Made by a program: the position numbers and the translations under genes. A DNA stretch of 64,000 bases from Halomonas alkaliantarctica (GTDB lineage: Bacteria; Pseudomonadota; Gammaproteobacteria; Pseudomonadales; Halomonadaceae): positions 3,720,001 to 3,784,000 of the forward strand of contig NZ_CP122961.1 of the NCBI RefSeq assembly GCF_029854215.1, in the 5' to 3' direction. The notes below the pieces were generated by a model. It had not been told where the DNA came from. It worked only from the letters and a program-made list of their open reading frames with translations, and made no database searches. Shown here in pieces: positions 1-64,000 of this stretch (positions are counted from its first letter, which is position 1; every line of letters starts with the position of its first letter).

Positions 1-527
1 AGGCTATATCTGAAAGCTAACTTCCACGGCCAATGGAGCTTCCCAGACAGAATTAAAGCAATAAGTGTGCCTACTTATAAAATCAGGGCAATTAACTCAT
101 TGATTAAAAAGCTGCCTTTCTAGACAACAATATTATTGTTAGCTTGTTACCTTTAGATCATTTTCCCCTCAAACAAAAACCAATTAAACAAAGCTAGGCC
201 AAAAAAAATATTTGCACCAATATAAAACAAAAAATAACCAAACTAATTCACTAAAAATACATCAAATATATGATTTTAAAAGGATAAAAAATACATCCAA
301 AATAGTGCAAAGACTCACCAAAAGAGTGAAAGCCGCTTCTTAGAATAATAAAACCAAACAAACTCAAAGAGTTAAATGCAGTTTTAAAAATCGCCATTAA
401 AGACTTGCTAAAACCACCTGCCCAGCGCTACTTTCAACAAAAGCTGTCTATTTCGTCAGCTTTACAAAACTCATTCTGAACACATTACAAATATGCACCA
501 CACACCAACAATCAGTGGGAGCGTCTC
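1..527. other. AT-rich upstream region without a gene
   Basis: No convincing coding frame is present. The stretch from about 120 to 420 is strongly AT-rich, unlike the GC-rich genes that follow, with many A and T runs. A 15-base perfect palindrome (AACAATA-T-TATTGTT) lies at 126-140. TTTACA at 461-466 could be a -35 element for the operon starting at 528, but no good -10 box goes with it. The region probably holds the promoter and regulator sites of the pyrimidine operon. I found no RutR-type palindrome and no sigma-54 promoter in it. Confidence 0.6.
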
Positions 528-1394
528 ATGCAGAAGATGAAAATTGGGCTTATTCAGATGGGCCTTAAAACCAGCACCGATCTTGAACCTGAGGCTATTC
601 GCGACGCCATGAACGAGGCGCACCTGCCGATGATTCAGCAAGCGGCTGACCAAGGTGTGCAGGTGCTCTGTTTCCAGGAAGTGTTTAATCAACCCTATTT
701 CTGCCCCAGCCAAGACGGCAAATGGTACGCCGCCGCCGAGCGGGTGCCGGAAGGTCCTACCTGCCAGATGATGCAGAAACTGGCCGCCGAGCACCGCATG
801 GTGATCATCGTGCCCGTGTACGAAGAGACCGAAACCGGCGTTTACTACAACACCGCTGCAGTTTTCGACGCCGACGGCAGCTACCTGGGCAAGTATCACA
901 AAACCCATATTCCCCAAGTGGCCGGTTTTTGGGAGAAGTTCTTCTTCAAGCCGGGTAAATCCAACTGGCCGGTGTTCGATACCGCCTACGGCAAGATCGG
1001 CGTGTACATCTGCTACGACCGTCACTTCCCCGAAGGCTGGAGGGCGCTGGCACTCAATGGTGCCGAAGTGATCTTCAATCCCTCTGCCACCGTGGCCGGG
1101 CTTTCCCAGTATCTGTGGGAGCTTGAGCAGCCCGCCTCCGCCGCCGCCAACGGCTGCTTTATCGCTGCGATCAATCGTGTAGGTACTGAAGCGCCTTGGA
1201 ATATCGGGGATTTCTATGGCTCCAGCTATATCGTCAATCCGCGCGGCAAGATCGAGGCCCAGGCCAGCGAAACCGAAGACGAATTGCTGGTACACGAGAT
1301 CGATTTGGACATGGTGCGCGAGGTGCGCAACAACTGGCAGTTCTTCCGCGACCGCCGCCCGGAAACCTATACCCGCCTCACCGATGGTGAATGA
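528..1394 (+). CDS. Nitrilase-superfamily N-carbamoyl-beta-alanine amidohydrolase (beta-ureidopropionase)
   Basis: Cytoplasmic enzyme predicted to hydrolyse N-carbamoyl-beta-alanine to beta-alanine, ammonia and CO2, the last step of reductive uracil breakdown. The 288-residue protein carries the nitrilase-fold Glu-Lys-Cys triad: Glu51 in CFQEVF, Lys125 in KYHKTHIPQ and Cys162 in YICYDRHFPE. The start is supported by GGGAG six bases upstream. It is the first gene of a same-strand cluster with dihydropyrimidinase, preT and preA, which strongly favours this substrate over other nitrilase-family amides. Known for the family: this triad and fold. Inferred: the substrate, from context. A second, unrelated carbamoylase lies at 34097. 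Confidence 0.88.
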   Translation: MQKMKIGLIQMGLKTSTDLEPEAIRDAMNEAHLPMIQQAADQGVQVLCFQEVFNQPYFCPSQDGKWYAAAERVPEGPTCQMMQKLAAEHRMVIIVPVYEETETGVYYNTAAVFDADGSYLGKYHKTHIPQVAGFWEKFFFKPGKSNWPVFDTAYGKIGVYICYDRHFPEGWRALALNGAEVIFNPSATVAGLSQYLWELEQPASAAANGCFIAAINRVGTEAPWNIGDFYGSSYIVNPRGKIEAQASETEDELLVHEIDLDMVREVRNNWQFFRDRRPETYTRLTDGE

Positions 1395-1414
1395 TTCTGC
1401 TGGTTAAAAAATAA

Positions 1415-2866
<1,452 letters not shown>

Positions 2867-2900
2867 CAGCTGTGCCCATAACAACAGCGGAGGCTCTACT

Positions 2901-4280
2901 GTGACTAGCCCACTGAATCACCTACCCAGCGCAAAAGAGGTCGGCACCTACGACCCGGATACGCTGGCAAGCAACTTTAGCGATCTACACCCGCCACTGA
3001 CCCATCGCCAGGCGATGATCGAAAGCCAGCGCTGTCTCTACTGCTTCGATGCGCCCTGCGTGGAGGCCTGCCCGTCGGAGATCGACATCCCCAGTTTCAT
3101 TCGCCAGATCAGCGAAAACAACATCAACGGCGCGGCGGAAACCATCCTGGAAGCCAACATCCTGGGCGGCAGCTGCGCTCGGGTATGCCCAACGGAAATC
3201 CTTTGCGAGCGCAGCTGTGTGCGCAACCACGACGCCGAATGCCAGCCGGTACTGATCGGTTTGCTGCAGCGTCACGCCACCGACCATATGCAGTTCGATA
3301 GCCACCCCTTCACACGCGCGGCCTCCACCGGCCGTCATGTGGCCGTGGTCGGCGCAGGCCCCGCGGGGCTCTCCTGCGCCCACCGCTTGGCGATGCTCGG
3401 CCATCAGGTGACCATCTTCGAGGCCGAGCAAAAGCCCGGCGGGCTGAACGAATACGGCATCGCCCGCTACAAGATGACCGATGACTTCGCCCGCAAGGAA
3501 GTCGAGTTTTTACTGGAGATCGGTGGCATCGACATTCAGTACGGCCAGCGCTTGGGCGACAACCTGGAACTGGCCGCCCTGCACCAGCAGTACGACAGCG
3601 TATTTCTCGGCCTGGGCCTGGGCGCCAGCCGCGCCCTGGGGCTTACCGGTGATGAAGCCCCAGGTCTGATGCCCGCCGTGGACTACATCAAGACTCTGCG
3701 CCAAACCGATGATCTGGGCAGCCTTGCGGTCGCCAAGCGCTGTATCGTAATTGGCGCAGGTAATACCGCCATCGACATGGCGACCCAGATGGCTCGCTTG
3801 GGTGCCACCGAGGTGACGCTGGTCTACCGCCGCGGTGTCGAGGAGATGTCCGCCACCGACCATGAACAAGAGATTGCCAAAGCCAACGGCGTACGCATGA
3901 TCACCTGGGCGCAGCCCGACGACATCCTGCTGGACAGCCAAGGCCGGGTGGCTGGCATGCGCTTTGCCAAGACCCGGGAACAAGCGGGGCAATTGACGGC
4001 TACCGGCGACACCTTCGAGATTGCCGCCGACGCCATCTTCAAGGCGATTGGTCAGGGCTTTGAGGAAGCAAGCCTTCGCGACGCCACAGCCACCGAGCTC
4101 GCCCGCGACGGCGAGCGTATCCAGGTGGATAACATGCTGCGCACCTCGCTGCCTAACGTTTACGCCGGCGGTGACTGTGTAAAACCCGGCCAGGACCTTA
4201 CTGTTCAGGCCGTGCAGCACGGCAAGCTTGCCGCCCACGCCATTCATCAGGCGCTCGTCGCCAAGCAGGAGGCCGCATGA
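2901..4280 (+). CDS. preT: NAD-dependent dihydropyrimidine dehydrogenase, flavoprotein subunit PreT
   Basis: Electron-input subunit of dihydropyrimidine dehydrogenase, passing electrons between NAD(H) and the PreA subunit during uracil/thymine reduction. The N-terminal 100 residues carry cysteine clusters for iron-sulfur centres (CLYCFDAPCVEACP and CARVCPTEILCERSC), as in glutamate synthase small subunits. They are followed by a FAD-binding Rossmann motif (VVGAGPAGLSCAHRLA) near residue 150 and an NAD-binding one (VIGAGNTAIDMA) near 285. Translation starts at GTG with GGAGG seven bases upstream. The stop overlaps the preA start by four bases, indicating translational coupling. Confidence 0.94.
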   Translation: MTSPLNHLPSAKEVGTYDPDTLASNFSDLHPPLTHRQAMIESQRCLYCFDAPCVEACPSEIDIPSFIRQISENNINGAAETILEANILGGSCARVCPTEILCERSCVRNHDAECQPVLIGLLQRHATDHMQFDSHPFTRAASTGRHVAVVGAGPAGLSCAHRLAMLGHQVTIFEAEQKPGGLNEYGIARYKMTDDFARKEVEFLLEIGGIDIQYGQRLGDNLELAALHQQYDSVFLGLGLGASRALGLTGDEAPGLMPAVDYIKTLRQTDDLGSLAVAKRCIVIGAGNTAIDMATQMARLGATEVTLVYRRGVEEMSATDHEQEIAKANGVRMITWAQPDDILLDSQGRVAGMRFAKTREQAGQLTATGDTFEIAADAIFKAIGQGFEEASLRDATATELARDGERIQVDNMLRTSLPNVYAGGDCVKPGQDLTVQAVQHGKLAAHAIHQALVAKQEAA

Positions 4281-5611
4281 ACACCCTCAACTTTACCCCA
4301 CCGGGCAAGCACAACAGCGGCGATAGCGTGGTCAACGGTGTTGACCTATCGGTGAACTTTGCCGGTATCAAAGCCCCTAATCCCTTCTGGCTGGCGTCCG
4401 CCCCGCCCACCGACAAAGCCTACAATGTGGTACGCGCCTATGAAGCCGGCTGGGGCGGCGTGGTGTGGAAAACCCTTGGCGAAGAGCCGCCCGCGGTGAA
4501 CGTCTCCTCCCGCTACTCGGCCCACTACGGCAAAAACCGCGAAGTGATTGGCTTTAATAATATCGAGCTGATTACCGACCGTTCGCTGGAGGTCAATCTT
4601 AAAGAGATCACCCAGGTGAAGAAGGATTGGCCCGACCGAGCGCTGATCGTTTCCATTATGGTGCCCTGCAACGAAGAAGCCTGGGCGTACATTCTGCCAC
4701 TAGTGGAAGCCACCGGCGCCGACGGCATTGAACTCAATCTGGGCTGCCCCCACGGCATGCCGGAGCGCGGCATGGGCGCGGCGGTAGGGCAGAACCCGGA
4801 CCTGATCGAGAAAGTCACCTACTGGTGCAAGAAGCACTACTCCAAGCCCGTGATCGTCAAACTCACGCCCAACATCACCGATATTCGCGTGGGCGCCCAG
4901 GCAGCGCTGCGCGGCGGGGCCGACGCGGTGTCGCTGATTAATACCATCAATTCGATCACCAGTATTGATCTGGATAATATGGTCGCCAAACCCACCGTCG
5001 GCCACCTGAGCACTCACGGCGGCTACTGTGGCAGCGCCGTCAAACCCATCGCGATGAACATGGTGGCAGAAATTGCCCGCGACCCGGCCACGCCAACGCT
5101 GCCCATTTCCGGCATTGGCGGCATTTCCACCTGGCGGGATGCGGCGGAGTTTATCGCCCTGGGGGCGGGCAGCGTGCAGGTATGCACAGCAGCGATGCTC
5201 AACGGCTTTCGCATTGTGGAGGAGATGAAAGATGGGCTTTCCCGCTGGATGGCGGAAAAGGGCTACGACTCGATCGAGGCGTTCTCGCGCAAGGCGATCC
5301 CCCAGACCACCGATTGGAAACATCTGGATATCAACTTCAAGACCATCGCCAAGATCGACCAGGACCTGTGTATCGAGTGCGGCCGCTGCTATATCGCCTG
5401 CGAGGATACCTCCCATCAGTCGATCGCCAAGCTCACCGAAAAGGACGGCGCGCGCCGCTACGAAGTGATCGAGGAAGAGTGCGTGGGCTGCAACCTGTGC
5501 CAGATCACCTGCCCGGTGGAAAACTGCATCACCATGGTGCCGCAGGAAACCGGCAAGCCCTTCCTGGCCTGGGATGACGATCCGCGCAATCCTTTCCGCG
5601 CGGCTTCTTGA
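4277..5611 (+). CDS. preA: NAD-dependent dihydropyrimidine dehydrogenase, catalytic subunit PreA
   Basis: FMN-dependent TIM-barrel subunit that reduces uracil and thymine to the dihydro forms. The dihydroorotate-dehydrogenase-like barrel fills roughly residues 10-330 and includes the active-site cysteine segment MVPCNEEAW. The C-terminus adds a ferredoxin domain with two [4Fe-4S] motifs, CIECGRCYIAC and CVGCNLCQITC. At 444 residues it is slightly longer than the E. coli protein. GGAGG lies just before the ATG, inside the end of preT. It is the last gene of the operon and a strong terminator follows its stop codon. Confidence 0.94.
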   Translation: MNTLNFTPPGKHNSGDSVVNGVDLSVNFAGIKAPNPFWLASAPPTDKAYNVVRAYEAGWGGVVWKTLGEEPPAVNVSSRYSAHYGKNREVIGFNNIELITDRSLEVNLKEITQVKKDWPDRALIVSIMVPCNEEAWAYILPLVEATGADGIELNLGCPHGMPERGMGAAVGQNPDLIEKVTYWCKKHYSKPVIVKLTPNITDIRVGAQAALRGGADAVSLINTINSITSIDLDNMVAKPTVGHLSTHGGYCGSAVKPIAMNMVAEIARDPATPTLPISGIGGISTWRDAAEFIALGAGSVQVCTAAMLNGFRIVEEMKDGLSRWMAEKGYDSIEAFSRKAIPQTTDWKHLDINFKTIAKIDQDLCIECGRCYIACEDTSHQSIAKLTEKDGARRYEVIEEECVGCNLCQITCPVENCITMVPQETGKPFLAWDDDPRNPFRAAS

Positions 5612-5623
5612 TTAACGCCCTAT

Positions 5624-5665
5624 AAAACGCCACCGCCCCCACAGAGTGAGGGCGGTGGCGTTTTT
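5624..5665 (+). terminator. Rho-independent terminator after preA
   Basis: A perfect 15-base inverted repeat (left arm 5624-5638, right arm 5650-5664) with an 11-base loop is followed by a run of five T. It ends the pyrimidine operon. The A run before the stem means it may also terminate the convergent chemoreceptor transcript on the other strand. Confidence 0.93.
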
Positions 5666-5738
5666 GTCGCCGTGAATCGTTATCCAGCGCGAGGCGCCTT
5701 AATCGAAGACTGCATCAGGCAGCCTGCGGGCTTGATCC

Positions 5739-7418
5739 TTAAAATTCTTCCCACTCTTGATCAGCGGTTACCGCTGCCTTCGACTTTTTATCCGTCAGGG
5801 TGGCAGGTCGCATAAGCGCCGGTTGCGTTTGGGGCGTTGTCAGCGGGGCATACTGGGTACGGGTTTCACCTTCCGCCAGACGAAATGTCGAAACGACGCT
5901 TTCCAGCTTGGCCGCCTGCTCTTCCAGCGAGCTCGCCGCCGAAGATGCCTCTTGGACCAGCGCGGCGTTCTGCTGCGTCACCTCATCCATCTGGGTAATG
6001 GCCTGGTTCACCTGCTCGATCCCCGAACTCTGCTCCTGAGAAGCCGCAGAGATTTCATCCATAATGTCAGTCACGCGACGCACAGAGGCAACCACTTCAC
6101 GCATCGTCTCGCCGGCGCTTTCAACGAGCACCGAGCCCTCTTTTACCTGGGTTGATGACGCCTCAATCAATGCTTTGATCTCTTTAGCGGCATCCGCACT
6201 GCGGCTCGCCAGGTTACGCACTTCGCTGGCCACTACGGCAAAGCCACGCCCTTGTTCACCTGCCCGCGCTGCTTCCACCGAGGCATTAAGCGCCAGGATA
6301 TTGGTTTGGAAGGCGATAGAGTCAATAACAGTAATAATATCCGTCACTTTTTGTGAGCTGTTGGAGATACCGTGCATAGTGGTAATCACCTGCTCAACCA
6401 CTTCACCACCGTTAGTTGCCGTGCTTGAGGCATCGTTCGCTAACTGGCTAGCCTGACGAGCATTATCCGCGTTCTGTTTAACGGTAGCGGTTAACTGCTC
6501 CATACTAGCAGCGGTCTCTTGTAACGAGGCAGCCTGCTGCTCGGTCCGCGATGAAAGGTCTGCATTGCCGGAGGCAATTTCACGCGCGCCAATATGAATG
6601 GAGCCGCTGCTGTTGCGTACTTCAGAGACGGTTTTAGCCAGGTTGCCCTGCATGTGCTGCATGGCGCTAAACAGCTTGCCAATTTCATTTTGGCCACGTG
6701 AGTCAACTTTACCTGAAAGATCATTTTGGGCGATACGTTCGAAGTGCCCTACCGCCTCGTTCAGCGGTTTTACAATCGACCCCACCATGGCAATGCGTAC
6801 GAACAACACCATTAACGCCGCCAGTATCAACACGGCGATATCGATGTAACCAATCAGTTGCATATCATTTTCATAATCGGCAATCATGAGCCCGTTTTGT
6901 TCTGCCATGTAATCGTTGTAGGCAGTACTCGCTTCTATGAATTGCTGATTTAAATCGCTTGCCGCCTCTCTTACGTTGCGAAATGCGTCTTCATCACCGG
7001 CGACCAACGCCGCTTCCTGGGGCCTCAGCCCCTGCTCCATCAAACGCTGAAAGCTGGCCATCAAGGCTTCCACAAGGACCGTCTGTGTAGCGATTGACTC
7101 AAACGCCGAGAAATACTCTTGAGCGTCCTCCTGCATGCCCTGTGCTGCGACCAGGTAATCACGGGCCGAACTGGCATCGCCTTCATAATCCGCGACAAAG
7201 CTATTGACGTAAAAAAGCTGTGCGTTTGCAATTGACAGCTGCCCTCGGTTGACCGAGCGCATTTGATCTGCCGCACGGTCAACCTCTCTAAGCGAAGAGC
7301 TACCCTCTTCGCCTGCCTGATAGCCAAGAAAAGCAATGATGATGATTAATAATGCAAAAATGGCTAAGACAAGGGTTAAACCTAGTTTTACTGATAGATT
7401 ATTAAGTAGTCGTTTCAT
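5739..7418 (-). CDS. Methyl-accepting chemotaxis protein with C-terminal CheR-docking pentapeptide
   Basis: Inner-membrane chemoreceptor of 559 residues. It has a transmembrane helix near residues 12-32, a periplasmic helical sensor of about 150 residues that looks like a four-helix bundle, a second membrane helix near 190-212, a HAMP domain, and a cytoplasmic signalling coiled coil. The conserved hairpin tip is present ([20 protein letters not shown], near residue 370). The last five residues, EWEEF, match the pattern of the NWETF/GWEEF methyltransferase-docking tail of high-abundance receptors. A sigma-28-type promoter lies about 115 bases upstream. The ligand cannot be told from sequence. 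Confidence 0.95.
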
Positions 7419-7531
7419 AGTGCGGGAAAGCCTCCAGGCCAGTTCTATTAGCTATTGGCAATTTATAGAATCTAGCTAGAGCACTTCCAGCGGCTTTAGA
7501 TTAAATCGACCAATATTCTTTACGAGAATTT

Positions 7532-7558
7532 CTATCGGCCTGGGAGGCGTAGACTTTA
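7532..7558 (-). promoter_or_regulatory. Sigma-28 (FliA) promoter for the chemoreceptor
   Basis: Read on the minus strand the site is TAAAGTCT, 11 bases, GCCGATAG. That differs by one base in each element from the flagellar consensus TAAAGTTT-N11-GCCGATAA and has exactly the consensus spacing. It faces the chemoreceptor gene and is placed as expected for a flagellar/chemotaxis regulon gene. Confidence 0.88.
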
Positions 7559-7653
7559 GTCTAGAATGGAAATTATTTTCAATCGTGAGAATAGAAATGA
7601 TTTGCAAGCGGCAGTAACCAGCGGACGTTTTGGGTATAGTTGAAGCGCGCCCT

Positions 7654-7679
7654 CGCCGCGGCTTGACCAAGCCACGGCG
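7654..7679 (-). terminator. Hairpin after the RND pump gene, possible terminator
   Basis: A 12-base near-perfect inverted repeat (CGCCGCGGCTTG / CAAGCCACGGCG) with a two-base loop lies just beyond the stop of the RND gene. No T tract follows on the minus strand, so it may stabilise the 3' end or need Rho, rather than act as a classical intrinsic terminator. Confidence 0.45.
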
Positions 7680-7700
7680 AACACGAAGGAAGGCGTTTGA

Positions 7701-10700
7701 TTATTTATCGGGGTGTATGCGAATCCGGTACAGCACGCAGTAAACCACCGGCAGCACGATCAGAGTTAACAGCGTGGCGACGCCCAGGCCGCCGATCAGC
7801 GCGACCGCCATGCTGGCGAAGAAGGCATCGCTGATCAGCGGGATCATGCCCAACATGGTGGTTAACGCAGCCATAGCGACCGGACGCACGCGGCTGACGG
7901 CCGCTCGCACTACCGCATGGTAGCGGTCTTGGTGCAGCGGCAACTGCACGTTGATCTCCTCCACCAGTACGATGGCATTTTTGATCACCATACCGATCAA
8001 GCTCAACGTGCCCAGCAGCGCCATGAATGAGAAGGGCATCCCGGTAACCAACAACGCGCCAACTACGCCAATAATCGTTAGCGGTACCAGCGACCAAATG
8101 GCCAGCGGCTGGCGGAAGTTATTGAACAACACCACCGTGAGAATAAACATCATCACTATGCCCAGCGGCAGTGAGGAAAAGAGTCCACTCTGCGCTTCGC
8201 CAGCGGTCTCAAACTCACCGCCCCACTCCAACCGATAGCCTGAAGGTAGATCCAAGGCTTCCACCCTTGGGCGAATGTCGGTCAATACACTGGCTGCGGT
8301 CACCCCACTTAGCGGGTCGGGCTCACCGTACACCGCCAGCATACGTTCGCGGTTGCGGCGCATAATCAGCGGATCCGCCACCTGTGAGGTAATATCGCTG
8401 ATGACTTGGTCGGCGGTAATGTAGCGGTTTTGCTCTGCGCTCCATACGTTAAGTGAGCCAAGGTTATCCACATCGTGGCGCTGCTCAGAAATCGCCCGCG
8501 CCACTATCGGAATCAGATCGCTGCCGTCGCGGTAAACGCCCACCTGGCTGCCACTGGTGCTCAGCGCAAGGGTGCTGGCCAGGTCTTCGCGGGTTACGCC
8601 CAACCTACGCGCGGTATCCTCAAGAAAGACGGGCTCAATCACCTGCACGCGGTTACGCCAACTGGTGCGCACGCTGGTCATATTCGGTGTATCGCGGAAC
8701 ATGGCCTCAACCTGATCGCCCAACTGGCGCAGTACCGCCGGGTCGCTGCCGTAGAAGCGCGCCTCTAGCTTGGCTTTGGGCGCAGGGCCGACCTCCAACG
8801 GGGCGATTTTAAAGTCAATATCGCTGTGGTCGCGCTCAAGCACTTGCTCAACGTCGGCCATACGCGCTTGCTGGATCGCTTTATTGTCGGTTTCGACAAT
8901 TAACTGCGCATAGCTTGCGTAGCGGTCTTCCGGTGAGTAGGTGAGAGTAAAGCGCTGCGCCCCGCCGCCCACGGTAGTGGTCAGGTGGCGAACGCCCTCC
9001 ATCGCCATCACGCTCTCTTCAAGCTCGCTAATGCGACGTTGGGTTTCGAGAATATCGGTCCCTTCCGGCGTGCGGTAATCGACAAAAAAGATCGGCGTAT
9101 TCGAGGCTGGGAAAAAGGCATTTTTGACCGAACCAAAGCCGACCACCGCGCTGGCCAATATTGCCACCATCAGCGCCAAGGTTAACCAGCGCCAACGAAT
9201 ACCGGCGATAATGACGCGGCCTACAAAACGATAAACTACGCCTTTATAGGGATCATCCTGTCCATCGCCGGGGGCGACGTTACGGAAAAACATTTTGAAG
9301 TAGAACGGCGTTAGCGTCAGCGCCGTGATCCAGCTCAACAGCAGCGAGTAGAGCAGCACGAAAAATAGCGAGCCGATAAACTCACCAGTGGTGTCTGGCG
9401 ATAAACCGATGGGCGCAAAGGCGGCAATCGCAATCAGCGTGGCCGCCAGCAACGGCCAGGCGTTTTGGCGAATCACTTGGTGCGCAGAATCACGAATAGT
9501 GCCGCCGCGCTTTAACCCCACCAGCATGCCTTCGGTAACCACAATGGCGTTATCCACCAGCATGCCGAGAGCAATAATCAGTGCTCCCAGCGAGATTTTC
9601 TCCAGCTGCAAACCGTGAAAGCGCATCAGCATAAAGGTGCCGATAATGGTGATTAGCAGTATAAAGCCCATTAACAGACCGCTGCGCCAACCCATAAACA
9701 GCATCAGCACTACGATCACGATGGCCACCGCCTGGATCAAGCTGACCAGAAAACCGGATACCGCGTCATCGACCACCTGGGGCTGGTTATAAACGACGTT
9801 TAACTCCATGCCCAGTGGCGTGCGGGTTTGCAGTTCATCCAGACGCTGCTGTAGCCGTTCGCCCACTTCGACCACATTCACACCGCTTTCAAAGGAGACG
9901 CCCAGCGAGATGGCTGGCCTGCCCATATCGCGGTAAAGCTGCTGGGGCTGCTCCGCCAGCTCGCGGCTCACATCGGCAATATCGCTCAACCGCACCAGCT
10001 CTCCATCACCCTCGCTGACAATCAGGGCGCGCAGATCGTCAATGTTCGCTGCACTGCCCGTCGGCGTGATGCGGAAGCGACGACCATCCTGTTTGAGATG
10101 CCCAGAATCCGCCACCGCATTTTGTGTATCCAGCAGCTGCTGTAGCCGGTTTAGCGGAATATTGAGCGCGCGCAGGCGTTCGCGATCAACTTCGATATAG
10201 ATGCGCTCTTCATGCTCACCGCTTAACGATACCTTCGCGACGCCATCCACCAAAGCAAGCTCACGCTTGAGAAAGTCAGCGTGGTCAGCCAGATCCGGCA
10301 TGCTATAGCCATCGCCCGTCAGGTTGACCATAAAGCCAAAAACATCGCCAAAGTCGTCATTAACGCGGGATTGACTCGCCCCTGGCGGAAGCGCGGCCTG
10401 GGCATCCTGTACTTTACGGCGCAGCGAATCCCATAATTGCTCCAACTCCTCGTTCTGCACCGTGCTTTCGAGCTCAACGGTGATCTGCGATAGACCATCA
10501 GAACTCACCGAGCTTACCCGCTTGATCGATGGCATCGCCTGGATCGACTCTTCCAGGGTCGAGGTAACTTCCTGCTCGACTTCTTCAGGCGTCGCACCGG
10601 GGTACTGCGTGGTGATTAGCGCATTACGGATGGTAAATTCGGGAAACTCCAGTTGCCCCATGCCTAAAAAAGACAGCGCGCCGCCCGCCAGCAGTACCAC

Positions 10701-10748
10701 GGTCATTAAGTAGCTGGCCGCTCGATGGCGTAGAAAGTAGTCGACCAT
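7701..10748 (-). CDS. RND-family efflux permease
   Basis: Inner-membrane proton-driven pump component of 1015 residues, the expected size for the AcrB/MexB superfamily. It shows the N-terminal helix, two large periplasmic loops, and two sets of membrane helices with the family pattern: GALIIALGMLVDNAIVVTEG in the first half, LIGMVIKNAIVLVEEI in the second. Just upstream is a lipoprotein adaptor gene, two bases away, so the pair is co-transcribed. No outer-membrane factor gene is adjacent; a TolC-like protein encoded elsewhere is presumably used. The repressor gene at 12025 is divergent. The substrate is unknown; multidrug or solvent export is an inference from the regulator type. Confidence 0.93.
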   Translation of the reverse strand: MVDYFLRHRAASYLMTVVLLAGGALSFLGMGQLEFPEFTIRNALITTQYPGATPEEVEQEVTSTLEESIQAMPSIKRVSSVSSDGLSQITVELESTVQNEELEQLWDSLRRKVQDAQAALPPGASQSRVNDDFGDVFGFMVNLTGDGYSMPDLADHADFLKRELALVDGVAKVSLSGEHEERIYIEVDRERLRALNIPLNRLQQLLDTQNAVADSGHLKQDGRRFRITPTGSAANIDDLRALIVSEGDGELVRLSDIADVSRELAEQPQQLYRDMGRPAISLGVSFESGVNVVEVGERLQQRLDELQTRTPLGMELNVVYNQPQVVDDAVSGFLVSLIQAVAIVIVVLMLFMGWRSGLLMGFILLITIIGTFMLMRFHGLQLEKISLGALIIALGMLVDNAIVVTEGMLVGLKRGGTIRDSAHQVIRQNAWPLLAATLIAIAAFAPIGLSPDTTGEFIGSLFFVLLYSLLLSWITALTLTPFYFKMFFRNVAPGDGQDDPYKGVVYRFVGRVIIAGIRWRWLTLALMVAILASAVVGFGSVKNAFFPASNTPIFFVDYRTPEGTDILETQRRISELEESVMAMEGVRHLTTTVGGGAQRFTLTYSPEDRYASYAQLIVETDNKAIQQARMADVEQVLERDHSDIDFKIAPLEVGPAPKAKLEARFYGSDPAVLRQLGDQVEAMFRDTPNMTSVRTSWRNRVQVIEPVFLEDTARRLGVTREDLASTLALSTSGSQVGVYRDGSDLIPIVARAISEQRHDVDNLGSLNVWSAEQNRYITADQVISDITSQVADPLIMRRNRERMLAVYGEPDPLSGVTAASVLTDIRPRVEALDLPSGYRLEWGGEFETAGEAQSGLFSSLPLGIVMMFILTVVLFNNFRQPLAIWSLVPLTIIGVVGALLVTGMPFSFMALLGTLSLIGMVIKNAIVLVEEINVQLPLHQDRYHAVVRAAVSRVRPVAMAALTTMLGMIPLISDAFFASMAVALIGGLGVATLLTLIVLPVVYCVLYRIRIHPDK

Positions 10749-10749
10749 T

Positions 10750-11844
10750 TTAAAGCCCCTGCTCTTTTTCCCACGGGGTTACCCTGGTTTCCGTGGTTAA
10801 ACGGTGGGCGCCGGCCGCCACAATACGGTCACCTGCAGATAAATCACCGGTCACTTCAAGCCCCTGGGAGGTTAAGGTACCTACTTCAACAGGCACCGCC
10901 TCTACCCGATGGGGTTCAATGAAGCGCCATACTTGGGCCTGTTCGGGATTGTCGCCAGAATAGCTCACGGCATCCGGAGGAAGGCGCCAAAGCGGGGCAG
11001 TTTGAGCGGTTTGCAGCGCGCTCAAATCCAAGCGCACGTTGGCGCTCATACCGTCTAAAAGAGTGATATCGTCCGGCTGGGGAAGCGTTAAAGTGACTTC
11101 ATACGCCAAACTCTGTGCGCTGGCTTGGGTGGTGTAAGACGCTAGCTGGGCGAGATAAGGCTTGTCGCTCTTGCCAAAACGTACTTCAAATGCCAACGCA
11201 TCACCGAAGGGGGCTCCATTACTTCGCGGTATGCGCTGCACGATCTGTTCGGGCAGATGAAACACCACGTCTAACTGCCCTGGTTGCTGAATCACCGCAA
11301 CCGTTTCTTGCACCTGAACAATCTGACGGTTATCCACAGGTACTTGGGCAATCACACCATCGTAAGGAGCGCGTAACTTTGTGTGCTCGACCTGCTCTTG
11401 GGCCTGCTCAAAGGTAGCCCGAGCAGCCCGCCACTCACTTTCTGACTGGTCAAACTGAGATTGGCTGACCGCTCCACGCTGCAGGGTATAGCGCATGCGT
11501 TCCAGCGTTGCCTCAGCTAGCTGCAGGCGCGAACGAGCGCTGTCCAATTCACTTTGGACATTCCGATCATCAATGCGCGCAATCACCTCACCCTCACTCA
11601 CCCGTTGGCCGGGGCTCACATTGAGCTCCAATAATTCCCCGGCCATACGGAATGACAAATTGCTGCGCGTAGAGGCTTCCACCCGCGCGGGAAACTGACG
11701 TAAAGCCGCAGCATTTGCCGACTGCAATGTCATCAATTTTACCGGCCGTATGGCATCAGTCGACTGCGCCTGGGGTTGCTCACAGCCCGTTAGCACGAGT
11801 AGAGCCAGCATGGCGGGCAGTAAACGGAGAAGAATAGCGGGCAC
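10750..11844 (-). CDS. RND efflux periplasmic adaptor lipoprotein
   Basis: Membrane-fusion protein of 364 residues that links the pump to an outer-membrane channel. The N-terminus is a lipoprotein signal (hydrophobic stretch ending LVLTGC, lipidated Cys near residue 21). The barrel-sandwich/lipoyl segments flank an alpha-helical hairpin: an early half with PGQRVSEGEVIARID and a second half with LRAPYDGVIAQVPV. The start is GTG, with AGGAG six bases upstream. It is first in a two-gene operon with the RND permease and reads away from the palindromic operator shared with the TetR gene. Confidence 0.92.
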   Translation of the reverse strand: MPAILLRLLPAMLALLVLTGCEQPQAQSTDAIRPVKLMTLQSANAAALRQFPARVEASTRSNLSFRMAGELLELNVSPGQRVSEGEVIARIDDRNVQSELDSARSRLQLAEATLERMRYTLQRGAVSQSQFDQSESEWRAARATFEQAQEQVEHTKLRAPYDGVIAQVPVDNRQIVQVQETVAVIQQPGQLDVVFHLPEQIVQRIPRSNGAPFGDALAFEVRFGKSDKPYLAQLASYTTQASAQSLAYEVTLTLPQPDDITLLDGMSANVRLDLSALQTAQTAPLWRLPPDAVSYSGDNPEQAQVWRFIEPHRVEAVPVEVGTLTSQGLEVTGDLSAGDRIVAAGAHRLTTETRVTPWEKEQGL

Positions 11845-11915
11845 GAGCAGCTCCTTGATGGCGGTCAGTAAGAATTTTCAAACCTGCATTCTGAATATAC
11901 ATTGAGTAATATAGC

Positions 11916-11949
11916 CACTTCACTGACATTCGTGAATGTCAGTGAAGTG
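11916..11949. promoter_or_regulatory. Perfect 34-bp palindrome, operator of the TetR regulator
   Basis: Two perfect 16-base arms (CACTTCACTGACATTC and its complement) are separated by two bases between the divergent adaptor and TetR genes. The central ACATTCGTGAATGT differs by one base from the core of the E. coli AcrR operator as I remember it (ACATTTGTGAATGT). A TATAAT box (11950-11955) for the TetR gene abuts the palindrome. A possible -10 for the pump operon (TATATT on the minus strand, 11894-11899) places its -35 inside the left arm. Binding should therefore repress both directions. Confidence 0.88.
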
Positions 11950-12024
11950 TATAATAATCACCGTGCGGCGACTTTGCTATTTATCAGTGTCAAAATGCCG
12001 CTAATTCTATTAACAGGAGCCGCC

Positions 12025-12666
12025 ATGTCCCGTCGTAAGGCTGACGCTGAGCGTACCCGAGAAACCATTCTGGATGCGGCAGAAACCACCTTTTTAGCCC
12101 AAGGCGTTTCGCGTACCACCTTGGCACACATTGCCCAGACTGCGGGGGTGACGCGAGGGGCCATTTATTGGCACTTTGAAGACAAAGCCGCACTGTTTGA
12201 TGCACTCCTGGAACGCGTACGTGTCCCTCTGGATGAAATTGTCGATGAGGTGGTGGAGCGACTAGGCTCAGCACCGGCAGACTGTTTACGCGAAATTGCT
12301 CTACGCTCGCTGGCGGCCATTTCCCACGACCTACCACTGCAGAGAGCAGCCACCATCGTGCTGCACCGTTGCGAGAAACTGGAAGAGGAGCACCCGCGGA
12401 TTTGCATGATTACTCGACTCTCTGAGCACGCCGAGGCACGAGTAGAGCAATTGTTTGAACAGGCCCAAGTAGCTGGCACTTTACGCGCAGACCTAACACC
12501 GGCCAGCGCCCGACGCCAATTTCATGGCTTTTTGATTGGCGTTTGCTTCGACTGGCTTCAGGATCCCCAGCAGCATTCTCTGGCGGATGAGAGCAGCGGT
12601 ATCGTGGAAACATTAATGCGTGGTTTATTTAACACGCAAACTGTACGAACCTGCTCCCCATTTTAA
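12025..12666 (+). CDS. TetR-family repressor, AcrR/TtgR type
   Basis: DNA-binding repressor of 213 residues, the normal AcrR/TtgR length. The N-terminal helix-turn-helix is clear (FLAQGVSRTTLAHIAQTAGV, then RGAIYWHFEDKAALFDAL), followed by a helical ligand-binding domain. The reading frame stays open for 41 more codons upstream, but AGGAG stands directly before the ATG at 12025 and the family pattern starts there. The upstream stretch is operator and promoter DNA. It is divergent from the RND operon and probably represses it and itself until a hydrophobic drug or solvent binds. Confidence 0.9.
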   Translation: MSRRKADAERTRETILDAAETTFLAQGVSRTTLAHIAQTAGVTRGAIYWHFEDKAALFDALLERVRVPLDEIVDEVVERLGSAPADCLREIALRSLAAISHDLPLQRAATIVLHRCEKLEEEHPRICMITRLSEHAEARVEQLFEQAQVAGTLRADLTPASARRQFHGFLIGVCFDWLQDPQQHSLADESSGIVETLMRGLFNTQTVRTCSPF

Positions 12667-12700
12667 TTAACGCGTTGATCACTAAAGGTATTTAAATCAC

Positions 12701-13603
12701 TTAGTCCACATTCATCTCGCGAGGGGCGATAAAGTGTTCAGCTAATATGGCGCTCATAGGTACATTAAGCGTAACGTCTTTGCCAGGAAGAGGTTGCTGA
12801 AACCATCGTTCGTAAAGCAACGGCATTTCCGCACTGGTATAAATATGTTCGAGGGCCTTATTGACCTCTGCTGCAAAAGCATCGTCGCCCAATTGCATTA
12901 AAAAACCGAGTGGCTCTATTGAGGTAATCGCTTCTTCGGAAAGCGCGTAAGTGTCAGGATGCTCGGACTCGGCAATCATTGTGCTCAGTAATATATCATC
13001 CATGGCGAAGGCCGCTACGCGGCCATCAGTGACTAAGTCAAACGCTTCCTGCAATGTGTCGACTGGCACAACCGACAAGTTTAGTTGCCGTTCCCGATTG
13101 ACCTGGTTGATCTGGCTAACATTAACGGTGCCCCTAGCTACGCTCACGCTTCGCCCAGCCAAGTCCTCCAAGGTGGTAAATCCATTCTCTTTCAGGGCCA
13201 CATAATGCACCGAGACAAAGAAATGGCTCAGTGCAAACTGCGCACTCTGCCGGCGCTCTTGGGTATTAGTGCTGGCATTACACTCAATATCGATATCGCC
13301 GCTATTGAGCAGTTGTACCCGGTTACTGGGTGTACGATACACATAGGCTATCTCAAGAGAAGGCAGCCCCAGTTGCACTTGCAGCTGTTCCGCTAAGCGT
13401 TGACAGATATCGATAGAGTAACCGACGACGTTACCCTGCTCATCTAAATAAGAGAATGGTGCCGTATCACCATAGCCAACCCTTAACACGCCGGTTGCTT
13501 CTATGCGCTCAAGCGAATCGATAGGCATCTCTGCCTGCGCTCCCCCTCCACCAGACATCATTACCATTAAACTACACCACACAAGCAATAAACTTCGGCG
13601 CAT
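12701..13603 (-). CDS. Periplasmic amino-acid-type solute-binding protein (copy 1)
   Basis: Extracellular solute-binding protein family 3, 300 residues, with a signal peptide (cleavage near AQA-EM). The fold is signalled by GVLRVGYGDTAPFSYLDEQG, by GYSIDICQRLAEQL and by GDIDIECNASTNTQERR near residue 107. It is a clear paralogue of the gene just upstream; both share the DxECxxxTNTxERR segment. GAGGAGG precedes the ATG and overlaps the stop of the upstream gene. No ABC permease or ATPase is nearby. Instead both binding proteins follow a membrane diguanylate cyclase, so a sensing role is more likely than transport. The ligand is not predictable. Confidence 0.9.
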   Translation of the reverse strand: MRRSLLLVWCSLMVMMSGGGGAQAEMPIDSLERIEATGVLRVGYGDTAPFSYLDEQGNVVGYSIDICQRLAEQLQVQLGLPSLEIAYVYRTPSNRVQLLNSGDIDIECNASTNTQERRQSAQFALSHFFVSVHYVALKENGFTTLEDLAGRSVSVARGTVNVSQINQVNRERQLNLSVVPVDTLQEAFDLVTDGRVAAFAMDDILLSTMIAESEHPDTYALSEEAITSIEPLGFLMQLGDDAFAAEVNKALEHIYTSAEMPLLYERWFQQPLPGKDVTLNVPMSAILAEHFIAPREMNVD

Positions 13604-13615
13604 AACGCACCTCCT

Positions 13616-14509
13616 CTACTCTGTGTACTGCTCAGGATTGGCGAAAATAGCGGCAAGCGCTGGCGTTAGCGGCAAGTTCAATACCCGGTTATCAGGAGGG
13701 AGTGGCTGTAAAAACCATTTTTCATAAAGCGTCTGAATGGTTTTACTCTGATAAATATTACGCAGTTCCTTATTTACCAGCTCAACAAAAAAAGGATCAT
13801 CAGGCGGCATCATTAAGCCATAGGGCTCGGCACTACTCAGTGTTGCCTGGGAAACATGAAAAGCAGCAGGGTCAGGCGCAGATGAAACCAAACCAGCTAA
13901 CAAAATACCATCCATCACAAACGCCGAAGCCTGCCCGGAGGCGACCATATTAAAGGCTTCTTCATGGTTCCGGCTGAGCATTACCGATATATTGAGCCCC
14001 TCGGTGCGATTAAGCTCGTTAAGCTGGGCAATATTGATAGTGCCCGTGGTAGATACCACGCTACGACCCGCTAGATCCTGCAAGCTGTCCATGTGCTGCC
14101 CGGCGAGAGATACGCAGCGCGTTGCGGTTAGAAAATGAGGGTACGAAAAAGCGGCTTGACGACGACGCTCGGGGGTATTGGTGGTCACGCCGCACTCGAT
14201 ATCCACGTCGCCATTACGCACTAATATAAATCGATTTGCAGGGGTTACCGGTACATAAGTTACCTTGAGTTCACCTAGGCCCAAGGTTTCCTCCAGACCT
14301 TCAATGACATTTAGACACAGGTCGATCGCATAGCCTGTCGGTTGGTCGTTAACCAGGTAGGAGAAGGGGACTTCGCTGGTGCGATGACCAATAGCAATCT
14401 CACTAGTCGACGCAATACGCGACAACGTTGGTGACGAGGCTATCTCCTCACTAGCAGCGGCGCCTTGCCACATCGCACTAGTCACTAATAACGCTATTAG
14501 CCACTTCAT
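13616..14509 (-). CDS. Periplasmic amino-acid-type solute-binding protein (copy 2)
   Basis: Second family 3 binding protein, 297 residues, with a signal peptide (cleavage near AAA-SEE). Recognisable segments are VPFSYLVNDQPTGYAIDLCL, GDVDIECGVTTNTPERRR and the C-terminal YEKWFLQPLPP, each with a counterpart in copy 1. Only four bases separate its start from the stop of the diguanylate cyclase gene, and 12 bases separate its stop from copy 1. The three genes therefore form one operon. Divergence of the two copies suggests different ligands or a heteromeric sensor. Confidence 0.9.
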   Translation of the reverse strand: MKWLIALLVTSAMWQGAAASEEIASSPTLSRIASTSEIAIGHRTSEVPFSYLVNDQPTGYAIDLCLNVIEGLEETLGLGELKVTYVPVTPANRFILVRNGDVDIECGVTTNTPERRRQAAFSYPHFLTATRCVSLAGQHMDSLQDLAGRSVVSTTGTINIAQLNELNRTEGLNISVMLSRNHEEAFNMVASGQASAFVMDGILLAGLVSSAPDPAAFHVSQATLSSAEPYGLMMPPDDPFFVELVNKELRNIYQSKTIQTLYEKWFLQPLPPDNRVLNLPLTPALAAIFANPEQYTE

Positions 14510-14513
14510 AGGC

Positions 14514-15959
14514 TTACCTTTGTTCGCTGATCCCCAAATTCATTGTCATCCCTGATTCATAGAGCATATAGCGGTCACGCCCTTTCGCCTTGGCCGCATA
14601 GAGCGCCAGATCTGCGTGGCGTAGCAAGTCATGGCTATTGCGGCCATCGACGGGCGCGGTTGCAATGCCAACACTCACTCCAATGTTAATTTCCTGGCTA
14701 TCAAACTGATACGGTTCACGTAGAGTAGACACAATCGCTTCTGCCAGCACTTTTGCCTCACTGGTGGCACTACGCACAACGCGTTGAATGATGGCAAACT
14801 CATCGCCACCAAGGCGCGCCACCAAATCATTGTGGTTCAGCAGTTTCTGTACCCGCTGACTGACTTCAACTAACAGAGCATCCCCCGCCGCGTGCCCAAG
14901 GCTATCGTTTACTGCTTTAAAATGGTCAAGATCAAACAGCATGACATTAAATACGTCACCTTGAAGCATTGAGTGCAACGCGGTTTTTAAAGCGTTGTTT
15001 AATTGCACGCGGTTGGGCAGTTTGGTCAGCTCATCATGATGAGCAAGGTGCTGAAAGCGCAGAGCTTCGTCTTTAACTTCAAGTAAGTGTTCACGCTCAA
15101 TGACTTTCTTACGAAGCGCGTCTATGGCCTTTGCCATCCGGCCAATCTCATCGTTTCGGTCGGTATATGGCGTGCTGTCAGCGGTCTGGTTTTTAGCGAT
15201 TGCGGTAAGCGATCTAATTAATACCGGCACAGGTGTGAATAACTGACGCATCAAAATAGTGACTAGCAGGGCTGTCGCGACCAATACCACCATTAGCGCT
15301 ATAAACGCTTTGCTGACCAGATCATCACGCATCTGATATAGCCCCGTTTTCTGGCCTATAGTGGCTATTAGAACGCCTAACAGTTGTCCATTAGAAGTAA
15401 CAATGGGCAATGAGCTAATGAAGTGCTCTTCACCGCCAATGCTGGCAAATCCAACATAAAAATCAGCGGCATCCGATGCTGTATGCCACGTATTGTTCTC
15501 CAGATTGGATGGTGAGTCTGATGGTGTATTAAGTGCATCGGCCACGATGGTGAAGCCCTCTGAAGACGTCGCGAACAGCCATACGTTGTTACGTGTCTGT
15601 GCACTTGCCAGCGCCAATACATCAATCGGACTAAACCCAGTTTCCAGAACCGACTCTTCATCGCCTATCGGGCGCTGGGAAATGATATGCGTGACTTGCC
15701 CAGTGCCATCTGTCTTCACTGCCACGGACGTATAAATACGCCTGATAGTCGCGCTCACTATCTGGGCATTCACCTGCGCTTCGCGCATCCACTGCTCCCG
15801 AGCCCCGCGCTCAACCATAAAAAAACCTGACAGCGACCCCGTTAAATACGCAAACAGCACGCCCATCAGCATAAACATCACCACCTTACCCACCAGGGTA
15901 TGATGCCAAGGAAGTTTAGCCGCAGGTAGTGAAACACTCCTATGCTGGGGTTCTGGCAT
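14514..15959 (-). CDS. Membrane diguanylate cyclase with Cache-like periplasmic sensor, HAMP and GGDEF
   Basis: Predicted to make cyclic di-GMP from GTP in response to a periplasmic signal. Of 481 residues, a membrane helix lies near 25-47, a periplasmic Cache-like domain near 48-200, a second helix near 205-228, then HAMP, a short coiled coil and the cyclase domain (about 310-470) with intact ARLGGDEFAII. The inhibitory I-site RxxD before GGDEF is altered: the equivalent residues are NHND, so product inhibition is probably lost. No EAL domain follows. It is the first gene of an operon with two periplasmic binding proteins, which may feed it signals. Confidence 0.93.
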   Translation of the reverse strand: MPEPQHRSVSLPAAKLPWHHTLVGKVVMFMLMGVLFAYLTGSLSGFFMVERGAREQWMREAQVNAQIVSATIRRIYTSVAVKTDGTGQVTHIISQRPIGDEESVLETGFSPIDVLALASAQTRNNVWLFATSSEGFTIVADALNTPSDSPSNLENNTWHTASDAADFYVGFASIGGEEHFISSLPIVTSNGQLLGVLIATIGQKTGLYQMRDDLVSKAFIALMVVLVATALLVTILMRQLFTPVPVLIRSLTAIAKNQTADSTPYTDRNDEIGRMAKAIDALRKKVIEREHLLEVKDEALRFQHLAHHDELTKLPNRVQLNNALKTALHSMLQGDVFNVMLFDLDHFKAVNDSLGHAAGDALLVEVSQRVQKLLNHNDLVARLGGDEFAIIQRVVRSATSEAKVLAEAIVSTLREPYQFDSQEINIGVSVGIATAPVDGRNSHDLLRHADLALYAAKAKGRDRYMLYESGMTMNLGISEQR

Positions 15960-16172
15960 CTACTCCGGTTCCTTCATGGCTATAGCTGCAGTGGGCCTAT
16001 TTATTAGCTGTAATCGCAACGAACAATTGTTGCTTGAACAGTTTTTTTGACCACTCTTTTCTTCGGCAAGCGTATAAATTAAATTAGGCTTTAATTGCTA
16101 AAGTATCATTAAAAAGAGCTAGAATGTCTTATGAAAATTACACGCGTAATCATTCTTATTGATCTAGGCTTT

Positions 16173-16189
16173 TTGGCATATCTCTTGCT
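16173..16189 (+). promoter_or_regulatory. Sigma-54-type promoter of codBA
   Basis: The sequence TTGGCATATCTCTTGCT has the -24 GG (16175-16176) and -12 GC (16187-16188) separated by exactly ten bases, and matches TGGCAC-N5-TTGCW at all but one consensus position. The start of transcription would be near 16200, giving a leader of about 35 bases. Nitrogen-limitation control through NtrC fits cytosine as a nitrogen source. I see no textbook NtrC site upstream; an inverted repeat ATTAC-N4-GTAAT at 16136-16149 is a candidate activator site. Confidence 0.72.
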
Positions 16190-16234
16190 TCGTAAGTAGC
16201 TTACAGGTTCGCTTACTTATGTTAGGAGAACGTG

Positions 16235-17500
16235 ATGCAAACGTCGGATTACCCTCTTAGTGAAGTCCCTACCAGCGCCCGCAAGGGCCTGCTTTCTACC
16301 TCGGCAGTATTGCTTGGATTTACGTTTTTCACCGCCACCATGTGGGCGGGCGGCACGTTAGGCCAAGCCTTTTCGATTGGCCAACTGCTATGGATCATAG
16401 TGATTGGCAACTTGCTGCTGGGGATGTATGCGGCAGCCCTCGCCTATATTGCGTGTAAAAGCGGGCTCAATTCGGTGTTGATGGGGCGCTTCTGCTTCGG
16501 CGAGAAAGGCAGCAAACTTTCTGATTTTATTCTCGGTTTCACCCAGATTGGCTGGTACGCCTGGGGCACCGCCACGATTGCCTTAGTATTAGTACGCACC
16601 ACCGGGATGCCTGAATGGTTGGAAATCCCCTTAATGGTGCTCTTTGGGTTTGGTTTCTGCGTGACCGCCATGATTGGCTACAAGGGGATGGATTGGCTGT
16701 CGCGCTTTGCCGTCCCCGCGATGATGCTGTTTATCTTAATTAGCCTGTTCACCGGCCTAGTGGATGTGCGTGGCTTTGCGGGCCTGAGCCAGCAAACGCC
16801 CACGGAAAGCATGAGCGTGGCGGCGGCGATTACCGTCATCATTGGTACCTTTATCAGCGGCGGCACCCAAGCGACCAACTGGAGCCGCTTCTCCAAAACG
16901 CCGAAAATTGCCGTGATCGCGACACTGGCGGCCTTTTTTGTGGGTAACGGCTTAATGGTGCTAACGGGGGCACTCGGCACCATGATTTACCAGCAGGCGG
17001 ATATCGTGGATGTGTTGATCGCCCAGGGGTTTGTCACCATTGCCGTGCTGATGCTGTTTCTGAATATCTGGACGACCCAGGACAACACCATTTATAACTT
17101 CGCCGTGGCGGGCTGCAATTTACTGCGCACCGAAAAGCGTCGGCTGGTCACGGTAGGCGGCGCGGCGATTGGCACTGTACTGGCGGTGGGCGGCATGTAT
17201 AACCTGCTAATTCCCTTTCTAGTGCTACTCGGCACCTTTATACCACCCATGGGCGGGGTGATCATGGCGGACTTCTGGCTCAAGCATAAAGGCCGCTACC
17301 CCGCATTGGATAAAGCACAACTACCCGACTTCAACCGCAGAGGGTTAGCCGCCTATGCCATCGGTGCAGGCGCGGCTTACTTTTCCCCGTTACTCCCCCC
17401 GCTGGTGGGCGTGGCGGTGGCAGCGGGTAGCTACGCCGTGCTGCTACGTTTAAACCACGCAACGCTAAGCGATACGCTTCCCTCTACTGCCAAACAATAA
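16235..17500 (+). CDS. codB: Cytosine permease, NCS1 family
   Basis: Inner-membrane nucleobase:cation symporter of 421 residues with about twelve hydrophobic segments. The N-terminal region has the NCS1 pattern around TMWAGGTLGQAFSIGQLLW; AGGTQATNWSRFSKTPK-like sequence near residue 210 is also typical of CodB. A GTG at 16232 precedes the ATG at 16235; AGGAG at 16224-16228 is best spaced for the ATG. The cytosine deaminase gene follows 17 bases downstream, fixing the substrate as cytosine with good confidence. A sigma-54 promoter lies upstream. Confidence 0.93.
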   Translation: MQTSDYPLSEVPTSARKGLLSTSAVLLGFTFFTATMWAGGTLGQAFSIGQLLWIIVIGNLLLGMYAAALAYIACKSGLNSVLMGRFCFGEKGSKLSDFILGFTQIGWYAWGTATIALVLVRTTGMPEWLEIPLMVLFGFGFCVTAMIGYKGMDWLSRFAVPAMMLFILISLFTGLVDVRGFAGLSQQTPTESMSVAAAITVIIGTFISGGTQATNWSRFSKTPKIAVIATLAAFFVGNGLMVLTGALGTMIYQQADIVDVLIAQGFVTIAVLMLFLNIWTTQDNTIYNFAVAGCNLLRTEKRRLVTVGGAAIGTVLAVGGMYNLLIPFLVLLGTFIPPMGGVIMADFWLKHKGRYPALDKAQLPDFNRRGLAAYAIGAGAAYFSPLLPPLVGVAVAAGSYAVLLRLNHATLSDTLPSTAKQ

Positions 17501-17517
17501 GTGAGCCCCTGTTTTAT

Positions 17518-18771
17518 ATGAGCATGCAAATTATCAACGCCCGCCTACGCCAGCGCCCTGAGCTTTACCGACTTGAGATTGAGAATGGCACGTTTGCGGC
17601 GATTACCGTTCAAGACGCGCCGCAAACAGCCAGCGAAGGACAGATTGATGCGGGCGCCAAGCTCGTATGTGCCCCCTTTATTGAGCCACACATTCATCTG
17701 GATGCAGCCCTAACGGCGGGAGAGCCAAGCTGGAACCAGAGCGGCACGCTGTTTGAAGGCATTGAGCGTTGGGGCGAGCGGAAGCCCATGCTCACCGAAG
17801 CGGACATTCGCGAGCGAGCGCTAAAAACGCTTAACTTGTTGATCGGCAATGGCGTTCAATTTGTACGCACTCACGCCGATACCAGTGACCCCAGCCTTAT
17901 TGGGCTTAAAACCCTGTGTGCTTTGCGCGATGAACTGAAAGATAAAATCGACATACAGGTGGTCGCCTTCCCGCAAGACGGCCTGCTCTCTTACCCCGGC
18001 GGCGAAAAGCTAATGGAGGAGGCATTGGAGTTCGGCGCCGATGTGGTAGGTGGTATTCCCCACTTCGAATACACCCGCGAGCTGGGCGTGGCCTCCATGA
18101 AGCGGGTAGTCGAACTGGCAATCAAGTACGACCGCTTGGTGGATGTACATTGCGACGAAATTGACGACCCTAACTCGCGCTTTCTTGAAGTGCTCGCCTG
18201 CGAAGCGCTGTTTAACGATTTAGGCAGCCTCGTTACCGCCAGCCACACCACGGCGATGCACTCCTACGACAACGCCTACTGCTCAAAGCTGTTTCTGCTG
18301 CTTAAACGCTCGGGCATCAACTTTGTTTCCTGCCCCACCGAAAGCATTCACCTGCAAGGGCGCTTCGATACCTACCCCAAACGCCGCGGTGTTACTCGCG
18401 TAAAAGAACTCAACGAAGCAGGCATTAATGTCTGCTTTGCCGAGGACTCCATCTTCGACCCCTGGTACTCCCTGGGTAATGGCAAGCTACTGCGCACGCT
18501 GGATTTTGGCCTGCATATCTGCCAGATGATGGGCTATCAGGACTTCAGCCAGGCGCTTTCACTCATTACTGACAACAGCGCCCGCACGCTCAATATTGAA
18601 GCGCGTTACGGTATTGAAGTAGGCAAACCCGCCAGTTTCAATCTGCTGGAGGGCGAGGATGACTACAGCGTGCTGCGTAATCAAGGCGAGGTGCTGCTTT
18701 CGGTGCGCCACGGCGAGGTCATTATGCAGCGGGAGCCGGCCAAGATCGTCACCCCTCTGTGGCTTGGCTAA
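17518..18771 (+). CDS. codA: Cytosine deaminase
   Basis: Metal-dependent deaminase converting cytosine to uracil and ammonia in the cytoplasm. At 417 residues it is close to E. coli CodA. Metal-site motifs are visible: the HxH in FIEPHIHLDAAL near residue 62, VDVHCDEIDD near 215, ASHTTAMHSYDNAY near 245, and the aspartate in CFAEDSIFDPW near 315. The gene follows codB and is probably co-transcribed; its ribosome site is weak, so coupling to codB translation is likely. The uracil formed can enter the reductive pathway encoded at 528-5611. Confidence 0.94.
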   Translation: MSMQIINARLRQRPELYRLEIENGTFAAITVQDAPQTASEGQIDAGAKLVCAPFIEPHIHLDAALTAGEPSWNQSGTLFEGIERWGERKPMLTEADIRERALKTLNLLIGNGVQFVRTHADTSDPSLIGLKTLCALRDELKDKIDIQVVAFPQDGLLSYPGGEKLMEEALEFGADVVGGIPHFEYTRELGVASMKRVVELAIKYDRLVDVHCDEIDDPNSRFLEVLACEALFNDLGSLVTASHTTAMHSYDNAYCSKLFLLLKRSGINFVSCPTESIHLQGRFDTYPKRRGVTRVKELNEAGINVCFAEDSIFDPWYSLGNGKLLRTLDFGLHICQMMGYQDFSQALSLITDNSARTLNIEARYGIEVGKPASFNLLEGEDDYSVLRNQGEVLLSVRHGEVIMQREPAKIVTPLWLG

Positions 18772-18848
18772 TGCATCAGCAGCACGTTAGATTATCTATT
18801 TAACCGTCGAACGTTACCGACAGGTGTTAATAAGCGAGGGACTGCATA

Positions 18849-19325
18849 ATGGGCATCGAAACCGTTCGCCAATTTTTTGCCGAGCACGCGCCGGATATCA
18901 ACATCGAAGTACTTGAAACCAGCACCGCCACGGTACAACTGGCCGCCGACGCCCACGGCGTAGCACCAGGGCAAATCGCCAAAACCCTGGCTTTCAAAGT
19001 CGGTGAAAAGCCGCTATTGATTGTGGCCAGTGGCGATGCGCGTATCGACAACCGCAAAATTCGCGATACCTTCGGCGGCAAGGCCAAAATGCTCGACGCC
19101 CAGACGGTGATGGAACTCACCAGCCACCCGGTTGGCGGCGTTTGTCCCTTTGGCCTCGCCACCGATCTGCCGATTTACTGCGATGAATCGCTCCACGCCT
19201 ATGACGAAGTGCTGCCCGCCGCTGGCTCACCCAACAGCGCCGTGCGCCTGAGCCCCAAGCGACTGGCTGAGCTGGTCAACGCCGAGTGGGTGGATGTGTG
19301 TAAGTTGCCAGAAAATGCCACTTAA
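18849..19325 (+). CDS. YbaK/prolyl-tRNA-synthetase-associated domain protein, putative aminoacyl-tRNA deacylase
   Basis: Small single-domain protein of 158 residues of the YbaK/EbsC family, which hydrolyses mischarged tRNAs in trans (for example Cys-tRNA-Pro). Supporting segments are QIAKTLAFKVGEKPLLIVASGD with the conserved lysine near residue 46, and HPVGGVCPFGL near residue 97. GAGGGA lies upstream of the ATG. It is closer to stand-alone YeaK/EbsC-like proteins than to YbaK itself; the exact tRNA specificity is not predictable. It follows codA by 77 bases and may or may not share its transcript. Confidence 0.82.
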   Translation: MGIETVRQFFAEHAPDINIEVLETSTATVQLAADAHGVAPGQIAKTLAFKVGEKPLLIVASGDARIDNRKIRDTFGGKAKMLDAQTVMELTSHPVGGVCPFGLATDLPIYCDESLHAYDEVLPAAGSPNSAVRLSPKRLAELVNAEWVDVCKLPENAT

Positions 19326-19346
19326 GCACGCATCTATAACCTTTTA

Positions 19347-19796
19347 TTATTTAACGTCCAGTAAATAACCGTAAAAAGCCGTATTACGCTGCCATCCCAA
19401 TGATTCATAAAGGTGCTGGGCGCGTTCGTTCTCTACTTGCGTCATTAATATCAAGCGTGAAACGCCGTGATCATGGGCAAGCTGGGTGGCAGCTTCCATT
19501 AATGCTCTCCCGGTGCCTTTATCACGACACTCCGGCAGCACAAACAGATCATTTAGCGTCCAGCGGGCATTTAAGCCCACCGTGGAAACCCCCGGGTAAA
19601 GCTGCACAAAACCGGTGAGCCCACCTTCAGCATCCTCACTCACCAGGATGCGTGAATCCGCCTGACCAAAGCGCTGGCGCAGAAAAGCACGCGCCGCATC
19701 GACATCACTCGGCTGCTGATAAAACTGGCGATAGCCATCCAACAGCCTTGTTAAAGCGTCAAGATCGTTAATAGTAGCTGAGCGAATCGTGTTCAT
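19347..19796 (-). CDS. GNAT-family N-acetyltransferase
   Basis: Acetyl-CoA-dependent acyltransferase of 149 residues. The acetyl-CoA-binding motif is near residues 95-105 (PECRDKGTGRALMEAA), followed by the C-terminal RLILMTQVENERAQHLYESLGW typical of the fold. The frame is open nine codons further upstream, but GGAGG with seven-base spacing supports the ATG at 19796. The substrate cannot be predicted. It reads away from a 30-base palindrome at 19840-19869 which may control it. Confidence 0.85.
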   Translation of the reverse strand: MNTIRSATINDLDALTRLLDGYRQFYQQPSDVDAARAFLRQRFGQADSRILVSEDAEGGLTGFVQLYPGVSTVGLNARWTLNDLFVLPECRDKGTGRALMEAATQLAHDHGVSRLILMTQVENERAQHLYESLGWQRNTAFYGYLLDVK

Positions 19797-19839
19797 GGTG
19801 GGGCCTCCTGCCATGCTTACCATTGATTTAACCGTCTAG

Positions 19840-19869
19840 GTCTAAACATTGAGTAAACAATGTTTAGAC
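19840..19869. promoter_or_regulatory. Perfect 12-bp inverted repeat, possible operator
   Basis: GTCTAAACATTG and its exact complement are separated by six bases between the acetyltransferase gene and the tag relic/phosphatidylcholine synthase. There is no T tract beside it, so a terminator is unlikely. Symmetry and size fit a TetR-type dimer site, but no such regulator is adjacent. Confidence 0.55.
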
Positions 19870-19909
19870 AATGGAATACAGTATAAAAAACACAATCAGA
19901 GACGTTACC

Positions 19910-19978
19910 ATGCTCGGTTTTATCGCCCCTGCCGGATATCCCCGCTGCCAATGGTGTGGCGGTGCGGCAGCAATTTAA
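19910..19978 (+). pseudogene. Relic of the 5' end of a DNA-3-methyladenine glycosylase gene
   Basis: The 22-codon frame reads MLGFIAPAGYPRCQWCGGAA plus AI and a stop. It matches the N-terminus of the intact tag gene at 20815 (FIGPDGYPRCQWCGGAAEF) residue for residue over most of its length. At the DNA level most differences are silent third-position changes, so this is not a fresh tandem copy. The remaining 185 codons of the enzyme are missing. The phosphatidylcholine synthase gene now sits between relic and intact gene, as if a pcs-tag segment from a related strain replaced the original tag beyond codon 22. Confidence 0.82.
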
Positions 19979-20076
19979 GCGGCCGATATAAAAAAACAGT
20001 GATAGGGTATGGTTTTTTAACACGCCTACCAATAAATCGCACAGCAAGGGGACACCACGTTCCCGATGGGGTTAAT

Positions 20077-20802
20077 GTGGCTCAACCGCTCTCTTCGCAT
20101 ACAGAATCCCGCGCCTCGATATGGAAGGCATGGAGCGTGCATATATTTACCGCTAGCGGTGTGCTGCTCGGTACGATGGCGCTGCTCGCACTGGTCGACG
20201 ATAACCCGGTCGCCTGTCTCCTCTGGCTGGGTGCTGCGATGATGATTGATGGTATCGATGGCACCCTGGCCCGCAAATATGAAGTGAAGGCCATACTCCC
20301 CCATTTTGATGGCTCAACGCTCGATATGGTCATCGATTACCTAACCTGGGCCTTTATTCCCGCCCTGTTTATCTACTACTTTATTGAATTGCCACCCTAT
20401 TTAGGGTTGCTATCAGTTTTCATAATCCTGCTGTCCTCGATGTTCTGTTTCTGCAACGTCGATATGAAAAGCCAGGATAACTACTTCGTTGGCTTTCCTG
20501 CCGCCTGGAACATCGCCGCCGCCTATTTCTATGTTCTCGACCTTCCTCCGTTCATCACGTTTGCCACTATCGTACTGCTGGCTGTCCTCACCGTGACACG
20601 AATGAAGTTTCTGCACCCGTTTCGGGTGCGTTTGTTTATGCCACTCAATATCGCCGTGACGCTGGTGTGGTGTGTATGCGCTACGTCACTGGTGCTCTCC
20701 AGCCCCGAGCATGCCGCCTGGGCACTATGGGGGTGGGGCATTACGTCAGCTTATTTTATTGGTATGTGTTTATGGCGCACCGCCCAAGAGTGGTTTGATT
20801 AA
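20077..20802 (+). CDS. pcs: Phosphatidylcholine synthase
   Basis: Integral membrane CDP-alcohol phosphatidyltransferase that condenses CDP-diacylglycerol with choline to give phosphatidylcholine. The Pcs-specific form of the catalytic motif is exact: DGTLAR, 12 residues, G, three residues, D, three residues, D (near residues 55-85). About eight hydrophobic segments span the 241-residue protein. The frame is open far upstream, but that part overlaps the tag relic. GTG at 20077 with a G-rich ribosome site gives the usual family length and is preferred. Choline is abundant in halophiles as an osmoprotectant precursor. The tag gene follows 12 bases later. Confidence 0.88.
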   Translation: MAQPLSSHTESRASIWKAWSVHIFTASGVLLGTMALLALVDDNPVACLLWLGAAMMIDGIDGTLARKYEVKAILPHFDGSTLDMVIDYLTWAFIPALFIYYFIELPPYLGLLSVFIILLSSMFCFCNVDMKSQDNYFVGFPAAWNIAAAYFYVLDLPPFITFATIVLLAVLTVTRMKFLHPFRVRLFMPLNIAVTLVWCVCATSLVLSSPEHAAWALWGWGITSAYFIGMCLWRTAQEWFD

Positions 20803-20814
20803 TGAGCAAAGCTG

Positions 20815-21438
20815 ATGACTAACGACTTTATCGGCCCTGATGGATATCCACGCTGCCAGTGGTGTGGCGGCGCAGCAGAATTTCTGCCCTACCATGATAA
20901 CGAGTGGGGCTTTCCCGTAGACGACGATCAGCGGCTTTTCGAGAAGCTGTGTCTAGAGAGCTTTCAGTCGGGCTTAAGCTGGCGCACGATTCTTAATAAA
21001 CGCGAAAATTTTCGCGCTGCCTTTCACCACTTCGATTTCCACCAAGTCGCCCGCTTTGGCGAAGACGATGTGCAGCGTTTACTTCAAGACGCGGGCATTA
21101 TTCGCCATCGTGGAAAAATCGAAGCAGCCATTAATAACGCCCAACGTGCAAAGGAGATGGTCGAGCAGGAAGGCTCGCTGGCTGCTTTCTTCTGGCGCTA
21201 TGAGCCTGTCGCGTTAGCGGTGCCACAAACACAGACCACCTCGCCTGAATCTATCGCCCTTGCCAAGGAGTTGAAAAAGCGCGGCTGGAAATTTTTCGGC
21301 CCTACTACCGCTTTTGCCTTTATGCAGGCCATGGGGCTGCTTAATGATCATGCCGAAGAATGTGTCATTCGCGAACCAGTAACTCGCGCCCGAGAACGTT
21401 TTTTACGGCCATCTGATCGACAAAAACCCACCGCCTAG
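20815..21438 (+). CDS. tag: DNA-3-methyladenine glycosylase I
   Basis: Base-excision repair enzyme removing 3-methyladenine from alkylated DNA; 207 residues. It has the expected N-terminal CQWCGGAAEFLPYHDNEWG, the helix with ESFQSGLSWRTILNKRENFR, and the zinc-snap residues, with late His and Cys in NDHAEECVIREP near residue 180. The gene follows pcs closely. A near-identical N-terminal relic lies about 900 bases upstream, showing that this locus was rearranged. The 3' end contains the terminator of the convergent fasciclin gene. Confidence 0.94.
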   Translation: MTNDFIGPDGYPRCQWCGGAAEFLPYHDNEWGFPVDDDQRLFEKLCLESFQSGLSWRTILNKRENFRAAFHHFDFHQVARFGEDDVQRLLQDAGIIRHRGKIEAAINNAQRAKEMVEQEGSLAAFFWRYEPVALAVPQTQTTSPESIALAKELKKRGWKFFGPTTAFAFMQAMGLLNDHAEECVIREPVTRARERFLRPSDRQKPTA

Positions 21439-21454
21439 CAAGCCAGACGGTGGG
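21422..21454 (-). terminator. Rho-independent terminator of the fasciclin gene
   Basis: On the minus strand CCCACCG and CGGTGGG (7-base stem, 14-base loop) are followed by TTTTT. The structure overlaps the last codons of the convergent tag gene. Confidence 0.75.
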
Positions 21455-21505
21455 TAAACGTAATCTAAAACGAATAACTGTCATTATCCGTTGTGTGCTG
21501 AAGCT

Positions 21506-22057
21506 TTAGGGCATCAATACGCTATCGATTACGTGGATAACGCCATTCGACTGCGCGACATCCACGACGGTTATGTTGGCACTATTGCCCTGGGCATCCA
21601 TGACCATCAGGTTATTACCATTGCGCGCTACGGTAAGGTACTCGCCTTGTACGGTTTTGAAGGCCACGGTGCCATCGTTTTCCATGATTTCTTCCCACAA
21701 TGCGTCCCGGTTCATGTTGCCAGGCACAACGTGATAAGTCAGAACGGTCTGTAACTGCGCTTTATTCTCAGGTTTCAGCAAGGTCTCAACCGTACCTTCT
21801 GGCAATGCCGCAAAGGCTTCATCGGTCGGAGCAAATACAGTAAAGGGGCCTTCGCCTTGCAGCACATCAACCAGTTCAGCCGCTTGAACGGCGGCCACTA
21901 GCGTTTTATGGTCACCCGAATTAACCGCATTTTCGATGATATTGCGCTCGGGAAGCATGCTAGCGCCGCCTACCGTAGTAGGTCCATGATCGGCAACGGC
22001 AGCACCGGTATAGAGGGCAGCAGCAAACAGGCTAGCAGTAAGAAGTTTGAGTTTCAT
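21506..22057 (-). CDS. Secreted fasciclin (FAS1) domain protein
   Basis: 183-residue exported protein with an N-terminal signal peptide (cleavage near AVA-DH) and one FAS1 domain. The family signatures are present: FTVFAPTDEAFAALP near residue 78 and the final H-box region NGVIHVIDSVLMP. FAS1 proteins are usually surface or periplasmic adhesion-type modules. Upstream and divergent lie an ECF sigma factor and a RskA-type anti-sigma factor, the same trio as mycobacterial sigK-rskA with mpt70/mpt83. Control by that sigma factor is therefore likely. AGGAG eight bases before the ATG supports the start. Confidence 0.92.
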   Translation of the reverse strand: MKLKLLTASLFAAALYTGAAVADHGPTTVGGASMLPERNIIENAVNSGDHKTLVAAVQAAELVDVLQGEGPFTVFAPTDEAFAALPEGTVETLLKPENKAQLQTVLTYHVVPGNMNRDALWEEIMENDGTVAFKTVQGEYLTVARNGNNLMVMDAQGNSANITVVDVAQSNGVIHVIDSVLMP

Positions 22058-22111
22058 TGGGGCATCTCCTGGTTGTAATTAAAAGAGCTCAACCATGCAA
22101 GCTCACTAACA

Positions 22112-22138
22112 CTTACGCGCCTGATGCCTAAGTGGATG
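22112..22138 (-). promoter_or_regulatory. Candidate ECF-sigma promoter of the fasciclin gene
   Basis: On the minus strand CATCC (22138-22134), 16 bases, CGTAAG (22117-22112) lies 55 bases upstream of the fasciclin start. The -35 resembles the CATCC element of SigK-type promoters, and spacing suits an ECF factor. This is a motif guess without a second copy to compare. Confidence 0.45.
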
Positions 22139-22244
22139 CAAATTATCTCAACAATATTTTATTCGCTGCTTACTCCTCGCCTCTTGCCTTCAACGGCGGG
22201 CTCACCAAGACTGACGTTTCGGTTTACTGTGCTGAGATGCCTGA

Positions 22245-22808
22245 ATGCTAGATGCCACACAACGCCACCAATATCTTATTGAACAACTCAACGGCTGCGC
22301 CCAGGGCGACCGCAGCGCGTTCGAGCGCCTCTATCGTGCCTCCAGTGCGCATCTATATGCTCAGTTGCTGCGTATAGTAAGAGATGAAGGTGCCGCACAG
22401 GATTGTCTCCAACATGTTTTTATCAGAATCTGGCATGCTGCCGACCAATACGACGCCACACGAGCCAAGCCGATGACCTGGCTGTCCACACTCGCTCGCA
22501 ATATTGGCATCGACTGGCTGCGCCGCCAGAAACCCCAGGATTCCACCACCGATGAACCCTTGTTAGCAACGCTACTAGGCACCGACGACCCTGAAGATGA
22601 CAGCATCAGTCATCAGCAAAGCGCCAAACTGAATGACTGCCTCGACACACTCAGTGGTAATCAGCGCCAGTTAATGGAAATGGCCTATTTTCAGGGTATG
22701 ACTCACAGCGAGCTTGCCAGCTCTATGTCCCAACCGCTGGGCAGTGTCAAAAGCTGGATCCGCCGTGGACTCGAGAGGTTAAAAACATGTCTAACCAATG
22801 GGATTTAA
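22245..22808 (+). CDS. ECF-family RNA polymerase sigma factor
   Basis: 187-residue extracytoplasmic-function sigma factor. Region 2 spans about residues 25-95, including DEGAAQDCLQHVFIRIW and TWLSTLARNIGIDWLRRQ. Region 4 is near 125-180, with QLMEMAYFQGMTHSELASSM followed by GSVKSWIRRGLERL. The anti-sigma gene starts inside its 3' end (22-base overlap), showing coupling. The divergent fasciclin gene is the most likely target. The combination with a RskA-type anti-sigma places it in the SigK-like group. Confidence 0.92.
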   Translation: MLDATQRHQYLIEQLNGCAQGDRSAFERLYRASSAHLYAQLLRIVRDEGAAQDCLQHVFIRIWHAADQYDATRAKPMTWLSTLARNIGIDWLRRQKPQDSTTDEPLLATLLGTDDPEDDSISHQQSAKLNDCLDTLSGNQRQLMEMAYFQGMTHSELASSMSQPLGSVKSWIRRGLERLKTCLTNGI

Positions 22809-23497
22809 GCGACCCTGATAATCGCCATCTGGCGGCTGGCGAGTACGTGCTGGGCGTATTGGATCGCGATCAGAAAGCACGCTTTGAAGCACTGTTGGCT
22901 GTCAGCCATGACCTACGTAATGACGTGGAAAATTGGCGGGAACATCTACACTTGTTCAATGAGCGGCTGGACCCTAAGACACCGCCTAAAGAGGTCTGGC
23001 AGCGCATTACCGCGGCGACCGGGGCGTTACCTTTACGCTGGTGGCAACGCATGGGCGCATGGCAGGCCATGGCGGCCAGTTTTGGAGTAATCGCGGTCGC
23101 GCTGGGCCTGCTGTGGCAACAAGCTGAGCTGACTACACCGCCAGAAGGAGAAGCGGTGTTCGTGGTTCAGGACGAATCGCGTACGCCAGGCTGGATCATT
23201 AGCGCCACCGAGGGGGGAGAGCTGATTGTGCAAGCGGTTCAACCAACCCAGGTCAATAGCGAACAGACCGGCGAGCTGTGGTTGATTGCCGATGGCACGC
23301 CCATTTCGCTGGGCCTGCTACCTGAGCAAGGTAGCCGACGCCTACAACCCAGTGCTGAGCTACGCGCACAATTATTCACTGCCGATTTAGCCGTCAGTGT
23401 TGAGCCCCAAGGGGGCGCTCCCGGTGGACAACCAACCGGGCCGATTATCGACCATGGCCGTTTAACGCCAATGGCGGGTAGTAATTTCAATTTATAA
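22787..23497 (+). CDS. RskA-type membrane anti-sigma factor
   Basis: 236-residue protein with a cytoplasmic N-terminal helical segment (LAAGEYVLGVLDRDQKARFE), one membrane helix near residues 88-106, and a periplasmic RskA-like C-terminal domain (WIISATEGGELIVQAVQPTQ, LWLIADGTPISLGLLPEQG). It should bind and silence the sigma factor encoded just upstream until a periplasmic signal triggers its proteolysis. Its stop codon overlaps the end of the convergent MocR gene by a few bases. Confidence 0.9.
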   Translation: MSNQWDLSDPDNRHLAAGEYVLGVLDRDQKARFEALLAVSHDLRNDVENWREHLHLFNERLDPKTPPKEVWQRITAATGALPLRWWQRMGAWQAMAASFGVIAVALGLLWQQAELTTPPEGEAVFVVQDESRTPGWIISATEGGELIVQAVQPTQVNSEQTGELWLIADGTPISLGLLPEQGSRRLQPSAELRAQLFTADLAVSVEPQGGAPGGQPTGPIIDHGRLTPMAGSNFNL

Positions 23498-24931
23498 GAC
23501 AACCTCATGCGCCTGTGCTTCTTCCACCATCTCGGTGGCGATTTCCCCCACGGTTCGCACAGCGTCTTCGATGGCAGGCGTTAGCGTAAACGCATAGTTC
23601 AAACGTAGGCACTGGCGGAACTTGCCGGAGGCGGAAAACAGCGAGCCCGGTGCTACGTGGATAGCACGCTGCGCCAAGCGTTGGTTAAGGCGCACACAGT
23701 CCACCGCGGCGGGCAGCTCCACCCAGAGCAAAAAGCTGCCCTGTGGATAGCTGATACCCGCGCCCTTTGGGAAGTAGCGCTGCACCCAACTGATCATGAT
23801 ATCGCGCTGGCGCTGATACTGGCGGGTGGCATAGCGCAGGTGGCGCTCGTAGTGGCCTTTGGCGACGAACTCCGCCACCGCCAGTTGCGGCAGCGTGGCC
23901 GAGGCGCCGGTTGAAACGTATTTCATATGCAGCGCCTGATCACGATAGCGGCCTGGCGCCAGCCAGCCCACCCGCAACCCAGGCCCGACTGTTTTGGAAA
24001 ACCCGCTGCACAACATTACTCGCCCATCGTCATCAAAGGATTTCACGGTGCGCGGTCTTGGTAGGCTAAATGACAAATCACCGTAGATATCGTCTTCGAT
24101 AATGGCCACGTCGAAACGCTGGGCGAGCTGAAAAAGCGCCCGCTTGCGTGCTTCGGGCATGGTGTAACCCAGTGGGTTATTGTAGGTCGGTGTGACCTGT
24201 ATCGCGCGGATCGGCCACTGCTCCAGCGCCAGCTCCAAGGCTTCCAGACTGATGCCCGTTTGCGGGTCGGTGGGTATCTCCAGCGCTTTTAAGCCGTTGG
24301 CCTTGAGTATCTGCATGGTGCCGTAAAAGCTGGGCGAGTCGACAGCCACCACATCACCCGGCTGGGTTAGCGTGCGCAGCGCAATCGAGAGTGCCTCCTG
24401 GCAGCCGGTGGTCACCATGATGTCATCTGGGTGTAGCAAGCAGCCGGATGCAATAGCCAACCGCGCTACCTGTTGACGAAGTTCAGGGCTACCGCTCAAC
24501 TTGTCGTAGTTGAACCCATGTAAGTCATTACTGCGATGCAGGCCAGCAAGTATTTTCGACAGCGGTCGCAGCGTCTCATATTCAAAATTCGGTATGCCTC
24601 GCCCTAGAAGCAGCCGCACATCATCACGCTGAGTGGCAACAAGCTCCAGTACTTGATCCCATTGTGAAATATCCAGCGGACGCTGTGCAGGTCGTGAGAC
24701 TGACGGCAGAACCGATGGCACGCGGCTAGGCAGCACAAAGTAGCCCGATTTTGGTCGAGACTCGATCAATGCAACGTCCATTAGTTGGCGGTAGGCCTCC
24801 TGAACCGTCGAAATGCTAACGTCCAGTTCCTGGCACACTGCGCGAATGGAGGGCAGACGGTCGCCTACACGGTAAATACCGTGCTCGATACGCTCTCGCA
24901 AAACAGTAGCAACCTCTTCATAGCGCGTCAT
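23492..24931 (-). CDS. MocR-type regulator (GntR helix-turn-helix fused to aminotransferase domain)
   Basis: 479-residue PLP-dependent transcription regulator. The N-terminal winged helix-turn-helix covers residues 1-75 (GDRLPSIRAVCQELDVSIST). A class I aminotransferase-like domain follows, with the PLP lysine in CSGFSKTVGPGLRVGW near residue 310. The frame is open 14 codons further upstream, but GGAGG before the ATG at 24931 decides the start. It is divergent from a DUF1127-PhzF pair. Three CTGTATC sites (one inverted) in the gap are candidate operators. Confidence 0.92.
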   Translation of the reverse strand: MTRYEEVATVLRERIEHGIYRVGDRLPSIRAVCQELDVSISTVQEAYRQLMDVALIESRPKSGYFVLPSRVPSVLPSVSRPAQRPLDISQWDQVLELVATQRDDVRLLLGRGIPNFEYETLRPLSKILAGLHRSNDLHGFNYDKLSGSPELRQQVARLAIASGCLLHPDDIMVTTGCQEALSIALRTLTQPGDVVAVDSPSFYGTMQILKANGLKALEIPTDPQTGISLEALELALEQWPIRAIQVTPTYNNPLGYTMPEARKRALFQLAQRFDVAIIEDDIYGDLSFSLPRPRTVKSFDDDGRVMLCSGFSKTVGPGLRVGWLAPGRYRDQALHMKYVSTGASATLPQLAVAEFVAKGHYERHLRYATRQYQRQRDIMISWVQRYFPKGAGISYPQGSFLLWVELPAAVDCVRLNQRLAQRAIHVAPGSLFSASGKFRQCLRLNYAFTLTPAIEDAVRTVGEIATEMVEEAQAHEVVL

Positions 24932-24959
24932 GACACCCTCCTGACTAAAGCTCGACAAC

Positions 24960-25043
24960 GATACAGATACCATTTACAGCGACCATACAGAGGTATAATA
25001 CGCCTTTCTGTATCCTGATAATAATAAAGTCTATATCTGTATC
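24960..25043. promoter_or_regulatory. MocR operator/promoter region with three CTGTATC repeats
   Basis: GATACAG at 24960-24966 (inverted) and CTGTATC at 25008-25014 and 25037-25043 (direct, 29 bases apart) surround a TATAAT at 24994-24999 with TTTACA at 24973-24978. Inverted plus direct repeats of a short motif are a known arrangement for MocR-family dimers. The assignment to this MocR is by position only. Confidence 0.55.
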
Positions 25044-25098
25044 TAAACAGTGGCGCTGAGTAATCTGAATAAGCACACCGCACTTCAGGAGAGTCGCT

Positions 25099-25311
25099 AT
25101 GCCACGCTTCAGCCTCACACAGCTTCGCTATCAGCTAGGTCTACAAATGCGTCAATACCGCCACTACCGTCGTAGCCGCCGCCAGTTACTGGCACTTGAT
25201 GACAGGCTACTTGATGATATCGGTATTGACCGTACACAAGCGCTCAAAGAGGGACATAAAGCGTTTTGGAAGCATACACCACTCGATGAGGGGCCTTATG
25301 AAAACCGCTGA
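25099..25311 (+). CDS. DUF1127 small basic protein
   Basis: 70-residue arginine-rich protein. The C-terminal half carries the DUF1127 signature LLALDDRLLDDIGIDRTQALKEG. Members elsewhere influence RNA turnover, phosphate and stress responses, but no general biochemical role is established. AGGAG lies upstream. The 3' end overlaps the start of the PhzF-family gene by 14 bases, so both are on one transcript facing away from the MocR gene. Confidence 0.85.
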   Translation: MPRFSLTQLRYQLGLQMRQYRHYRRSRRQLLALDDRLLDDIGIDRTQALKEGHKAFWKHTPLDEGPYENR

Positions 25312-26170
25312 GTATTACCTACTCGACGTCTTTACCGAACAGCCGTTTACCGGCAACCCATTGGCCGTCTTTCTAGAGGCTGATGGGTTGTCAGCCAGTA
25401 CCATGCAAGCGCTGGCTAATGAGCTTAACTTGGCCGAAACGGTGTTTTTAAGTTCTGCCACTGAAACGAATCACTACCCGATGCGGATCTTTACGCCAAC
25501 TCGTGAACTACCTTTTGCAGGCCACCCCACGGTAGGCACCGCGCATCTGCTAAGGGAGTTGGGGTTAGTGAACCACGAGCAAGGCATTGTGCTCCAGCCT
25601 CCCATCGGCAAGTTAGTGGTTAATTATGAACAAGATAGAGCAACGTTTCAGACCGCCCAGCCCGCCATGATCACAGACAGCACTATTGATCGCACTACTG
25701 CCGTTGAGCTGCTGGGATTGGACATCCATCAGGTAATGGGTGATCCGGTGATTGCCTCCTTCGGGCTACCCTATCATTTGATAGAACTCACCGACGTGGC
25801 AGCGTTAGAGAGCGTGCGCATTTCTACAACCATTTGGGACAGTGCCGTTATGGCGAGCAGTGCCGTCCAAATTTACCTGTATGTGATTGAACAACAAGGC
25901 GGTGCAGAAACGGTAGTTCACAGCCGCATGTTTTGTATGCATGACAGCATTTGCGAAGACCCCGCCACAGGAAGCGCCGCAGCAGCATTGACCGGCTACT
26001 TAGCATCTCTTCAAATAGACACCTTGCAGTGCAATATTCATCAAGGTGTTGAGATGGGTCGGCCTAGTATTATCTACACTGCCGCCAATGGCGAGATCAA
26101 GCCCGGCTTGGTGACGGTGGGCGGTAGTGCAAACGTGGTGGGCAAAGGCGAGTTTTACCTGGAACGATAG
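25298..26170 (+). CDS. PhzF-family isomerase/epimerase-like protein
   Basis: 290-residue two-domain protein of the PhzF/diaminopimelate-epimerase fold. Signatures are DVFTEQPFTGNPLAVF at the N-terminus, the putative catalytic glutamate in LNLAETVFL near residue 45, PFAGHPTVGTAHLL near 73, and CEDPATGSAAAALTGY near 218. The ATG at 25298 has GAGGGG upstream, inside the preceding small gene; an upstream extension of the frame lacks family similarity. Most PhzF paralogues have unknown substrates. The divergent MocR gene suggests induction by an amino-acid or vitamin B6-type compound. Confidence 0.88.
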   Translation: MKTAEYYLLDVFTEQPFTGNPLAVFLEADGLSASTMQALANELNLAETVFLSSATETNHYPMRIFTPTRELPFAGHPTVGTAHLLRELGLVNHEQGIVLQPPIGKLVVNYEQDRATFQTAQPAMITDSTIDRTTAVELLGLDIHQVMGDPVIASFGLPYHLIELTDVAALESVRISTTIWDSAVMASSAVQIYLYVIEQQGGAETVVHSRMFCMHDSICEDPATGSAAAALTGYLASLQIDTLQCNIHQGVEMGRPSIIYTAANGEIKPGLVTVGGSANVVGKGEFYLER

Positions 26171-26183
26171 CCAATCGACTCGC

Positions 26184-26215
26184 AAAAAAGAGTGCCCGTG
26201 ATTTAGCGGACACTC
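26184..26215 (-). terminator. Rho-independent terminator of the Hsp20 operon
   Basis: On the minus strand GAGTGTCCG and CGGGCACTC (one G-T pair) form a 9-base stem with an 8-base loop followed by six T. It lies between the convergent PhzF and Hsp20 genes. Confidence 0.82.
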
Positions 26216-26239
26216 GGCTTTTCAGTCAGTTGCCTACTT

Positions 26240-26644
26240 TTATGCCGCCTGCACTTCGATACGGCGCGTGCGGTGGCTATCTTTCTTGGGCAACGTTAAC
26301 GTCAGCACGCCATTGACGAGAGTCGCGGAAATCGCATCACCGTCCACTTCTCGGCTGAGGTTAAAACGCCGCGCAAAGCGTTGACCACGCACCTCGGCAT
26401 GCAGCGCACTCAGCCCTTCAGGCATGTCCAAGGCTATCTCACCCTCTAAGCTCAGCACGTTGTTGTCGAGCTCTACTTTCAGCGTTTCCTGTGTCACGCC
26501 AGGCATATCCGCCACCAGCTTGAGGGCATTGGGTTCCTCGATGATATCCACCGCCGGCAGCAGGGTTTCGGTTTGCAGTTGGCGTTGTTCCTCGCCACGC
26601 TGTTGAAGCGGGGCACGATTAGATGAACGAACGACGGTATTCAT
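26240..26644 (-). CDS. Small heat-shock protein, Hsp20/alpha-crystallin family (second copy)
   Basis: 134-residue ATP-independent holdase. The alpha-crystallin domain covers about residues 28-125, opening with VDIIEEPNALKLVADMPGV and closing with ATLVNGVLTLTLPKK (the AxxxNGVL motif). AAGGAGG lies before the ATG. It is separated from the first Hsp20 gene by 36 bases and shares its transcript. It differs clearly from its partner in sequence, so the two may form mixed oligomers or divide functions, as IbpA and IbpB do. Confidence 0.92.
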   Translation of the reverse strand: MNTVVRSSNRAPLQQRGEEQRQLQTETLLPAVDIIEEPNALKLVADMPGVTQETLKVELDNNVLSLEGEIALDMPEGLSALHAEVRGQRFARRFNLSREVDGDAISATLVNGVLTLTLPKKDSHRTRRIEVQAA

Positions 26645-26680
26645 AGTTTATTCCTCCTTATCAAGGTCAATAAACAGTCA

Positions 26681-27142
26681 TCAGGCCACTTGAACATCTA
26701 TACGCCTCGGTTTGAGTTCCTCGCGCTTGGGCAGCACGATCTCAAACACACCATGGTTATGGCGCGCCTCTGCCCGCTCGGCATCCAAGCCGTCAGGTAG
26801 TGCGATGGCACGCACGAACTCACCGTGGGCACGTTCACGGCGGAATACCGGGGGCGTACTTCCATTGTCGTTACTGCTCATCACAGGCTCACGCTTGCCA
26901 CGCAGGGTGAGCACATTGTCTTGAACATCAATGGTCAGATCCGAGGGCGCCAATCCCGCTGCAAACACATACACTCTGACCGTATCGTCACTGCGAGCGA
27001 CATTGATCATGGGGAAGCTGCCTCGCGGCACAGCGCGAATATCCGCCGCATTGCCATCGGGAAAGAAGCCATCCAGCAACTGGCTAAACCAGTCAAACTG
27101 GCTAGGCAAACCGGTTTCGAAACGCTTAATATCGTCAAACAT
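26681..27142 (-). CDS. Small heat-shock protein, Hsp20/alpha-crystallin family (first copy)
   Basis: 153-residue holdase. The N-terminal arm (FDWFSQLLDGFF) is followed by an alpha-crystallin domain from about residue 42 (FPMINVARSDDTVRVYVFAAG) to HGVFEIVLPKREELKPRRI. It is first in a two-gene operon. A sigma-32 promoter lies about 80 bases upstream, and the leader can fold so that the ribosome site is either covered or freed, suggesting both transcriptional and translational heat control. AGGAGG stands eight bases before the ATG. Confidence 0.92.
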   Translation of the reverse strand: MFDDIKRFETGLPSQFDWFSQLLDGFFPDGNAADIRAVPRGSFPMINVARSDDTVRVYVFAAGLAPSDLTIDVQDNVLTLRGKREPVMSSNDNGSTPPVFRRERAHGEFVRAIALPDGLDAERAEARHNHGVFEIVLPKREELKPRRIDVQVA

Positions 27143-27150
27143 TGCGAATA

Positions 27151-27209
27151 CCTCCTAGCTTAAACAGATGGTCGAAGGAGGCCACTACATCAGAGATCAG
27201 CGCCTCCTT
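27151..27209 (-). promoter_or_regulatory. Switchable leader hairpins at the Hsp20 ribosome site
   Basis: On the minus strand GCCTCCTT (27182-27175) can pair either with an upstream AAGGAGGC (27209-27202; 8 perfect pairs) or with the AGGAGG ribosome site (27156-27151; 6 pairs). The two pairings exclude each other. This is the layout expected of an RNA thermometer or similar switch. It is seen in sequence only; no folding energy was computed. Confidence 0.5.
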
Positions 27210-27217
27210 AATCTGCA

Positions 27218-27245
27218 AAATAGGAGCGTTCAGACGGTTTTCAAG
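27218..27245 (-). promoter_or_regulatory. Sigma-32 heat-shock promoter
   Basis: On the minus strand CTTGAAA (27245-27239), 14 bases, CCTATTT (27224-27218). This is close to the sigma-32 pattern CTTGAA-N13-15-CCCCAT-T and directly serves the Hsp20 pair. Confidence 0.72.
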
Positions 27246-27330
27246 GGGTTCAATCGCCATTTTTTTGGCTTTTTTAAGCTGCCAATGGCGGCATCAAGCC
27301 CGGTTTAGTGGCCGTTGCTAAACGCGGCCA

Positions 27331-28383
27331 TCAGGCAACCGTAACGTCTTTGGACAAATAAACATCCTGAATCGCATGCAGCAGTTCAACGCCTTCCTGC
27401 ATCGGTTTCTGAAACGCCTTGCGCCCCGATATCAAGCCCATTCCGCCTGCTCTCTTATTGATCACAGCCGTACGAACCGCTTCGCCGAGATCGGAGTGGC
27501 CTTTCGAGCCCCCGCCGGAATTAATTAAACCCGCGCGGCCCATAAAGCAGTTGGCGACCTGGTAGCGGGCCAAATCAATGGGATGGTCAGTAGTCAGTTC
27601 GCTGTAGACCTTATCGTGGGTATGCCCAAAACCCACCGCTCGGTAGCCGCCGTTATTCTCGGGCAATTTCTGTTTGACGATATCTGCCTTAAGGGTCGCG
27701 GCCATATGATTAGCTTGGCTGGTGAGATCGGCTGCGACGTGATAATCGGTGCCGTCCTGCTTGAAGGCAGGATTGCGCAGATAAGCCCACAGCACCGTTA
27801 CCATTCCCAATTGGTGGGCGCGCTCAAAGGCCTCGCTAATCTCCATGATTTGCCGACGGCTCTCATGGGAGCCAAAGTAAATCGTCGCCCCCACCGCCAC
27901 GCATCCCATGTCGTGGGCCTGGTCTACATCGGCAAATAGCGTCTGATCGTATATCGCTGGATGGCTCAACGTCTCGTTATGGTTAAGCTTGAGCATCATC
28001 GGGATCTTGTGGGCATAGCGCCGCGCCACCGACGATAAAACACCCAGCGTCGATGCCACGCCATTGCAACCACCTTCGAGCGCCAACTCAACGATATTGG
28101 CCGGGTCGAAGTAGCGCGGATTAGGCGCGAAAGAGGCACCCGCCGAGTGTTCAATGCCTTGATCTACCGGCAGCAGGCTGAGGTAACCGGTACCCGCCAA
28201 ACGGCCATGATTGAAAAACGCCTGCATGTTACGTAACACCGCAGGACTGCGATCACTATCGGCCATCACACGATCAATGAAATCGGGACCAGGAAGATGT
28301 AAGTCTTCTCGTCGAACACCCTGACAAGTGTGGTTCAGCAAACTATCGGCATCGCTGCCGAGCAAAGCAGTTATATCGGTCAT
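27331..28383 (-). CDS. fbaB: Fructose-bisphosphate aldolase, class I (FbaB/DhnA type)
   Basis: Schiff-base aldolase of 350 residues cleaving fructose 1,6-bisphosphate, or acting in the gluconeogenic direction. The bacterial class I pattern is visible in [19 protein letters not shown] near residue 70, [11 protein letters not shown] near 128, the putative Schiff-base lysine region [16 protein letters not shown] near 228, and [11 protein letters not shown] near 285. AGGAG six bases before the ATG supports the start. It stands alone between the Hsp20 operon and a 350-base non-coding gap. Confidence 0.92.
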
Positions 28384-28733
28384 GGTGCGCTCCTTTATAC
28401 TTGTATGTTACAAAAAGTAAGTGTATGCCAAATGCTGCTTCAATGAAGCCTATCGGCTCAATAAAGCCCAGCGCTTCAATAGAGCATAGCGGAAGCACGC
28501 GCGTCGTGGTGGCGACCCACTGGAAGTTAGTCTGCAGGCGTCGGTTAGTTTCTAAGATAACACCGGCCATCAGTTCGATACTTCTCAAGATCGAAGAGGT
28601 AAACGACTGAGCGTCTTTCCGAATGATACGTTGGTCTTACGACTTCTTCAGACCGGCCTGTCATGGTACTCGTTATGGCGTGTGGGCTTGCCGAGAGTTT
28701 GCCAGTTCAAGGCATCTATAAAAACGTAGCGAC
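28384..28733. other. Intergenic gap upstream of the aldolase gene
   Basis: No gene with family similarity is visible. The segment next to the aldolase start should hold its promoter, and it contains three degenerate 18-base tandem repeats (28440-28493). The remaining 240 bases have ordinary composition, no strong hairpin and no recognisable RNA gene. Confidence 0.55.
28440..28493. repeat. Three tandem 18-base repeats
   Basis: Units start at 28440, 28458 and 28476, each opening TCAATnnAGC (TCAATGAAGCC, TCAATAAAGCC, TCAATAGAGCA). They lie about 60-110 bases upstream of the aldolase start codon and could be regulator sites or a replication-slippage product. Confidence 0.7.
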
Positions 28734-29681
28734 CTATTTATTATTCACCGTAGTTTTGGGCCAACGGGCAATCATCGCGGTGACAATAATGGCAAACAGC
28801 AGCCGTGCCCATAAGATACCTGCTATATCAGCCCCCAGCATCAAGATCAGCAGCGTGTCTTCTATCACGCTATGGCAGAGGCCGAGAAAGCACAGTGCAA
28901 GCGTGCTATCACGCTTACTGAGAACGCCATTTTGCACATCACGAATCAGCAATCCAGCGCCATAGCTTAGCCCTAGCGTGAACCCAATCACCGTCACATT
29001 AGCTGCCGAGCGGCCAATGCCTAATAGCTTGAGTAGCGGTAGTAGACCAAGATGAATCCAGCGCTCCAAACCCAGTCTTTTTAAAAGTTTTAGAAGCACA
29101 ATCAACGCTAAAATAATCACAAAAATAAGCGCTATTGTTTCAAGCTGTGCAATCGCCCAGCTGCTTAGCGTAGGCGCTGTCGATAAATGTGGTTGCCATA
29201 CCAGTTCAACAGGTGCTTGTAACAAACCAAAATACGCATAGAAACAGTGTAAGAGCCAAGCAAGCAGCAAAGCCCCACCTACACGCAGGACTAATGTAGC
29301 CCACCAAGGTACGCCAGCGCGCTTAGCAACGGCTCCCTCAACGGGAAACGAATGCCCTACCAGCATCAACGCACCCAGCACCGTTACTTGCTCAACACTC
29401 AAAGGCGTTTCACCGACAACTTGGAAAAATACCGCAATTGCGGTGTACAAGTTGGTAAAGAGCGCCGCCGCCCACACAACGCCCAACTGCTCGGGCAAAC
29501 CGAGCACGCTCATTAAGGGTGCTAATACCGTTCCGAGCCAGCCAATAACGCCTAAGAGCTCTAACCCTTTGACGATAAGCAACGCCGGAATCAGGATCTT
29601 GAGCAGTGTCACATACACGCGCAGCGCGTCTTGCAATAAACAAATTACCCCAGCCAATAGATGGTAAATTTTGATCCGCAT
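28734..29681 (-). CDS. Integral membrane protein with nucleoside-recognition (Gate) domain
   Basis: 315-residue hydrophobic protein with about eight membrane segments. Two similar halves show the Gate-domain style (LKILIPALLIVKGLELLG early; LLPLLKLLGIGRSAANVTVIGFTLGLSYGAGLL near residue 225), and conserved polar motifs lie inside membrane stretches (VGHSFPVEGAVAKR, CHSVIEDTLLI). Proteins of this type are annotated as nucleoside-recognition or spore-maturation-like transporters; the substrate is not known. It is divergent from a Lrp/AsnC regulator gene, which suggests export or uptake of an amino acid or related ligand. Confidence 0.72.
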   Translation of the reverse strand: MRIKIYHLLAGVICLLQDALRVYVTLLKILIPALLIVKGLELLGVIGWLGTVLAPLMSVLGLPEQLGVVWAAALFTNLYTAIAVFFQVVGETPLSVEQVTVLGALMLVGHSFPVEGAVAKRAGVPWWATLVLRVGGALLLAWLLHCFYAYFGLLQAPVELVWQPHLSTAPTLSSWAIAQLETIALIFVIILALIVLLKLLKRLGLERWIHLGLLPLLKLLGIGRSAANVTVIGFTLGLSYGAGLLIRDVQNGVLSKRDSTLALCFLGLCHSVIEDTLLILMLGADIAGILWARLLFAIIVTAMIARWPKTTVNNK

Positions 29682-29806
29682 CAGGCCCCCGTTACCATCA
29701 TTTGAACAAACGATATGATAATGAGGATGACGCAGAATATTCTTTCCAATACGTCGCTAACAATCACTATTCATTCTTTATAAGCACAGAAAGAGCATGT
29801 TATTAC

Positions 29807-30265
29807 ATGGACGCCATTGATCGACGAATTCTTCACCAGCTTCAGCGTGATTCCAGCCTGACCAATCATGCATTAGCGGATGAAATAGGACTTTCACCCT
29901 CTGCCTGTTTAAAGCGGGTTAATCGATTGCGCGACGCTGGAATCATTGAGCGGGAGGTGGCATTACTTAACCCCAACGCTCTAGGGCAGTGCCTTCACAT
30001 GGTGGTGGAAGTCACCATGGAGCGGGATAACAAGTTGCTCTACCAGCGTTTTTTAACATCAGCGCTAAGCGCCCCTGAAGTAAAGCAGTGTTATCAGGTA
30101 ACCGGCGAGTGTGATTTTGTATTGATCGTAACGGTGGCTGACTTAGATGAGTACGACCGTTTCTGCGATCGCGTACTTTATAGCGACGACAATATGCGTA
30201 AGTTCCGCACGCTACTGTCGCGTAAGCGGCATAAGTTTGATACATCCGTCCAGCTCAGCCGTTGA
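29807..30265 (+). CDS. Lrp/AsnC-family transcription regulator
   Basis: 152-residue feast/famine regulator, standard length. The N-terminal helix-turn-helix is in IDRRILHQLQRDSSLTNHALADEIGLSPSACLKRVNRLRD (residues 4-43, cited in part), and the C-terminal RAM domain includes VKQCYQVTGECDFVLIVTVADLDEYDRF. The frame is open 35 codons further upstream, but the Lrp pattern begins exactly at the ATG at 29807, so this start is preferred despite a weak ribosome site. It is divergent from the membrane protein gene and probably controls it. It converges with the RutR-like gene, with seven bases between stops. Confidence 0.88.
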   Translation: MDAIDRRILHQLQRDSSLTNHALADEIGLSPSACLKRVNRLRDAGIIEREVALLNPNALGQCLHMVVEVTMERDNKLLYQRFLTSALSAPEVKQCYQVTGECDFVLIVTVADLDEYDRFCDRVLYSDDNMRKFRTLLSRKRHKFDTSVQLSR

Positions 30266-30272
30266 GGACTGC

Positions 30273-30893
30273 TCAGGCCGTCAGTCCAATCCCGCGCAAA
30301 ATCACCGAGGTCACCGACTGAACAGCTTTTTCGAACTGCAGGTCATCCAGCGGTTGGTCGTCATTAAGCAGGTAGATTTGGTAGTCAAAGTCGGCGTAAT
30401 GCTGGGTGGAGGCCCAAATCATATAAAGAAGGTAGGAAGGCTCGACTGGATTGATTTGCCCCGACTCGACCCATTCGCGAATTTTCGACTCTTTGAGCTT
30501 GGCCCATTCATAAAGGTTGTCGCGCAGGCGCTCTTTAAGAATGGGTGCGCCCTGCATCACTTCGGCAGCCCATACTTTCGAGCCATGGGCGCGATTGCGG
30601 GAGTGGTTCATCTTGGCGCGAATATATGTGGAGAGCACCACCCGTGGATCATCGTAGAGCTCAAAGCACAGCGCGTCCTGCTTCCACACCTCCAAAAGCT
30701 CTAGCAACACATCCTGGTAGAGCGCTTTTTTAGTAGAGAAGTAGTAGTGCACATTGGACTTGGGAATATCGGCTAGTTGGGCTATCTCCCCCATGGAGGC
30801 ACCTGCGTAGCCTTTCTCGGCAAACAGCTGCTCGGCCGCGTGTAGAATCTTCTTAACGTTGGTCTGGCGAATTTCGTCCTGGGTTCTTGCCAC
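30273..30893 (-). CDS. rutR: RutR-like TetR-family regulator of pyrimidine/beta-alanine catabolism
   Basis: 206-residue TetR-family protein with an N-terminal helix-turn-helix (GYAGASMGEIAQLADIPKS, then NVHYYFSTKKALYQDVL) and a C-terminal domain of the YcdC/RutR type (KIREWVESGQINPVEPSYLLYMIWASTQHYADF). RutR in E. coli senses uracil and thymine. The start is taken as GTG at 30893 with AAGGGA upstream; an ATG frame further up runs into the terminator of the preceding gene and is unlikely. Neighbouring beta-alanine catabolic genes support the pyrimidine role. It could equally be a RutR paralogue answering to beta-alanine metabolism. Confidence 0.82.
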   Translation of the reverse strand: MARTQDEIRQTNVKKILHAAEQLFAEKGYAGASMGEIAQLADIPKSNVHYYFSTKKALYQDVLLELLEVWKQDALCFELYDDPRVVLSTYIRAKMNHSRNRAHGSKVWAAEVMQGAPILKERLRDNLYEWAKLKESKIREWVESGQINPVEPSYLLYMIWASTQHYADFDYQIYLLNDDQPLDDLQFEKAVQSVTSVILRGIGLTA

Positions 30894-30927
30894 GCTGTAC
30901 TCGTCCCTTACGTCGAAGATAGGTACC

Positions 30928-30958
30928 AAAAAAAGCACCGTCGCAGAACGACGGTGCT
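30928..30958 (-). terminator. Rho-independent terminator after mmsA
   Basis: On the minus strand AGCACCGTCG and CGACGGTGCT form a perfect 10-base stem with a 5-base loop, followed by seven T. It separates mmsA from the rutR-like gene, whose start codon is only 35 bases further on. Confidence 0.93.
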
Positions 30959-30986
30959 GAGAAGATCTCCTATTTACCTTAGGACG

Positions 30987-32483
30987 TCAACTCTGATTGG
31001 CAGGGAACGAGAACTCCGCCTGCGTCGCTTCGCTGACCGAAGGCCACCGCTGGGAAACCGCTTTGCGGCGGGTGTAGAAGCGCACTGAGTCAGGGCCGTA
31101 AGCGTGCAGGTCACCAAACAGCGAGCGCTTCCAGCCACCAAAGCTGTGGTAGGCCACGGGCACGGGCAGCGGTACGTTAACCCCCACCATGCCAACCTCG
31201 ATAGCATCGGTAAAGCGGCGGGCGGCTTCGCCATCGCGGGTAAACAGGCAGGTGCCGTTGCCGTACTCGTGCTCGTTAATCAGCTGCATGGCGTCGTCCA
31301 GACTACCGACCCGCATGACGCAGAGCACTGGCCCGAAGATCTCTTCCTGATAAATGCGCATGTCAGCGGTAACGTTATCAAACAGGCAGCCACCAACGAA
31401 ATAGCCCTCTTCATAGCCTGGGACTTTCAGATCGCGGCCATCGGCGACCAGTGACGCGCCAGCCTGTACACCATCTTCAATATAGCCGAGAACTTTATCG
31501 CGGTGCTCAGCGGTCACCAGCGGCCCCATATCCAGATCCCGCTGGGTGCCGGGGCCGACTTTTAGCTGGGCGATTTTAGGAAGCAGGGTTTCGACTAGGC
31601 GATTGGCCGTTTCATCACCGACGCACACCGCGACCGAGATCGCCATGCAACGCTCGCCGCAGCTACCAAACGCTGCGCCCATTAAGGTATTGGCGGCGTT
31701 TTCCAGATCAGCATCCGGCAGTACCACGGCGTGGTTCTTCGCCCCACCCAACGCCTGAACGCGCTTGCCTGCAGCGGTACCGCGCGAGTAAATCGCTTCC
31801 GCTACGGGCGTTGAGCCGACAAAGGAAATGGCTTTAACCGCTTTGGCATCCAGCAGCGTTTCCACCGCTTCGCGCCCGCCGTGAATAACATTCATCACGC
31901 CTTTAGGCAGCCCCGCTTCTTGAAGCAGTTCGGCCACAGCCATAGAGGCAGAAGGGTCTTTCTCAGACGGCTTGAGAATGAAGGTATTACCGCAAGCAAT
32001 CGCCATGGGGTACATCCACAGCGGCACCATGGCGGGGAAGTTAAACGGGGTGATGCCCGCGACCACGCCCAGAGGCTGAAAATTTGACCAAGCATCGATG
32101 CCCGGCCCTACGTTGTGGGAGTACTCGCCTTTTAACAGCTCCGGCACCCCACAGGCGTACTCGACGTTCTCAATGCCACGCTTGAGCTCGCCCATGGCGT
32201 CTTCGGGGGTTTTGCCGTGCTCTTCGCTGACCAGTTGAACCAAGCGGTTAGCGTTATCTTCAAGCAACTGCTTAAAGCGGTACATCACCTGGGCGCGCTT
32301 AGCGGGCGGCGTATCGCGCCAGGCGGGAAACGCCGCCTGGGCGGCGGCAATGGCACGCTCGACATCAGCAGCATCTGCGTCAGCCACTTGGCGAATCACT
32401 TTGCCCGTAGAGGGATTGGTCACATCCAGTGTGCGCTTACTTTCAACCAACTCGCCGTTAATCAGGTGGGAAACAACACTCAT
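30987..32483 (-). CDS. mmsA: CoA-acylating (methyl)malonate-semialdehyde dehydrogenase
   Basis: NAD-dependent aldehyde dehydrogenase of 498 residues that converts malonate semialdehyde to acetyl-CoA (or methylmalonate semialdehyde to propionyl-CoA). The MmsA subfamily is recognised from PFNFPAMVPLWMYPMAIACG near residue 140, the catalytic cysteine in FGSCGERCMAISVAV near 283, and MVGVNVPLPVPVAYHSFGGW near 430. It lies 46 bases after the beta-alanine aminotransferase gene on the same strand. Together they complete beta-alanine breakdown to acetyl-CoA. Valine catabolism is the alternative role. Confidence 0.93.
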   Translation of the reverse strand: MSVVSHLINGELVESKRTLDVTNPSTGKVIRQVADADAADVERAIAAAQAAFPAWRDTPPAKRAQVMYRFKQLLEDNANRLVQLVSEEHGKTPEDAMGELKRGIENVEYACGVPELLKGEYSHNVGPGIDAWSNFQPLGVVAGITPFNFPAMVPLWMYPMAIACGNTFILKPSEKDPSASMAVAELLQEAGLPKGVMNVIHGGREAVETLLDAKAVKAISFVGSTPVAEAIYSRGTAAGKRVQALGGAKNHAVVLPDADLENAANTLMGAAFGSCGERCMAISVAVCVGDETANRLVETLLPKIAQLKVGPGTQRDLDMGPLVTAEHRDKVLGYIEDGVQAGASLVADGRDLKVPGYEEGYFVGGCLFDNVTADMRIYQEEIFGPVLCVMRVGSLDDAMQLINEHEYGNGTCLFTRDGEAARRFTDAIEVGMVGVNVPLPVPVAYHSFGGWKRSLFGDLHAYGPDSVRFYTRRKAVSQRWPSVSEATQAEFSFPANQS

Positions 32484-32529
32484 ATTTAAACTCTCTGAAA
32501 TTTAGGTCAGTCGGTAATGCCAACGACTC

Positions 32530-33903
32530 TTAGGCTAACGAATCCAGGGTAGTGGCCACCGCATCGAATAAGCGCTCCAGCTCAGCCTCGGTGGTGCCAA
32601 AGGGAGGGCCAAACTGCAACGTATCGCCGCCGTAGCGCACGTAGAAGCCCGCCTCCCACAGCGCCATATGCGCGTCCCGGGGGCGAATCGTTGGGTCGCT
32701 GTCCCGGGGCGTTAGCTGAATGGCACCCGCTAAGCCGTAGTTACGAATATCGACAACGTGATTGCGGCCCTTCAAGGCGTGTAGCTTCTGCTCAAAGGTA
32801 GGCGCGATGGCGTTAACCTGGGCGGGGAAGCTTTCACGCTCCATCATCTCAAGCGCAGCCAGACCCGCGGCGCAGGCTACCGGGTGGGCGCTGTAGGTGT
32901 AACCGTGGGGAAACTCAACGGCGTGTTGGGGGCCACCGGCATGCATAAAAGTGTCGAAAATTTCGCTGGAAGCGATCACCGCGCCCATGGGGATGGCGCC
33001 GTTAGTGATCTGCTTGGCCACATTCATAATATCCGGCGTCACGCCAAACGCTTCCGCGCCGGTGGTGGCGCCGCTGCGGCCAAAAGCGGTGATGACTTCA
33101 TCGAAAATCAGCAGGATGTCGTGAGCAGTACAGATCTCGCGCAGCCGGTTCAGGTAGCCTTTAGGCGGTACAATCACCCCTGCCGAGCCTGACATTGGCT
33201 CAACAATCACCGCGGCAATGGTGGAGGCATCATGTAGGGCAATTTGGTCGAGCAATGCATCGGCAAGTTCGGCACCGGTTTCCGCTTGGCCGTGCGTAAA
33301 AGCGTGACCCGCTTGAAGGGTGTGCGGCAGGTGCGTTACGTCCATCAACTGACCGTAGTGTTTGCGATTGCCGCCAATCCCGCCCAGGCTGGTTCCACCG
33401 ATATTCACCCCATGGTAGCCCTTGGCGCGGCCAATCATGCGGGTTTTTTCGGGTTTACCTTTTAACCGCCAGTAAGCCTTGGCCATTTTGACCGAGGTAT
33501 CCGCGGCTTCTGACCCAGAGTTGGTGAAAAACACATGATCCAGCCCTTCTGGCGTAAGGCTGGCCACCTTTTCCGCCAGCTTAAATCCCAATGGGTGGCC
33601 AATTTGAAAGCCAGGCGCAAAGTCGAGGCTGCCTAGCTGCGCCGCTACGGCTTTTTGAATCTCTTCGCGATTATGGCCCGCGCCGCAGGTCCATAGCCCA
33701 GAAAGCGAGTCGAATAGCTTACGGCCCTGGTCATCAATGTAGTAACGCCCTTCGGCACCTGTAACCACACGCGGATTGGCATGGAAGTCGCGGTTGGCAC
33801 TAAACGGCATCCAATAGTGGTGATTAAGGGCCGTTTTCGAAGACGACTCCTGCATAGAAGAAGTCGATGCTTCAGGCTTCGTTTTGCTTTTTATTCCAAA
33901 CAT
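32530..33903 (-). CDS. Beta-alanine:pyruvate aminotransferase (class III, PLP-dependent)
   Basis: 457-residue omega-aminotransferase predicted to convert beta-alanine and pyruvate to malonate semialdehyde and alanine. Typical omega-aminotransferase segments are HHYWMPFSANRDFHANPRVV at the N-terminus, FTNSGSEAADTSVKMAKAYW near residue 120, the PLP-binding aspartate in LIFDEVITAFGR near 260, and the lysine in NVAKQITNGAIPMGA near 290. Two in-frame ATGs lie upstream (33942 and 33918), but GGAG nine bases before the ATG at 33903 favours that start. The mmsA gene follows. The divergent gene encodes a zinc carbamoylase. Confidence 0.9.
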   Translation of the reverse strand: MFGIKSKTKPEASTSSMQESSSKTALNHHYWMPFSANRDFHANPRVVTGAEGRYYIDDQGRKLFDSLSGLWTCGAGHNREEIQKAVAAQLGSLDFAPGFQIGHPLGFKLAEKVASLTPEGLDHVFFTNSGSEAADTSVKMAKAYWRLKGKPEKTRMIGRAKGYHGVNIGGTSLGGIGGNRKHYGQLMDVTHLPHTLQAGHAFTHGQAETGAELADALLDQIALHDASTIAAVIVEPMSGSAGVIVPPKGYLNRLREICTAHDILLIFDEVITAFGRSGATTGAEAFGVTPDIMNVAKQITNGAIPMGAVIASSEIFDTFMHAGGPQHAVEFPHGYTYSAHPVACAAGLAALEMMERESFPAQVNAIAPTFEQKLHALKGRNHVVDIRNYGLAGAIQLTPRDSDPTIRPRDAHMALWEAGFYVRYGGDTLQFGPPFGTTEAELERLFDAVATTLDSLA

Positions 33904-34096
33904 GTTGTCCAGCTCCATCGCTATAAGACTTGGATTCAGCATGCGCCAGCAAACACGTTTATAAAATTACACTTTTCTTTTGTTCACGTTAGAGGATTTA
34001 TACGTATCGTCGGCTTTTTTATCTCTACTCTAGCAATGAGCCAAACAATAATCGGGGAGTCGCCAGCTTCCTCCGTGCTCAATAAAAGGAAGTCAT

Positions 34097-35365
34097 ATGA
34101 ACTCGCTTACTGAACCGAAAATCGCCATAGCTGACTTACGCACTGACAGCGATCGACTTTGGGAATCGCTAATGGAGATGGCTAAGCTGGGCGCCACCGC
34201 AAAAGGCGGTGTCAATCGTCAGGCGCTTACCGATTTAGATCGCCAGGGACGCGATCTATTTATCCAGTGGTGCCGTGCCGAGGGCTGCACGATTCGGATT
34301 GATAATATCGGCAATATCTTTGCCCGCCGTGAAGGCAGCGACCCCAGCGCCAAAGCGGTGATGGCAGGCAGCCATCTGGATAGTCAGCCTACCGGCGGCA
34401 AATACGATGGCTGCTTTGGTGTGTTCTCCGGCCTGGAAGTGATTCGCACCCTTAACCAGCACAACATCACAACGCAATCCCCTATCGAAGTTGTGGCCTG
34501 GACCAACGAAGAGGGCTGCCGCTTTCCGCCCTGCATGATGGGTTCCGGCGTATTTACCGGCGAGCTGGCGTTTGACACCATGATGGCGCGCACCGATGCC
34601 GATGGCGTCACAGTAAGCGATGCCCTGGACGCCATCCACTACCGCGGCAGCGACAGCGTCTCGCCCAGTGAGATAAAAGCCTACTTTGAACCGCACATTG
34701 AGCAGGGCCCGATTCTGGAAGATACCGATACCACCATTGGTGTGGTGATCGGCGGGCTTGGGCAAAAGTGGTTTGATTTAACCCTGACCGGCCTTGAAGC
34801 CCACGCTGGGCCCACGCCGATGAACCTTCGCCGGGATGCCATGATGGGCGCAGCAGAGGTCACCCAAGCGCTCAACCGTATTGCCTTTGAACACCAGCCC
34901 CACGGGCGCGGCACGGTGGGCTGCATGACGCTGCACCCCGGTTCGCGTAACGTTATTCCCGGTCAGGTTAAAATGACTCTGGATATGCGCCACTGGGAGC
35001 CTGAAGCACTTATCGCAATGGGCCAGGCGGTGGCCGCTGCCGTGGAAGACATATGCCAACGCCACGGGTTGGCATATGAATTAACGCCTACGGCGGATTT
35101 TGCCCCGGAACACTTCAACAAAGAATACGTTGATGCGGTGCGTGAAGGGGCGAAGAAGCTAGGCCTATCGCATATCGATATCATCAGCGGCGCGGGCCAC
35201 GATGCGATGTTTGTGGGCCGCGTAGCTCCTGCGGCAATGATCTTTATTCCCTGTAAGGACGGTATTAGCCACAACGAGATCGAAAGTGCGACGCCGGAAC
35301 ACGTTCATGCAGGCTGTAACGTTCTGCTCCACGCCATGCTGGACGCTGCTGGACTAGCGGAATAG
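34097..35365 (+). CDS. Zinc-dependent amidase/hydantoinase-carbamoylase family (M20), probable beta-ureidopropionase
   Basis: 422-residue dimetal hydrolase of the allantoate amidohydrolase/N-carbamoyl-amino-acid hydrolase family. Metal-binding motifs are in order: AGSHLDSQPTGGKYDG near residue 93, WTNEEGCRFPP near 136, FEPHIEQGPILE near 200, and the C-terminal HNEIESATPEHVHAG near 395. AAGGAAG precedes the ATG. It is divergent from the beta-alanine aminotransferase gene, so N-carbamoyl-beta-alanine is a likely substrate. N-carbamoyl-L-amino acids or allantoate-type ureides are alternatives. It is unrelated in fold to the nitrilase-type enzyme at 528. Confidence 0.85.
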   Translation: MNSLTEPKIAIADLRTDSDRLWESLMEMAKLGATAKGGVNRQALTDLDRQGRDLFIQWCRAEGCTIRIDNIGNIFARREGSDPSAKAVMAGSHLDSQPTGGKYDGCFGVFSGLEVIRTLNQHNITTQSPIEVVAWTNEEGCRFPPCMMGSGVFTGELAFDTMMARTDADGVTVSDALDAIHYRGSDSVSPSEIKAYFEPHIEQGPILEDTDTTIGVVIGGLGQKWFDLTLTGLEAHAGPTPMNLRRDAMMGAAEVTQALNRIAFEHQPHGRGTVGCMTLHPGSRNVIPGQVKMTLDMRHWEPEALIAMGQAVAAAVEDICQRHGLAYELTPTADFAPEHFNKEYVDAVREGAKKLGLSHIDIISGAGHDAMFVGRVAPAAMIFIPCKDGISHNEIESATPEHVHAGCNVLLHAMLDAAGLAE

Positions 35366-35386
35366 GTCACCAATTAGGTTGCAACG

Positions 35387-36799
35387 CTAAACGGTAAAGT
35401 TCACGTGTGCCCGCGCCAGCTCAGCAAATTGCTTGCGGGAGGGCTTAAAGCCCACCCCTGACGGCCAGGCTAGCCAGGCATCGGGCGCCATAAAGCTGGG
35501 TAGCGCCTCACGAACCCAGGCGCTTAGCGCTTGTTCTGATACGGCCTCTGCGTGCCAATCGATAAACGCCACCGGACGCTCACCCCATTCGGGGTGGGGC
35601 ACCGGCACCACTAGCGCCTGGGAGACGCTAGAGTGATCGACCAAGCGCTGTTCGATGGCTTCCGGCTGAATATTCTCGCCGCCGGAGATAAAGCCGTTAT
35701 CGAGCCGCCCCTCCACGACCAGCGCGCCCTCCGTCGTGAAGTGCCCCTTATCGCGGGTGGCAAACCAACCCTCGTCGTTGAGGGCTGGATCAACCTCGCC
35801 GTTATTCAAATAGCCGCAGAACAGGGTCTCGCCACGCACCTGTATCTCACCTTCAACCACCCTTACCTCTCGACCCGGTAGTGGCCTGCCCACGACGCCC
35901 GGCGCGGTAGGTATCCCGGTGCAAACCTGGCTGGCCATCTCGGAGAGCCCGTAGCTGACTTTCGGTGTTAGCCCCAGTGATGTCATCTTCGCCACCAGCG
36001 GTGCGGGAATGGCCGCGCCGCCCAGCAGCAGCTCGCGCAACTGCGTGCGCTGGGGCGTAAAGCCCGCCTTCAGCAGCCGCCAAAGCTGGGTGGGTACCAG
36101 TGAAAGATGGGTAATCGACTGCTGCTCAAGACGCGCGGGAAGCGTGTGTGGGTCCTCATCAAGAATCACCCGACCACCGGCGAGAAAAACGCGAAATGGA
36201 ATAGCGTAGCCACCGATATGAAACAGCGGCAGCGAGAGCAGCCAGCCACTGTTTTGATCAACGGGAATAAACGACGCAGAGCCGCGCGCGGAGGCCAAAT
36301 GATTGGCCACGCGCTGCAGCACTGCCTTGGGCGTACCGCTGGATCCAGAGGTAAAAATCGTGTTACACAGCTGGCGACCATTGAGCACTGGAGGCTCACC
36401 TGCACCAGCTTCCGCCAGGAAATCGAGGGTGATCGGCGTTAACTGTGAAGAAGTTAACTGTGAAGAGTAATCGTCGCCGCTTTCCGTTTGACAAACGCGG
36501 CCAGCCTGCAAGCGCTTGGCTAGGCACAGCTGCTGGGCAACGGGAAACGCAGGGTTAAGTGGGCAGAAAATCACCCCTGCCCGCAGGCAGGCCCACGCCA
36601 GCAGCAAGGACTCAAGCGAGCCTTTGGCGGGAACCACTAGCCGATCACCTGGCACAAACCCTTTCCGAGCCAGTTGCTGCGCTAAAGACGCCACTCGGCG
36701 ATTAAGCGTTCGGTAGCTAAGCTTTATTGAACCCGCCTCTATGGCGACTTGCTCAGGGGTCTCATTGGCCCAGTAGTGGATGGGGCAGTTTTCTATCAC
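35387..36799 (-). CDS. menE: o-Succinylbenzoate-CoA ligase
   Basis: ATP-dependent acyl-CoA ligase of 470 residues activating o-succinylbenzoate in menaquinone synthesis. The AMP-binding P-loop TSGSSGTPKAV is near residue 155, the VSYGLSEMASQV segment near 283, and the late FISGGENIQPEAIEQ segment, typical of MenE, near 375. The start overlaps the menC stop by four bases. It is the last gene of the frdABCD-menBCE operon. Confidence 0.92.
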   Translation of the reverse strand: MIENCPIHYWANETPEQVAIEAGSIKLSYRTLNRRVASLAQQLARKGFVPGDRLVVPAKGSLESLLLAWACLRAGVIFCPLNPAFPVAQQLCLAKRLQAGRVCQTESGDDYSSQLTSSQLTPITLDFLAEAGAGEPPVLNGRQLCNTIFTSGSSGTPKAVLQRVANHLASARGSASFIPVDQNSGWLLSLPLFHIGGYAIPFRVFLAGGRVILDEDPHTLPARLEQQSITHLSLVPTQLWRLLKAGFTPQRTQLRELLLGGAAIPAPLVAKMTSLGLTPKVSYGLSEMASQVCTGIPTAPGVVGRPLPGREVRVVEGEIQVRGETLFCGYLNNGEVDPALNDEGWFATRDKGHFTTEGALVVEGRLDNGFISGGENIQPEAIEQRLVDHSSVSQALVVPVPHPEWGERPVAFIDWHAEAVSEQALSAWVREALPSFMAPDAWLAWPSGVGFKPSRKQFAELARAHVNFTV

Positions 36800-37740
36800 G
36801 CTGAACTTTCCATTTTAGAGAGGCAGTGCACGTTTTCTGTCATCACTTCGCCCGTTTCAGTGGTCACGCGCTCGGTAAGCCAGTGGCCAGTATCCAGCCC
36901 CGGCGGATCATCGGGCGCCCACTCGCTGGCCAGCCGACCCAACAGCCCAAGTCCCAAATCGGATTCAAAGCTGGAGGAGATCACCACGCGTAGATCGCTC
37001 GCTCTTGCCCGTTGAACGAGTGCCTCGCAAGCGCTTAGCGAGCCGATCAGCGTGGGCTTGATGACCAGGGCTTTGAGCTGCGGGTGGCAGTGCCACTCTT
37101 CCCTGCGCGACAGCGTTTCATCCAGGGCAATGGCCACCCCCGTCGCTTCTGCCACGGCGATGGTGTCAGCGAAGGCAGTGCAGGGCTCTTCCAGGTAATC
37201 GATTTGCGCAAGGGGCAGGCGCTCACAGAAACGCTGGGCTTCTTCCCGCGTCCAGCCGCCGTTGGCATCCAGAATCAGCTTAGTGGCGGGTAGCCGAGTA
37301 GCAAGCTGTTCGATCAGCGCCAGCTCCTGCTCCATGGGATAGCGTGCCACCTTCAACTTGAGCCGAGAGGGCGGCGACGCTTGCCAATCGCTTTCTCCAA
37401 GAGCCTCTATCAATTCTGCAGGCGCTCCCTGGAGCAGCGGATAAGGCGGCAAAGAAGCAGGAAGATTGCTTGGCCAAGAGCGTTGGGCGCAATCAAACCC
37501 AAACTGAACCGATGGCAGTATTGGAGAGACTGTTTCGCCTCGGCTCAAAGCAGCCAAACAGGCCAAACTTTCGGCTTCAGCTTCCTCCAGCGTTTCAGTC
37601 GAGAAGCCGGGTAGCGGGGCAATCTCACCCCACTGCCCGTGGATGGAAACTAACAGCCCTTCTCTGTTCGTCAGCCGCTGTCCTTTAAACATGAGCGGCT
37701 GACGGAACGGGAGGGAGTAGCGGTAGAGCGCCAGCTGCAT
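36796..37740 (-). CDS. menC: o-Succinylbenzoate synthase
   Basis: Enolase-superfamily dehydratase, 314 residues. The acid/base lysine lies in RLKLKVARYP near residue 133; the metal ligands are in LILDANGGW near 157, DYLEEPC near 184 and ALDETLS near 207; the second lysine is in LVIKPTLIGS near 226. The gene starts on the last base of the menB stop and overlaps menE by four bases, so all three are translationally coupled. Confidence 0.92.
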   Translation of the reverse strand: MQLALYRYSLPFRQPLMFKGQRLTNREGLLVSIHGQWGEIAPLPGFSTETLEEAEAESLACLAALSRGETVSPILPSVQFGFDCAQRSWPSNLPASLPPYPLLQGAPAELIEALGESDWQASPPSRLKLKVARYPMEQELALIEQLATRLPATKLILDANGGWTREEAQRFCERLPLAQIDYLEEPCTAFADTIAVAEATGVAIALDETLSRREEWHCHPQLKALVIKPTLIGSLSACEALVQRARASDLRVVISSSFESDLGLGLLGRLASEWAPDDPPGLDTGHWLTERVTTETGEVMTENVHCLSKMESSA

Positions 37741-38600
37741 TAAGGGTTACGCGGGTAGCGGGAAAAATCCGGGCGGCGCTTCTCGTTGAAGGCGTTACGC
37801 CCCTCTTGTCCCTCTTCGGTCATGTAGTAGAGCATAGTCGCATTGCCCGCCAACTCCTGCAGCCCAGCCTGACCGTCGCAGTCGGCATTGAGCGCGGCTT
37901 TTAGGCAGCGCAGCGCCATGGGGCTGTGCTGGAGCATTTCCCGGCACCAGCGCACGCTCTCTTTTTCAAGCGTCTCCAACGGCACTACGTGGTTGACCAG
38001 CCCCATTTCCAACGCTTGGGCGGCACTGTATTGGCGGCACAGAAACCAGATCTCCCGGGCCTTTTTCTGGCCCACAATGCGCGCCATATAAGAGGCGCCG
38101 TAACCACCATCGAAGGAGCCTACTTTGGGCCCTGTTTGACCGAAAATCGCGTTGTCGGCCGCTATGGTCAGATCGCACATCAGATGCAGCACATGGCCGC
38201 CGCCGATGGCGTAGCCCGCCACCATCGCCACTACTGGTTTGGGGCAAGTGCGAATATCACGCTGGAAATCGAGTACGTTGAGGTGGTGGGTGCCCTCTTC
38301 ATCCTGGTAGCCGCCATAGTCACCGCGAATGCGCTGGTCACCGCCGGAACAGAACGCTTTGTCGCCTGCGCCAGTGAGCAGAATGGCACCAATGGAGCTG
38401 TCGTGGCGGGCGCGGTTAAGCGCCTGGGCCATCTCGCTCACCGTTAGCGGGCGAAAGGCGTTGCGTACCTCTGGCCGGTTGATGGTGATGCGCGCAATGC
38501 CATCAGCAGTGGTGTGGTACAAAATATCCTGATAGCCATCGGAGCGATCCTGCCACTCGATGGGCGCATAGAGTTCCGATTCAGTGAGTCCGTTGATCAT
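37740..38600 (-). CDS. menB: 1,4-Dihydroxy-2-naphthoyl-CoA synthase
   Basis: Crotonase-fold enzyme of 286 residues that closes the naphthoquinone ring. Family-specific motifs are [17 protein letters not shown] near residue 41, [18 protein letters not shown] near 88 (the glycine-rich oxyanion loop) and [19 protein letters not shown] near 129. It follows frdD by 68 bases on the same strand, linking menaquinone synthesis directly to fumarate reductase expression. Confidence 0.94.
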
Positions 38601-38668
38601 GCCAGTCTCTTTTTCTTTGCCAGGGGGTTTTTCGTTCGCTTTTGGACGTGGTTCTTGCCGAGAATCGC

Positions 38669-39079
38669 TTAACCCAACATACCTGCAACGACTAGACCCA
38701 GCGCCACGATGCTTAACAGCGCAGCCCCACCGTACATCAGTTTTTTGTTAAGTGCGTCATTGCCCACGCGGATATCAAACATCCCATGGCGCAGGCGGTG
38801 AGCGGCATGAAATAGCGGTAAACAGACCACCGCCCCAACAAACAGAAAGCCCGGCACGCTGAACAGCAGCGCTGATGCGCGCTCATAGCTCAACGCCTCG
38901 GCGGGCAGCAGGCCAAGGGGCAGTAAAACGGCGATAAAGAGAATCACAGCAGGTAGCAAGACGGCGAAACAGACACCACCCGCGCTAAACAGCCCCCACC
39001 AAAGCGGTTCATCAAAGGCCTGTTTGTGCTGAGTGCTGTTTTTGCCCATGCTTGGTTTATTCATGGCTAGCTTTTCCAT
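38669..39079 (-). CDS. frdD: Fumarate reductase membrane anchor subunit D
   Basis: 136-residue membrane protein with three hydrophobic helices. It matches the FrdD pattern: [20 protein letters not shown] near the start of the first helix, [17 protein letters not shown] after the second, then a third helix at the C-terminus. The frame is open far upstream inside frdC, but GGGAGGG seven bases before the ATG at 39079 sets the start. It is just two bases from the end of frdC. Together with FrdC it anchors FrdAB and binds menaquinol. Confidence 0.9.
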
Positions 39080-39081
39080 AT

Positions 39082-39477
39082 TTAGGCCCTCCCGAATAAC
39101 CAGAAAAACAGCAGCGCGACTGCCACTACGCCTGCCCACTGACCAGCCACAATGGCCTGATCGGGCAGACTGTGTCCGGCGATACGCAGCGGCATTACCC
39201 GTGGGAACAGCACAAAGAAGGTGGCGGCGTGAAACAGGCTGGCGGCCAATGCTAAAAGATTCAGCACTAATACGATGGGAGAGCCCATAAAGGCGATCCA
39301 TCCCTGCCAGCTTTCTGCCCCTTGAAGAAGCGCCACCATACCGGCGATCAGGCAGAGCGTGAAAAACACCAGCGGCAGCACCGTGGCTTCGCGCAGCATA
39401 TAGAGTTTAAAAAAGCGGTGTTTCAGCCACCAGTTGCGTTTCAGTGGTGGCAGGCGTTGCGATGATGATTTATCCAT
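39082..39477 (-). CDS. frdC: Fumarate reductase membrane anchor subunit C
   Basis: 131-residue membrane protein with three helices. Signature segments are NWWLKHRFFKLYMLREATVLPLVFF (cited in part) at the N-terminus and LFHAATFFVLFPRVMPLRI near residue 80, both characteristic of FrdC rather than of succinate dehydrogenase anchors. GGAGG precedes the ATG. Gene order frdA-B-C-D is as in enterobacteria. Confidence 0.92.
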   Translation of the reverse strand: MDKSSSQRLPPLKRNWWLKHRFFKLYMLREATVLPLVFFTLCLIAGMVALLQGAESWQGWIAFMGSPIVLVLNLLALAASLFHAATFFVLFPRVMPLRIAGHSLPDQAIVAGQWAGVVAVALLFFWLFGRA

Positions 39478-39489
39478 GACGTTCCTCCC

Positions 39490-40257
39490 CTACCCTTTAA
39501 ACAGCGCAATGAGTGTGTGTTTGGCGGCCTCAACCTTGCCCTGATTTACCGCCGCGGCGGGGTCAACGTGTTTGGGGCATACCTTGGAGCAGAAGCCCAC
39601 AAAGGTGCAGCTCCAAACGCCTTCATGGCGGTTAAGTTCGGCCATACGCTGCTTCTTGCCGTGGTCGCGGCTATCCAGGTTGTAACGGTGAGCCAGCGTT
39701 AGCGCCGCCGGGCCAAGGAACTCAGGATTAAGCCCGAACTGCGGACAGGCCGAGTAGCAGAGGCCGCAGTTAATACAGTTAGCGAACTGCTTATAACGGG
39801 CGAGCTGTTCAGGTGACTGTTGATAGGGTTCCGGCGTCTGGGGATCAAACGCTTTCACCGGATTGTCATCGATCAGGTAGGGCTTAACCGCGGCCAGATG
39901 CTCAAGAAATATTTCCATGTCCACGACCAGGTCCCGCTGTACCGGAAAGTGGGAGAGCGGCTCGATGCGGATCTCGCCTTCGTAATCGCGCAGGAAAGTT
40001 TTACAACCAAGCTTGGGAATGCCGTTGACCATCACGCCACAAGAGCCGCAAATCGCCATCCGGCACGACCAGCGGTAGCTCAAGGTGCTATCGAGCTGCT
40101 CTTTAATGTGGTTGAGGGCATCCAACAGCGAGGTGCTGTCGTCCACCGGCAGTTCGTACTGCTGCCAATAGGGCTCAGCCGAGCTGTCGGGCAGGTAGCG
40201 CTTGACGCTAATGTGCTTGGTGCTAACGTTCTTAGCATTGATCTGCTCGGTGTTCAT
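39490..40257 (-). CDS. frdB: Fumarate reductase iron-sulfur subunit
   Basis: 255-residue electron-transfer subunit. The N-terminal [2Fe-2S] domain shows [15 protein letters not shown] near residue 65 with the later cysteine in LGCKTFL. The C-terminal half has the [4Fe-4S] and [3Fe-4S] motifs [15 protein letters not shown] near 157 and [12 protein letters not shown] near 222. The start overlaps the frdA stop by four bases. It passes electrons from the membrane subunits to FrdA. Confidence 0.94.
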
Positions 40258-42041
40258 GCCTTGCCCCCCTTGCCTGCATCGCCATAGGCCCGCTCAGCCG
40301 GTGCGGAGAACCGCACATCGACATCCTGCCAGCGCAGTTCGGCATGCGCTTCGCCTTGGTAAAACACCTGGCTGTGCTTGAGGTAATTAACGTCGTCGCG
40401 TTTCTGCATGCCTTCATCCAGGCGCTGATGGGCACCGCGGGATTCACGGCGCTCCAGGGCACTCAAGCAAGAGGCTTCGGCAATATCCAACCCATAGCCA
40501 AGCTCGATACACTCCAGCAGCTCGGTATTGAATATCTTGCTGGTATCTTTAACGCGTATCTCATTGAAGCGAGCGCGCAGCTGGCGCATGGTCTCAAGCG
40601 AATGGCGCATGCCCTCTTCAGTGCGGTAAATACCGCAGCCGCTCTCCATGGCCTGCACCATGGCGCGCTTGAGTTCGACCCAGTTCTCTCCACTTCCGGT
40701 TCCGTCACAGAGGCGCAGCAGCTTGGCTTGTTGACGATCACCCTGGGCTTCCAGCAGCCGCTCATCGGCCCACTCGGTTTTTGCTGCACGCTTGCTGGCT
40801 TGCTCACCGGCTAAGCGGCCAAACACCAGTAGCTCGCTTAGCGAATTGGAGCCTAGCCGGTTAGCACCGTGCAGCCCCACCGAGGAGCACTCCCCAGCGG
40901 CATAAAGCCCGGCGATGGAGGTTTCGCACTGAGGGTCGGTTTCGATCCCACCCATGGTGTAGTGCACCGCTGGGCGAATAGGGATGGGCTCTTTAACAGG
41001 ATCAACATTGATATAGGATTTAGCCAACTCGCAGATAAACGGCAGGCGTTCCAAGATATACTTTTCACCCAAGTGGCGCAGGTCGAGATAAACCACGTCG
41101 CTGTCGCCAAACTTGCCGGTGCGGCCCGCCTGCTGCTCCTGCCAGAAGGCCTGGGAGAGCTTGTCCCGCGGCCCCAGCTCCATGTATTTGTTTTCCGGTT
41201 TGCCCAACGGCGTTTCCGGGCCTAGGCCGTAATCCTGCAGATAGCGGTAGCCCTCTTTATTGAGCAGAATGCCGCCTTCGCCCCGGCACGCTTCGGTAAT
41301 CAAAATACCAGAGCCAGGCAGACCGGTGGGGTGGTACTGCACAAACTCCATATCCCGCAGCGCCACACCGTGACGATAAGCCATCGCCATACCGTCGCCG
41401 GTGACAATGCCCGCGTTGGTATTGAAGCGGAACAAGCGCCCTGCGCCGCCGGTAGCGAGAATCACCGCTTTAGCGCGCAGCAGGGTCAGTTCACCGGTGG
41501 CAATCTGCAGGGCTATCACGCCAATCACCGCACCTTCGTGAACAGCTAGATCGAGCACGAAAAACTCATCGAATCGCTCGATCTCAGGATATTTCAGCGA
41601 GGTCTGAAACAGAGTGTGGAGCATATGAAAGCCGGTTTTGTCGGCCGCAAACCAGGTGCGGGCGGTTTTCATGCCCCCAAAGCGGCGCACCTGCACTTGG
41701 CCATCGTCTTTACGGCTCCAGGGGCAGCCCCAGCGCTCCATCTGAACCAGCTCTTGATACGCGTGATGAACAAAGTAGTCGACGACGCCCTGCTCAACCA
41801 GCCAGTCACCGCCTGACACCGTGTCATCGAAATGCGCCTGGTGGGAATCTTCATCACTGGTGACGGCGGCAGCACCGCCTTCAGCGGCCACGGTATGGGA
41901 GCGCATGGGATACACCTTGGACAGCAGCGCAATGCGCTGGGGGGTGCCCTGCCCCTTGGCCTGCTCAGCGGCCCCAATGGCAGCACGCAAGCCTGCGCCA
42001 CCCCCACCCACAATGACGATATCGAAATCTCGCTGCTGCAT
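40254..42041 (-). CDS. frdA: Fumarate reductase flavoprotein subunit
   Basis: 595-residue catalytic subunit reducing fumarate to succinate. The FAD-binding motif [13 protein letters not shown] is at the N-terminus, and [13 protein letters not shown] near residue 45 contains the histidine that binds FAD covalently. The active-site region [20 protein letters not shown] is near 385 and [12 protein letters not shown] near 535. Sequence along the whole length follows enterobacterial FrdA more closely than SdhA. The ATG at 42041 has AAGGGG seven bases upstream and starts like FrdA; the frame extends 15 codons further. It is the first gene of a seven-gene operon behind an FNR-type box. Confidence 0.95.
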
Positions 42042-42158
42042 GAAAAGCCCCTTCATTAGCCAAGTCAAAGGTGGTACTGGCGGCAATCTTCGCTGCCGTC
42101 TTCTTTATTCGAACTTATCATGCCTGCTGCAGACCCTGCTCATTAGTCGAAAGGACTA

Positions 42159-42172
42159 TTGACGTGAATCAA
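42159..42172. promoter_or_regulatory. FNR/ANR box between frdA and the dicarboxylate transporter
   Basis: TTGACGTGAATCAA matches the FNR consensus TTGAT-N4-ATCAA at nine of ten positions. It lies about 120 bases upstream of frdA and 135 bases upstream of the divergent transporter gene. It could activate either or both under oxygen limitation. No clear -10 element at the ideal distance was identified on either side. Confidence 0.75.
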
Positions 42173-42306
42173 AGAAGCAGTGAATTGAGTCAGCATTGCT
42201 GTTCCCGTAAGGCCGCAGCACCTACTCTTCTAGCCATCCCGTGCAAGGCAAATGCCTATTCGCCAGACGATTACAATCGCCAAGATAAAATTAAGAGAGG
42301 TGCCGA

Positions 42307-43776
42307 ATGACGACGAATGCTCAACCCTCACCGAGATGGAAATTGTTAGCGCCGCTAGCAGTCGCCATCATCGTCGCGCTGATACCCACACCCCCGGGGC
42401 TTGCGCCTCATGCATGGTACTTTTTCGCCATTTTCCTTGGCTGTGTCGTCGGTCTTATTCTGGAACCATTACCGGGCGCAGTGGTGGGCCTGGTCGGCGT
42501 TACCCTGGTGGCACTGCTTTCTCGGTGGGTGCTGTTCTCTCCCGAACAGCTGGCCGCTGACGGCTTCAACCCCGCCGGACAAGCTTTTTCCTGGGCGGTG
42601 TCAGGCTTTACCAACTCCACCGTCTGGCTAATTTTCGGTGCCTTTATGTTTGCCCTGGGGTACGAAAAAACCGGACTGGGCAGGCGGATATCGCTCTGGC
42701 TGGTCAAAGCCATGGGGAGGCGCACCTTGACCCTTGGCTACGCGGTGATGATTGCGGATGGCATTTTGGCGCCGTTTACGCCCTCGAATACCGCGCGCAG
42801 TGCGGGCACGATCTACCCCGTGATTCGCAACCTGCCGCCGCTTTATGATTCGCACCCTAATGACCCAAGCATGAAGCGCATGGGTAGCTTTTTGATGTGG
42901 ACCGCGTTGGCGTCTACCTGCGTAACCAGCTCGCTATTTTTGACCGCACTGGCGCCCAACCTGTTGGCGATCGCGTTAACCGAAAGCACCACTGGTATCC
43001 AGGTCAATTGGGGGCAGTGGTTTATGGCAGTAGCACCTGTGGGCATCCTGCTGCTGCTTCTGGTGCCGCTGCTGAGCTACTGGCTATGCGCCCCCGAAGT
43101 GAAGGCAGGCGATGAAATTTCTGATTGGGCGGGCCAGGAGCTAACCAAGCTAGGGGCACTGACCCGCCATGAAATAATGTTGGTCGCTATGGTGGTCACC
43201 GCCCTGCTGTTATGGATTTTTGCCGGCAGTGTTATCTCTGGTTCACTCGTGGGCCTAGTGGTGATCTGCGGCATGCTGTTAACGGGCATCATTCACTGGG
43301 ACGATATTCTTAATAATCGCGCAGCTTGGAATACCTTTGTATGGTTTGCCACCCTGGTGGCACTGGCAGGCGGTCTCAGCCAAGTTGGGTTCGTCAACTG
43401 GTTTGGCAATGTGGTGGGCGGTCAGATAAGCCACTTCGACCCGCTGATGGCCATGGTGGCGCTGGTGGTCATTTTCTATCTACTGCACTACTTCTTTGCC
43501 AGCGTTACTGCCCACGTTACCGCCCTGCTGCCGGTGATTCTGGCAGCGGCATCAGGTATAGCGGGGCTGGATATGCAGATGTTTGTGCTGCTACTGCTGC
43601 CCACACTGGGCTTTATGGGCATCATTACTCCCTACGGTACAGGGCCAAGCCCGGTTTACTACGGCAGCGGCTACCTGCCCAGCGCACTCTTTTGGCGCCT
43701 AGGGGCAATCTTTGGGCTGCTATTCCTGGTGGCTTGGCTGGCGATCGGCCTACCCTGGCTACTCGTGATCAGCTGA
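42307..43776 (+). CDS. DASS-family dicarboxylate/anion transporter
   Basis: 489-residue inner-membrane carrier with about twelve hydrophobic segments, of the divalent anion:Na+ symporter family (CitT/TtdT-like branch). Family marks are GFTNSTVWLIFGAFMFALGYEKTGLGRR near residues 95-122 (cited in part), the substrate/sodium-site segment FTPSNTARSAGTIYPV near 157, and the matching C-terminal ITPYGTGPSPVYYGSGYLP near 438. Divergence from frdA across an FNR box suggests fumarate or malate uptake, or exchange for succinate. Other dicarboxylates are possible. GAGAGG lies before the ATG. Confidence 0.88.
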   Translation: MTTNAQPSPRWKLLAPLAVAIIVALIPTPPGLAPHAWYFFAIFLGCVVGLILEPLPGAVVGLVGVTLVALLSRWVLFSPEQLAADGFNPAGQAFSWAVSGFTNSTVWLIFGAFMFALGYEKTGLGRRISLWLVKAMGRRTLTLGYAVMIADGILAPFTPSNTARSAGTIYPVIRNLPPLYDSHPNDPSMKRMGSFLMWTALASTCVTSSLFLTALAPNLLAIALTESTTGIQVNWGQWFMAVAPVGILLLLLVPLLSYWLCAPEVKAGDEISDWAGQELTKLGALTRHEIMLVAMVVTALLLWIFAGSVISGSLVGLVVICGMLLTGIIHWDDILNNRAAWNTFVWFATLVALAGGLSQVGFVNWFGNVVGGQISHFDPLMAMVALVVIFYLLHYFFASVTAHVTALLPVILAAASGIAGLDMQMFVLLLLPTLGFMGIITPYGTGPSPVYYGSGYLPSALFWRLGAIFGLLFLVAWLAIGLPWLLVIS

Positions 43777-43787
43777 TAACCAGTCGC

Positions 43788-44540
43788 CTATCGTGGATAC
43801 CAGGCATTGAGATGCTGAGCGATCCTCTCAGGTTGCTCAGCATGAAGATTGTGGCCCCCTTCCAGCGTGATATGGCGCAGGCGCGGGGCCATTGTTGTCA
43901 GATGAGACGCCAAAGAGTGGAACTTGGCATCCCGCCGCCCCGAAAAGTAGCTTACCGGAAGCGAGGTACTTTCCAGCCAATGCCAAAGCGAAGGCTGTTG
44001 GCCTAAGGAAGTTGATCGCAGCATGCTGGCGATGGCTGGCCCGTGATTCGCTAGCCGACGTTGAATCTGCCGAGTGCACTGGGCCTCGGTTAAGTCGGCG
44101 AACACCGGCTGCAGATACCAATCGATAAGTACGTTTCCCAATGGCTCCCGCTCGAAGCGTGTTGCCCAGCGTTCATCATGAGCAATACGGCCAGGACGCT
44201 CACTGGCGGGTAAACCAGGGTGAGCACTCTCCAGCCAGAGCGCTTCCAACCCCGATGGCTGACGGCTGGCATGGTAAAGCGCCAAACGCCCGCCCAGGGA
44301 GTAACCCAGCAGGCAGTAGCGGCTAACCCCTCGGTCACTCAGTGTGTCGCAAAGCCAATGGTGAAACGCCTCAAACGAGGCCAGCCGTATCTGGTGATTC
44401 TCACCGTGCCCCGGCAGGTCTAACGCTAAGCAGTTAATGCTTTCCAAGCCAGCGATGACCTCATCCCAGTCCTGACGATCCCCCAGTAAGCCATGGAGCA
44501 GTACCAGGGTAGGCGCCTGCTGCTGTGATTTACTGCTCAC
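43788..44540 (-). CDS. menH: 2-Succinyl-6-hydroxy-2,4-cyclohexadiene-1-carboxylate synthase (alpha/beta hydrolase)
   Basis: 250-residue alpha/beta-hydrolase-fold enzyme. The oxyanion segment [17 protein letters not shown] is near residue 15, the nucleophile serine in [15 protein letters not shown] near 85, and the histidine in [12 protein letters not shown] near 228. The start is GTG at 44540 with GAGGGG six bases upstream, giving an 11-base overlap with menD; a longer ATG frame exists but is less likely. Last gene of menF-menD-menH. Confidence 0.9.
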
Positions 44541-46272
44541 GCGGCTCCCCTCGAATCGCTTCGCCAAGGGCCTTGAGATCATCGGCGACCTGCTGATGGG
44601 GCACGTTAACCTCGATCAGTGAAACGCCTACCTCTAACGCCTGGGTATAAGCCGCCGCGAAGGCCTCCAATGAACTGGGCGCCGAGTAGCCAAGCCCAAA
44701 CATCTTGGCCGCATACTCGAAGTTCAAGCCGTGGGGCTGGCGGTAATAGCGCTCCAGCAGCTCACCCTCTTTGGGCACCGGCAGCATATGGAAAATACTG
44801 CCGCCATCATTATTAAGAATGACCACCACCAGAGGCTGGCTGGACTGTTTCAGCAGCGCCAAGCTGTTGAGATCATGCAGAGCACTCGTATCCCCCAGCA
44901 CGATAGTCGTGGGTTCCGAGCATGTGCAGCTGAGGCCATAGGCCGTTGCGATCAGGCCATCGATACCCGACGCGCCACGATTAGCCAATACCCGCAGCGG
45001 CGTTTGGCGATGCGTACCCAGCATATTCATTAGCCGTGCGGGCAGGCTGTTGCCTATAAACAGCTGCCCGACTGCCAACTGTGCTAAAAGGTGACAAACA
45101 CCCAGTTCTGAGAATGCCGTACAACGCTCTTCCACAAGCCGACTGGTGCGGCGTTGGAGGCTATCCAACTGATGCCAAGGCGATAGTTCAGAGTGTGCTG
45201 GCAAATCAGCGATAAAGTCGGCAGGCGAGCATACCAAACGGCGCTTAACGCAGTAGTCTGGGTCCAGCCGCTGGGGCTGCGAATCAACCAACCAGACATC
45301 CTGCCAGGGCTGCTGGGCAATAAATTGGCTTAACCGCTTGGAAATGAGTCGGCCACCAAACTGCAGCAGCACTTCTGCTTTGGCGAGCTCAGCGCTGAAA
45401 CGCTCATCATGCAGCGCCAAATCAAAATAAATCAGGTTGTGAGGATCAAACCGAACCTGGCTCTGCACATCCGCCAGCAACGGCCAGCCCAATTGCTTGG
45501 ATAGCTCAACAGCATGCTGCGCCTGCTGGGAATCATCAACACTGCCAACGACAATCAGGCCCCGCTGTTGGGAAAACGTTTCCCACTCACTATTAAGCGC
45601 GGGAAACGCAGTGCTGGTCCGCCAATCACTCCACGGTTTTGAAGTCGTCAGCCAGTCCCTTAGCGGGGCGAGATAGTCACTGGCATCCATAGGGCAACTG
45701 CCGGGGTAAAGCGGCTCGCGGTAACGGCAGTTAATGTGAAGGGGCCCAGGAGTTCGGCGCTGCTGGTCAACCGCTTGGTCAAGCGTGCTAAGTAGGAATG
45801 CCGCTTTTATCTCAGCATCCGGCGGCGGCAGGTCGTGGTGAACAATGGTGTGGCGAAAGAATATATCCCGCTGGTCAATCGCCTGGTTGCTGCCGTTATC
45901 CAGCAGTTCAATCGGGCGGTCGGCAGAAAGCACGATAAGCGGCACGCCGAGCAATTTGGCTTCCACTACCGCCGGATAAAGGTTCGCTACAGCGGTGCCT
46001 GAGGTGGTGATAATGACGACCGGGCGCTGACTGCCCCGGGCAATGCCCAGCGCCATAAATCCCAGCCCACGCTCATCAAAGTGACAGCGGCAGCGCAGCC
46101 CGGCGTGTTCGCTGGAGGCCATGGTCAAAGGCGATGAGCGTGAACCCGGCGCCAGCACCACGTCGCGGACACCCAAGCGGTAGAGTTCCTCCAGCATCAG
46201 TGCCGCCCACACATGATTAAAGGTGGCGTGTTGGATGGCAAAATCGGTAGATACAGGTGCGGTCATATGCAT
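44530..46272 (-). CDS. menD: 2-Succinyl-5-enolpyruvyl-6-hydroxy-3-cyclohexene-1-carboxylate synthase
   Basis: Thiamine-diphosphate enzyme of 580 residues combining isochorismate and 2-oxoglutarate. The N-terminal [16 protein letters not shown] near residue 38, [17 protein letters not shown] near 89, and the cofactor-binding [15 protein letters not shown] followed by [12 protein letters not shown] near 465-495 are typical of MenD. Its ATG overlaps the menF stop by one base (TAATG), so the two are coupled. Confidence 0.94.
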
Positions 46273-47597
46273 TATCCCATCCCTAGCAGCGACATAATGT
46301 CAGCGATTTTAGCATCCAGTTCGTGCCACTCCTCGTCCGGCTGGGAGCCTGCCACAATGCCTGCACCGGCATAAAGGCGAATTGTTTCTGGGCCGATATG
46401 GGCGCAGCGAATGGCCACTGAAAGGTCACTGCTGGTGTGGCTGATTCTACCCAAGACGCCTGCATACCAGCCGCGGCGATGGCGCTCATGCTGGCGAATA
46501 AATGCCAGTGCCGACTCGCGGGGCACACCGCCCACCGCCGGGGTAGGCGGCAGCACGGCAAGCAACCGTTGGTCGGTGACGTTTTGGTGCAACTCGGCGT
46601 GAATCAGACGACGGATATGCTGCACCGAGCGCAGCTTAACAGTATGCGCCTCGCCCATCTGGACGTGAGAAGAGAGCGGCTCAAGCTGAGTCAAAAGCTG
46701 CTGATAGACACACTGGTTTTCCAAACTGTTTTTCTTATCGGCCAGCAGCTCATCGGCAAGCGCTTGATCTTGCTGGGCATCCCGCCCGCGCCGTGTAGTG
46801 CCCGCCAGCGCCTCGGTCATTAAGTGCCTGCCTTCACGCGTGTAGAGCCGTTCCGGCGGGCAGCCAATAAACGCTTCATGCGGGGTCAATTGGACGCCAA
46901 AGTGAAAACAGTCGGCGGCACCGGCCTGCCAGCGTGCCAGCAGCGCCCAAGGGCTAGGCGTTTCAGGTGTTGTCAGGCAGGTCTCCCGTGAGAGCACCAC
47001 CTTGGGTGTGTGGCTCAGGTGATCAGGATGGGTGACCTGTGCGACCGATGCCGCCCACTCTTTCTGGGCAGGGCGGTCTTCACGCTGATAAACATGCGGC
47101 AGCAAGCACGGCAGCGGCCGCTCCTCTTTCAGGGCAGCCAAACAGGCACGCGCCTGGACTATCTCGGCCTCTGGGCAACGATCATCAAAGCGTAAATTGA
47201 GTGATAGCGTCGCCCCAGTTTGCTGGCGCCTAAGCTCTATACGCGGCAGCAAAAAATGGCAGCCAGGAAAGTGCTCCCACCCTACCGTACTGGTGTCGAA
47301 AGCCATGCCACCGAAGTAGTCCGGCTGCTCGCCACCCAAATCAGCCAGCCTGGCAAGATCAGCCTGCAGCGCGGCTAGTGAATCAAACGCCTTAACAGCC
47401 CCCAACGTCGCATACTCAACGGCGCCAGCTTCTCGGGATTGCCAATAGAAGCGGGGATACTCGCTCTGCGCGTTTAGCCATCCCATCAGGTGATTGACCT
47501 GACAAGAGGTGCTAAGGCGTATAAACCCTTTTTTAGCGCTATCGCTAAGCGTATCGAGCTGGCTTTTGAGTGCCTCAACAGGAGGAATAAAGTGCAT
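46272..47597 (-). CDS. menF: Isochorismate synthase
   Basis: 441-residue chorismate-binding enzyme that commits chorismate to menaquinone. The C-terminal chorismate-binding domain (about 190-435) shows [22 protein letters not shown] near residue 270, [15 protein letters not shown] near 350 and [10 protein letters not shown] near 375. Siderophore-type isochorismate synthases are similar, but direct coupling to menD and menH fixes the role. The ribosome site is weak. doxX lies 35 bases upstream on the same strand. Confidence 0.92.
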
Positions 47598-47632
47598 AAT
47601 TTACCTATTAGGCCAGCCTTTTCAATTACCTA

Positions 47633-48130
47633 CTAATGACTACTGGGGTGCTTCAGGCCTAGTTTTTGTTTCATATAGGGTAGCACCCATCGATCGCCGC
47701 CAAACCGCCCTGCATTGGCCCCCGCCACCAGCAAAAAAAACGTCAGCGCAATCATCCATGGATTAGTGGACACCGTGCCTGCCATCAAAAACGACATGTT
47801 CATCACGATGGCGAAAAACGCAGCAAACGAGGTCAGCACACCAACGATCAAACCCAATCCAACTAACACTTCTCCCAGCGGTATAATGACATTAATGATA
47901 TCGGCATTGGGCAATGCAACATTCTCTAGAAAGGCAACATAATTCGGGTAAACCGCGCTTCCCTCACGCATCACAGGATTGGCGACAGCATTGCTCAAGA
48001 AACCCTCAGCGCTAAAGCCACCGGTGATCTTACCGATGCCCAGGGTTAGCCAGGTGATGCCTAAGTAGAGCCGTAGCAGTAACCAAACTACCGCCATATA
48101 TTTGTTATGTCTAAATAAGTCGCCAATCAT
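47633..48130 (-). CDS. DoxX-family membrane protein
   Basis: 165-residue protein with four hydrophobic helices and the DoxX pattern (LLRLYLGITWLTLGIGKI near residue 20, IPLGEVLVGLGLIVGVLT near 85, LLVAGANAGRFGGDRWVLP near 132). DoxX-like proteins are linked to quinone or thiol redox chemistry in various bacteria, without an agreed function. AGGAG precedes the ATG. It is 35 bases upstream of menF on the same strand, so it may be the first gene of that operon. A role near the quinone pool is only an inference. Confidence 0.82.
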   Translation of the reverse strand: MIGDLFRHNKYMAVVWLLLRLYLGITWLTLGIGKITGGFSAEGFLSNAVANPVMREGSAVYPNYVAFLENVALPNADIINVIIPLGEVLVGLGLIVGVLTSFAAFFAIVMNMSFLMAGTVSTNPWMIALTFFLLVAGANAGRFGGDRWVLPYMKQKLGLKHPSSH

Positions 48131-48272
48131 CGCGTAAACTCCTGGTATAGGGTCACCAGCAGTTTGAGGGAAGAGAACACCCCTTGTTTTGATGCAGGTC
48201 TACTTTTGAGCACGCAATCATACATTGACGAATGTTTATTGAATGAAAACGGTCAACAGGAATATCGACGGA

Positions 48273-49199
48273 ATGGAACAAAATAGTCAGCGCCGCCCCT
48301 ACCAAGCCTGGGTACTCGCCGCTCGCCCCCGAACGCTGCCTCTGGCGTGTGCTTCCATTCTGCTGGGTACTGGGCTAGCCGCGAGTGTGGATGCACTGAA
48401 TATGGCGGTGCTTTTGCTTGCTTTATTAACAGCGATAGCACTCCAAGTGCTATCTAATTTAGCCAACGATTACGGTGATGCCGCATCGGGTGCCGACGAC
48501 GAACAGCGTATAGGGCCTGAAAGAGCGGTCGCTTCCGGTTTGCTTACCCCGGAAAAAATGCGCACGGGGATGATCGTTGCGGCCACGCTTGCCGCAGTAC
48601 TGGGGCTGTTATTGCTGGTCGCCGCGTTTGGGGATCACTGGGGGCAGATTCTCATCTTCATTTTATTAGGGGCTGCTGCCCTATTGGCAGCAGTGACCTA
48701 TACCGTAGGGCTTGGCGGCACCCCTTATGGCTACCGAGGGTTTGGGGACATTGCGGTCTTTGTATTTTTTGGGCTACTCGGCGTCTTGGGCACCTACTAT
48801 CTACATGTACAGCAACTAAGCTGGTTGCCCTTTCTGCCTGCCGCCGCCTGCGGTTTGCTGGCCACCGCCGTACTCAATGTCAATAACGTACGCGATATCG
48901 AAAGCGACGCGCGCAACGGCAAGATCACCCTGGCGGTGCGGCTTGGTCGCACCAAGGCGATTAACTACCACTGGACGCTGCTGGGCATGGCGCTGCTGCT
49001 TACCTTGATCTACATGGTTGCACTGCCGGTACCGTGGGTGGGATGGAGCTGCCTGCTGGTGGCCAAGCCATTGACCGATGCAGCCAGAACGTTAAGCCAT
49101 ACCCGTGATGGCGAGATGCTAACCAATATGCTGAAGAAAACGGCCATTTCAACGCTACTTTATAGCGTGTTGCTGTCTATTGGCTTGGCCTTTTTCTGA
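48273..49199 (+). CDS. menA: 1,4-Dihydroxy-2-naphthoate polyprenyltransferase
   Basis: 308-residue UbiA-superfamily membrane prenyltransferase attaching the isoprenoid tail in menaquinone synthesis. The first aspartate-rich site is in LSNLANDYGDAASGADDEQR near residue 65, the second in NVNNVRDIESDARNGKITLA near 208, both in MenA form. AARPRTLPLACASILLGTG at the N-terminus matches MenA. An ATG at 48243 is also possible; 48273 matches the usual N-terminus and follows an AGGA. It is divergent from doxX-menFDH. Confidence 0.93.
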   Translation: MEQNSQRRPYQAWVLAARPRTLPLACASILLGTGLAASVDALNMAVLLLALLTAIALQVLSNLANDYGDAASGADDEQRIGPERAVASGLLTPEKMRTGMIVAATLAAVLGLLLLVAAFGDHWGQILIFILLGAAALLAAVTYTVGLGGTPYGYRGFGDIAVFVFFGLLGVLGTYYLHVQQLSWLPFLPAAACGLLATAVLNVNNVRDIESDARNGKITLAVRLGRTKAINYHWTLLGMALLLTLIYMVALPVPWVGWSCLLVAKPLTDAARTLSHTRDGEMLTNMLKKTAISTLLYSVLLSIGLAFF

Positions 49200-49232
49200 C
49201 TGTATACCTGAAAACTAAAGTTTCTAAAGATT

Positions 49233-49269
49233 TTTTAAGGCTATGAACTCACTTTTCATGGCCTTAAAA
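49233..49269 (+). terminator. Hairpin after menA
   Basis: Arms TTTTAAGGCTATGAA and TTCATGGCCTTAAAA pair over 15 bases with one G-T pair and a 7-base loop. It lies between the convergent menA and histidine kinase genes. No long T run follows, so it is an imperfect intrinsic terminator, possibly used from both sides. Confidence 0.55.
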
Positions 49270-49360
49270 TCTGAATGGAACAGCTTGCATATCTGAACAG
49301 GCTTTTACTCATTGTAAATTAATACGTGTACTTTACTGTCACCATTTCAGACATCGATTA

Positions 49361-50656
49361 TTAACTATTCATCTCACTACATGGATTTGACTCAAAACAT
49401 ACACAAACGACTGCCTGACTTTCCTTAACTGTATTATAATAACCCCACCCAAGTCGCTGAGTAAGCTTTGAAGTCAACTCTAACCCTAGACCAAAACCCA
49501 GGCTGTCAGCCTCATCATTATCAATATTGAGATCATTAACTATCTCAACAACACTATCCCTCTGCGTAATACAAATACCGCCTTCAGTCGCATGTTGAAA
49601 AGCATTGCGAATGAGATTTCCTAGAACAATTTGAACTGCAGCTTCCGGCAATTTACAACTATAAGGATTGGTCTCTAACGAAACCGTGATATCTTTATAT
49701 TTCAAAAGATAGCCCAAATCATCGACCAAACCATTTACCAGCAAATCCAACCTGAAATCTTTAATAAAAAGTGGTTCACTATCAGTCTTTCCTAGCCATA
49801 ACAACGTTGTCGTTAAGTCTTTCATGGTTTGGCTTGCGCGTTCTATACGTTCTACTACAGCTATTTCACGCGGGTCGTTCTGCAATATGGACTGATGCTC
49901 TTTTAGCTTGCGAAGTAACTCAACATTATTTTGTATCACACTTATAGGTGTACGCAATTCATGGCTAGTATGACGCAAAAAAGATTGTTCCCTATCGAGT
50001 CCTTCTTTTACTGAAATCAGACTATTGCGTACCAGCCGGGCAAAATCATTTAGGTCCCGGAATCCAAAATCTGGAATGTGGTCATCCAGCGTTTTTTCAT
50101 TCAACTCTCGAGCCCAAACACCAAGGCGGGCTACGGGACGAGCTAGCTGATATAAAAACCACCATACCACCAGTGCTACCGAAGCAGCGGAACCCAGCCC
50201 AATAACAAGCAACGTTATTAGTGATTCTCTGGCGTGGCTCTTCACCATTTCGGAGACCGTATCGGGTGAAATGTAAAAACTCACATAAAAGGTTTCTCCA
50301 CGGACATCCACAGCCATATAAAAAAACATTAGATCAAAGGGTTCAGCCCCACCTTTCATATTTAATTTTTGTAACTGGTTATCGCTAGGTGGGGTAGGTT
50401 CTGACTCAACAATGGAGGCTGGCTGATCGTGCCATTCACGAGTCACTTTATAGTTATCGAAACCTTTGAGATTAGAGCCGGACTCATCCTCGGCATAGAC
50501 AGTGGCAGCCCAGTTTAAGTTATCGACAATAATGGTATCCATACCACTCATGAAATACCGAGTTGATAAGAAGCTATAGCCTGTGATGAGTACGAAAGCT
50601 ATGACGGTAAAGACTAGTATCAATGCTCCGCGAAGGCTGGGATTAGCCTTGCTCAT
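49361..50656 (-). CDS. Sensor histidine kinase of the RND operon
   Basis: 431-residue inner-membrane kinase. A membrane helix near residues 10-31, a periplasmic domain of about 115 residues, a second helix near 146-170 and a HAMP-like linker precede the phosphoacceptor domain (HTSHELRTPISVIQNNVELL near 233). The ATP-binding domain keeps the N box (LGNLIRNAFQHA) and a G2-type GFGLGLELTSKL. The usual G1 motif DxGxG is replaced by IVNDLNID, a divergence worth noting. The start overlaps the response regulator stop by 14 bases; a longer frame is less likely. Last gene of a five-gene operon. Confidence 0.9.
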   Translation of the reverse strand: MSKANPSLRGALILVFTVIAFVLITGYSFLSTRYFMSGMDTIIVDNLNWAATVYAEDESGSNLKGFDNYKVTREWHDQPASIVESEPTPPSDNQLQKLNMKGGAEPFDLMFFYMAVDVRGETFYVSFYISPDTVSEMVKSHARESLITLLVIGLGSAASVALVVWWFLYQLARPVARLGVWARELNEKTLDDHIPDFGFRDLNDFARLVRNSLISVKEGLDREQSFLRHTSHELRTPISVIQNNVELLRKLKEHQSILQNDPREIAVVERIERASQTMKDLTTTLLWLGKTDSEPLFIKDFRLDLLVNGLVDDLGYLLKYKDITVSLETNPYSCKLPEAAVQIVLGNLIRNAFQHATEGGICITQRDSVVEIVNDLNIDNDEADSLGFGLGLELTSKLTQRLGWGYYNTVKESQAVVCVCFESNPCSEMNS

Positions 50657-51323
50657 GACTTTCTCGTAGAGCAAAACCAAAACCTGGCACAGTGTGTATC
50701 AAGCGAGACAAAAATCCTGAATCCACCGCCTTACGCAGATAATGCATATGGACCTTAAGCACATTGCTGTCAGGAATTCTGTCTCCCCAGACTGCCGCTT
50801 CTAGCTTTTGCCTGTTTACCGCTTCTGGAGCGGCTCTTAGCAAAGCTTCTAGAAGCTGCCAGGCTGTAGGCGTTAACTTCAATCGTTGGCCAGAGCGTAA
50901 AACCTCGCGCTTATTCAAGTCCATTTCCAGTCCTCCATAGCTCAGGATCTGCGCTTGTCCACTACGACGACGAGTCAACGCTTGTACCCGTGCCACTAAC
51001 TCATCAAGTTCAAAAGGTTTTACGAGAAAATCGTCGGTACCCGCTCGAAAACCATCTAGCTTGTCTTGAAGCCTATCGCGAGCGGTGAGAATTAGCACAG
51101 GAATATCCTTGCCCTCATTTCGGAGCTTTTGGCATAAGGTCAATCCATCAAGTCGAGGTAGATTAATATCCAGCAGCAAAGCGTCATAATCATGATCTTG
51201 CAGCAGATAAAGTCCTCTTATGCCGTTGCTGGCATGATCACAGTGGATGTTTTCCAGCTCTAAATATTGCACAACAGTTTCTGCCAGATCATGATCATCT
51301 TCTACCAACAATATATCTAGCAT
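50643..51323 (-). CDS. OmpR-family response regulator of the RND operon
   Basis: 226-residue regulator with an N-terminal receiver (acidic pocket LVEDDHD, phosphoacceptor Asp52 in LLLDINLPRLDG, conserved lysine in FLVKPFELDEL) and a C-terminal winged helix. The C-terminal domain contains LTPTAWQLLEALLRAAPEAV and NVLKVHMHYLRKAVD. It begins on the last base of the RND pump stop (TAATG). A direct repeat of the PmrA/BasR type upstream of the operon is its likely target, making the operon self-regulated. Confidence 0.93.
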   Translation of the reverse strand: MLDILLVEDDHDLAETVVQYLELENIHCDHASNGIRGLYLLQDHDYDALLLDINLPRLDGLTLCQKLRNEGKDIPVLILTARDRLQDKLDGFRAGTDDFLVKPFELDELVARVQALTRRRSGQAQILSYGGLEMDLNKREVLRSGQRLKLTPTAWQLLEALLRAAPEAVNRQKLEAAVWGDRIPDSNVLKVHMHYLRKAVDSGFLSRLIHTVPGFGFALRESHEQG

Positions 51324-54300
51324 TACTCCCGTACTCCCTCATTCGCTTCACTGTTTACCAATCGCTTCAACCGGATAGCAATATCCTCTTGAATAGCCAT
51401 CAACGAGGGTATCAACACTAGGATAATGATTGTTGAAAAAAGAATACCATAGGCAAGCGAAACGGCTGCGGGGATCAAAAACTGGGCCTGTGTCGACGTT
51501 TCACTCAGCAATGGCACCAACCCGGCAAACGTTGTCATTGACGTAAGTAGTACAGGGCGTAAACGACTGGTACAAGCCGATACCATCGCCTGCTGGTGGT
51601 CGTGATTTTCTAGGCTTTCCTGATTATATTGGCTCACCAGCAACAGGCTGTTGTTGATCACTACCCCGCTAAGGGCAATAACGCCATTTAATGACAGTAT
51701 GCTCAAAGGCAAATCATACAGCCAGTGACCAATGATAGCGCCCATGACGCCAAACGGAATAGCGCTCATAATGACTAAGGGTTGAATATAGGATTTCAGT
51801 GGAATAGCTAGCAACATATAGATTGCCAGCATCGCTAGCAAGAACATGGTTATCATTGATGAGGATGTTTCTTGCTGCTCTTCAGCTTCACCTCCAAAAT
51901 GGATTTCTAAATTTGGATATTTCTGTTGCAGGTCATTGGCGATAGTTATTTTTAAACTGCTCACCAAATCAGTGACAGATCTCACTTCTTTATCTACATC
52001 AGCGGTAACATAAACTGCTCTCTGACTATCAATTCGCGTAATAGTGTCTTGGGAAAATCCATAACTGACTTTAGCTACAGAAGAAACGGGGACGACATCA
52101 CCAGAGGGCGTACGCACGTTAGCATTTAATACATCCGCGGCACTGCCTCTCTCAGTTTCTGGATAACGAACTTTAACTTCAACTTCATCACCACCACGTT
52201 GATAACGCTGCACTACCTGGCCGCTAAACGCTTGGTAAACCTGCGAGGCTAACTCATCAGTTGTCATACCCAGGCTCTTTCCTTGATCAGTCAACGTTAA
52301 ACTAAGCTGGGGTTGAGTGGGGGTCAGGTTATCCTCAATACCGCTGATGGCGCTAATACCCTGAAGGTACTCTTTTAGTTCATCACCTGCTTGGCTGAGC
52401 ACTTCATCATCACTGGAGCGCAGCTCTACTCTTAAAGCATCTACCATCATCTGGTTACTTTGAATACTTAAGGTTTGTGTGCCTTCCGGTGTATTCGTCT
52501 GTTCCCGCCAGCTACGGGCAAATTGTTCCAATGTATATGGCGCATTTCCAACAAGCTCTAAGGTGACCGAGCCACTTTGGTCATCTTCTGATATCACCTG
52601 CAAGTTGGCGATTGCGCTCTCGTCGTTACTGCTGTCTTCGCGCAATGCTTCATCTACTTCGAAAGCGCGATCCTCTAGCAGACTAAGAGCAGCATGGGTT
52701 AATCCATAACTAGCATCTTTGTGCATGGTTAAATTAGCGGTAACAGTTTCCCCAGGAACATCAGGAAAGAAACTCATACGCACCGTGCCATTGAAGGGCA
52801 TCGACATCACCAACACTAGAAAGCCTATACCAACTACCACAACGGCATAACGATGGCTGATGGCTTGATGTATGGCTGGGGTATAAACCTTACGGTTAAA
52901 CCATGTCAGGCCACTATCTGCGCCATTCTGCACTTTTTGCCAAGTCGCCGCCATTCGGTTGCTGCGCTCACCATCACGATGAGTTTTAAGGTGAGCCAAG
53001 TGAGCAGGCAGTATTAACTTAGACTCTACGACCGATAGTAATAGGCAAATCGTAACGACCACCGCAAACTGCGCGTATAACTGTCCTAACATGCCACTCG
53101 TCTGCGATAGTGCCGCAAATGCAGCCACAGTGGTAAACGCACCAAATAGGGTAGGAACAGCGACGACCATAGTACCTTTAATAGTATTTGCCAGGGTATC
53201 ACCATCTTTTTCCCTAGTAGCATAAACACTTTCGCCAATCACTACAGCGTCGTCTACAACAATACCCAACGCCATGATAAAACCGAATGTCGTAAACTCA
53301 TTTAGTGAAAGGTCAGCAAAACTGCTGCCCATAAAAAAGAAAGTGCCAAAGAAAATAAAAGGTAATCCTGCGGCCACCCAAAAAGCCACTTTCAGATTCA
53401 GAAACACCGCAAGCAAAAAGAATACCAGCGCTATTCCCATTACAGCATTTTCCGCCAGCAGTCTTAGACGACTTGAAATATTTTCACTATTGTCATCCCA
53501 ACTAGCCAACTCTACGCCAGCTGGCAATGTGCCATCTCTATACCACTCTTCAATCACTTCTTCTGTGGCGGATACAGTGCGCAGAACATCGTCTTTGCCA
53601 ATACTTATGACATTTAAAGTGAGACTTTCCTCGCCGTTAAAACGAGACAATACGGGTGTTGTATCATCATAAGTATCAAGAATGCTTGCCACATCGCCTA
53701 ATGTAACAGTGCCGTATTTAGCCGAAGAAATCAGTGGAATAAGGGCAAACTCTTTAGCGTAATACGCCTGCTCTGACGCTTTAAGCTGAAGAAACAGACG
53801 CTCGTGTCGCAGTATAGCCGTCGAGGTATTAGAAGAGAAATTGTTGATGGCATTTTGTACATCAGTCAAAGACAAACCATAGGCTTGCAAACGAGCTTCA
53901 TTTACCTCAACTGATATAATGGGATCAATCCAGCCAGAGTAAGTGACGCGGCTAATATCAGGTTGGGCCAAAAGATCTGTCTTCAACTGATTAGCCAACT
54001 GCTGCAATGTGTAGCGACTGGCATCTCCATATAGTTGCAGCGCAATGGCATCAGACGCCTGCTCATCTTTTTCTACTGATGGCGCTTCTGCTTCCGCAGG
54101 AAAGTTAGAGATGGCATCTACTTTATTTTTAACATCGCTTAGTAAGGTATCAAGACTATAATCTGATTGCCCTTCAACAGTGACGGTAACACCCTGGCTA
54201 TCAGAGGTTGACGTGACGGATTTGATGCCAGTGACGCCTTCCAGAGCCTCCTCGATCTTAATGGCAACCCCCTCCTCGCTTTGCTGAGCGGAACCACTTA

Positions 54301-54472
54301 GGTAGGTAACCGAGATAGTGAGGCTCTCAGGTTCAGCGGCAGGAAATGCTTCTTTACGCAGATCAAATACGGTCAGCAGGCCAGCAACAATGACGATCAT
54401 AAGCAGCAAGTTGGCTGCCACTGGATTGGCGGCAAACCAAGGAATCAAACCTTTATAAGTACGTTCAGTCAT
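51323..54472 (-). CDS. RND-family efflux permease (second system)
   Basis: 1049-residue proton-driven pump. N-terminal FAANPVAANLLLMIVIVAGLL is followed by the first periplasmic domain. The central membrane block includes GFIMALGIVVDDAVVIGESVY near residue 400, with the conserved aspartates, and the C-terminal block has LNGVIALSGVVINNSLLLVSQYN near 945. It belongs to a branch distinct from the pump at 7701. It overlaps the adaptor gene by eight bases and touches the response regulator gene. The substrate is unknown; envelope stress or cationic peptides could be guessed from the regulator type only. Confidence 0.93.
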   Translation of the reverse strand: MTERTYKGLIPWFAANPVAANLLLMIVIVAGLLTVFDLRKEAFPAAEPESLTISVTYLSGSAQQSEEGVAIKIEEALEGVTGIKSVTSTSDSQGVTVTVEGQSDYSLDTLLSDVKNKVDAISNFPAEAEAPSVEKDEQASDAIALQLYGDASRYTLQQLANQLKTDLLAQPDISRVTYSGWIDPIISVEVNEARLQAYGLSLTDVQNAINNFSSNTSTAILRHERLFLQLKASEQAYYAKEFALIPLISSAKYGTVTLGDVASILDTYDDTTPVLSRFNGEESLTLNVISIGKDDVLRTVSATEEVIEEWYRDGTLPAGVELASWDDNSENISSRLRLLAENAVMGIALVFFLLAVFLNLKVAFWVAAGLPFIFFGTFFFMGSSFADLSLNEFTTFGFIMALGIVVDDAVVIGESVYATREKDGDTLANTIKGTMVVAVPTLFGAFTTVAAFAALSQTSGMLGQLYAQFAVVVTICLLLSVVESKLILPAHLAHLKTHRDGERSNRMAATWQKVQNGADSGLTWFNRKVYTPAIHQAISHRYAVVVVGIGFLVLVMSMPFNGTVRMSFFPDVPGETVTANLTMHKDASYGLTHAALSLLEDRAFEVDEALREDSSNDESAIANLQVISEDDQSGSVTLELVGNAPYTLEQFARSWREQTNTPEGTQTLSIQSNQMMVDALRVELRSSDDEVLSQAGDELKEYLQGISAISGIEDNLTPTQPQLSLTLTDQGKSLGMTTDELASQVYQAFSGQVVQRYQRGGDEVEVKVRYPETERGSAADVLNANVRTPSGDVVPVSSVAKVSYGFSQDTITRIDSQRAVYVTADVDKEVRSVTDLVSSLKITIANDLQQKYPNLEIHFGGEAEEQQETSSSMITMFLLAMLAIYMLLAIPLKSYIQPLVIMSAIPFGVMGAIIGHWLYDLPLSILSLNGVIALSGVVINNSLLLVSQYNQESLENHDHQQAMVSACTSRLRPVLLTSMTTFAGLVPLLSETSTQAQFLIPAAVSLAYGILFSTIIILVLIPSLMAIQEDIAIRLKRLVNSEANEGVRE

Positions 54473-55634
54473 CAGACAACTCGCTCTGTGGCGTCACAGC
54501 CATGCCTTCGCTGTAGCTACTGAGAGGCTGAATGACGACCGTTGCTTGGTCATAACCTTCCGGGTGCTCAACATAAATGTGCTGTTGATCGGAAAATATA
54601 ATATTGGCTGGATGTGCTTTTAGGAGGCCTTCATCCGAGACGGTTAAAATTTCTTCACGCTGGCTTAGTGCTGAGGCTGGCAGTTTCCAAAGATTGGCAA
54701 CGGAGCGCCCAGGAATTTGTGCTTTTAAGAACGTACCGGGGTAGAGGCTGGGTTCCTGAGCAAGCGGTTCATCTACTGCTACGACCAATGCCCGCTGACG
54801 CGTATCACTATTCAGATTCTTCTCGGTGCGAATCACAGAGCCAATCCATTGCTCTCCGGTTTCCATTTGCGTTAGTTCCACTGAAAGACGCCCTGAAACT
54901 AACTCATCTTCATTAGGCAGAACCGACCAGTCACTCGCAGAAAGGGGAATGACGACTTCCACTCTGTTCGAACTCAACAATTGGCCAATCTCATTACCCG
55001 CCTGAGCATAACTGCCTGGTGAGATACTTCGACCGATGACGATAGCATCGAAAGGGGCCTTAATTTGAGTGCTAGCTAGGTTTTTCTCTGCCTCTGCAAC
55101 GGCTTGGCGCGAGCTGTCCAAAGCAGCTTGAGCGGCGGCTAGCTGAGGTTCCCGTAAAGCTAACGTAGACAGCGGAGATCCTGATATTCCTGAAGAAGAC
55201 CATTCCTGCTCAGCTTGTTGCGCTTCCTGCTCCTCTTCTAAATAGCTGACTAACGCTTCTGCCTGGGCTTCACGCGCAGACTCTAATTCTGCCTGCCACT
55301 GACTATCTTCAAGCGTGGCTAACACCTCTCCCTGCACGACCAACCGGCCAGAGTTAAAGCTGTCGCTGACACTTATCACTTGCCCACTAATGCGACTATT
55401 TAGGTCTAATTCGAATAGAGCTTCAGCGCTGCCTACTCCCTCAACGCTGGCTCGATATGTGCCCGGCGTTACTTCTACAACATTGACAGTGGGTCTTTGT
55501 GGCTCCTGAACAGGGGGTGTTTCCTGCAGGTTATTCTTGTTTTCGGCCATTCGAACACCGCTATAGACAAACACCACTACGAGAAATAATAAGGCCAGTA
55601 CCAACACTAGCCTACGCACATTTTTACGTCTCAT
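54465..55634 (-). CDS. RND efflux periplasmic adaptor (second system)
   Basis: 389-residue membrane-fusion protein anchored by an N-terminal helix (LVLVLALLFLVVVFVYSGV), not by a lipid. The barrel-sandwich halves (GQVISVSDSFNSGRLVVQGE near residue 85; TQIKAPFDAIVIGRSISPGS near 195) flank a long helical hairpin rich in Glu and Gln. The C-terminal beta domain ends with a polar tail. The start overlaps the stop of the outer-membrane factor gene by four bases. Confidence 0.92.
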   Translation of the reverse strand: MRRKNVRRLVLVLALLFLVVVFVYSGVRMAENKNNLQETPPVQEPQRPTVNVVEVTPGTYRASVEGVGSAEALFELDLNSRISGQVISVSDSFNSGRLVVQGEVLATLEDSQWQAELESAREAQAEALVSYLEEEQEAQQAEQEWSSSGISGSPLSTLALREPQLAAAQAALDSSRQAVAEAEKNLASTQIKAPFDAIVIGRSISPGSYAQAGNEIGQLLSSNRVEVVIPLSASDWSVLPNEDELVSGRLSVELTQMETGEQWIGSVIRTEKNLNSDTRQRALVVAVDEPLAQEPSLYPGTFLKAQIPGRSVANLWKLPASALSQREEILTVSDEGLLKAHPANIIFSDQQHIYVEHPEGYDQATVVIQPLSSYSEGMAVTPQSELSDD

Positions 55635-56992
55635 TCGTCAATCCCCAAACCCAAGGCGAGCGTTAAAGTAATTCGATTATCAAGCTGGTTATAAATTAGC
55701 GAGTCGAGCTGAGACTCAAGGTCATAAGTCTCTTGTTGCACACTGAGTAGTTCCAAGATGGTGGCGTTGCCCGCTCGATATCTTTCTTGATACCTATCCA
55801 ATGCAAGACTCTGCTTATCCAGGGCTTGGCGGATATAGTCGCGTCTTTCAGCAAACGCTTGCTCTAGACTTAACGCATTGCGTACCTCTTCTACTGCGGT
55901 TAACAAGGTTTCACGATAGGTCTCATACTGAATAGCCGTATCAAGCGATGCTATTTCAGCGGCAGCGTAGAGCTGCCCGCCTTGAAATAGCGGTGCGGTT
56001 AGCTGTCCTAACAGGTTCCATACAGGATCAGTAAGCAACGCGTCACTGGGTGATGTCGCCATATCTTCCAGGGCGGCTTGAATATCAATTCGTGGAAGTA
56101 AATCTTTGTAGGCGACGCTTGCGTTATAGTCCGCAGCGGCAATAGCGTACCAAGCTGCTTGTAAATCAGGGCGACGCGCTAAGGTCTGCTCGGGCAAACC
56201 AGTCAGCGGACGTTCTACTGAAGGGTATTGATCCGGCACTTGGTAGGGATTGTCATCCATACGGCCTAACAGACTGTTCAGAGCCCGTTCGTCTTGTTGA
56301 ATGGTCTCTTCAAGTTCTCGTACGGAAGCGAGTGTGCTGTAGGTTAGACTGCGTGCGCTATCCAGGTCATCCAGACCGTCCAACCCCCGCTGGTAGCGTT
56401 GCTGAATCAGCTGCTCGTTTAGCTCTAACGTGTCCAGTCTTCGACGTTCTATGGCTAAGGAGCGTTTTTGAGCCACAAGGTTTAGCCAGCTACTCATCAC
56501 TTCACCGGCTAACGTATCCCTCGCTGCCTGATAAGTGGCCTGCCGCTGAAATTGGCTCTGTTCATCGGCATTGATACCATCTTCGATTTGCTGCCACACA
56601 TCCACTTGCCAACTCAGCGTTAGTGAGCCTGTGTACTGTTCTTCCGAGTCCTCGGTATCGCTGGCACTAAAGCCAGCTTCCAGCTCTGGATATCGTTCGC
56701 CGCGACTTTTACGCAACGTCGCTTGGCTCTGTTTAAGGGCCAAGAGGGTTTGCTGTAGACCAGGGTTATTATCTAGCGCTTCCTGCATAAGAGATTGTAA
56801 TTCGCGACTGTCAATGAGCGCGGTAAGACTTGTCGCCGTACCTGGCAATTCATCAATTTCTGCAAATGACACTTCTGCTGGTAAGCGTTCAGCCTGCCGC
56901 AAATAATCCTGCCGCTCGCCCGTACTGGCACAACCAGACAGTAACGCAGCGCTGAAGACAAGCAAAAGAAGAGTAGAGGAGCGGCCCGCCAT
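55631..56992 (-). CDS. Outer-membrane efflux factor (TolC/NodT family lipoprotein)
   Basis: 453-residue outer-membrane channel with a lipoprotein signal (LLLLVFSAALLSGC, Cys near residue 21). Two tandem outer-membrane-efflux repeats follow, recognised by ALDNNPGLQQTLLALKQSQ near residue 72 and LARRPDLQAAWYAIAAADYN near 278, and the C-terminal YRAGNATILELLSVQQETYDLE. It is the first gene of the operon, in contrast to the pump at 7701 which lacks its own channel. Confidence 0.92.
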   Translation of the reverse strand: MAGRSSTLLLLVFSAALLSGCASTGERQDYLRQAERLPAEVSFAEIDELPGTATSLTALIDSRELQSLMQEALDNNPGLQQTLLALKQSQATLRKSRGERYPELEAGFSASDTEDSEEQYTGSLTLSWQVDVWQQIEDGINADEQSQFQRQATYQAARDTLAGEVMSSWLNLVAQKRSLAIERRRLDTLELNEQLIQQRYQRGLDGLDDLDSARSLTYSTLASVRELEETIQQDERALNSLLGRMDDNPYQVPDQYPSVERPLTGLPEQTLARRPDLQAAWYAIAAADYNASVAYKDLLPRIDIQAALEDMATSPSDALLTDPVWNLLGQLTAPLFQGGQLYAAAEIASLDTAIQYETYRETLLTAVEEVRNALSLEQAFAERRDYIRQALDKQSLALDRYQERYRAGNATILELLSVQQETYDLESQLDSLIYNQLDNRITLTLALGLGIDE

Positions 56993-57016
56993 AAGGTAGT
57001 TATCCGTAATTAACGT

Positions 57017-57062
57017 TATCTACCAGGCAACCTACAGATGGCGAGGTTAAGAGATGGTTAAG
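57017..57062 (-). promoter_or_regulatory. PmrA-type response-regulator box and promoter of the RND operon
   Basis: On the minus strand CTTAAC (57062-57057), five bases, CTTAAC (57051-57046) forms a direct repeat with 11-base period, matching the PmrA/BasR pattern YTTAA-N6-YTTAA. A TAGATA -10 candidate (57022-57017) lies downstream so that the box abuts the -35 position. The operon's own OmpR-type regulator is the obvious candidate. Confidence 0.62.
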
Positions 57063-57258
57063 TTGAAATGCACACCGGCGCCACTTAGCAAGTTTCTAAG
57101 TCCGTTCATCCGTTATCGGAAAGTTGGATACCTATTTTTATTGTGAGTAACTCGGACTTTTAGCCTGCTCCGTCAGCGTCTATATCTCGTGAATTAGATA
57201 CGGCCAAGCGACCGTACCTATTTCCATCTTATTTATTGGTTACTGTTTTTATTAGTGC

Positions 57259-57561
57259 TTACAGCACCACCTCATAACCTTCAAACTTGGGCGGGCCAAG
57301 GTAAATGCCTTCAGGCGCCTTGGCATTGGCGTGCGCTTTGCGGAACGCGTCTGACTTGGTCCAGTCGCGGAAGGCTTCTTCCGATTCCCACACGCTGTGG
57401 GAGATAAACACGGTGTGATCTTCCTGGCTTTCACCCTGCAGCATTTTAAATTGCTTAAAGCCCGGCACTTCATCCAGGTGAGAGTCGCGGTTGCGCCACA
57501 CCTCTAAAAAGTCCTCTTCGCGGCCTGGGGCAATCCGAAAACGGTTCATGGCGATATACAT
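57259..57561 (-). CDS. Antibiotic-biosynthesis-monooxygenase domain protein, IsdG/HmoA-like
   Basis: 100-residue ferredoxin-like-fold protein. The three residues known as the IsdG-type haem-degrading triad appear in the right order: Asn in MNRFRIAPG, Trp in RDWTKSDAF and His in FRKAHA. Haem degradation is therefore plausible, though many ABM proteins act on other substrates. Two ATGs stand in tandem (57564 and 57561); AGGAG is seven bases from the second. It is divergent from the photolyase gene and appears monocistronic. Confidence 0.8.
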   Translation of the reverse strand: MYIAMNRFRIAPGREEDFLEVWRNRDSHLDEVPGFKQFKMLQGESQEDHTVFISHSVWESEEAFRDWTKSDAFRKAHANAKAPEGIYLGPPKFEGYEVVL

Positions 57562-57677
57562 CATTACTCTCCTACTGGGTTGATTCCGCAAACGCTACCT
57601 TGATGGTAACGTCACAGGCAAATGGCGAATAGGCTTAGCGGCGAATAGCCCTCAACCGTCGGGTATCAGTATTATTA

Positions 57678-59243
57678 ATGGCTAAGGCACCTATCCAGGT
57701 CGTTTGGTTCAAACGCGATTTACGCATTCATGATCACGCGCCGCTTTCTAACGCAGCTGCGGCTGGCCCTGTGTTGCCCGTATTCGCCATTGAACCTGGG
57801 CAGTGGCAGGCGCCAGACAGCGCACTGCGCCACTGGCAATTTGCGGCCGACTCGCTGGCTGATCTCGCTCAAGCGTTGGGAACCCTGGGCTTGCCGCTGT
57901 GCCTATGGCAGGGCAGCATGCTTGACCTGCTGGCCGCGCTTAAAGCGCACTATGGCGAGCTTGTCCTTCACTCCCACGAGGAGACCGGCAACGCCTGGAG
58001 TGTTGGCCGCGACCTTAGCGTCAAAGCATGGTGCCAGCAGCACGGCACGCCATGGCATGAAGCGCGCCAGCACGGCGTAGTGCGTGGTTTGAAATCCAGA
58101 GTGGCCGACCGCAACGCATGGGAAAAGCAGTGGGAAACGTTAATGACGGCGCCCACCGCCACTGCCCCACAAAACGCCCAGGCGGCTGAGTGCTGGCAGG
58201 CCTTTCAACATATTGACGTCGAACAGCTGCACGACCTGACGTTAGGGTTTGATACCACGCTCTGCCCCGAGCGCCAGCCAGGAGGGCGGAGCGAAGGGCG
58301 CGCAGTGTGGCGCAGCTTTATCAACCAGCGCGGGCGGCGCTATCGCGGCTCGCTTTCCAAACCGCTGCTGGCCTGGGAATTTGGCTCACGGCTTTCGCCT
58401 CACTTGGCCTGGGGCACGCTCTCCATGCGCGAAGTGGTGCAGTCCCTGCGCCGCCAGCGAAAAAAGCATGCGGACGATACGCCGTGGTCACGCTCGCTGC
58501 GTGCCTTTGCTTCACGGCTTCATTGGCACTGCCACTTTATTCAAAAGCTGGAAAGCGAACCGAGTATTGAGTCGCAAACCCTGCACCCGGCGCTGCGTGG
58601 CCTGCGGGAACGCGACCCCGAACACCCCAACTTATTGGCCTGGAAACGCGGGCAAACCGGCGTGCCGCTGGTAGATGCCTGCATGCGCAGCCTGATCGCC
58701 ACCGGCTGGATCAACTTTCGCATGCGCGCCATGCTGATCTCCCACGCCACCTTTGGCCTTGGGCTGCACTGGGTCGAACCTGCCCTGCACCTAGCGCGGC
58801 TATTTACCGATTTTGAGCCCGGCATTCACTACCCCCAGGTACAGATGCAGGCAGGCGCCACGGGCACCAACGCGCTGCGGGTGTATAACCCCATCAAACA
58901 GGCGGAAGATAACGACCCTAGCGGTGAGTTTGTCGCCCGCTGGGTGCCGGAATTAACGCCACTGCCGCTAGAGTGGCGCGCCAAGCCCTGGGCGCTGCCG
59001 GAGCGGTTCGGCTTTCAACCCGGCGAGCACTACCCGCTGCCCAACGACTTTGAATGTGAGGCGCGCCACTGGAAGAAAATGCTGTATGAGTTGCGTCGCA
59101 CCCCAGACGCCAGAGAAGCCAGCCAAGCCATTGTGGATAAGCTCGCCAGCCAGCGACGACCTAGCAAACGCACGCGCCAACAAAAACCCGCCCATCGTCA
59201 GCAGCTGTCGCTGTTAGACGAGGGCGGGCTTAATGATGCTTAG
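57678..59243 (+). CDS. Cryptochrome/deoxyribodipyrimidine photolyase family protein
   Basis: 521-residue FAD-containing blue-light protein, probably DNA repair. The N-terminal alpha/beta domain begins VVWFKRDLRIHDHAPLSNA, as in class I photolyases. The C-terminal FAD-binding domain includes FGSRLSPHLAWGTLSMREVV near residue 235, GVPLVDACMRSLIATGWINF near 330, and a run of conserved residues through HLARLFTDFEPGIHYPQVQMQ. The tail past residue 480 is basic and low complexity. Substrate class (CPD photolyase versus cryptochrome-like) is not resolved by eye. Confidence 0.9.
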   Translation: MAKAPIQVVWFKRDLRIHDHAPLSNAAAAGPVLPVFAIEPGQWQAPDSALRHWQFAADSLADLAQALGTLGLPLCLWQGSMLDLLAALKAHYGELVLHSHEETGNAWSVGRDLSVKAWCQQHGTPWHEARQHGVVRGLKSRVADRNAWEKQWETLMTAPTATAPQNAQAAECWQAFQHIDVEQLHDLTLGFDTTLCPERQPGGRSEGRAVWRSFINQRGRRYRGSLSKPLLAWEFGSRLSPHLAWGTLSMREVVQSLRRQRKKHADDTPWSRSLRAFASRLHWHCHFIQKLESEPSIESQTLHPALRGLRERDPEHPNLLAWKRGQTGVPLVDACMRSLIATGWINFRMRAMLISHATFGLGLHWVEPALHLARLFTDFEPGIHYPQVQMQAGATGTNALRVYNPIKQAEDNDPSGEFVARWVPELTPLPLEWRAKPWALPERFGFQPGEHYPLPNDFECEARHWKKMLYELRRTPDAREASQAIVDKLASQRRPSKRTRQQKPAHRQQLSLLDEGGLNDA

Positions 59244-59252
59244 AAGCCGCCT
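59222..59252 (+). terminator. Weak hairpin after the photolyase gene
   Basis: GGCGGGCTT and AAGCCGCC can pair with one bulge around a 12-base loop at the end of the gene. Only a short T-containing tail follows. Confidence 0.3.
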
Positions 59253-59430
59253 TCATCCTGCACCGGTTCAATCTAAATGGCCACCGTAAGCTCCGTGGCG
59301 ATATTGGTTTTGAATAGTGTGCGAATGAAATCCAAATACGTTTCTTCGCTAATGCTAGGAGCTTACTTCAAAACTTTTCAAAGACTGGGCCTAAGTAAAG
59401 GACCAAATCACTGCACTACAAGGCACAAGG

Positions 59431-60636
59431 CTATAGAGCCGCCACTGGTACTGAAGTGGCAGGCACACGCCGGACGCTGGCTAACGGCGGGGTTACTAAC
59501 AATAGAGTCAATACGACTGTTACACCAATTCCCCACGCTGCCAGACTAAATCCACCTAGGGAAATAAGGCCACCTGAGATAGCGGGTCCTACTGCCAAGC
59601 CCAGGCTAAGGAAACTGCCTGCCGCAGCAGCCACACGCCCCTCACGATCAAGTTCTGCCGCCAGGCCAGTCAGATAGCTAAGGGCATAGAAGTAGGTAAG
59701 ACAGATAGTCATCACACCAGCGGTATAGAGAGTCGTAGAATACTCACCAAGCACATAGCTAAGGCTAGTAGCGCCAGTAAGTAGAATCGCCAGAATGACG
59801 GGCATGCTCATACCAAAACGCTTGCCGATCATCGCTGCAATGATAGGCCCGAGTAATCCGACAAATGCTTGAAGTGATAACAGCACACCCAGCTCTTCAC
59901 CACTGTATCCAACCGTTGTACCTATGCGCTCAACGAATGCCCAGCCCATGGTGTCACGTGCCTGAAAGACAAACATGGCCAGCATCATGCAGACTGCAGG
60001 CAAACTTAACAGAACGTTATTTTTGCCTTTGCTGGTGCCTTTCGCCAATAAATGGCGTTCGGCTACCGGCGCTTTTTGGGCTAACATTGGTGTGGTTAAC
60101 AGCATAATAGCCATGGTCGCGGCCATAGCGTAATACAGGCCAGATAGACCAAACTGAGCCATAACCTTGGCGTACCCCAGCATCACTACTATCATCAGCA
60201 ATACTGAAAGTATGTTCATATGTGCGGCAACAAGGTTCGGATTCTTAGCGCTAGAGACGGATGCGTTGCCGCAAGCCAGTGCTAGACCTGCACCCAGGCC
60301 AGCAAAGCAGCGAACTGCTGCCAAGACATATATGTTCTCGATGTTGGCGCTCGCTATATTCGCAAAAATGGCCAATATGATTCCGAATATAGTCAAGGTA
60401 CGCCTAGGTGCATGACCCATAAAGGGAGCGATTACCAGCGAAGCCAACATAGTGAATCCAAACTCTGCTGACATCAGCAAACCTGCCTGTGCTTCATTGA
60501 GCTGCAGGTCAAGCATGATGGCGCTTATTAAAAAGGGTAAGGCCCATAGACCCAGTAAACCTACGCCATAGGCTGCACCGGCAGCTGAGAAAACCAGACC
60601 CCAGCTTTCGGGTAAGAAGTTGCGCATTGTTTTCAT
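59431..60636 (-). CDS. MFS transporter, associated with the N-demethylase operon
   Basis: 401-residue major-facilitator protein with twelve hydrophobic segments. The loop between helices 2 and 3 reads FMGHAPRRTLTIFG, the typical MFS position, and helix 4/5 carries RCFAGLGAGLALACGNA. AGGGA before the ATG supports the start. It is the last gene of the operon with the haem demethylase, ferredoxin reductase and zinc-ribbon subunit, so a methylated amine or its product is the likely cargo. This is inferred from position only. Confidence 0.88.
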   Translation of the reverse strand: MKTMRNFLPESWGLVFSAAGAAYGVGLLGLWALPFLISAIMLDLQLNEAQAGLLMSAEFGFTMLASLVIAPFMGHAPRRTLTIFGIILAIFANIASANIENIYVLAAVRCFAGLGAGLALACGNASVSSAKNPNLVAAHMNILSVLLMIVVMLGYAKVMAQFGLSGLYYAMAATMAIMLLTTPMLAQKAPVAERHLLAKGTSKGKNNVLLSLPAVCMMLAMFVFQARDTMGWAFVERIGTTVGYSGEELGVLLSLQAFVGLLGPIIAAMIGKRFGMSMPVILAILLTGATSLSYVLGEYSTTLYTAGVMTICLTYFYALSYLTGLAAELDREGRVAAAAGSFLSLGLAVGPAISGGLISLGGFSLAAWGIGVTVVLTLLLVTPPLASVRRVPATSVPVAAL

Positions 60637-60708
60637 AAGTGTTCCCTGTGATTAAGCACGTCGATGGGGAAAACGCGCCAGAATTGTTATGCATTTGATA
60701 CTTCTGTG

Positions 60709-61755
60709 TTATTGCTGACTCTCGTCGACCGGCGTGCCATCGTCGTATTGGGACAACCAGGAGACCATGGCGTCCCGGTAACGGGTAAAACCTTTGTAAT
60801 CAACCAATTCCTGGTCCAAATCACGGATTACACGGTGCATACGCTTGGCCCATTGCGGGGCGTATTCGGCCAGCTCCTCTAGACTGACTAGGTATGTACG
60901 CACTGGGAATAACACTGCATTGCTGCGCGGCAAGCGATGTAATGGCTGCAGCTCGATACGCAGGTTTACTAGCTTACCTGCATTCTCCGCTGTCACCTCG
61001 GTGCGCTCAGGAGCCCAATCCGGAAGGGTTTCGGCTGACGTTTCAAGGCGAGGATTAACGGTGACAGACCAGTTGGTGCGGCGAACCGGGTGGTCTGATC
61101 GCAGGCGAAGCAGAAACTTCAATGCCCTTTCCAGAATGCCCATTTCATGCAGCTTGGGGACTGGCCCGTGAAACTCCATGAAGCTCATGCCCAAATTGAA
61201 ACGCAGCGAATAATCCGCGCGCTGCGTGGCCATGCCAGCCCCCATGACTAAAGTTTCGTCACGCTCTTCAAGGAGAATGAACTCGCCTTGAGCTTGGCGG
61301 GTGATGTATTCCATAGGATCCATAGGCAGGGTACTGGTGTCCCCGAAGGTGAAAGTATCATCAATATTCAGAGGACGATTGATCCAGCGCCATTGGCTAC
61401 CGCTCTTCTCCAGAGTGAAATGCTCTGGGAAATCGCGTGAATACGATTCCATTAGTAGCTCAAGCAAATCCCACTGAGCCTCCATCATGTGTGGCAGAGC
61501 TGAATAGTGGACGCCTGGCAGAGCATCAAGTGTCTGTGCACGGTGATGGCATTCCGAGATGTAATGTTCGTCTATGTCGAATTGAGCTCGGAGCGCACCA
61601 GTGCCGGAAGGAACATGGGGCTCGACGTTCATCGAGTACATGTACTGATCTTCTGGATATGGAAAGGGTAAGCGCAGAACCGCCTCGCGGCTATTCTTGT
61701 AAGTGTGGTTCGAGGCTTGATCGGCATAAGTTTCAATCGGCTTAAATACAGTCAT
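60709..61755 (-). CDS. Haem-dependent oxidative N-demethylase / dimethylamine monooxygenase large subunit (DUF3445)
   Basis: 348-residue protein of the DUF3445 family, the haem-PAS catalytic subunit of oxidative N-demethylase and dimethylamine monooxygenase. The N-terminal LPFPYPEDQYMYSMNVEP, the central FTFGDTSTLPMDPMEYITRQ, RADYSLRFNLGMSFMEFHGPVP near residue 185 and the arginine-rich VRRTNWSVTVNPRLE near 228 fit the family. Context is decisive: a 2Fe-2S reductase and a DmmA-like subunit lie directly upstream on the same strand. Likely reaction: dimethylamine + O2 + NAD(P)H to methylamine + formaldehyde. Confidence 0.85.
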   Translation of the reverse strand: MTVFKPIETYADQASNHTYKNSREAVLRLPFPYPEDQYMYSMNVEPHVPSGTGALRAQFDIDEHYISECHHRAQTLDALPGVHYSALPHMMEAQWDLLELLMESYSRDFPEHFTLEKSGSQWRWINRPLNIDDTFTFGDTSTLPMDPMEYITRQAQGEFILLEERDETLVMGAGMATQRADYSLRFNLGMSFMEFHGPVPKLHEMGILERALKFLLRLRSDHPVRRTNWSVTVNPRLETSAETLPDWAPERTEVTAENAGKLVNLRIELQPLHRLPRSNAVLFPVRTYLVSLEELAEYAPQWAKRMHRVIRDLDQELVDYKGFTRYRDAMVSWLSQYDDGTPVDESQQ

Positions 61756-61770
61756 TTTTTTGTTCTCCTG

Positions 61771-62739
61771 TTAAAGGTCTACGACTAGGCGGCTACAGTT
61801 AGCTCGCGACACGCAGGGCATAAACTTGCGCTTACTAAGTTTGTCTTCTTCGCTTAGCCAGTCGTCGCGATGATCCAGATCACCGTCGACTTCCAACACC
61901 TTTGCTTCGCAATAACCACAGGCACCACCACGACACAGGTAAGGCAATTTGTAGCCAGCCTGTTCTGCAGCCTCGAGCATTGATTGCTCAGAAGGCACTT
62001 CGATGGTTACCCCCTGGCGCGCGAGGGTGACGCTGAAGGGTTGACCAGTAGACCCTTGCTCGACAAAGCGTTCGAAGTGGATGTGGCTGTTAGTCCAGCC
62101 TAAGTCATGAGCCGTTTCGATGGTTTGCTCTATCATGCTTTCTGGGCCGCATACATAGACGTGGCTACCCAGCGGGCGAGCAGCAAGGAGGTCATGTATC
62201 TCCATGGGCGCATCCTGCCCTTGAACGTAAAGATGTACGCGCTTGCCATATCGAGCCTGTAGCTCCAGACCAAGGGCTGAGTGCTCTGGGCCTCTTACAG
62301 CAAGGTGTAGTTCAAAAGAAGCCTTTTTGAGTTGTAGTTCTTCCAGTTGTGAATACACCGGAGTGATCCCGACGCCACCCGCAATAAATAGATGATGGCG
62401 AGCGTGCTTGGCCAGAGGAAATAGGTTTGCCGGGTGCATGATCTCCAACAAGCTACCTTCACAAACATTGTCGTGTAGCCACTGAGAACCGCCACGGCTT
62501 TCAGGTGCCCGACGCACGGCGATTTGATAGGCACTGGAATCATAGGGCGAACTCATCAATGAGTAAGCGTTCCGGTAAGTTTTATCACCTTCCTGGAGAA
62601 CCACTACCACATGACTGCCGCCAGAAAAGGCTGGCAAGTGCTTATCTTCAGGGTCGACCAAGGTGAAGCGCTTGATCTCGGGCGTGAGCCGCTCAATGCG
62701 GGTAACGCGGACACTGAGGGTGCCATTTTGTGTATTCAT
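61771..62739 (-). CDS. Flavin/[2Fe-2S] reductase subunit of the N-demethylase (phthalate-dioxygenase-reductase type)
   Basis: 322-residue electron-transfer protein. The N-terminal flavin-binding barrel (AYSLMSSPYDSSAYQIAVRR near residue 57) is followed by the NAD-binding domain (HHLFIAGGVGITPVYSQLEE near 115; SHVYVCGPESMIEQTI near 190). The C-terminal plant-type ferredoxin has the cysteines in LPYLCRGGACGYCEAKVLEV near 270 and a final one in KFMPCVSRA. It overlaps the preceding gene by four bases. It should supply electrons to the haem subunit encoded next. Confidence 0.9.
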   Translation of the reverse strand: MNTQNGTLSVRVTRIERLTPEIKRFTLVDPEDKHLPAFSGGSHVVVVLQEGDKTYRNAYSLMSSPYDSSAYQIAVRRAPESRGGSQWLHDNVCEGSLLEIMHPANLFPLAKHARHHLFIAGGVGITPVYSQLEELQLKKASFELHLAVRGPEHSALGLELQARYGKRVHLYVQGQDAPMEIHDLLAARPLGSHVYVCGPESMIEQTIETAHDLGWTNSHIHFERFVEQGSTGQPFSVTLARQGVTIEVPSEQSMLEAAEQAGYKLPYLCRGGACGYCEAKVLEVDGDLDHRDDWLSEEDKLSKRKFMPCVSRANCSRLVVDL

Positions 62740-63341
62740 GTATCGAGCTCCTCTGAAACTGGTAATTCGCCCGGGACTTCACCATCAGCCTTAATGCCTT
62801 GAAAAGCAGCTAGACGTCGGGAATAGTGATCGCGCACGACCAAGTCGAGTTGGCAGCCAGGGCAAGTGAATACGCGGTGAGTGACATTTTCGGTATAGGT
62901 GTCACAGTGGGCGCACCAGACTCTTCGTACCAAGGTGCCGCTGTGCTCGCGTAACACTTCGTCGCGTGTCAAATCCACTGCATTAGCCGCCTGCATAGCG
63001 GTTCCGATAAAACTCTCCGAACCACTCAGGTATAGCCGAGTCCCCATATGAACTTCACCTAGGCTTTGAGCCAAGGCTTCGATCAACGCTTGGTTGCTGG
63101 AGAAAAAATTAACGTCTCCAGCCTCTACTTCCTGCAGCGCTTGCAAGTGACTATGGCCAGAGAATGTTTCCGTGGAATAGAGAAGGGTGCTCTGCTGGCG
63201 TTGTGTAGGTGACATTTCTGCGAGCAAGCGCAGCATTGCTTCACCGCCGCTGCCTTGGCCTGCGATCAGATGGCTCCGGCCGCTGGCCATGGGTTGTAGC
63301 CGGTCGTAGACCGGGCGGCTTTTGATACCGGTGATAAGCAT
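62736..63341 (-). CDS. dmmA: DmmA-family subunit of dimethylamine monooxygenase with zinc-ribbon C-terminus
   Basis: 201-residue protein. The N-terminal two thirds resemble a nucleotide-binding-type alpha/beta domain without a clear enzyme motif. The C-terminal 60 residues hold four cysteines in VWCAHCDTYTENV and FTCPGCQLDLVVRDHYSRR, a zinc-ribbon type found in DmmA proteins. First gene of the operon; stop and next start overlap as ATGA. Subunit lettering differs between studies of this enzyme, so the symbol is provisional. Confidence 0.7.
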   Translation of the reverse strand: MLITGIKSRPVYDRLQPMASGRSHLIAGQGSGGEAMLRLLAEMSPTQRQQSTLLYSTETFSGHSHLQALQEVEAGDVNFFSSNQALIEALAQSLGEVHMGTRLYLSGSESFIGTAMQAANAVDLTRDEVLREHSGTLVRRVWCAHCDTYTENVTHRVFTCPGCQLDLVVRDHYSRRLAAFQGIKADGEVPGELPVSEELDT

Positions 63342-63361
63342 CGTGATACACCTCTTAAGCC

Positions 63362-63388
63362 GTTACCGTATTTACGTATTGCGGTAAC
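63362..63388. promoter_or_regulatory. Inverted repeat in the leader of the N-demethylase operon
   Basis: GTTACCG and CGGTAAC (7 bases each, 13 apart) lie 21-47 bases upstream of the first start codon, with TACGTA between them. The site could be an operator or leader hairpin. Confidence 0.4.
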
Positions 63389-63423
63389 AATGAAGGTTGA
63401 TTTTCAAACTGCTACAAAGCTAA

Positions 63424-63440
63424 AGCACAATCTATGCCAT
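63424..63440 (-). promoter_or_regulatory. Possible sigma-54 promoter of the N-demethylase operon
   Basis: On the minus strand ATGGCATAGATTGTGCT has GG and GC ten bases apart and TGGCA intact, but GTGC instead of TTGC at -12. Transcription would start near 63413, about 70 bases before the first gene. Nitrogen control would suit dimethylamine use, but the match is weaker than at codB. Confidence 0.42.
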
Positions 63441-63540
63441 ATTTCATATGAGTTTATATGTTATATTTCATGGCCAAATTAAACGGTTTTCAACTATCTG
63501 AAGACCTTTCGTTTAATCAAACAAGTAGCTTTTGTTGCGC

Positions 63541-63562
63541 AGAAACGCACCTTAACGGTGCG
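63541..63562 (-). terminator. Terminator after the aldehyde dehydrogenase gene
   Basis: On the minus strand CGCACC, 5 bases, GGTGCG form a 6-base stem followed by TTTCT, 13 bases after the stop codon. Confidence 0.5.
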
Positions 63563-63574
63563 CAGCGAACCTAA

Positions 63575-64000
63575 TTAGTGCTTAAACATCACGTGTCGTA
63601 CGCAGGTGTAATCTTCCAATCCGTACATGGACATGTCTTTGCCGAAGCCGGAATGTTTCATGCCACCGTGGGGCATTTCACTAACTAGCATGAAGTGAGT
63701 GTTGACCCACGTACAGCCGTACTGAAGCCTTGCAGCCAACCGGTTGGCACGGCCGACATCTCGAGTCCAAACTGAAGACGCTAAGCCGTAGTCTGAATCG
63801 TTGGCGTAAGCCAAAGCCTGCGCTTCATCGTTGAAACGCGTGATACTAACCACGGGCCCAAACACCTCACGCTGTACGATTTCATCATCTTGGTGAGCGT
63901 CGGCTAGCACAGTTGGTTCAAAGAAGAAGCCCGGCCCCTCGACTCGCTTACCGCCAGTCACCACGCGAATGTGCGGCTGGGCCTTGGCCCGCTCGACGAA
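63575..64000 (-). CDS. Aldehyde dehydrogenase, 3' part only (aminobutyraldehyde dehydrogenase-like)
   Basis: C-terminal 141 residues of an NAD-dependent aldehyde dehydrogenase; the open frame runs off the window at 64000. Visible segments are [37 protein letters not shown], and the end [21 protein letters not shown] plus VRHVMFKH. The ending resembles PatD-type gamma-aminobutyraldehyde dehydrogenases; betaine- or other amino-aldehydes are possible. The catalytic cysteine lies outside the window. It may belong with amine catabolism next to the N-demethylase operon, though a hairpin separates them. Confidence 0.88.

Follow-up and report, generated by a model that had tools for sequence, protein, structure and literature searches.

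A probable three-component periplasmic amino-acid sensor in which a membrane diguanylate cyclase is encoded with two separate GltI-type binding proteins

The window analysed here, a stretch of 64,000 nucleotides from a salt-loving bacterium, carries on its minus strand an operon of only three genes, in which a membrane diguanylate cyclase is followed after 4 bases by a first binding protein, SBPa, and after a further 12 bases by a second, SBPb. This order and spacing agree with an earlier note on the same DNA, which had also remarked on the absence of a permease or ATPase from the operon; we found, in fact, no polar-amino-acid permease match between positions 6001 and 24000 of the window. The neighbouring genes are codB-like and tetR-like. 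The features of the locus are the following:

15960 to 16231, no strand: divergent intergenic region between the operon and codB, 272 bases
14514 to 15959, minus strand: membrane diguanylate cyclase, 481 aa, TM - single Cache - TM - HAMP - GGDEF
15324 to 15824, minus strand: periplasmic sensor domain of predicted single Cache fold, about residues 46-212
15105 to 15254, minus strand: HAMP linker, residues 236-285, under the Pfam cut-off in this cyclase
14571 to 15044, minus strand: GGDEF catalytic domain, residues 306-463, GGDEF motif intact
14826 to 14837, minus strand: degenerate I-site, NHND replacing RxxD, residues 375-378
13616 to 14509, minus strand: SBPa, 297 aa, GltI/DEBP-type family 3 SBP with a signal-peptide-like N-terminus
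12701 to 13603, minus strand: SBPb, 300 aa, second family 3 SBP

The divergent intergenic region would be the expected site of the operon promoter. A scan of positions 12500-16400 for sigma-70 consensus promoters and terminators returned no more matches than chance, and an Rfam search of positions 11500-17000 returned none.

The transmembrane limits of the cyclase were read from the long helices of a predicted model. Because GGDEF matches drowned out all others when the full-length protein was submitted to a fold search, the sensor domain was folded alone, and the resulting model displays the features of a Cache fold, with a long N-terminal helix, a PAS-like sheet and an exit helix. The description of this region as Cache-like in the earlier note therefore holds as to the predicted fold and can be refined to one single Cache domain, which scores below the Pfam sCache cut-off (sCache_3_3, 15.5 bits vs 28.8). 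The cyclase yielded no SBP domain match, and no CHASE8 match at E<=0.1. Its best NCBIfam match was DgcN/YfiN (residues 187-457), with 175.2 bits against a cut-off of 325. YfiN (also TpbB), of the YfiBNR system, is restrained by a periplasmic partner; the present cyclase differs from it in this sub-cut-off score, in lacking CHASE8 and in having SBPs as neighbours. HAMP was matched at E<=0.1 in 33 of the 35 rows scanned. In an alignment of 26 of the 45 proteins collected, the GGDEF active-site motif was intact in every row, which predicts activity, and the loss of the I-site arginine, already pointed out in the earlier note, proved to be family-wide, so that output may not be limited by product. 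Across the nine rows of this alignment that are most distant, sensor conservation was 1 to 8 points under that of the catalytic domain, and residues ~99-128, rich in invariant positions, may represent a docking surface. The solved domains closest to the sensor fold hold formate, and the Cache fold itself could bind a small molecule. It might be argued that the Cache domain senses a small ligand of its own, and that the SBPs, without docking, influence its supply as periplasmic buffers, scavengers or capture factors. We consider this improbable, as the retention of two divergent SBPs alongside a sensor almost on a par with the catalytic domain in conservation is better explained by protein partners, and a buffer role would need no strict linkage to one cyclase family.

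The check proposed in the earlier note, a search for the same three-gene order in other genomes, turned it up in the host's own genus, in Rhizobiaceae and in another gammaproteobacterial family, here f188. Within the genus, the order cyclase-SBPa-SBPb was seen at 18 of 19 loci from a search with SBPa, a count conditioned on the presence of an SBP (the 19th lacks SBPa). A search with the cyclase gave sensor relatives of which 12 of 13 have this order, the two sets overlapping in species. The same order was found at all six Rhizobiaceae plasmid loci, where sensor identity is about 40%, and for all nine sensor copies of f188. The flanking genes of these three groups are unlike each other, and the output enzyme varies as well, being GGDEF alone in the genus and in Nitrincola, and GGDEF-EAL in f188 and at the six Rhizobiaceae loci. 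Since the sensor and the SBP pair persist while the output enzyme varies, it is the sensor to which the pair is linked. Occurrence within the genus is sporadic, with the unit in 19 of 82 genomes, and searches with the sensor suggest that its family is rare: matches were obtained in 2 of 369 genomes of the class, both of the host's own genus, and in 28 of 398 genomes of the phylum at E<=1e-8, those outside three own-genus and two f188 genomes scoring 4.8e-19 or poorer. Furthermore, SBPa is absent in V. stevensii, of the same genus (L020/L157/L174), and frames are broken in a few orthologues (SBPb of L009/L147; cyclase and SBPa of L156), so the two SBPs are not indispensable everywhere. What is new here is that the trio is a conserved module recurring across bacterial classes.

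This recurrence bears directly on the possibility that the SBPs feed an ABC permease encoded elsewhere, and that being transcribed together with the cyclase does no more than place uptake and biofilm under common control. SBPs of the GltI family do normally serve permeases: among non-trio relatives of SBPa, for which 10 of 62 plasmid records were taken as controls (9 annotated, 1 unannotated), permeases adjoin the SBP at 7 of the 9 annotated loci, and a permease-reference search added the unannotated one (L185), bringing polar-amino-acid permeases to 8 of 10. Permeases are also able to share SBPs, HisJ and the LAO protein, for example, using one common permease. In Salmonella, moreover, ArtI is a transport SBP that is also needed for the response of STM1987, a cyclase with a periplasmic domain, as relayed by a report citing Mills 2015 (PMC7423604). 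Against this possibility, the genome contains seven polar-amino-acid (HEQRo) permease clusters, with 11 matches over cut-off, each of which has its own adjacent SBP; no orphan permease of this type was found in the genome, and the 32 trio loci searched gave no polar-amino-acid permease match. An SBP for each permease leaves room for one that also accepts SBPa or SBPb; nonetheless, with the trio kept together across classes, we regard the permease-elsewhere explanation as very unlikely, and a transporter role was rejected as the main reading based on the control loci and on the lack of an orphan permease. The proposal in the earlier note that the binding proteins work as detachable sensors for the cyclase gains support from the same absences, and from the persistence of the trio across classes in spite of changing flanks and output enzymes. 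Given its recurrence in distant bacteria, the trio probably serves for dedicated amino-acid sensing and not as a nutrient pump.

The two control loci without a permease are those of Methylobacterium radiotolerans (L177), where the SBP lies by an aminotransferase gene followed by an IS3-like transposase gene, and of Bradyrhizobium sp. 195 (L179). The latter resembles the trio in that a c-di-GMP enzyme is immediately followed by a GltI-type SBP and there is no permease, and differs from it in having one SBP and another sensor (dCache-PAS-GGDEF-EAL). Among controls with permeases, that of Acinetobacter cumulans (L182) is notable for a divergent cyclase gene close by. As for transport genes near the trios, a convergent set matching NMT1_2, BPD_transp_1 and ABC_tran (Pfam) adjoins SBPb in V. 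stevensii (L020/L174), an equivalent ATPase match was seen in V. hamiltonii (L018), two ABC ATPase matches lie upstream of the trio at L070, and a branched-chain-type ABC gene lies about 1.9 kb behind it at L067; none of these belongs to the polar-amino-acid permeases.

SBPa and SBPb both exceed the SBP_bac_3 cut-off, and share DEBP (2ia4/2vha) as best solved relative, with E values of 8.7e-55 and 2.6e-41, respectively; neither reaches the 375 bits of the NCBIfam glutamate/aspartate ABC SBP model NF008063 (202.7 and 164.2 bits). Tree and residue table comprised 19 SBPa and 19 SBPb sequences, leaving out near-duplicate or broken copies (L009, L011, L012, L021, L072 and SBPb of L019), loci L168-L175 and further genus loci. 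In this tree the split between SBPa and SBPb is weakly supported (60/34 for the b group), and four Rhizobiaceae pairs are not separated. In what follows, the roles of pocket residues other than S72 and S27 are those we take them to have. SBPa retains R24, R75, T92, H164 and D182 of DEBP, with P at 72, E at 27 and V at 90, and would hence keep the GltI anchor for the alpha-amino acid together with the side-chain arginine R24. An engineered GltI sensor is switched to aspartate, and away from glutamate, by this very substitution to proline at 72, which makes aspartate, or a closely related compound, the first candidate ligand. SBPa could then be an aspartate-type sensor, a reading for which the conserved Glu27 counsels caution; our initial view of a simple aspartate sensor was softened, since Glu27 and Val90 are changed too. 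SBPb retains R75, T92 and D182, with G in place of R24 and L in place of H164, and without R24 should read a ligand other than glutamate or aspartate, or be a non-sensing partner. The two proteins thus look specialised and not redundant; the earlier note was right in calling the second copy diverged, and the residue analysis speaks against any sense of redundancy in that phrase.

These pockets also bring up the possibility that sensing falls to one SBP, its counterpart being a ligand-dead pseudo-receptor with a structural role, needed to fill out a heteromeric cap or to fix the basal state, with roles varying by lineage. The four f188 rows all show loss of R75, T92 and D182 from SBPa, with R24, R75 and T92 retained in SBPb (D182 being N in 2 of 4 rows); in Halomonadaceae it is SBPb that lost R24 and H164, in nine rows out of nine. 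The same nine halomonad SBPb proteins all keep R75, T92 and D182, however, and are for this reason probably still amino-acid-binding, and the assumed residue roles, along with an alignment gap near position 27 of SBPb, also weigh against it. We judge the pseudo-receptor arrangement rather unlikely; being a sub-model of the three-component sensor described below, its odds overlap with those of the latter.

Known systems were likened to the trio by architecture, and not by comparing the sequences of their sensors (MbaA, ScrC, STM1987). ScrB of ScrABC is an SBP. In Vibrio parahaemolyticus, this periplasmic signal-binding protein is reported to interact with the c-di-GMP enzyme ScrC, encoded in one operon (PMC10269520); ScrABC, as outlined there, has one binding protein and a signal-producing enzyme, ScrA, whereas the trio operon has two SBPs and no ScrA-like synthase gene. 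In NspS-MbaA of Vibrio cholerae and Sinorhizobium meliloti, a soluble periplasmic SBP beside a c-di-GMP enzyme is described as switching the enzyme by binding (PMC8967002, PMC9993111). Like that pair, the trio links SBP genes to a membrane c-di-GMP enzyme gene, in an order kept across classes; unlike it, as these sources present it, with one SBP, nearest PotD/PotF, upstream of the enzyme, the trio has two SBP_bac_3 GltI-type proteins, encoded downstream of an enzyme with GGDEF alone (distant relatives have GGDEF-EAL). ArtI is described as the binding subunit of an arginine transporter, while the trio has no transporter, and two SBPs in the cyclase operon. Lastly, CdgH of Vibrio cholerae is reported to be one GGDEF enzyme with two binding domains that differ in amino-acid specificity (PMC5431781), in tandem and fused in the cyclase, as opposed to the separate proteins of the trio and a cyclase with its own Cache domain. 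By analogy, the trio is best read as a split counterpart of the tandem domains of CdgH, akin to NspS-MbaA and ScrB-ScrC. At the level of titles and abstracts, with subscription papers mostly outside, we found no description of one c-di-GMP enzyme under the control of two separate SBPs, and an earlier description may exist.

Taken from the sequence itself, gene order, domains, conservation of the unit, lack of a partner permease and changed pockets lead us to consider it likely that the trio is a three-component sensor, converting periplasmic amino-acid signals into c-di-GMP by means of two separate, specialised SBPs. SBPa and SBPb would be soluble periplasmic proteins serving one receptor, the single Cache domain of the cyclase; ligand-dependent opening and closing of the SBPs would alter their docking on the Cache dimer, and the signal, passed on via TM2 and HAMP, would set the state of the GGDEF dimer and hence c-di-GMP output. 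Docking, ligands and the sign of the c-di-GMP response are what we infer, and adjoining SBP and sensor genes sometimes encode proteins that do not interact, as reported for AgtS/AruS (PMC11113362). With regard to output, lapG-lapD lies directly behind the trio in 4 of the 9 f188 copies, which points to a putative role in adhesion or biofilm; in the window's genome, lapG and lapD are at another site than the trio. More tentatively, it is possible that the module is a mobile two-input device in which two non-interchangeable GltI-type SBPs compete or cooperate on one Cache domain, c-di-GMP reflecting the balance of two amino-acid signals, or of one signal against a ligand-dead antagonist SBP, that some lineages are wired by gene order to LapG-LapD for adhesin retention or release, and that the SBPs exchanged roles from lineage to lineage, as hinted by the identity of the copy that still has the amino-acid anchor.

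For most diguanylate cyclases, to our knowledge, the environmental cue that serves as input has yet to be identified. Because the inputs of the trio are separate, purifiable proteins of a family with known ligands, both input and output are measurable. In relatives, the linkage to lapG-lapD points to a concrete candidate output. If it is true that two SBPs share one receptor, the trio would be a compact example of signals being integrated ahead of the membrane, and a naturally split equivalent of CdgH.

The operon combines a diguanylate cyclase with two family 3 solute-binding proteins (SBPs), encoded in the window as follows.

14514-15959, minus strand: cyclase, whose periplasmic Cache domain is the sensor
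13616-14509, minus strand: SBPa, the middle gene
12701-13603, minus strand: SBPb, the last gene

When the ORFs were re-read, the three frames, their strand and the gaps of 4 and 12 bases proved to be exactly those of the earlier note. In the cyclase, of 481 aa, a HAMP-like linker stands between a periplasmic domain and an intact GGDEF domain, and two long helices in the model of this protein can be read as membrane-spanning. SBPa and SBPb are 37.8% identical, their nearest solved relative is the glutamate/aspartate-binding, GltI-type protein DEBP (2ia4/2vha), and the first 45 residues of each would read as an ordinary secretion signal in which a lipobox is not obvious. With a divergent cytosine permease/deaminase pair upstream and a convergent AcrR/MtrR-like regulator downstream, the three-gene operon stands alone between differently oriented neighbours. 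The regulator, a membrane-fusion gene and a large efflux-type pump (7701-11844 and 11902-12666 of the window) form an ordinary set adjoining the operon; in 10 of the 13 cyclase-search loci, regulator and membrane-fusion gene are close to the trio.

The same gene order was sought in other genomes, as the earlier note had suggested, and is present in the window's genus, on Rhizobiaceae plasmids and in another gammaproteobacterial family (f188). A cyclase search of genome contigs gave 15 loci, 13 of them related in the sensor (the other two, L022 and L023, match in GGDEF only); at least one SBP follows the cyclase in all 13, and both do in 12. Within the genus, 19 of 82 genomes hold an SBPa-family match at E<=1e-40, which stands behind a cyclase in 19/19 loci, with both SBPs in 18, a count that starts from the SBP match, so that a cyclase without any SBP would escape it, and whose species overlap with those of the cyclase search. 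The remaining genus locus (G1119, V. stevensii) has SBPb alone behind the cyclase; the two-gene form of Vreelandella stevensii (L020/L174), cyclase and SBPb without SBPa, offers a natural case for asking whether SBPa can be dispensed with. Broken copies also occur in the genus: SBPb is damaged in L009/L147, and both SBPa and the cyclase in L156, while L146 and L026 give a cyclase match split in two. These broken or split frames, with that of L019, suggest ongoing loss or assembly errors. Nitrincola A-D6 has all three genes, with breaks. Seven plasmid-collection records encode the sensor, one from Halomonas and six from Rhizobiaceae (Rhizobium, Allorhizobium, Agrobacterium), all seven with both SBPs in the same order, and f188 has nine copies in 6 of 198 genomes, again with both SBPs behind the sensor protein in 9/9. 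By sequence alone, the sensor family also takes in proteins labelled Buttiauxella, Comamonas and Bordetella in their sources.

What varies is the surroundings and the output. Flanking genes differ among the three groups, and the output enzyme is GGDEF alone in the genus and Nitrincola, GGDEF-EAL in the f188 loci and six Rhizobiaceae loci. The sensor domain is usually the fast-evolving part of such proteins; here its identity is 1 to 8 points below that of the GGDEF domain in the nine most distant rows (56 vs 57% in P0033, 44 vs 49% in P0038, 39 vs 47% in P0040). This near-equal conservation is consistent with a sensor held by protein partners.

That the SBPs serve a permease encoded elsewhere is unlikely. 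In the window's genome, 11 polar-amino-acid permease matches over the cut-off fall into seven clusters (two more, below it, were left out of the assignment), and no cluster is more than about 1 kb from a family 3 SBP; an own SBP per cluster may still be compatible with a permease sharing SBPs. Reference sequences of polar-amino-acid permeases and ATPases were compared with 32 trio loci (7.5 to 13.4 kb each; 30 distinct) and with window 6001-24000, and none of these has such a permease; 8 of 10 control loci, taken from 62 plasmid records with GltI-type SBPs, do have one. Three trio stretches have an ATPase match without the permease (L018, L070 and L020, the same locus as L174); that of V. stevensii is a convergent NMT1-type ABC transporter behind the two-gene unit, and in L067 the trio has a branched-chain-type ABC gene some 1.9 kb away. 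As for the control exceptions, L177 has an IS3-like transposase gene downstream of its SBP, and L179, on a Bradyrhizobium sp. 195 plasmid (1123-4834), has one GltI-type SBP directly behind a dCache-PAS-GGDEF-EAL protein and no permease, an apparent one-SBP cousin of the trio system with a different sensor domain.

Residues of the two SBPs in DEBP numbering (rows: halomonads/Nitrincola, n=9; Rhizobiaceae, n=6; f188, n=4).
SBPa, halomonads/Nitrincola: R24, R75, T92, H164, D182 retained 9/9; P72, E27, V90 in 9/9
SBPb, halomonads/Nitrincola: R75, T92, D182 retained 9/9; R24 to G and H164 to L in 9/9; alignment gap at 27
SBPa, Rhizobiaceae: R24 retained 5/6; R75, T92, D182 6/6; H164 to N 6/6
SBPb, Rhizobiaceae: S or G at 24 in 6/6; R75, T92, D182 retained
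SBPa, f188: without R24, R75, T92, D182 in 4/4
SBPb, f188: R24, R75, T92 retained 4/4; D182 to N in two

Judged by these residues the two SBPs are not equivalent, and the pattern in f188, as aligned, is opposite to that of the other groups. According to PMC10942590, S72 and S27 contact the side-chain carboxylate of the ligand, and a GltI-based sensor that carries S72P responds to aspartate instead of glutamate; since SBPa has P72, its predicted ligand is aspartate, a prediction tempered by E27, and for SBPb a non-acidic ligand, or none, is predicted. SBPb sequences from Halomonadaceae, f188 and two of the Rhizobiaceae form one group in the tree (90/93), and the GltI outgroup lands among most SBPa rows (91/96); four Rhizobiaceae pairs have no clear placement as SBPa or SBPb, and a single SBPb clade is weak (60/34). 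The duplication is likely old, predating the spread of the unit.

By analogy with NspS-MbaA and ScrB-ScrC, the SBPs, ligand-loaded or empty, would most likely bind the Cache dimer and control the cyclase by way of HAMP. Unlike those systems, the trio has two separate SBPs per receptor. In CdgH, according to PMC5431781, a similar task is solved by two amino-acid-binding domains that differ in specificity and are fused to the cyclase; in the trio the binding proteins are separate. An SBP and a sensor encoded side by side need not interact, as PMC11113362 notes.

As for the output, lapG and lapD are the next two genes after SBPb in 4 of 9 f188 copies (L124, L126, L170, L172; four genomes, two genera), with Pfam Peptidase_C93 and LapD_MoxY_N over the cut-off in 4/4. 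The window's genome encodes its own adjacent lapG-lapD pair far from the trio (G000 C1:2735247-2736181), and a c-di-GMP adhesin output is therefore available to it; given this pair and the f188 neighbours, a biofilm/adhesion output of the trio in Halomonas is plausible. EAL proteins also adjoin some trios: a divergent one lies upstream at the same four f188 loci (with a Cache_3-Cache_2 chemoreceptor at L124), and L123 has one with an N-terminal PTS_EIIC-like membrane domain (7790-9856; 62.7 bits, cut-off 30.7).

A second SBP-SBP-GGDEF run is found in the window's genome (C1:3388652-3391485; L119 3153-5986), where two SBP_bac_3 genes, coding for short and divergent proteins (270 aa, 34.7 bits; 243 aa, 33.5 bits), abut or overlap the gene of a 430-aa GGDEF protein. 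The 8.5 kb searched there contain no match to a polar-amino-acid permease, and the run is possibly an independent two-SBP cyclase.

SBP-gated c-di-GMP enzymes are already known as a kind; no description of two dedicated SBPs with one such enzyme was found in the open-access literature searched. What would be new here is the two dedicated, seemingly specialised SBPs, in a unit common to Halomonadaceae, Rhizobiaceae and another gammaproteobacterial family.
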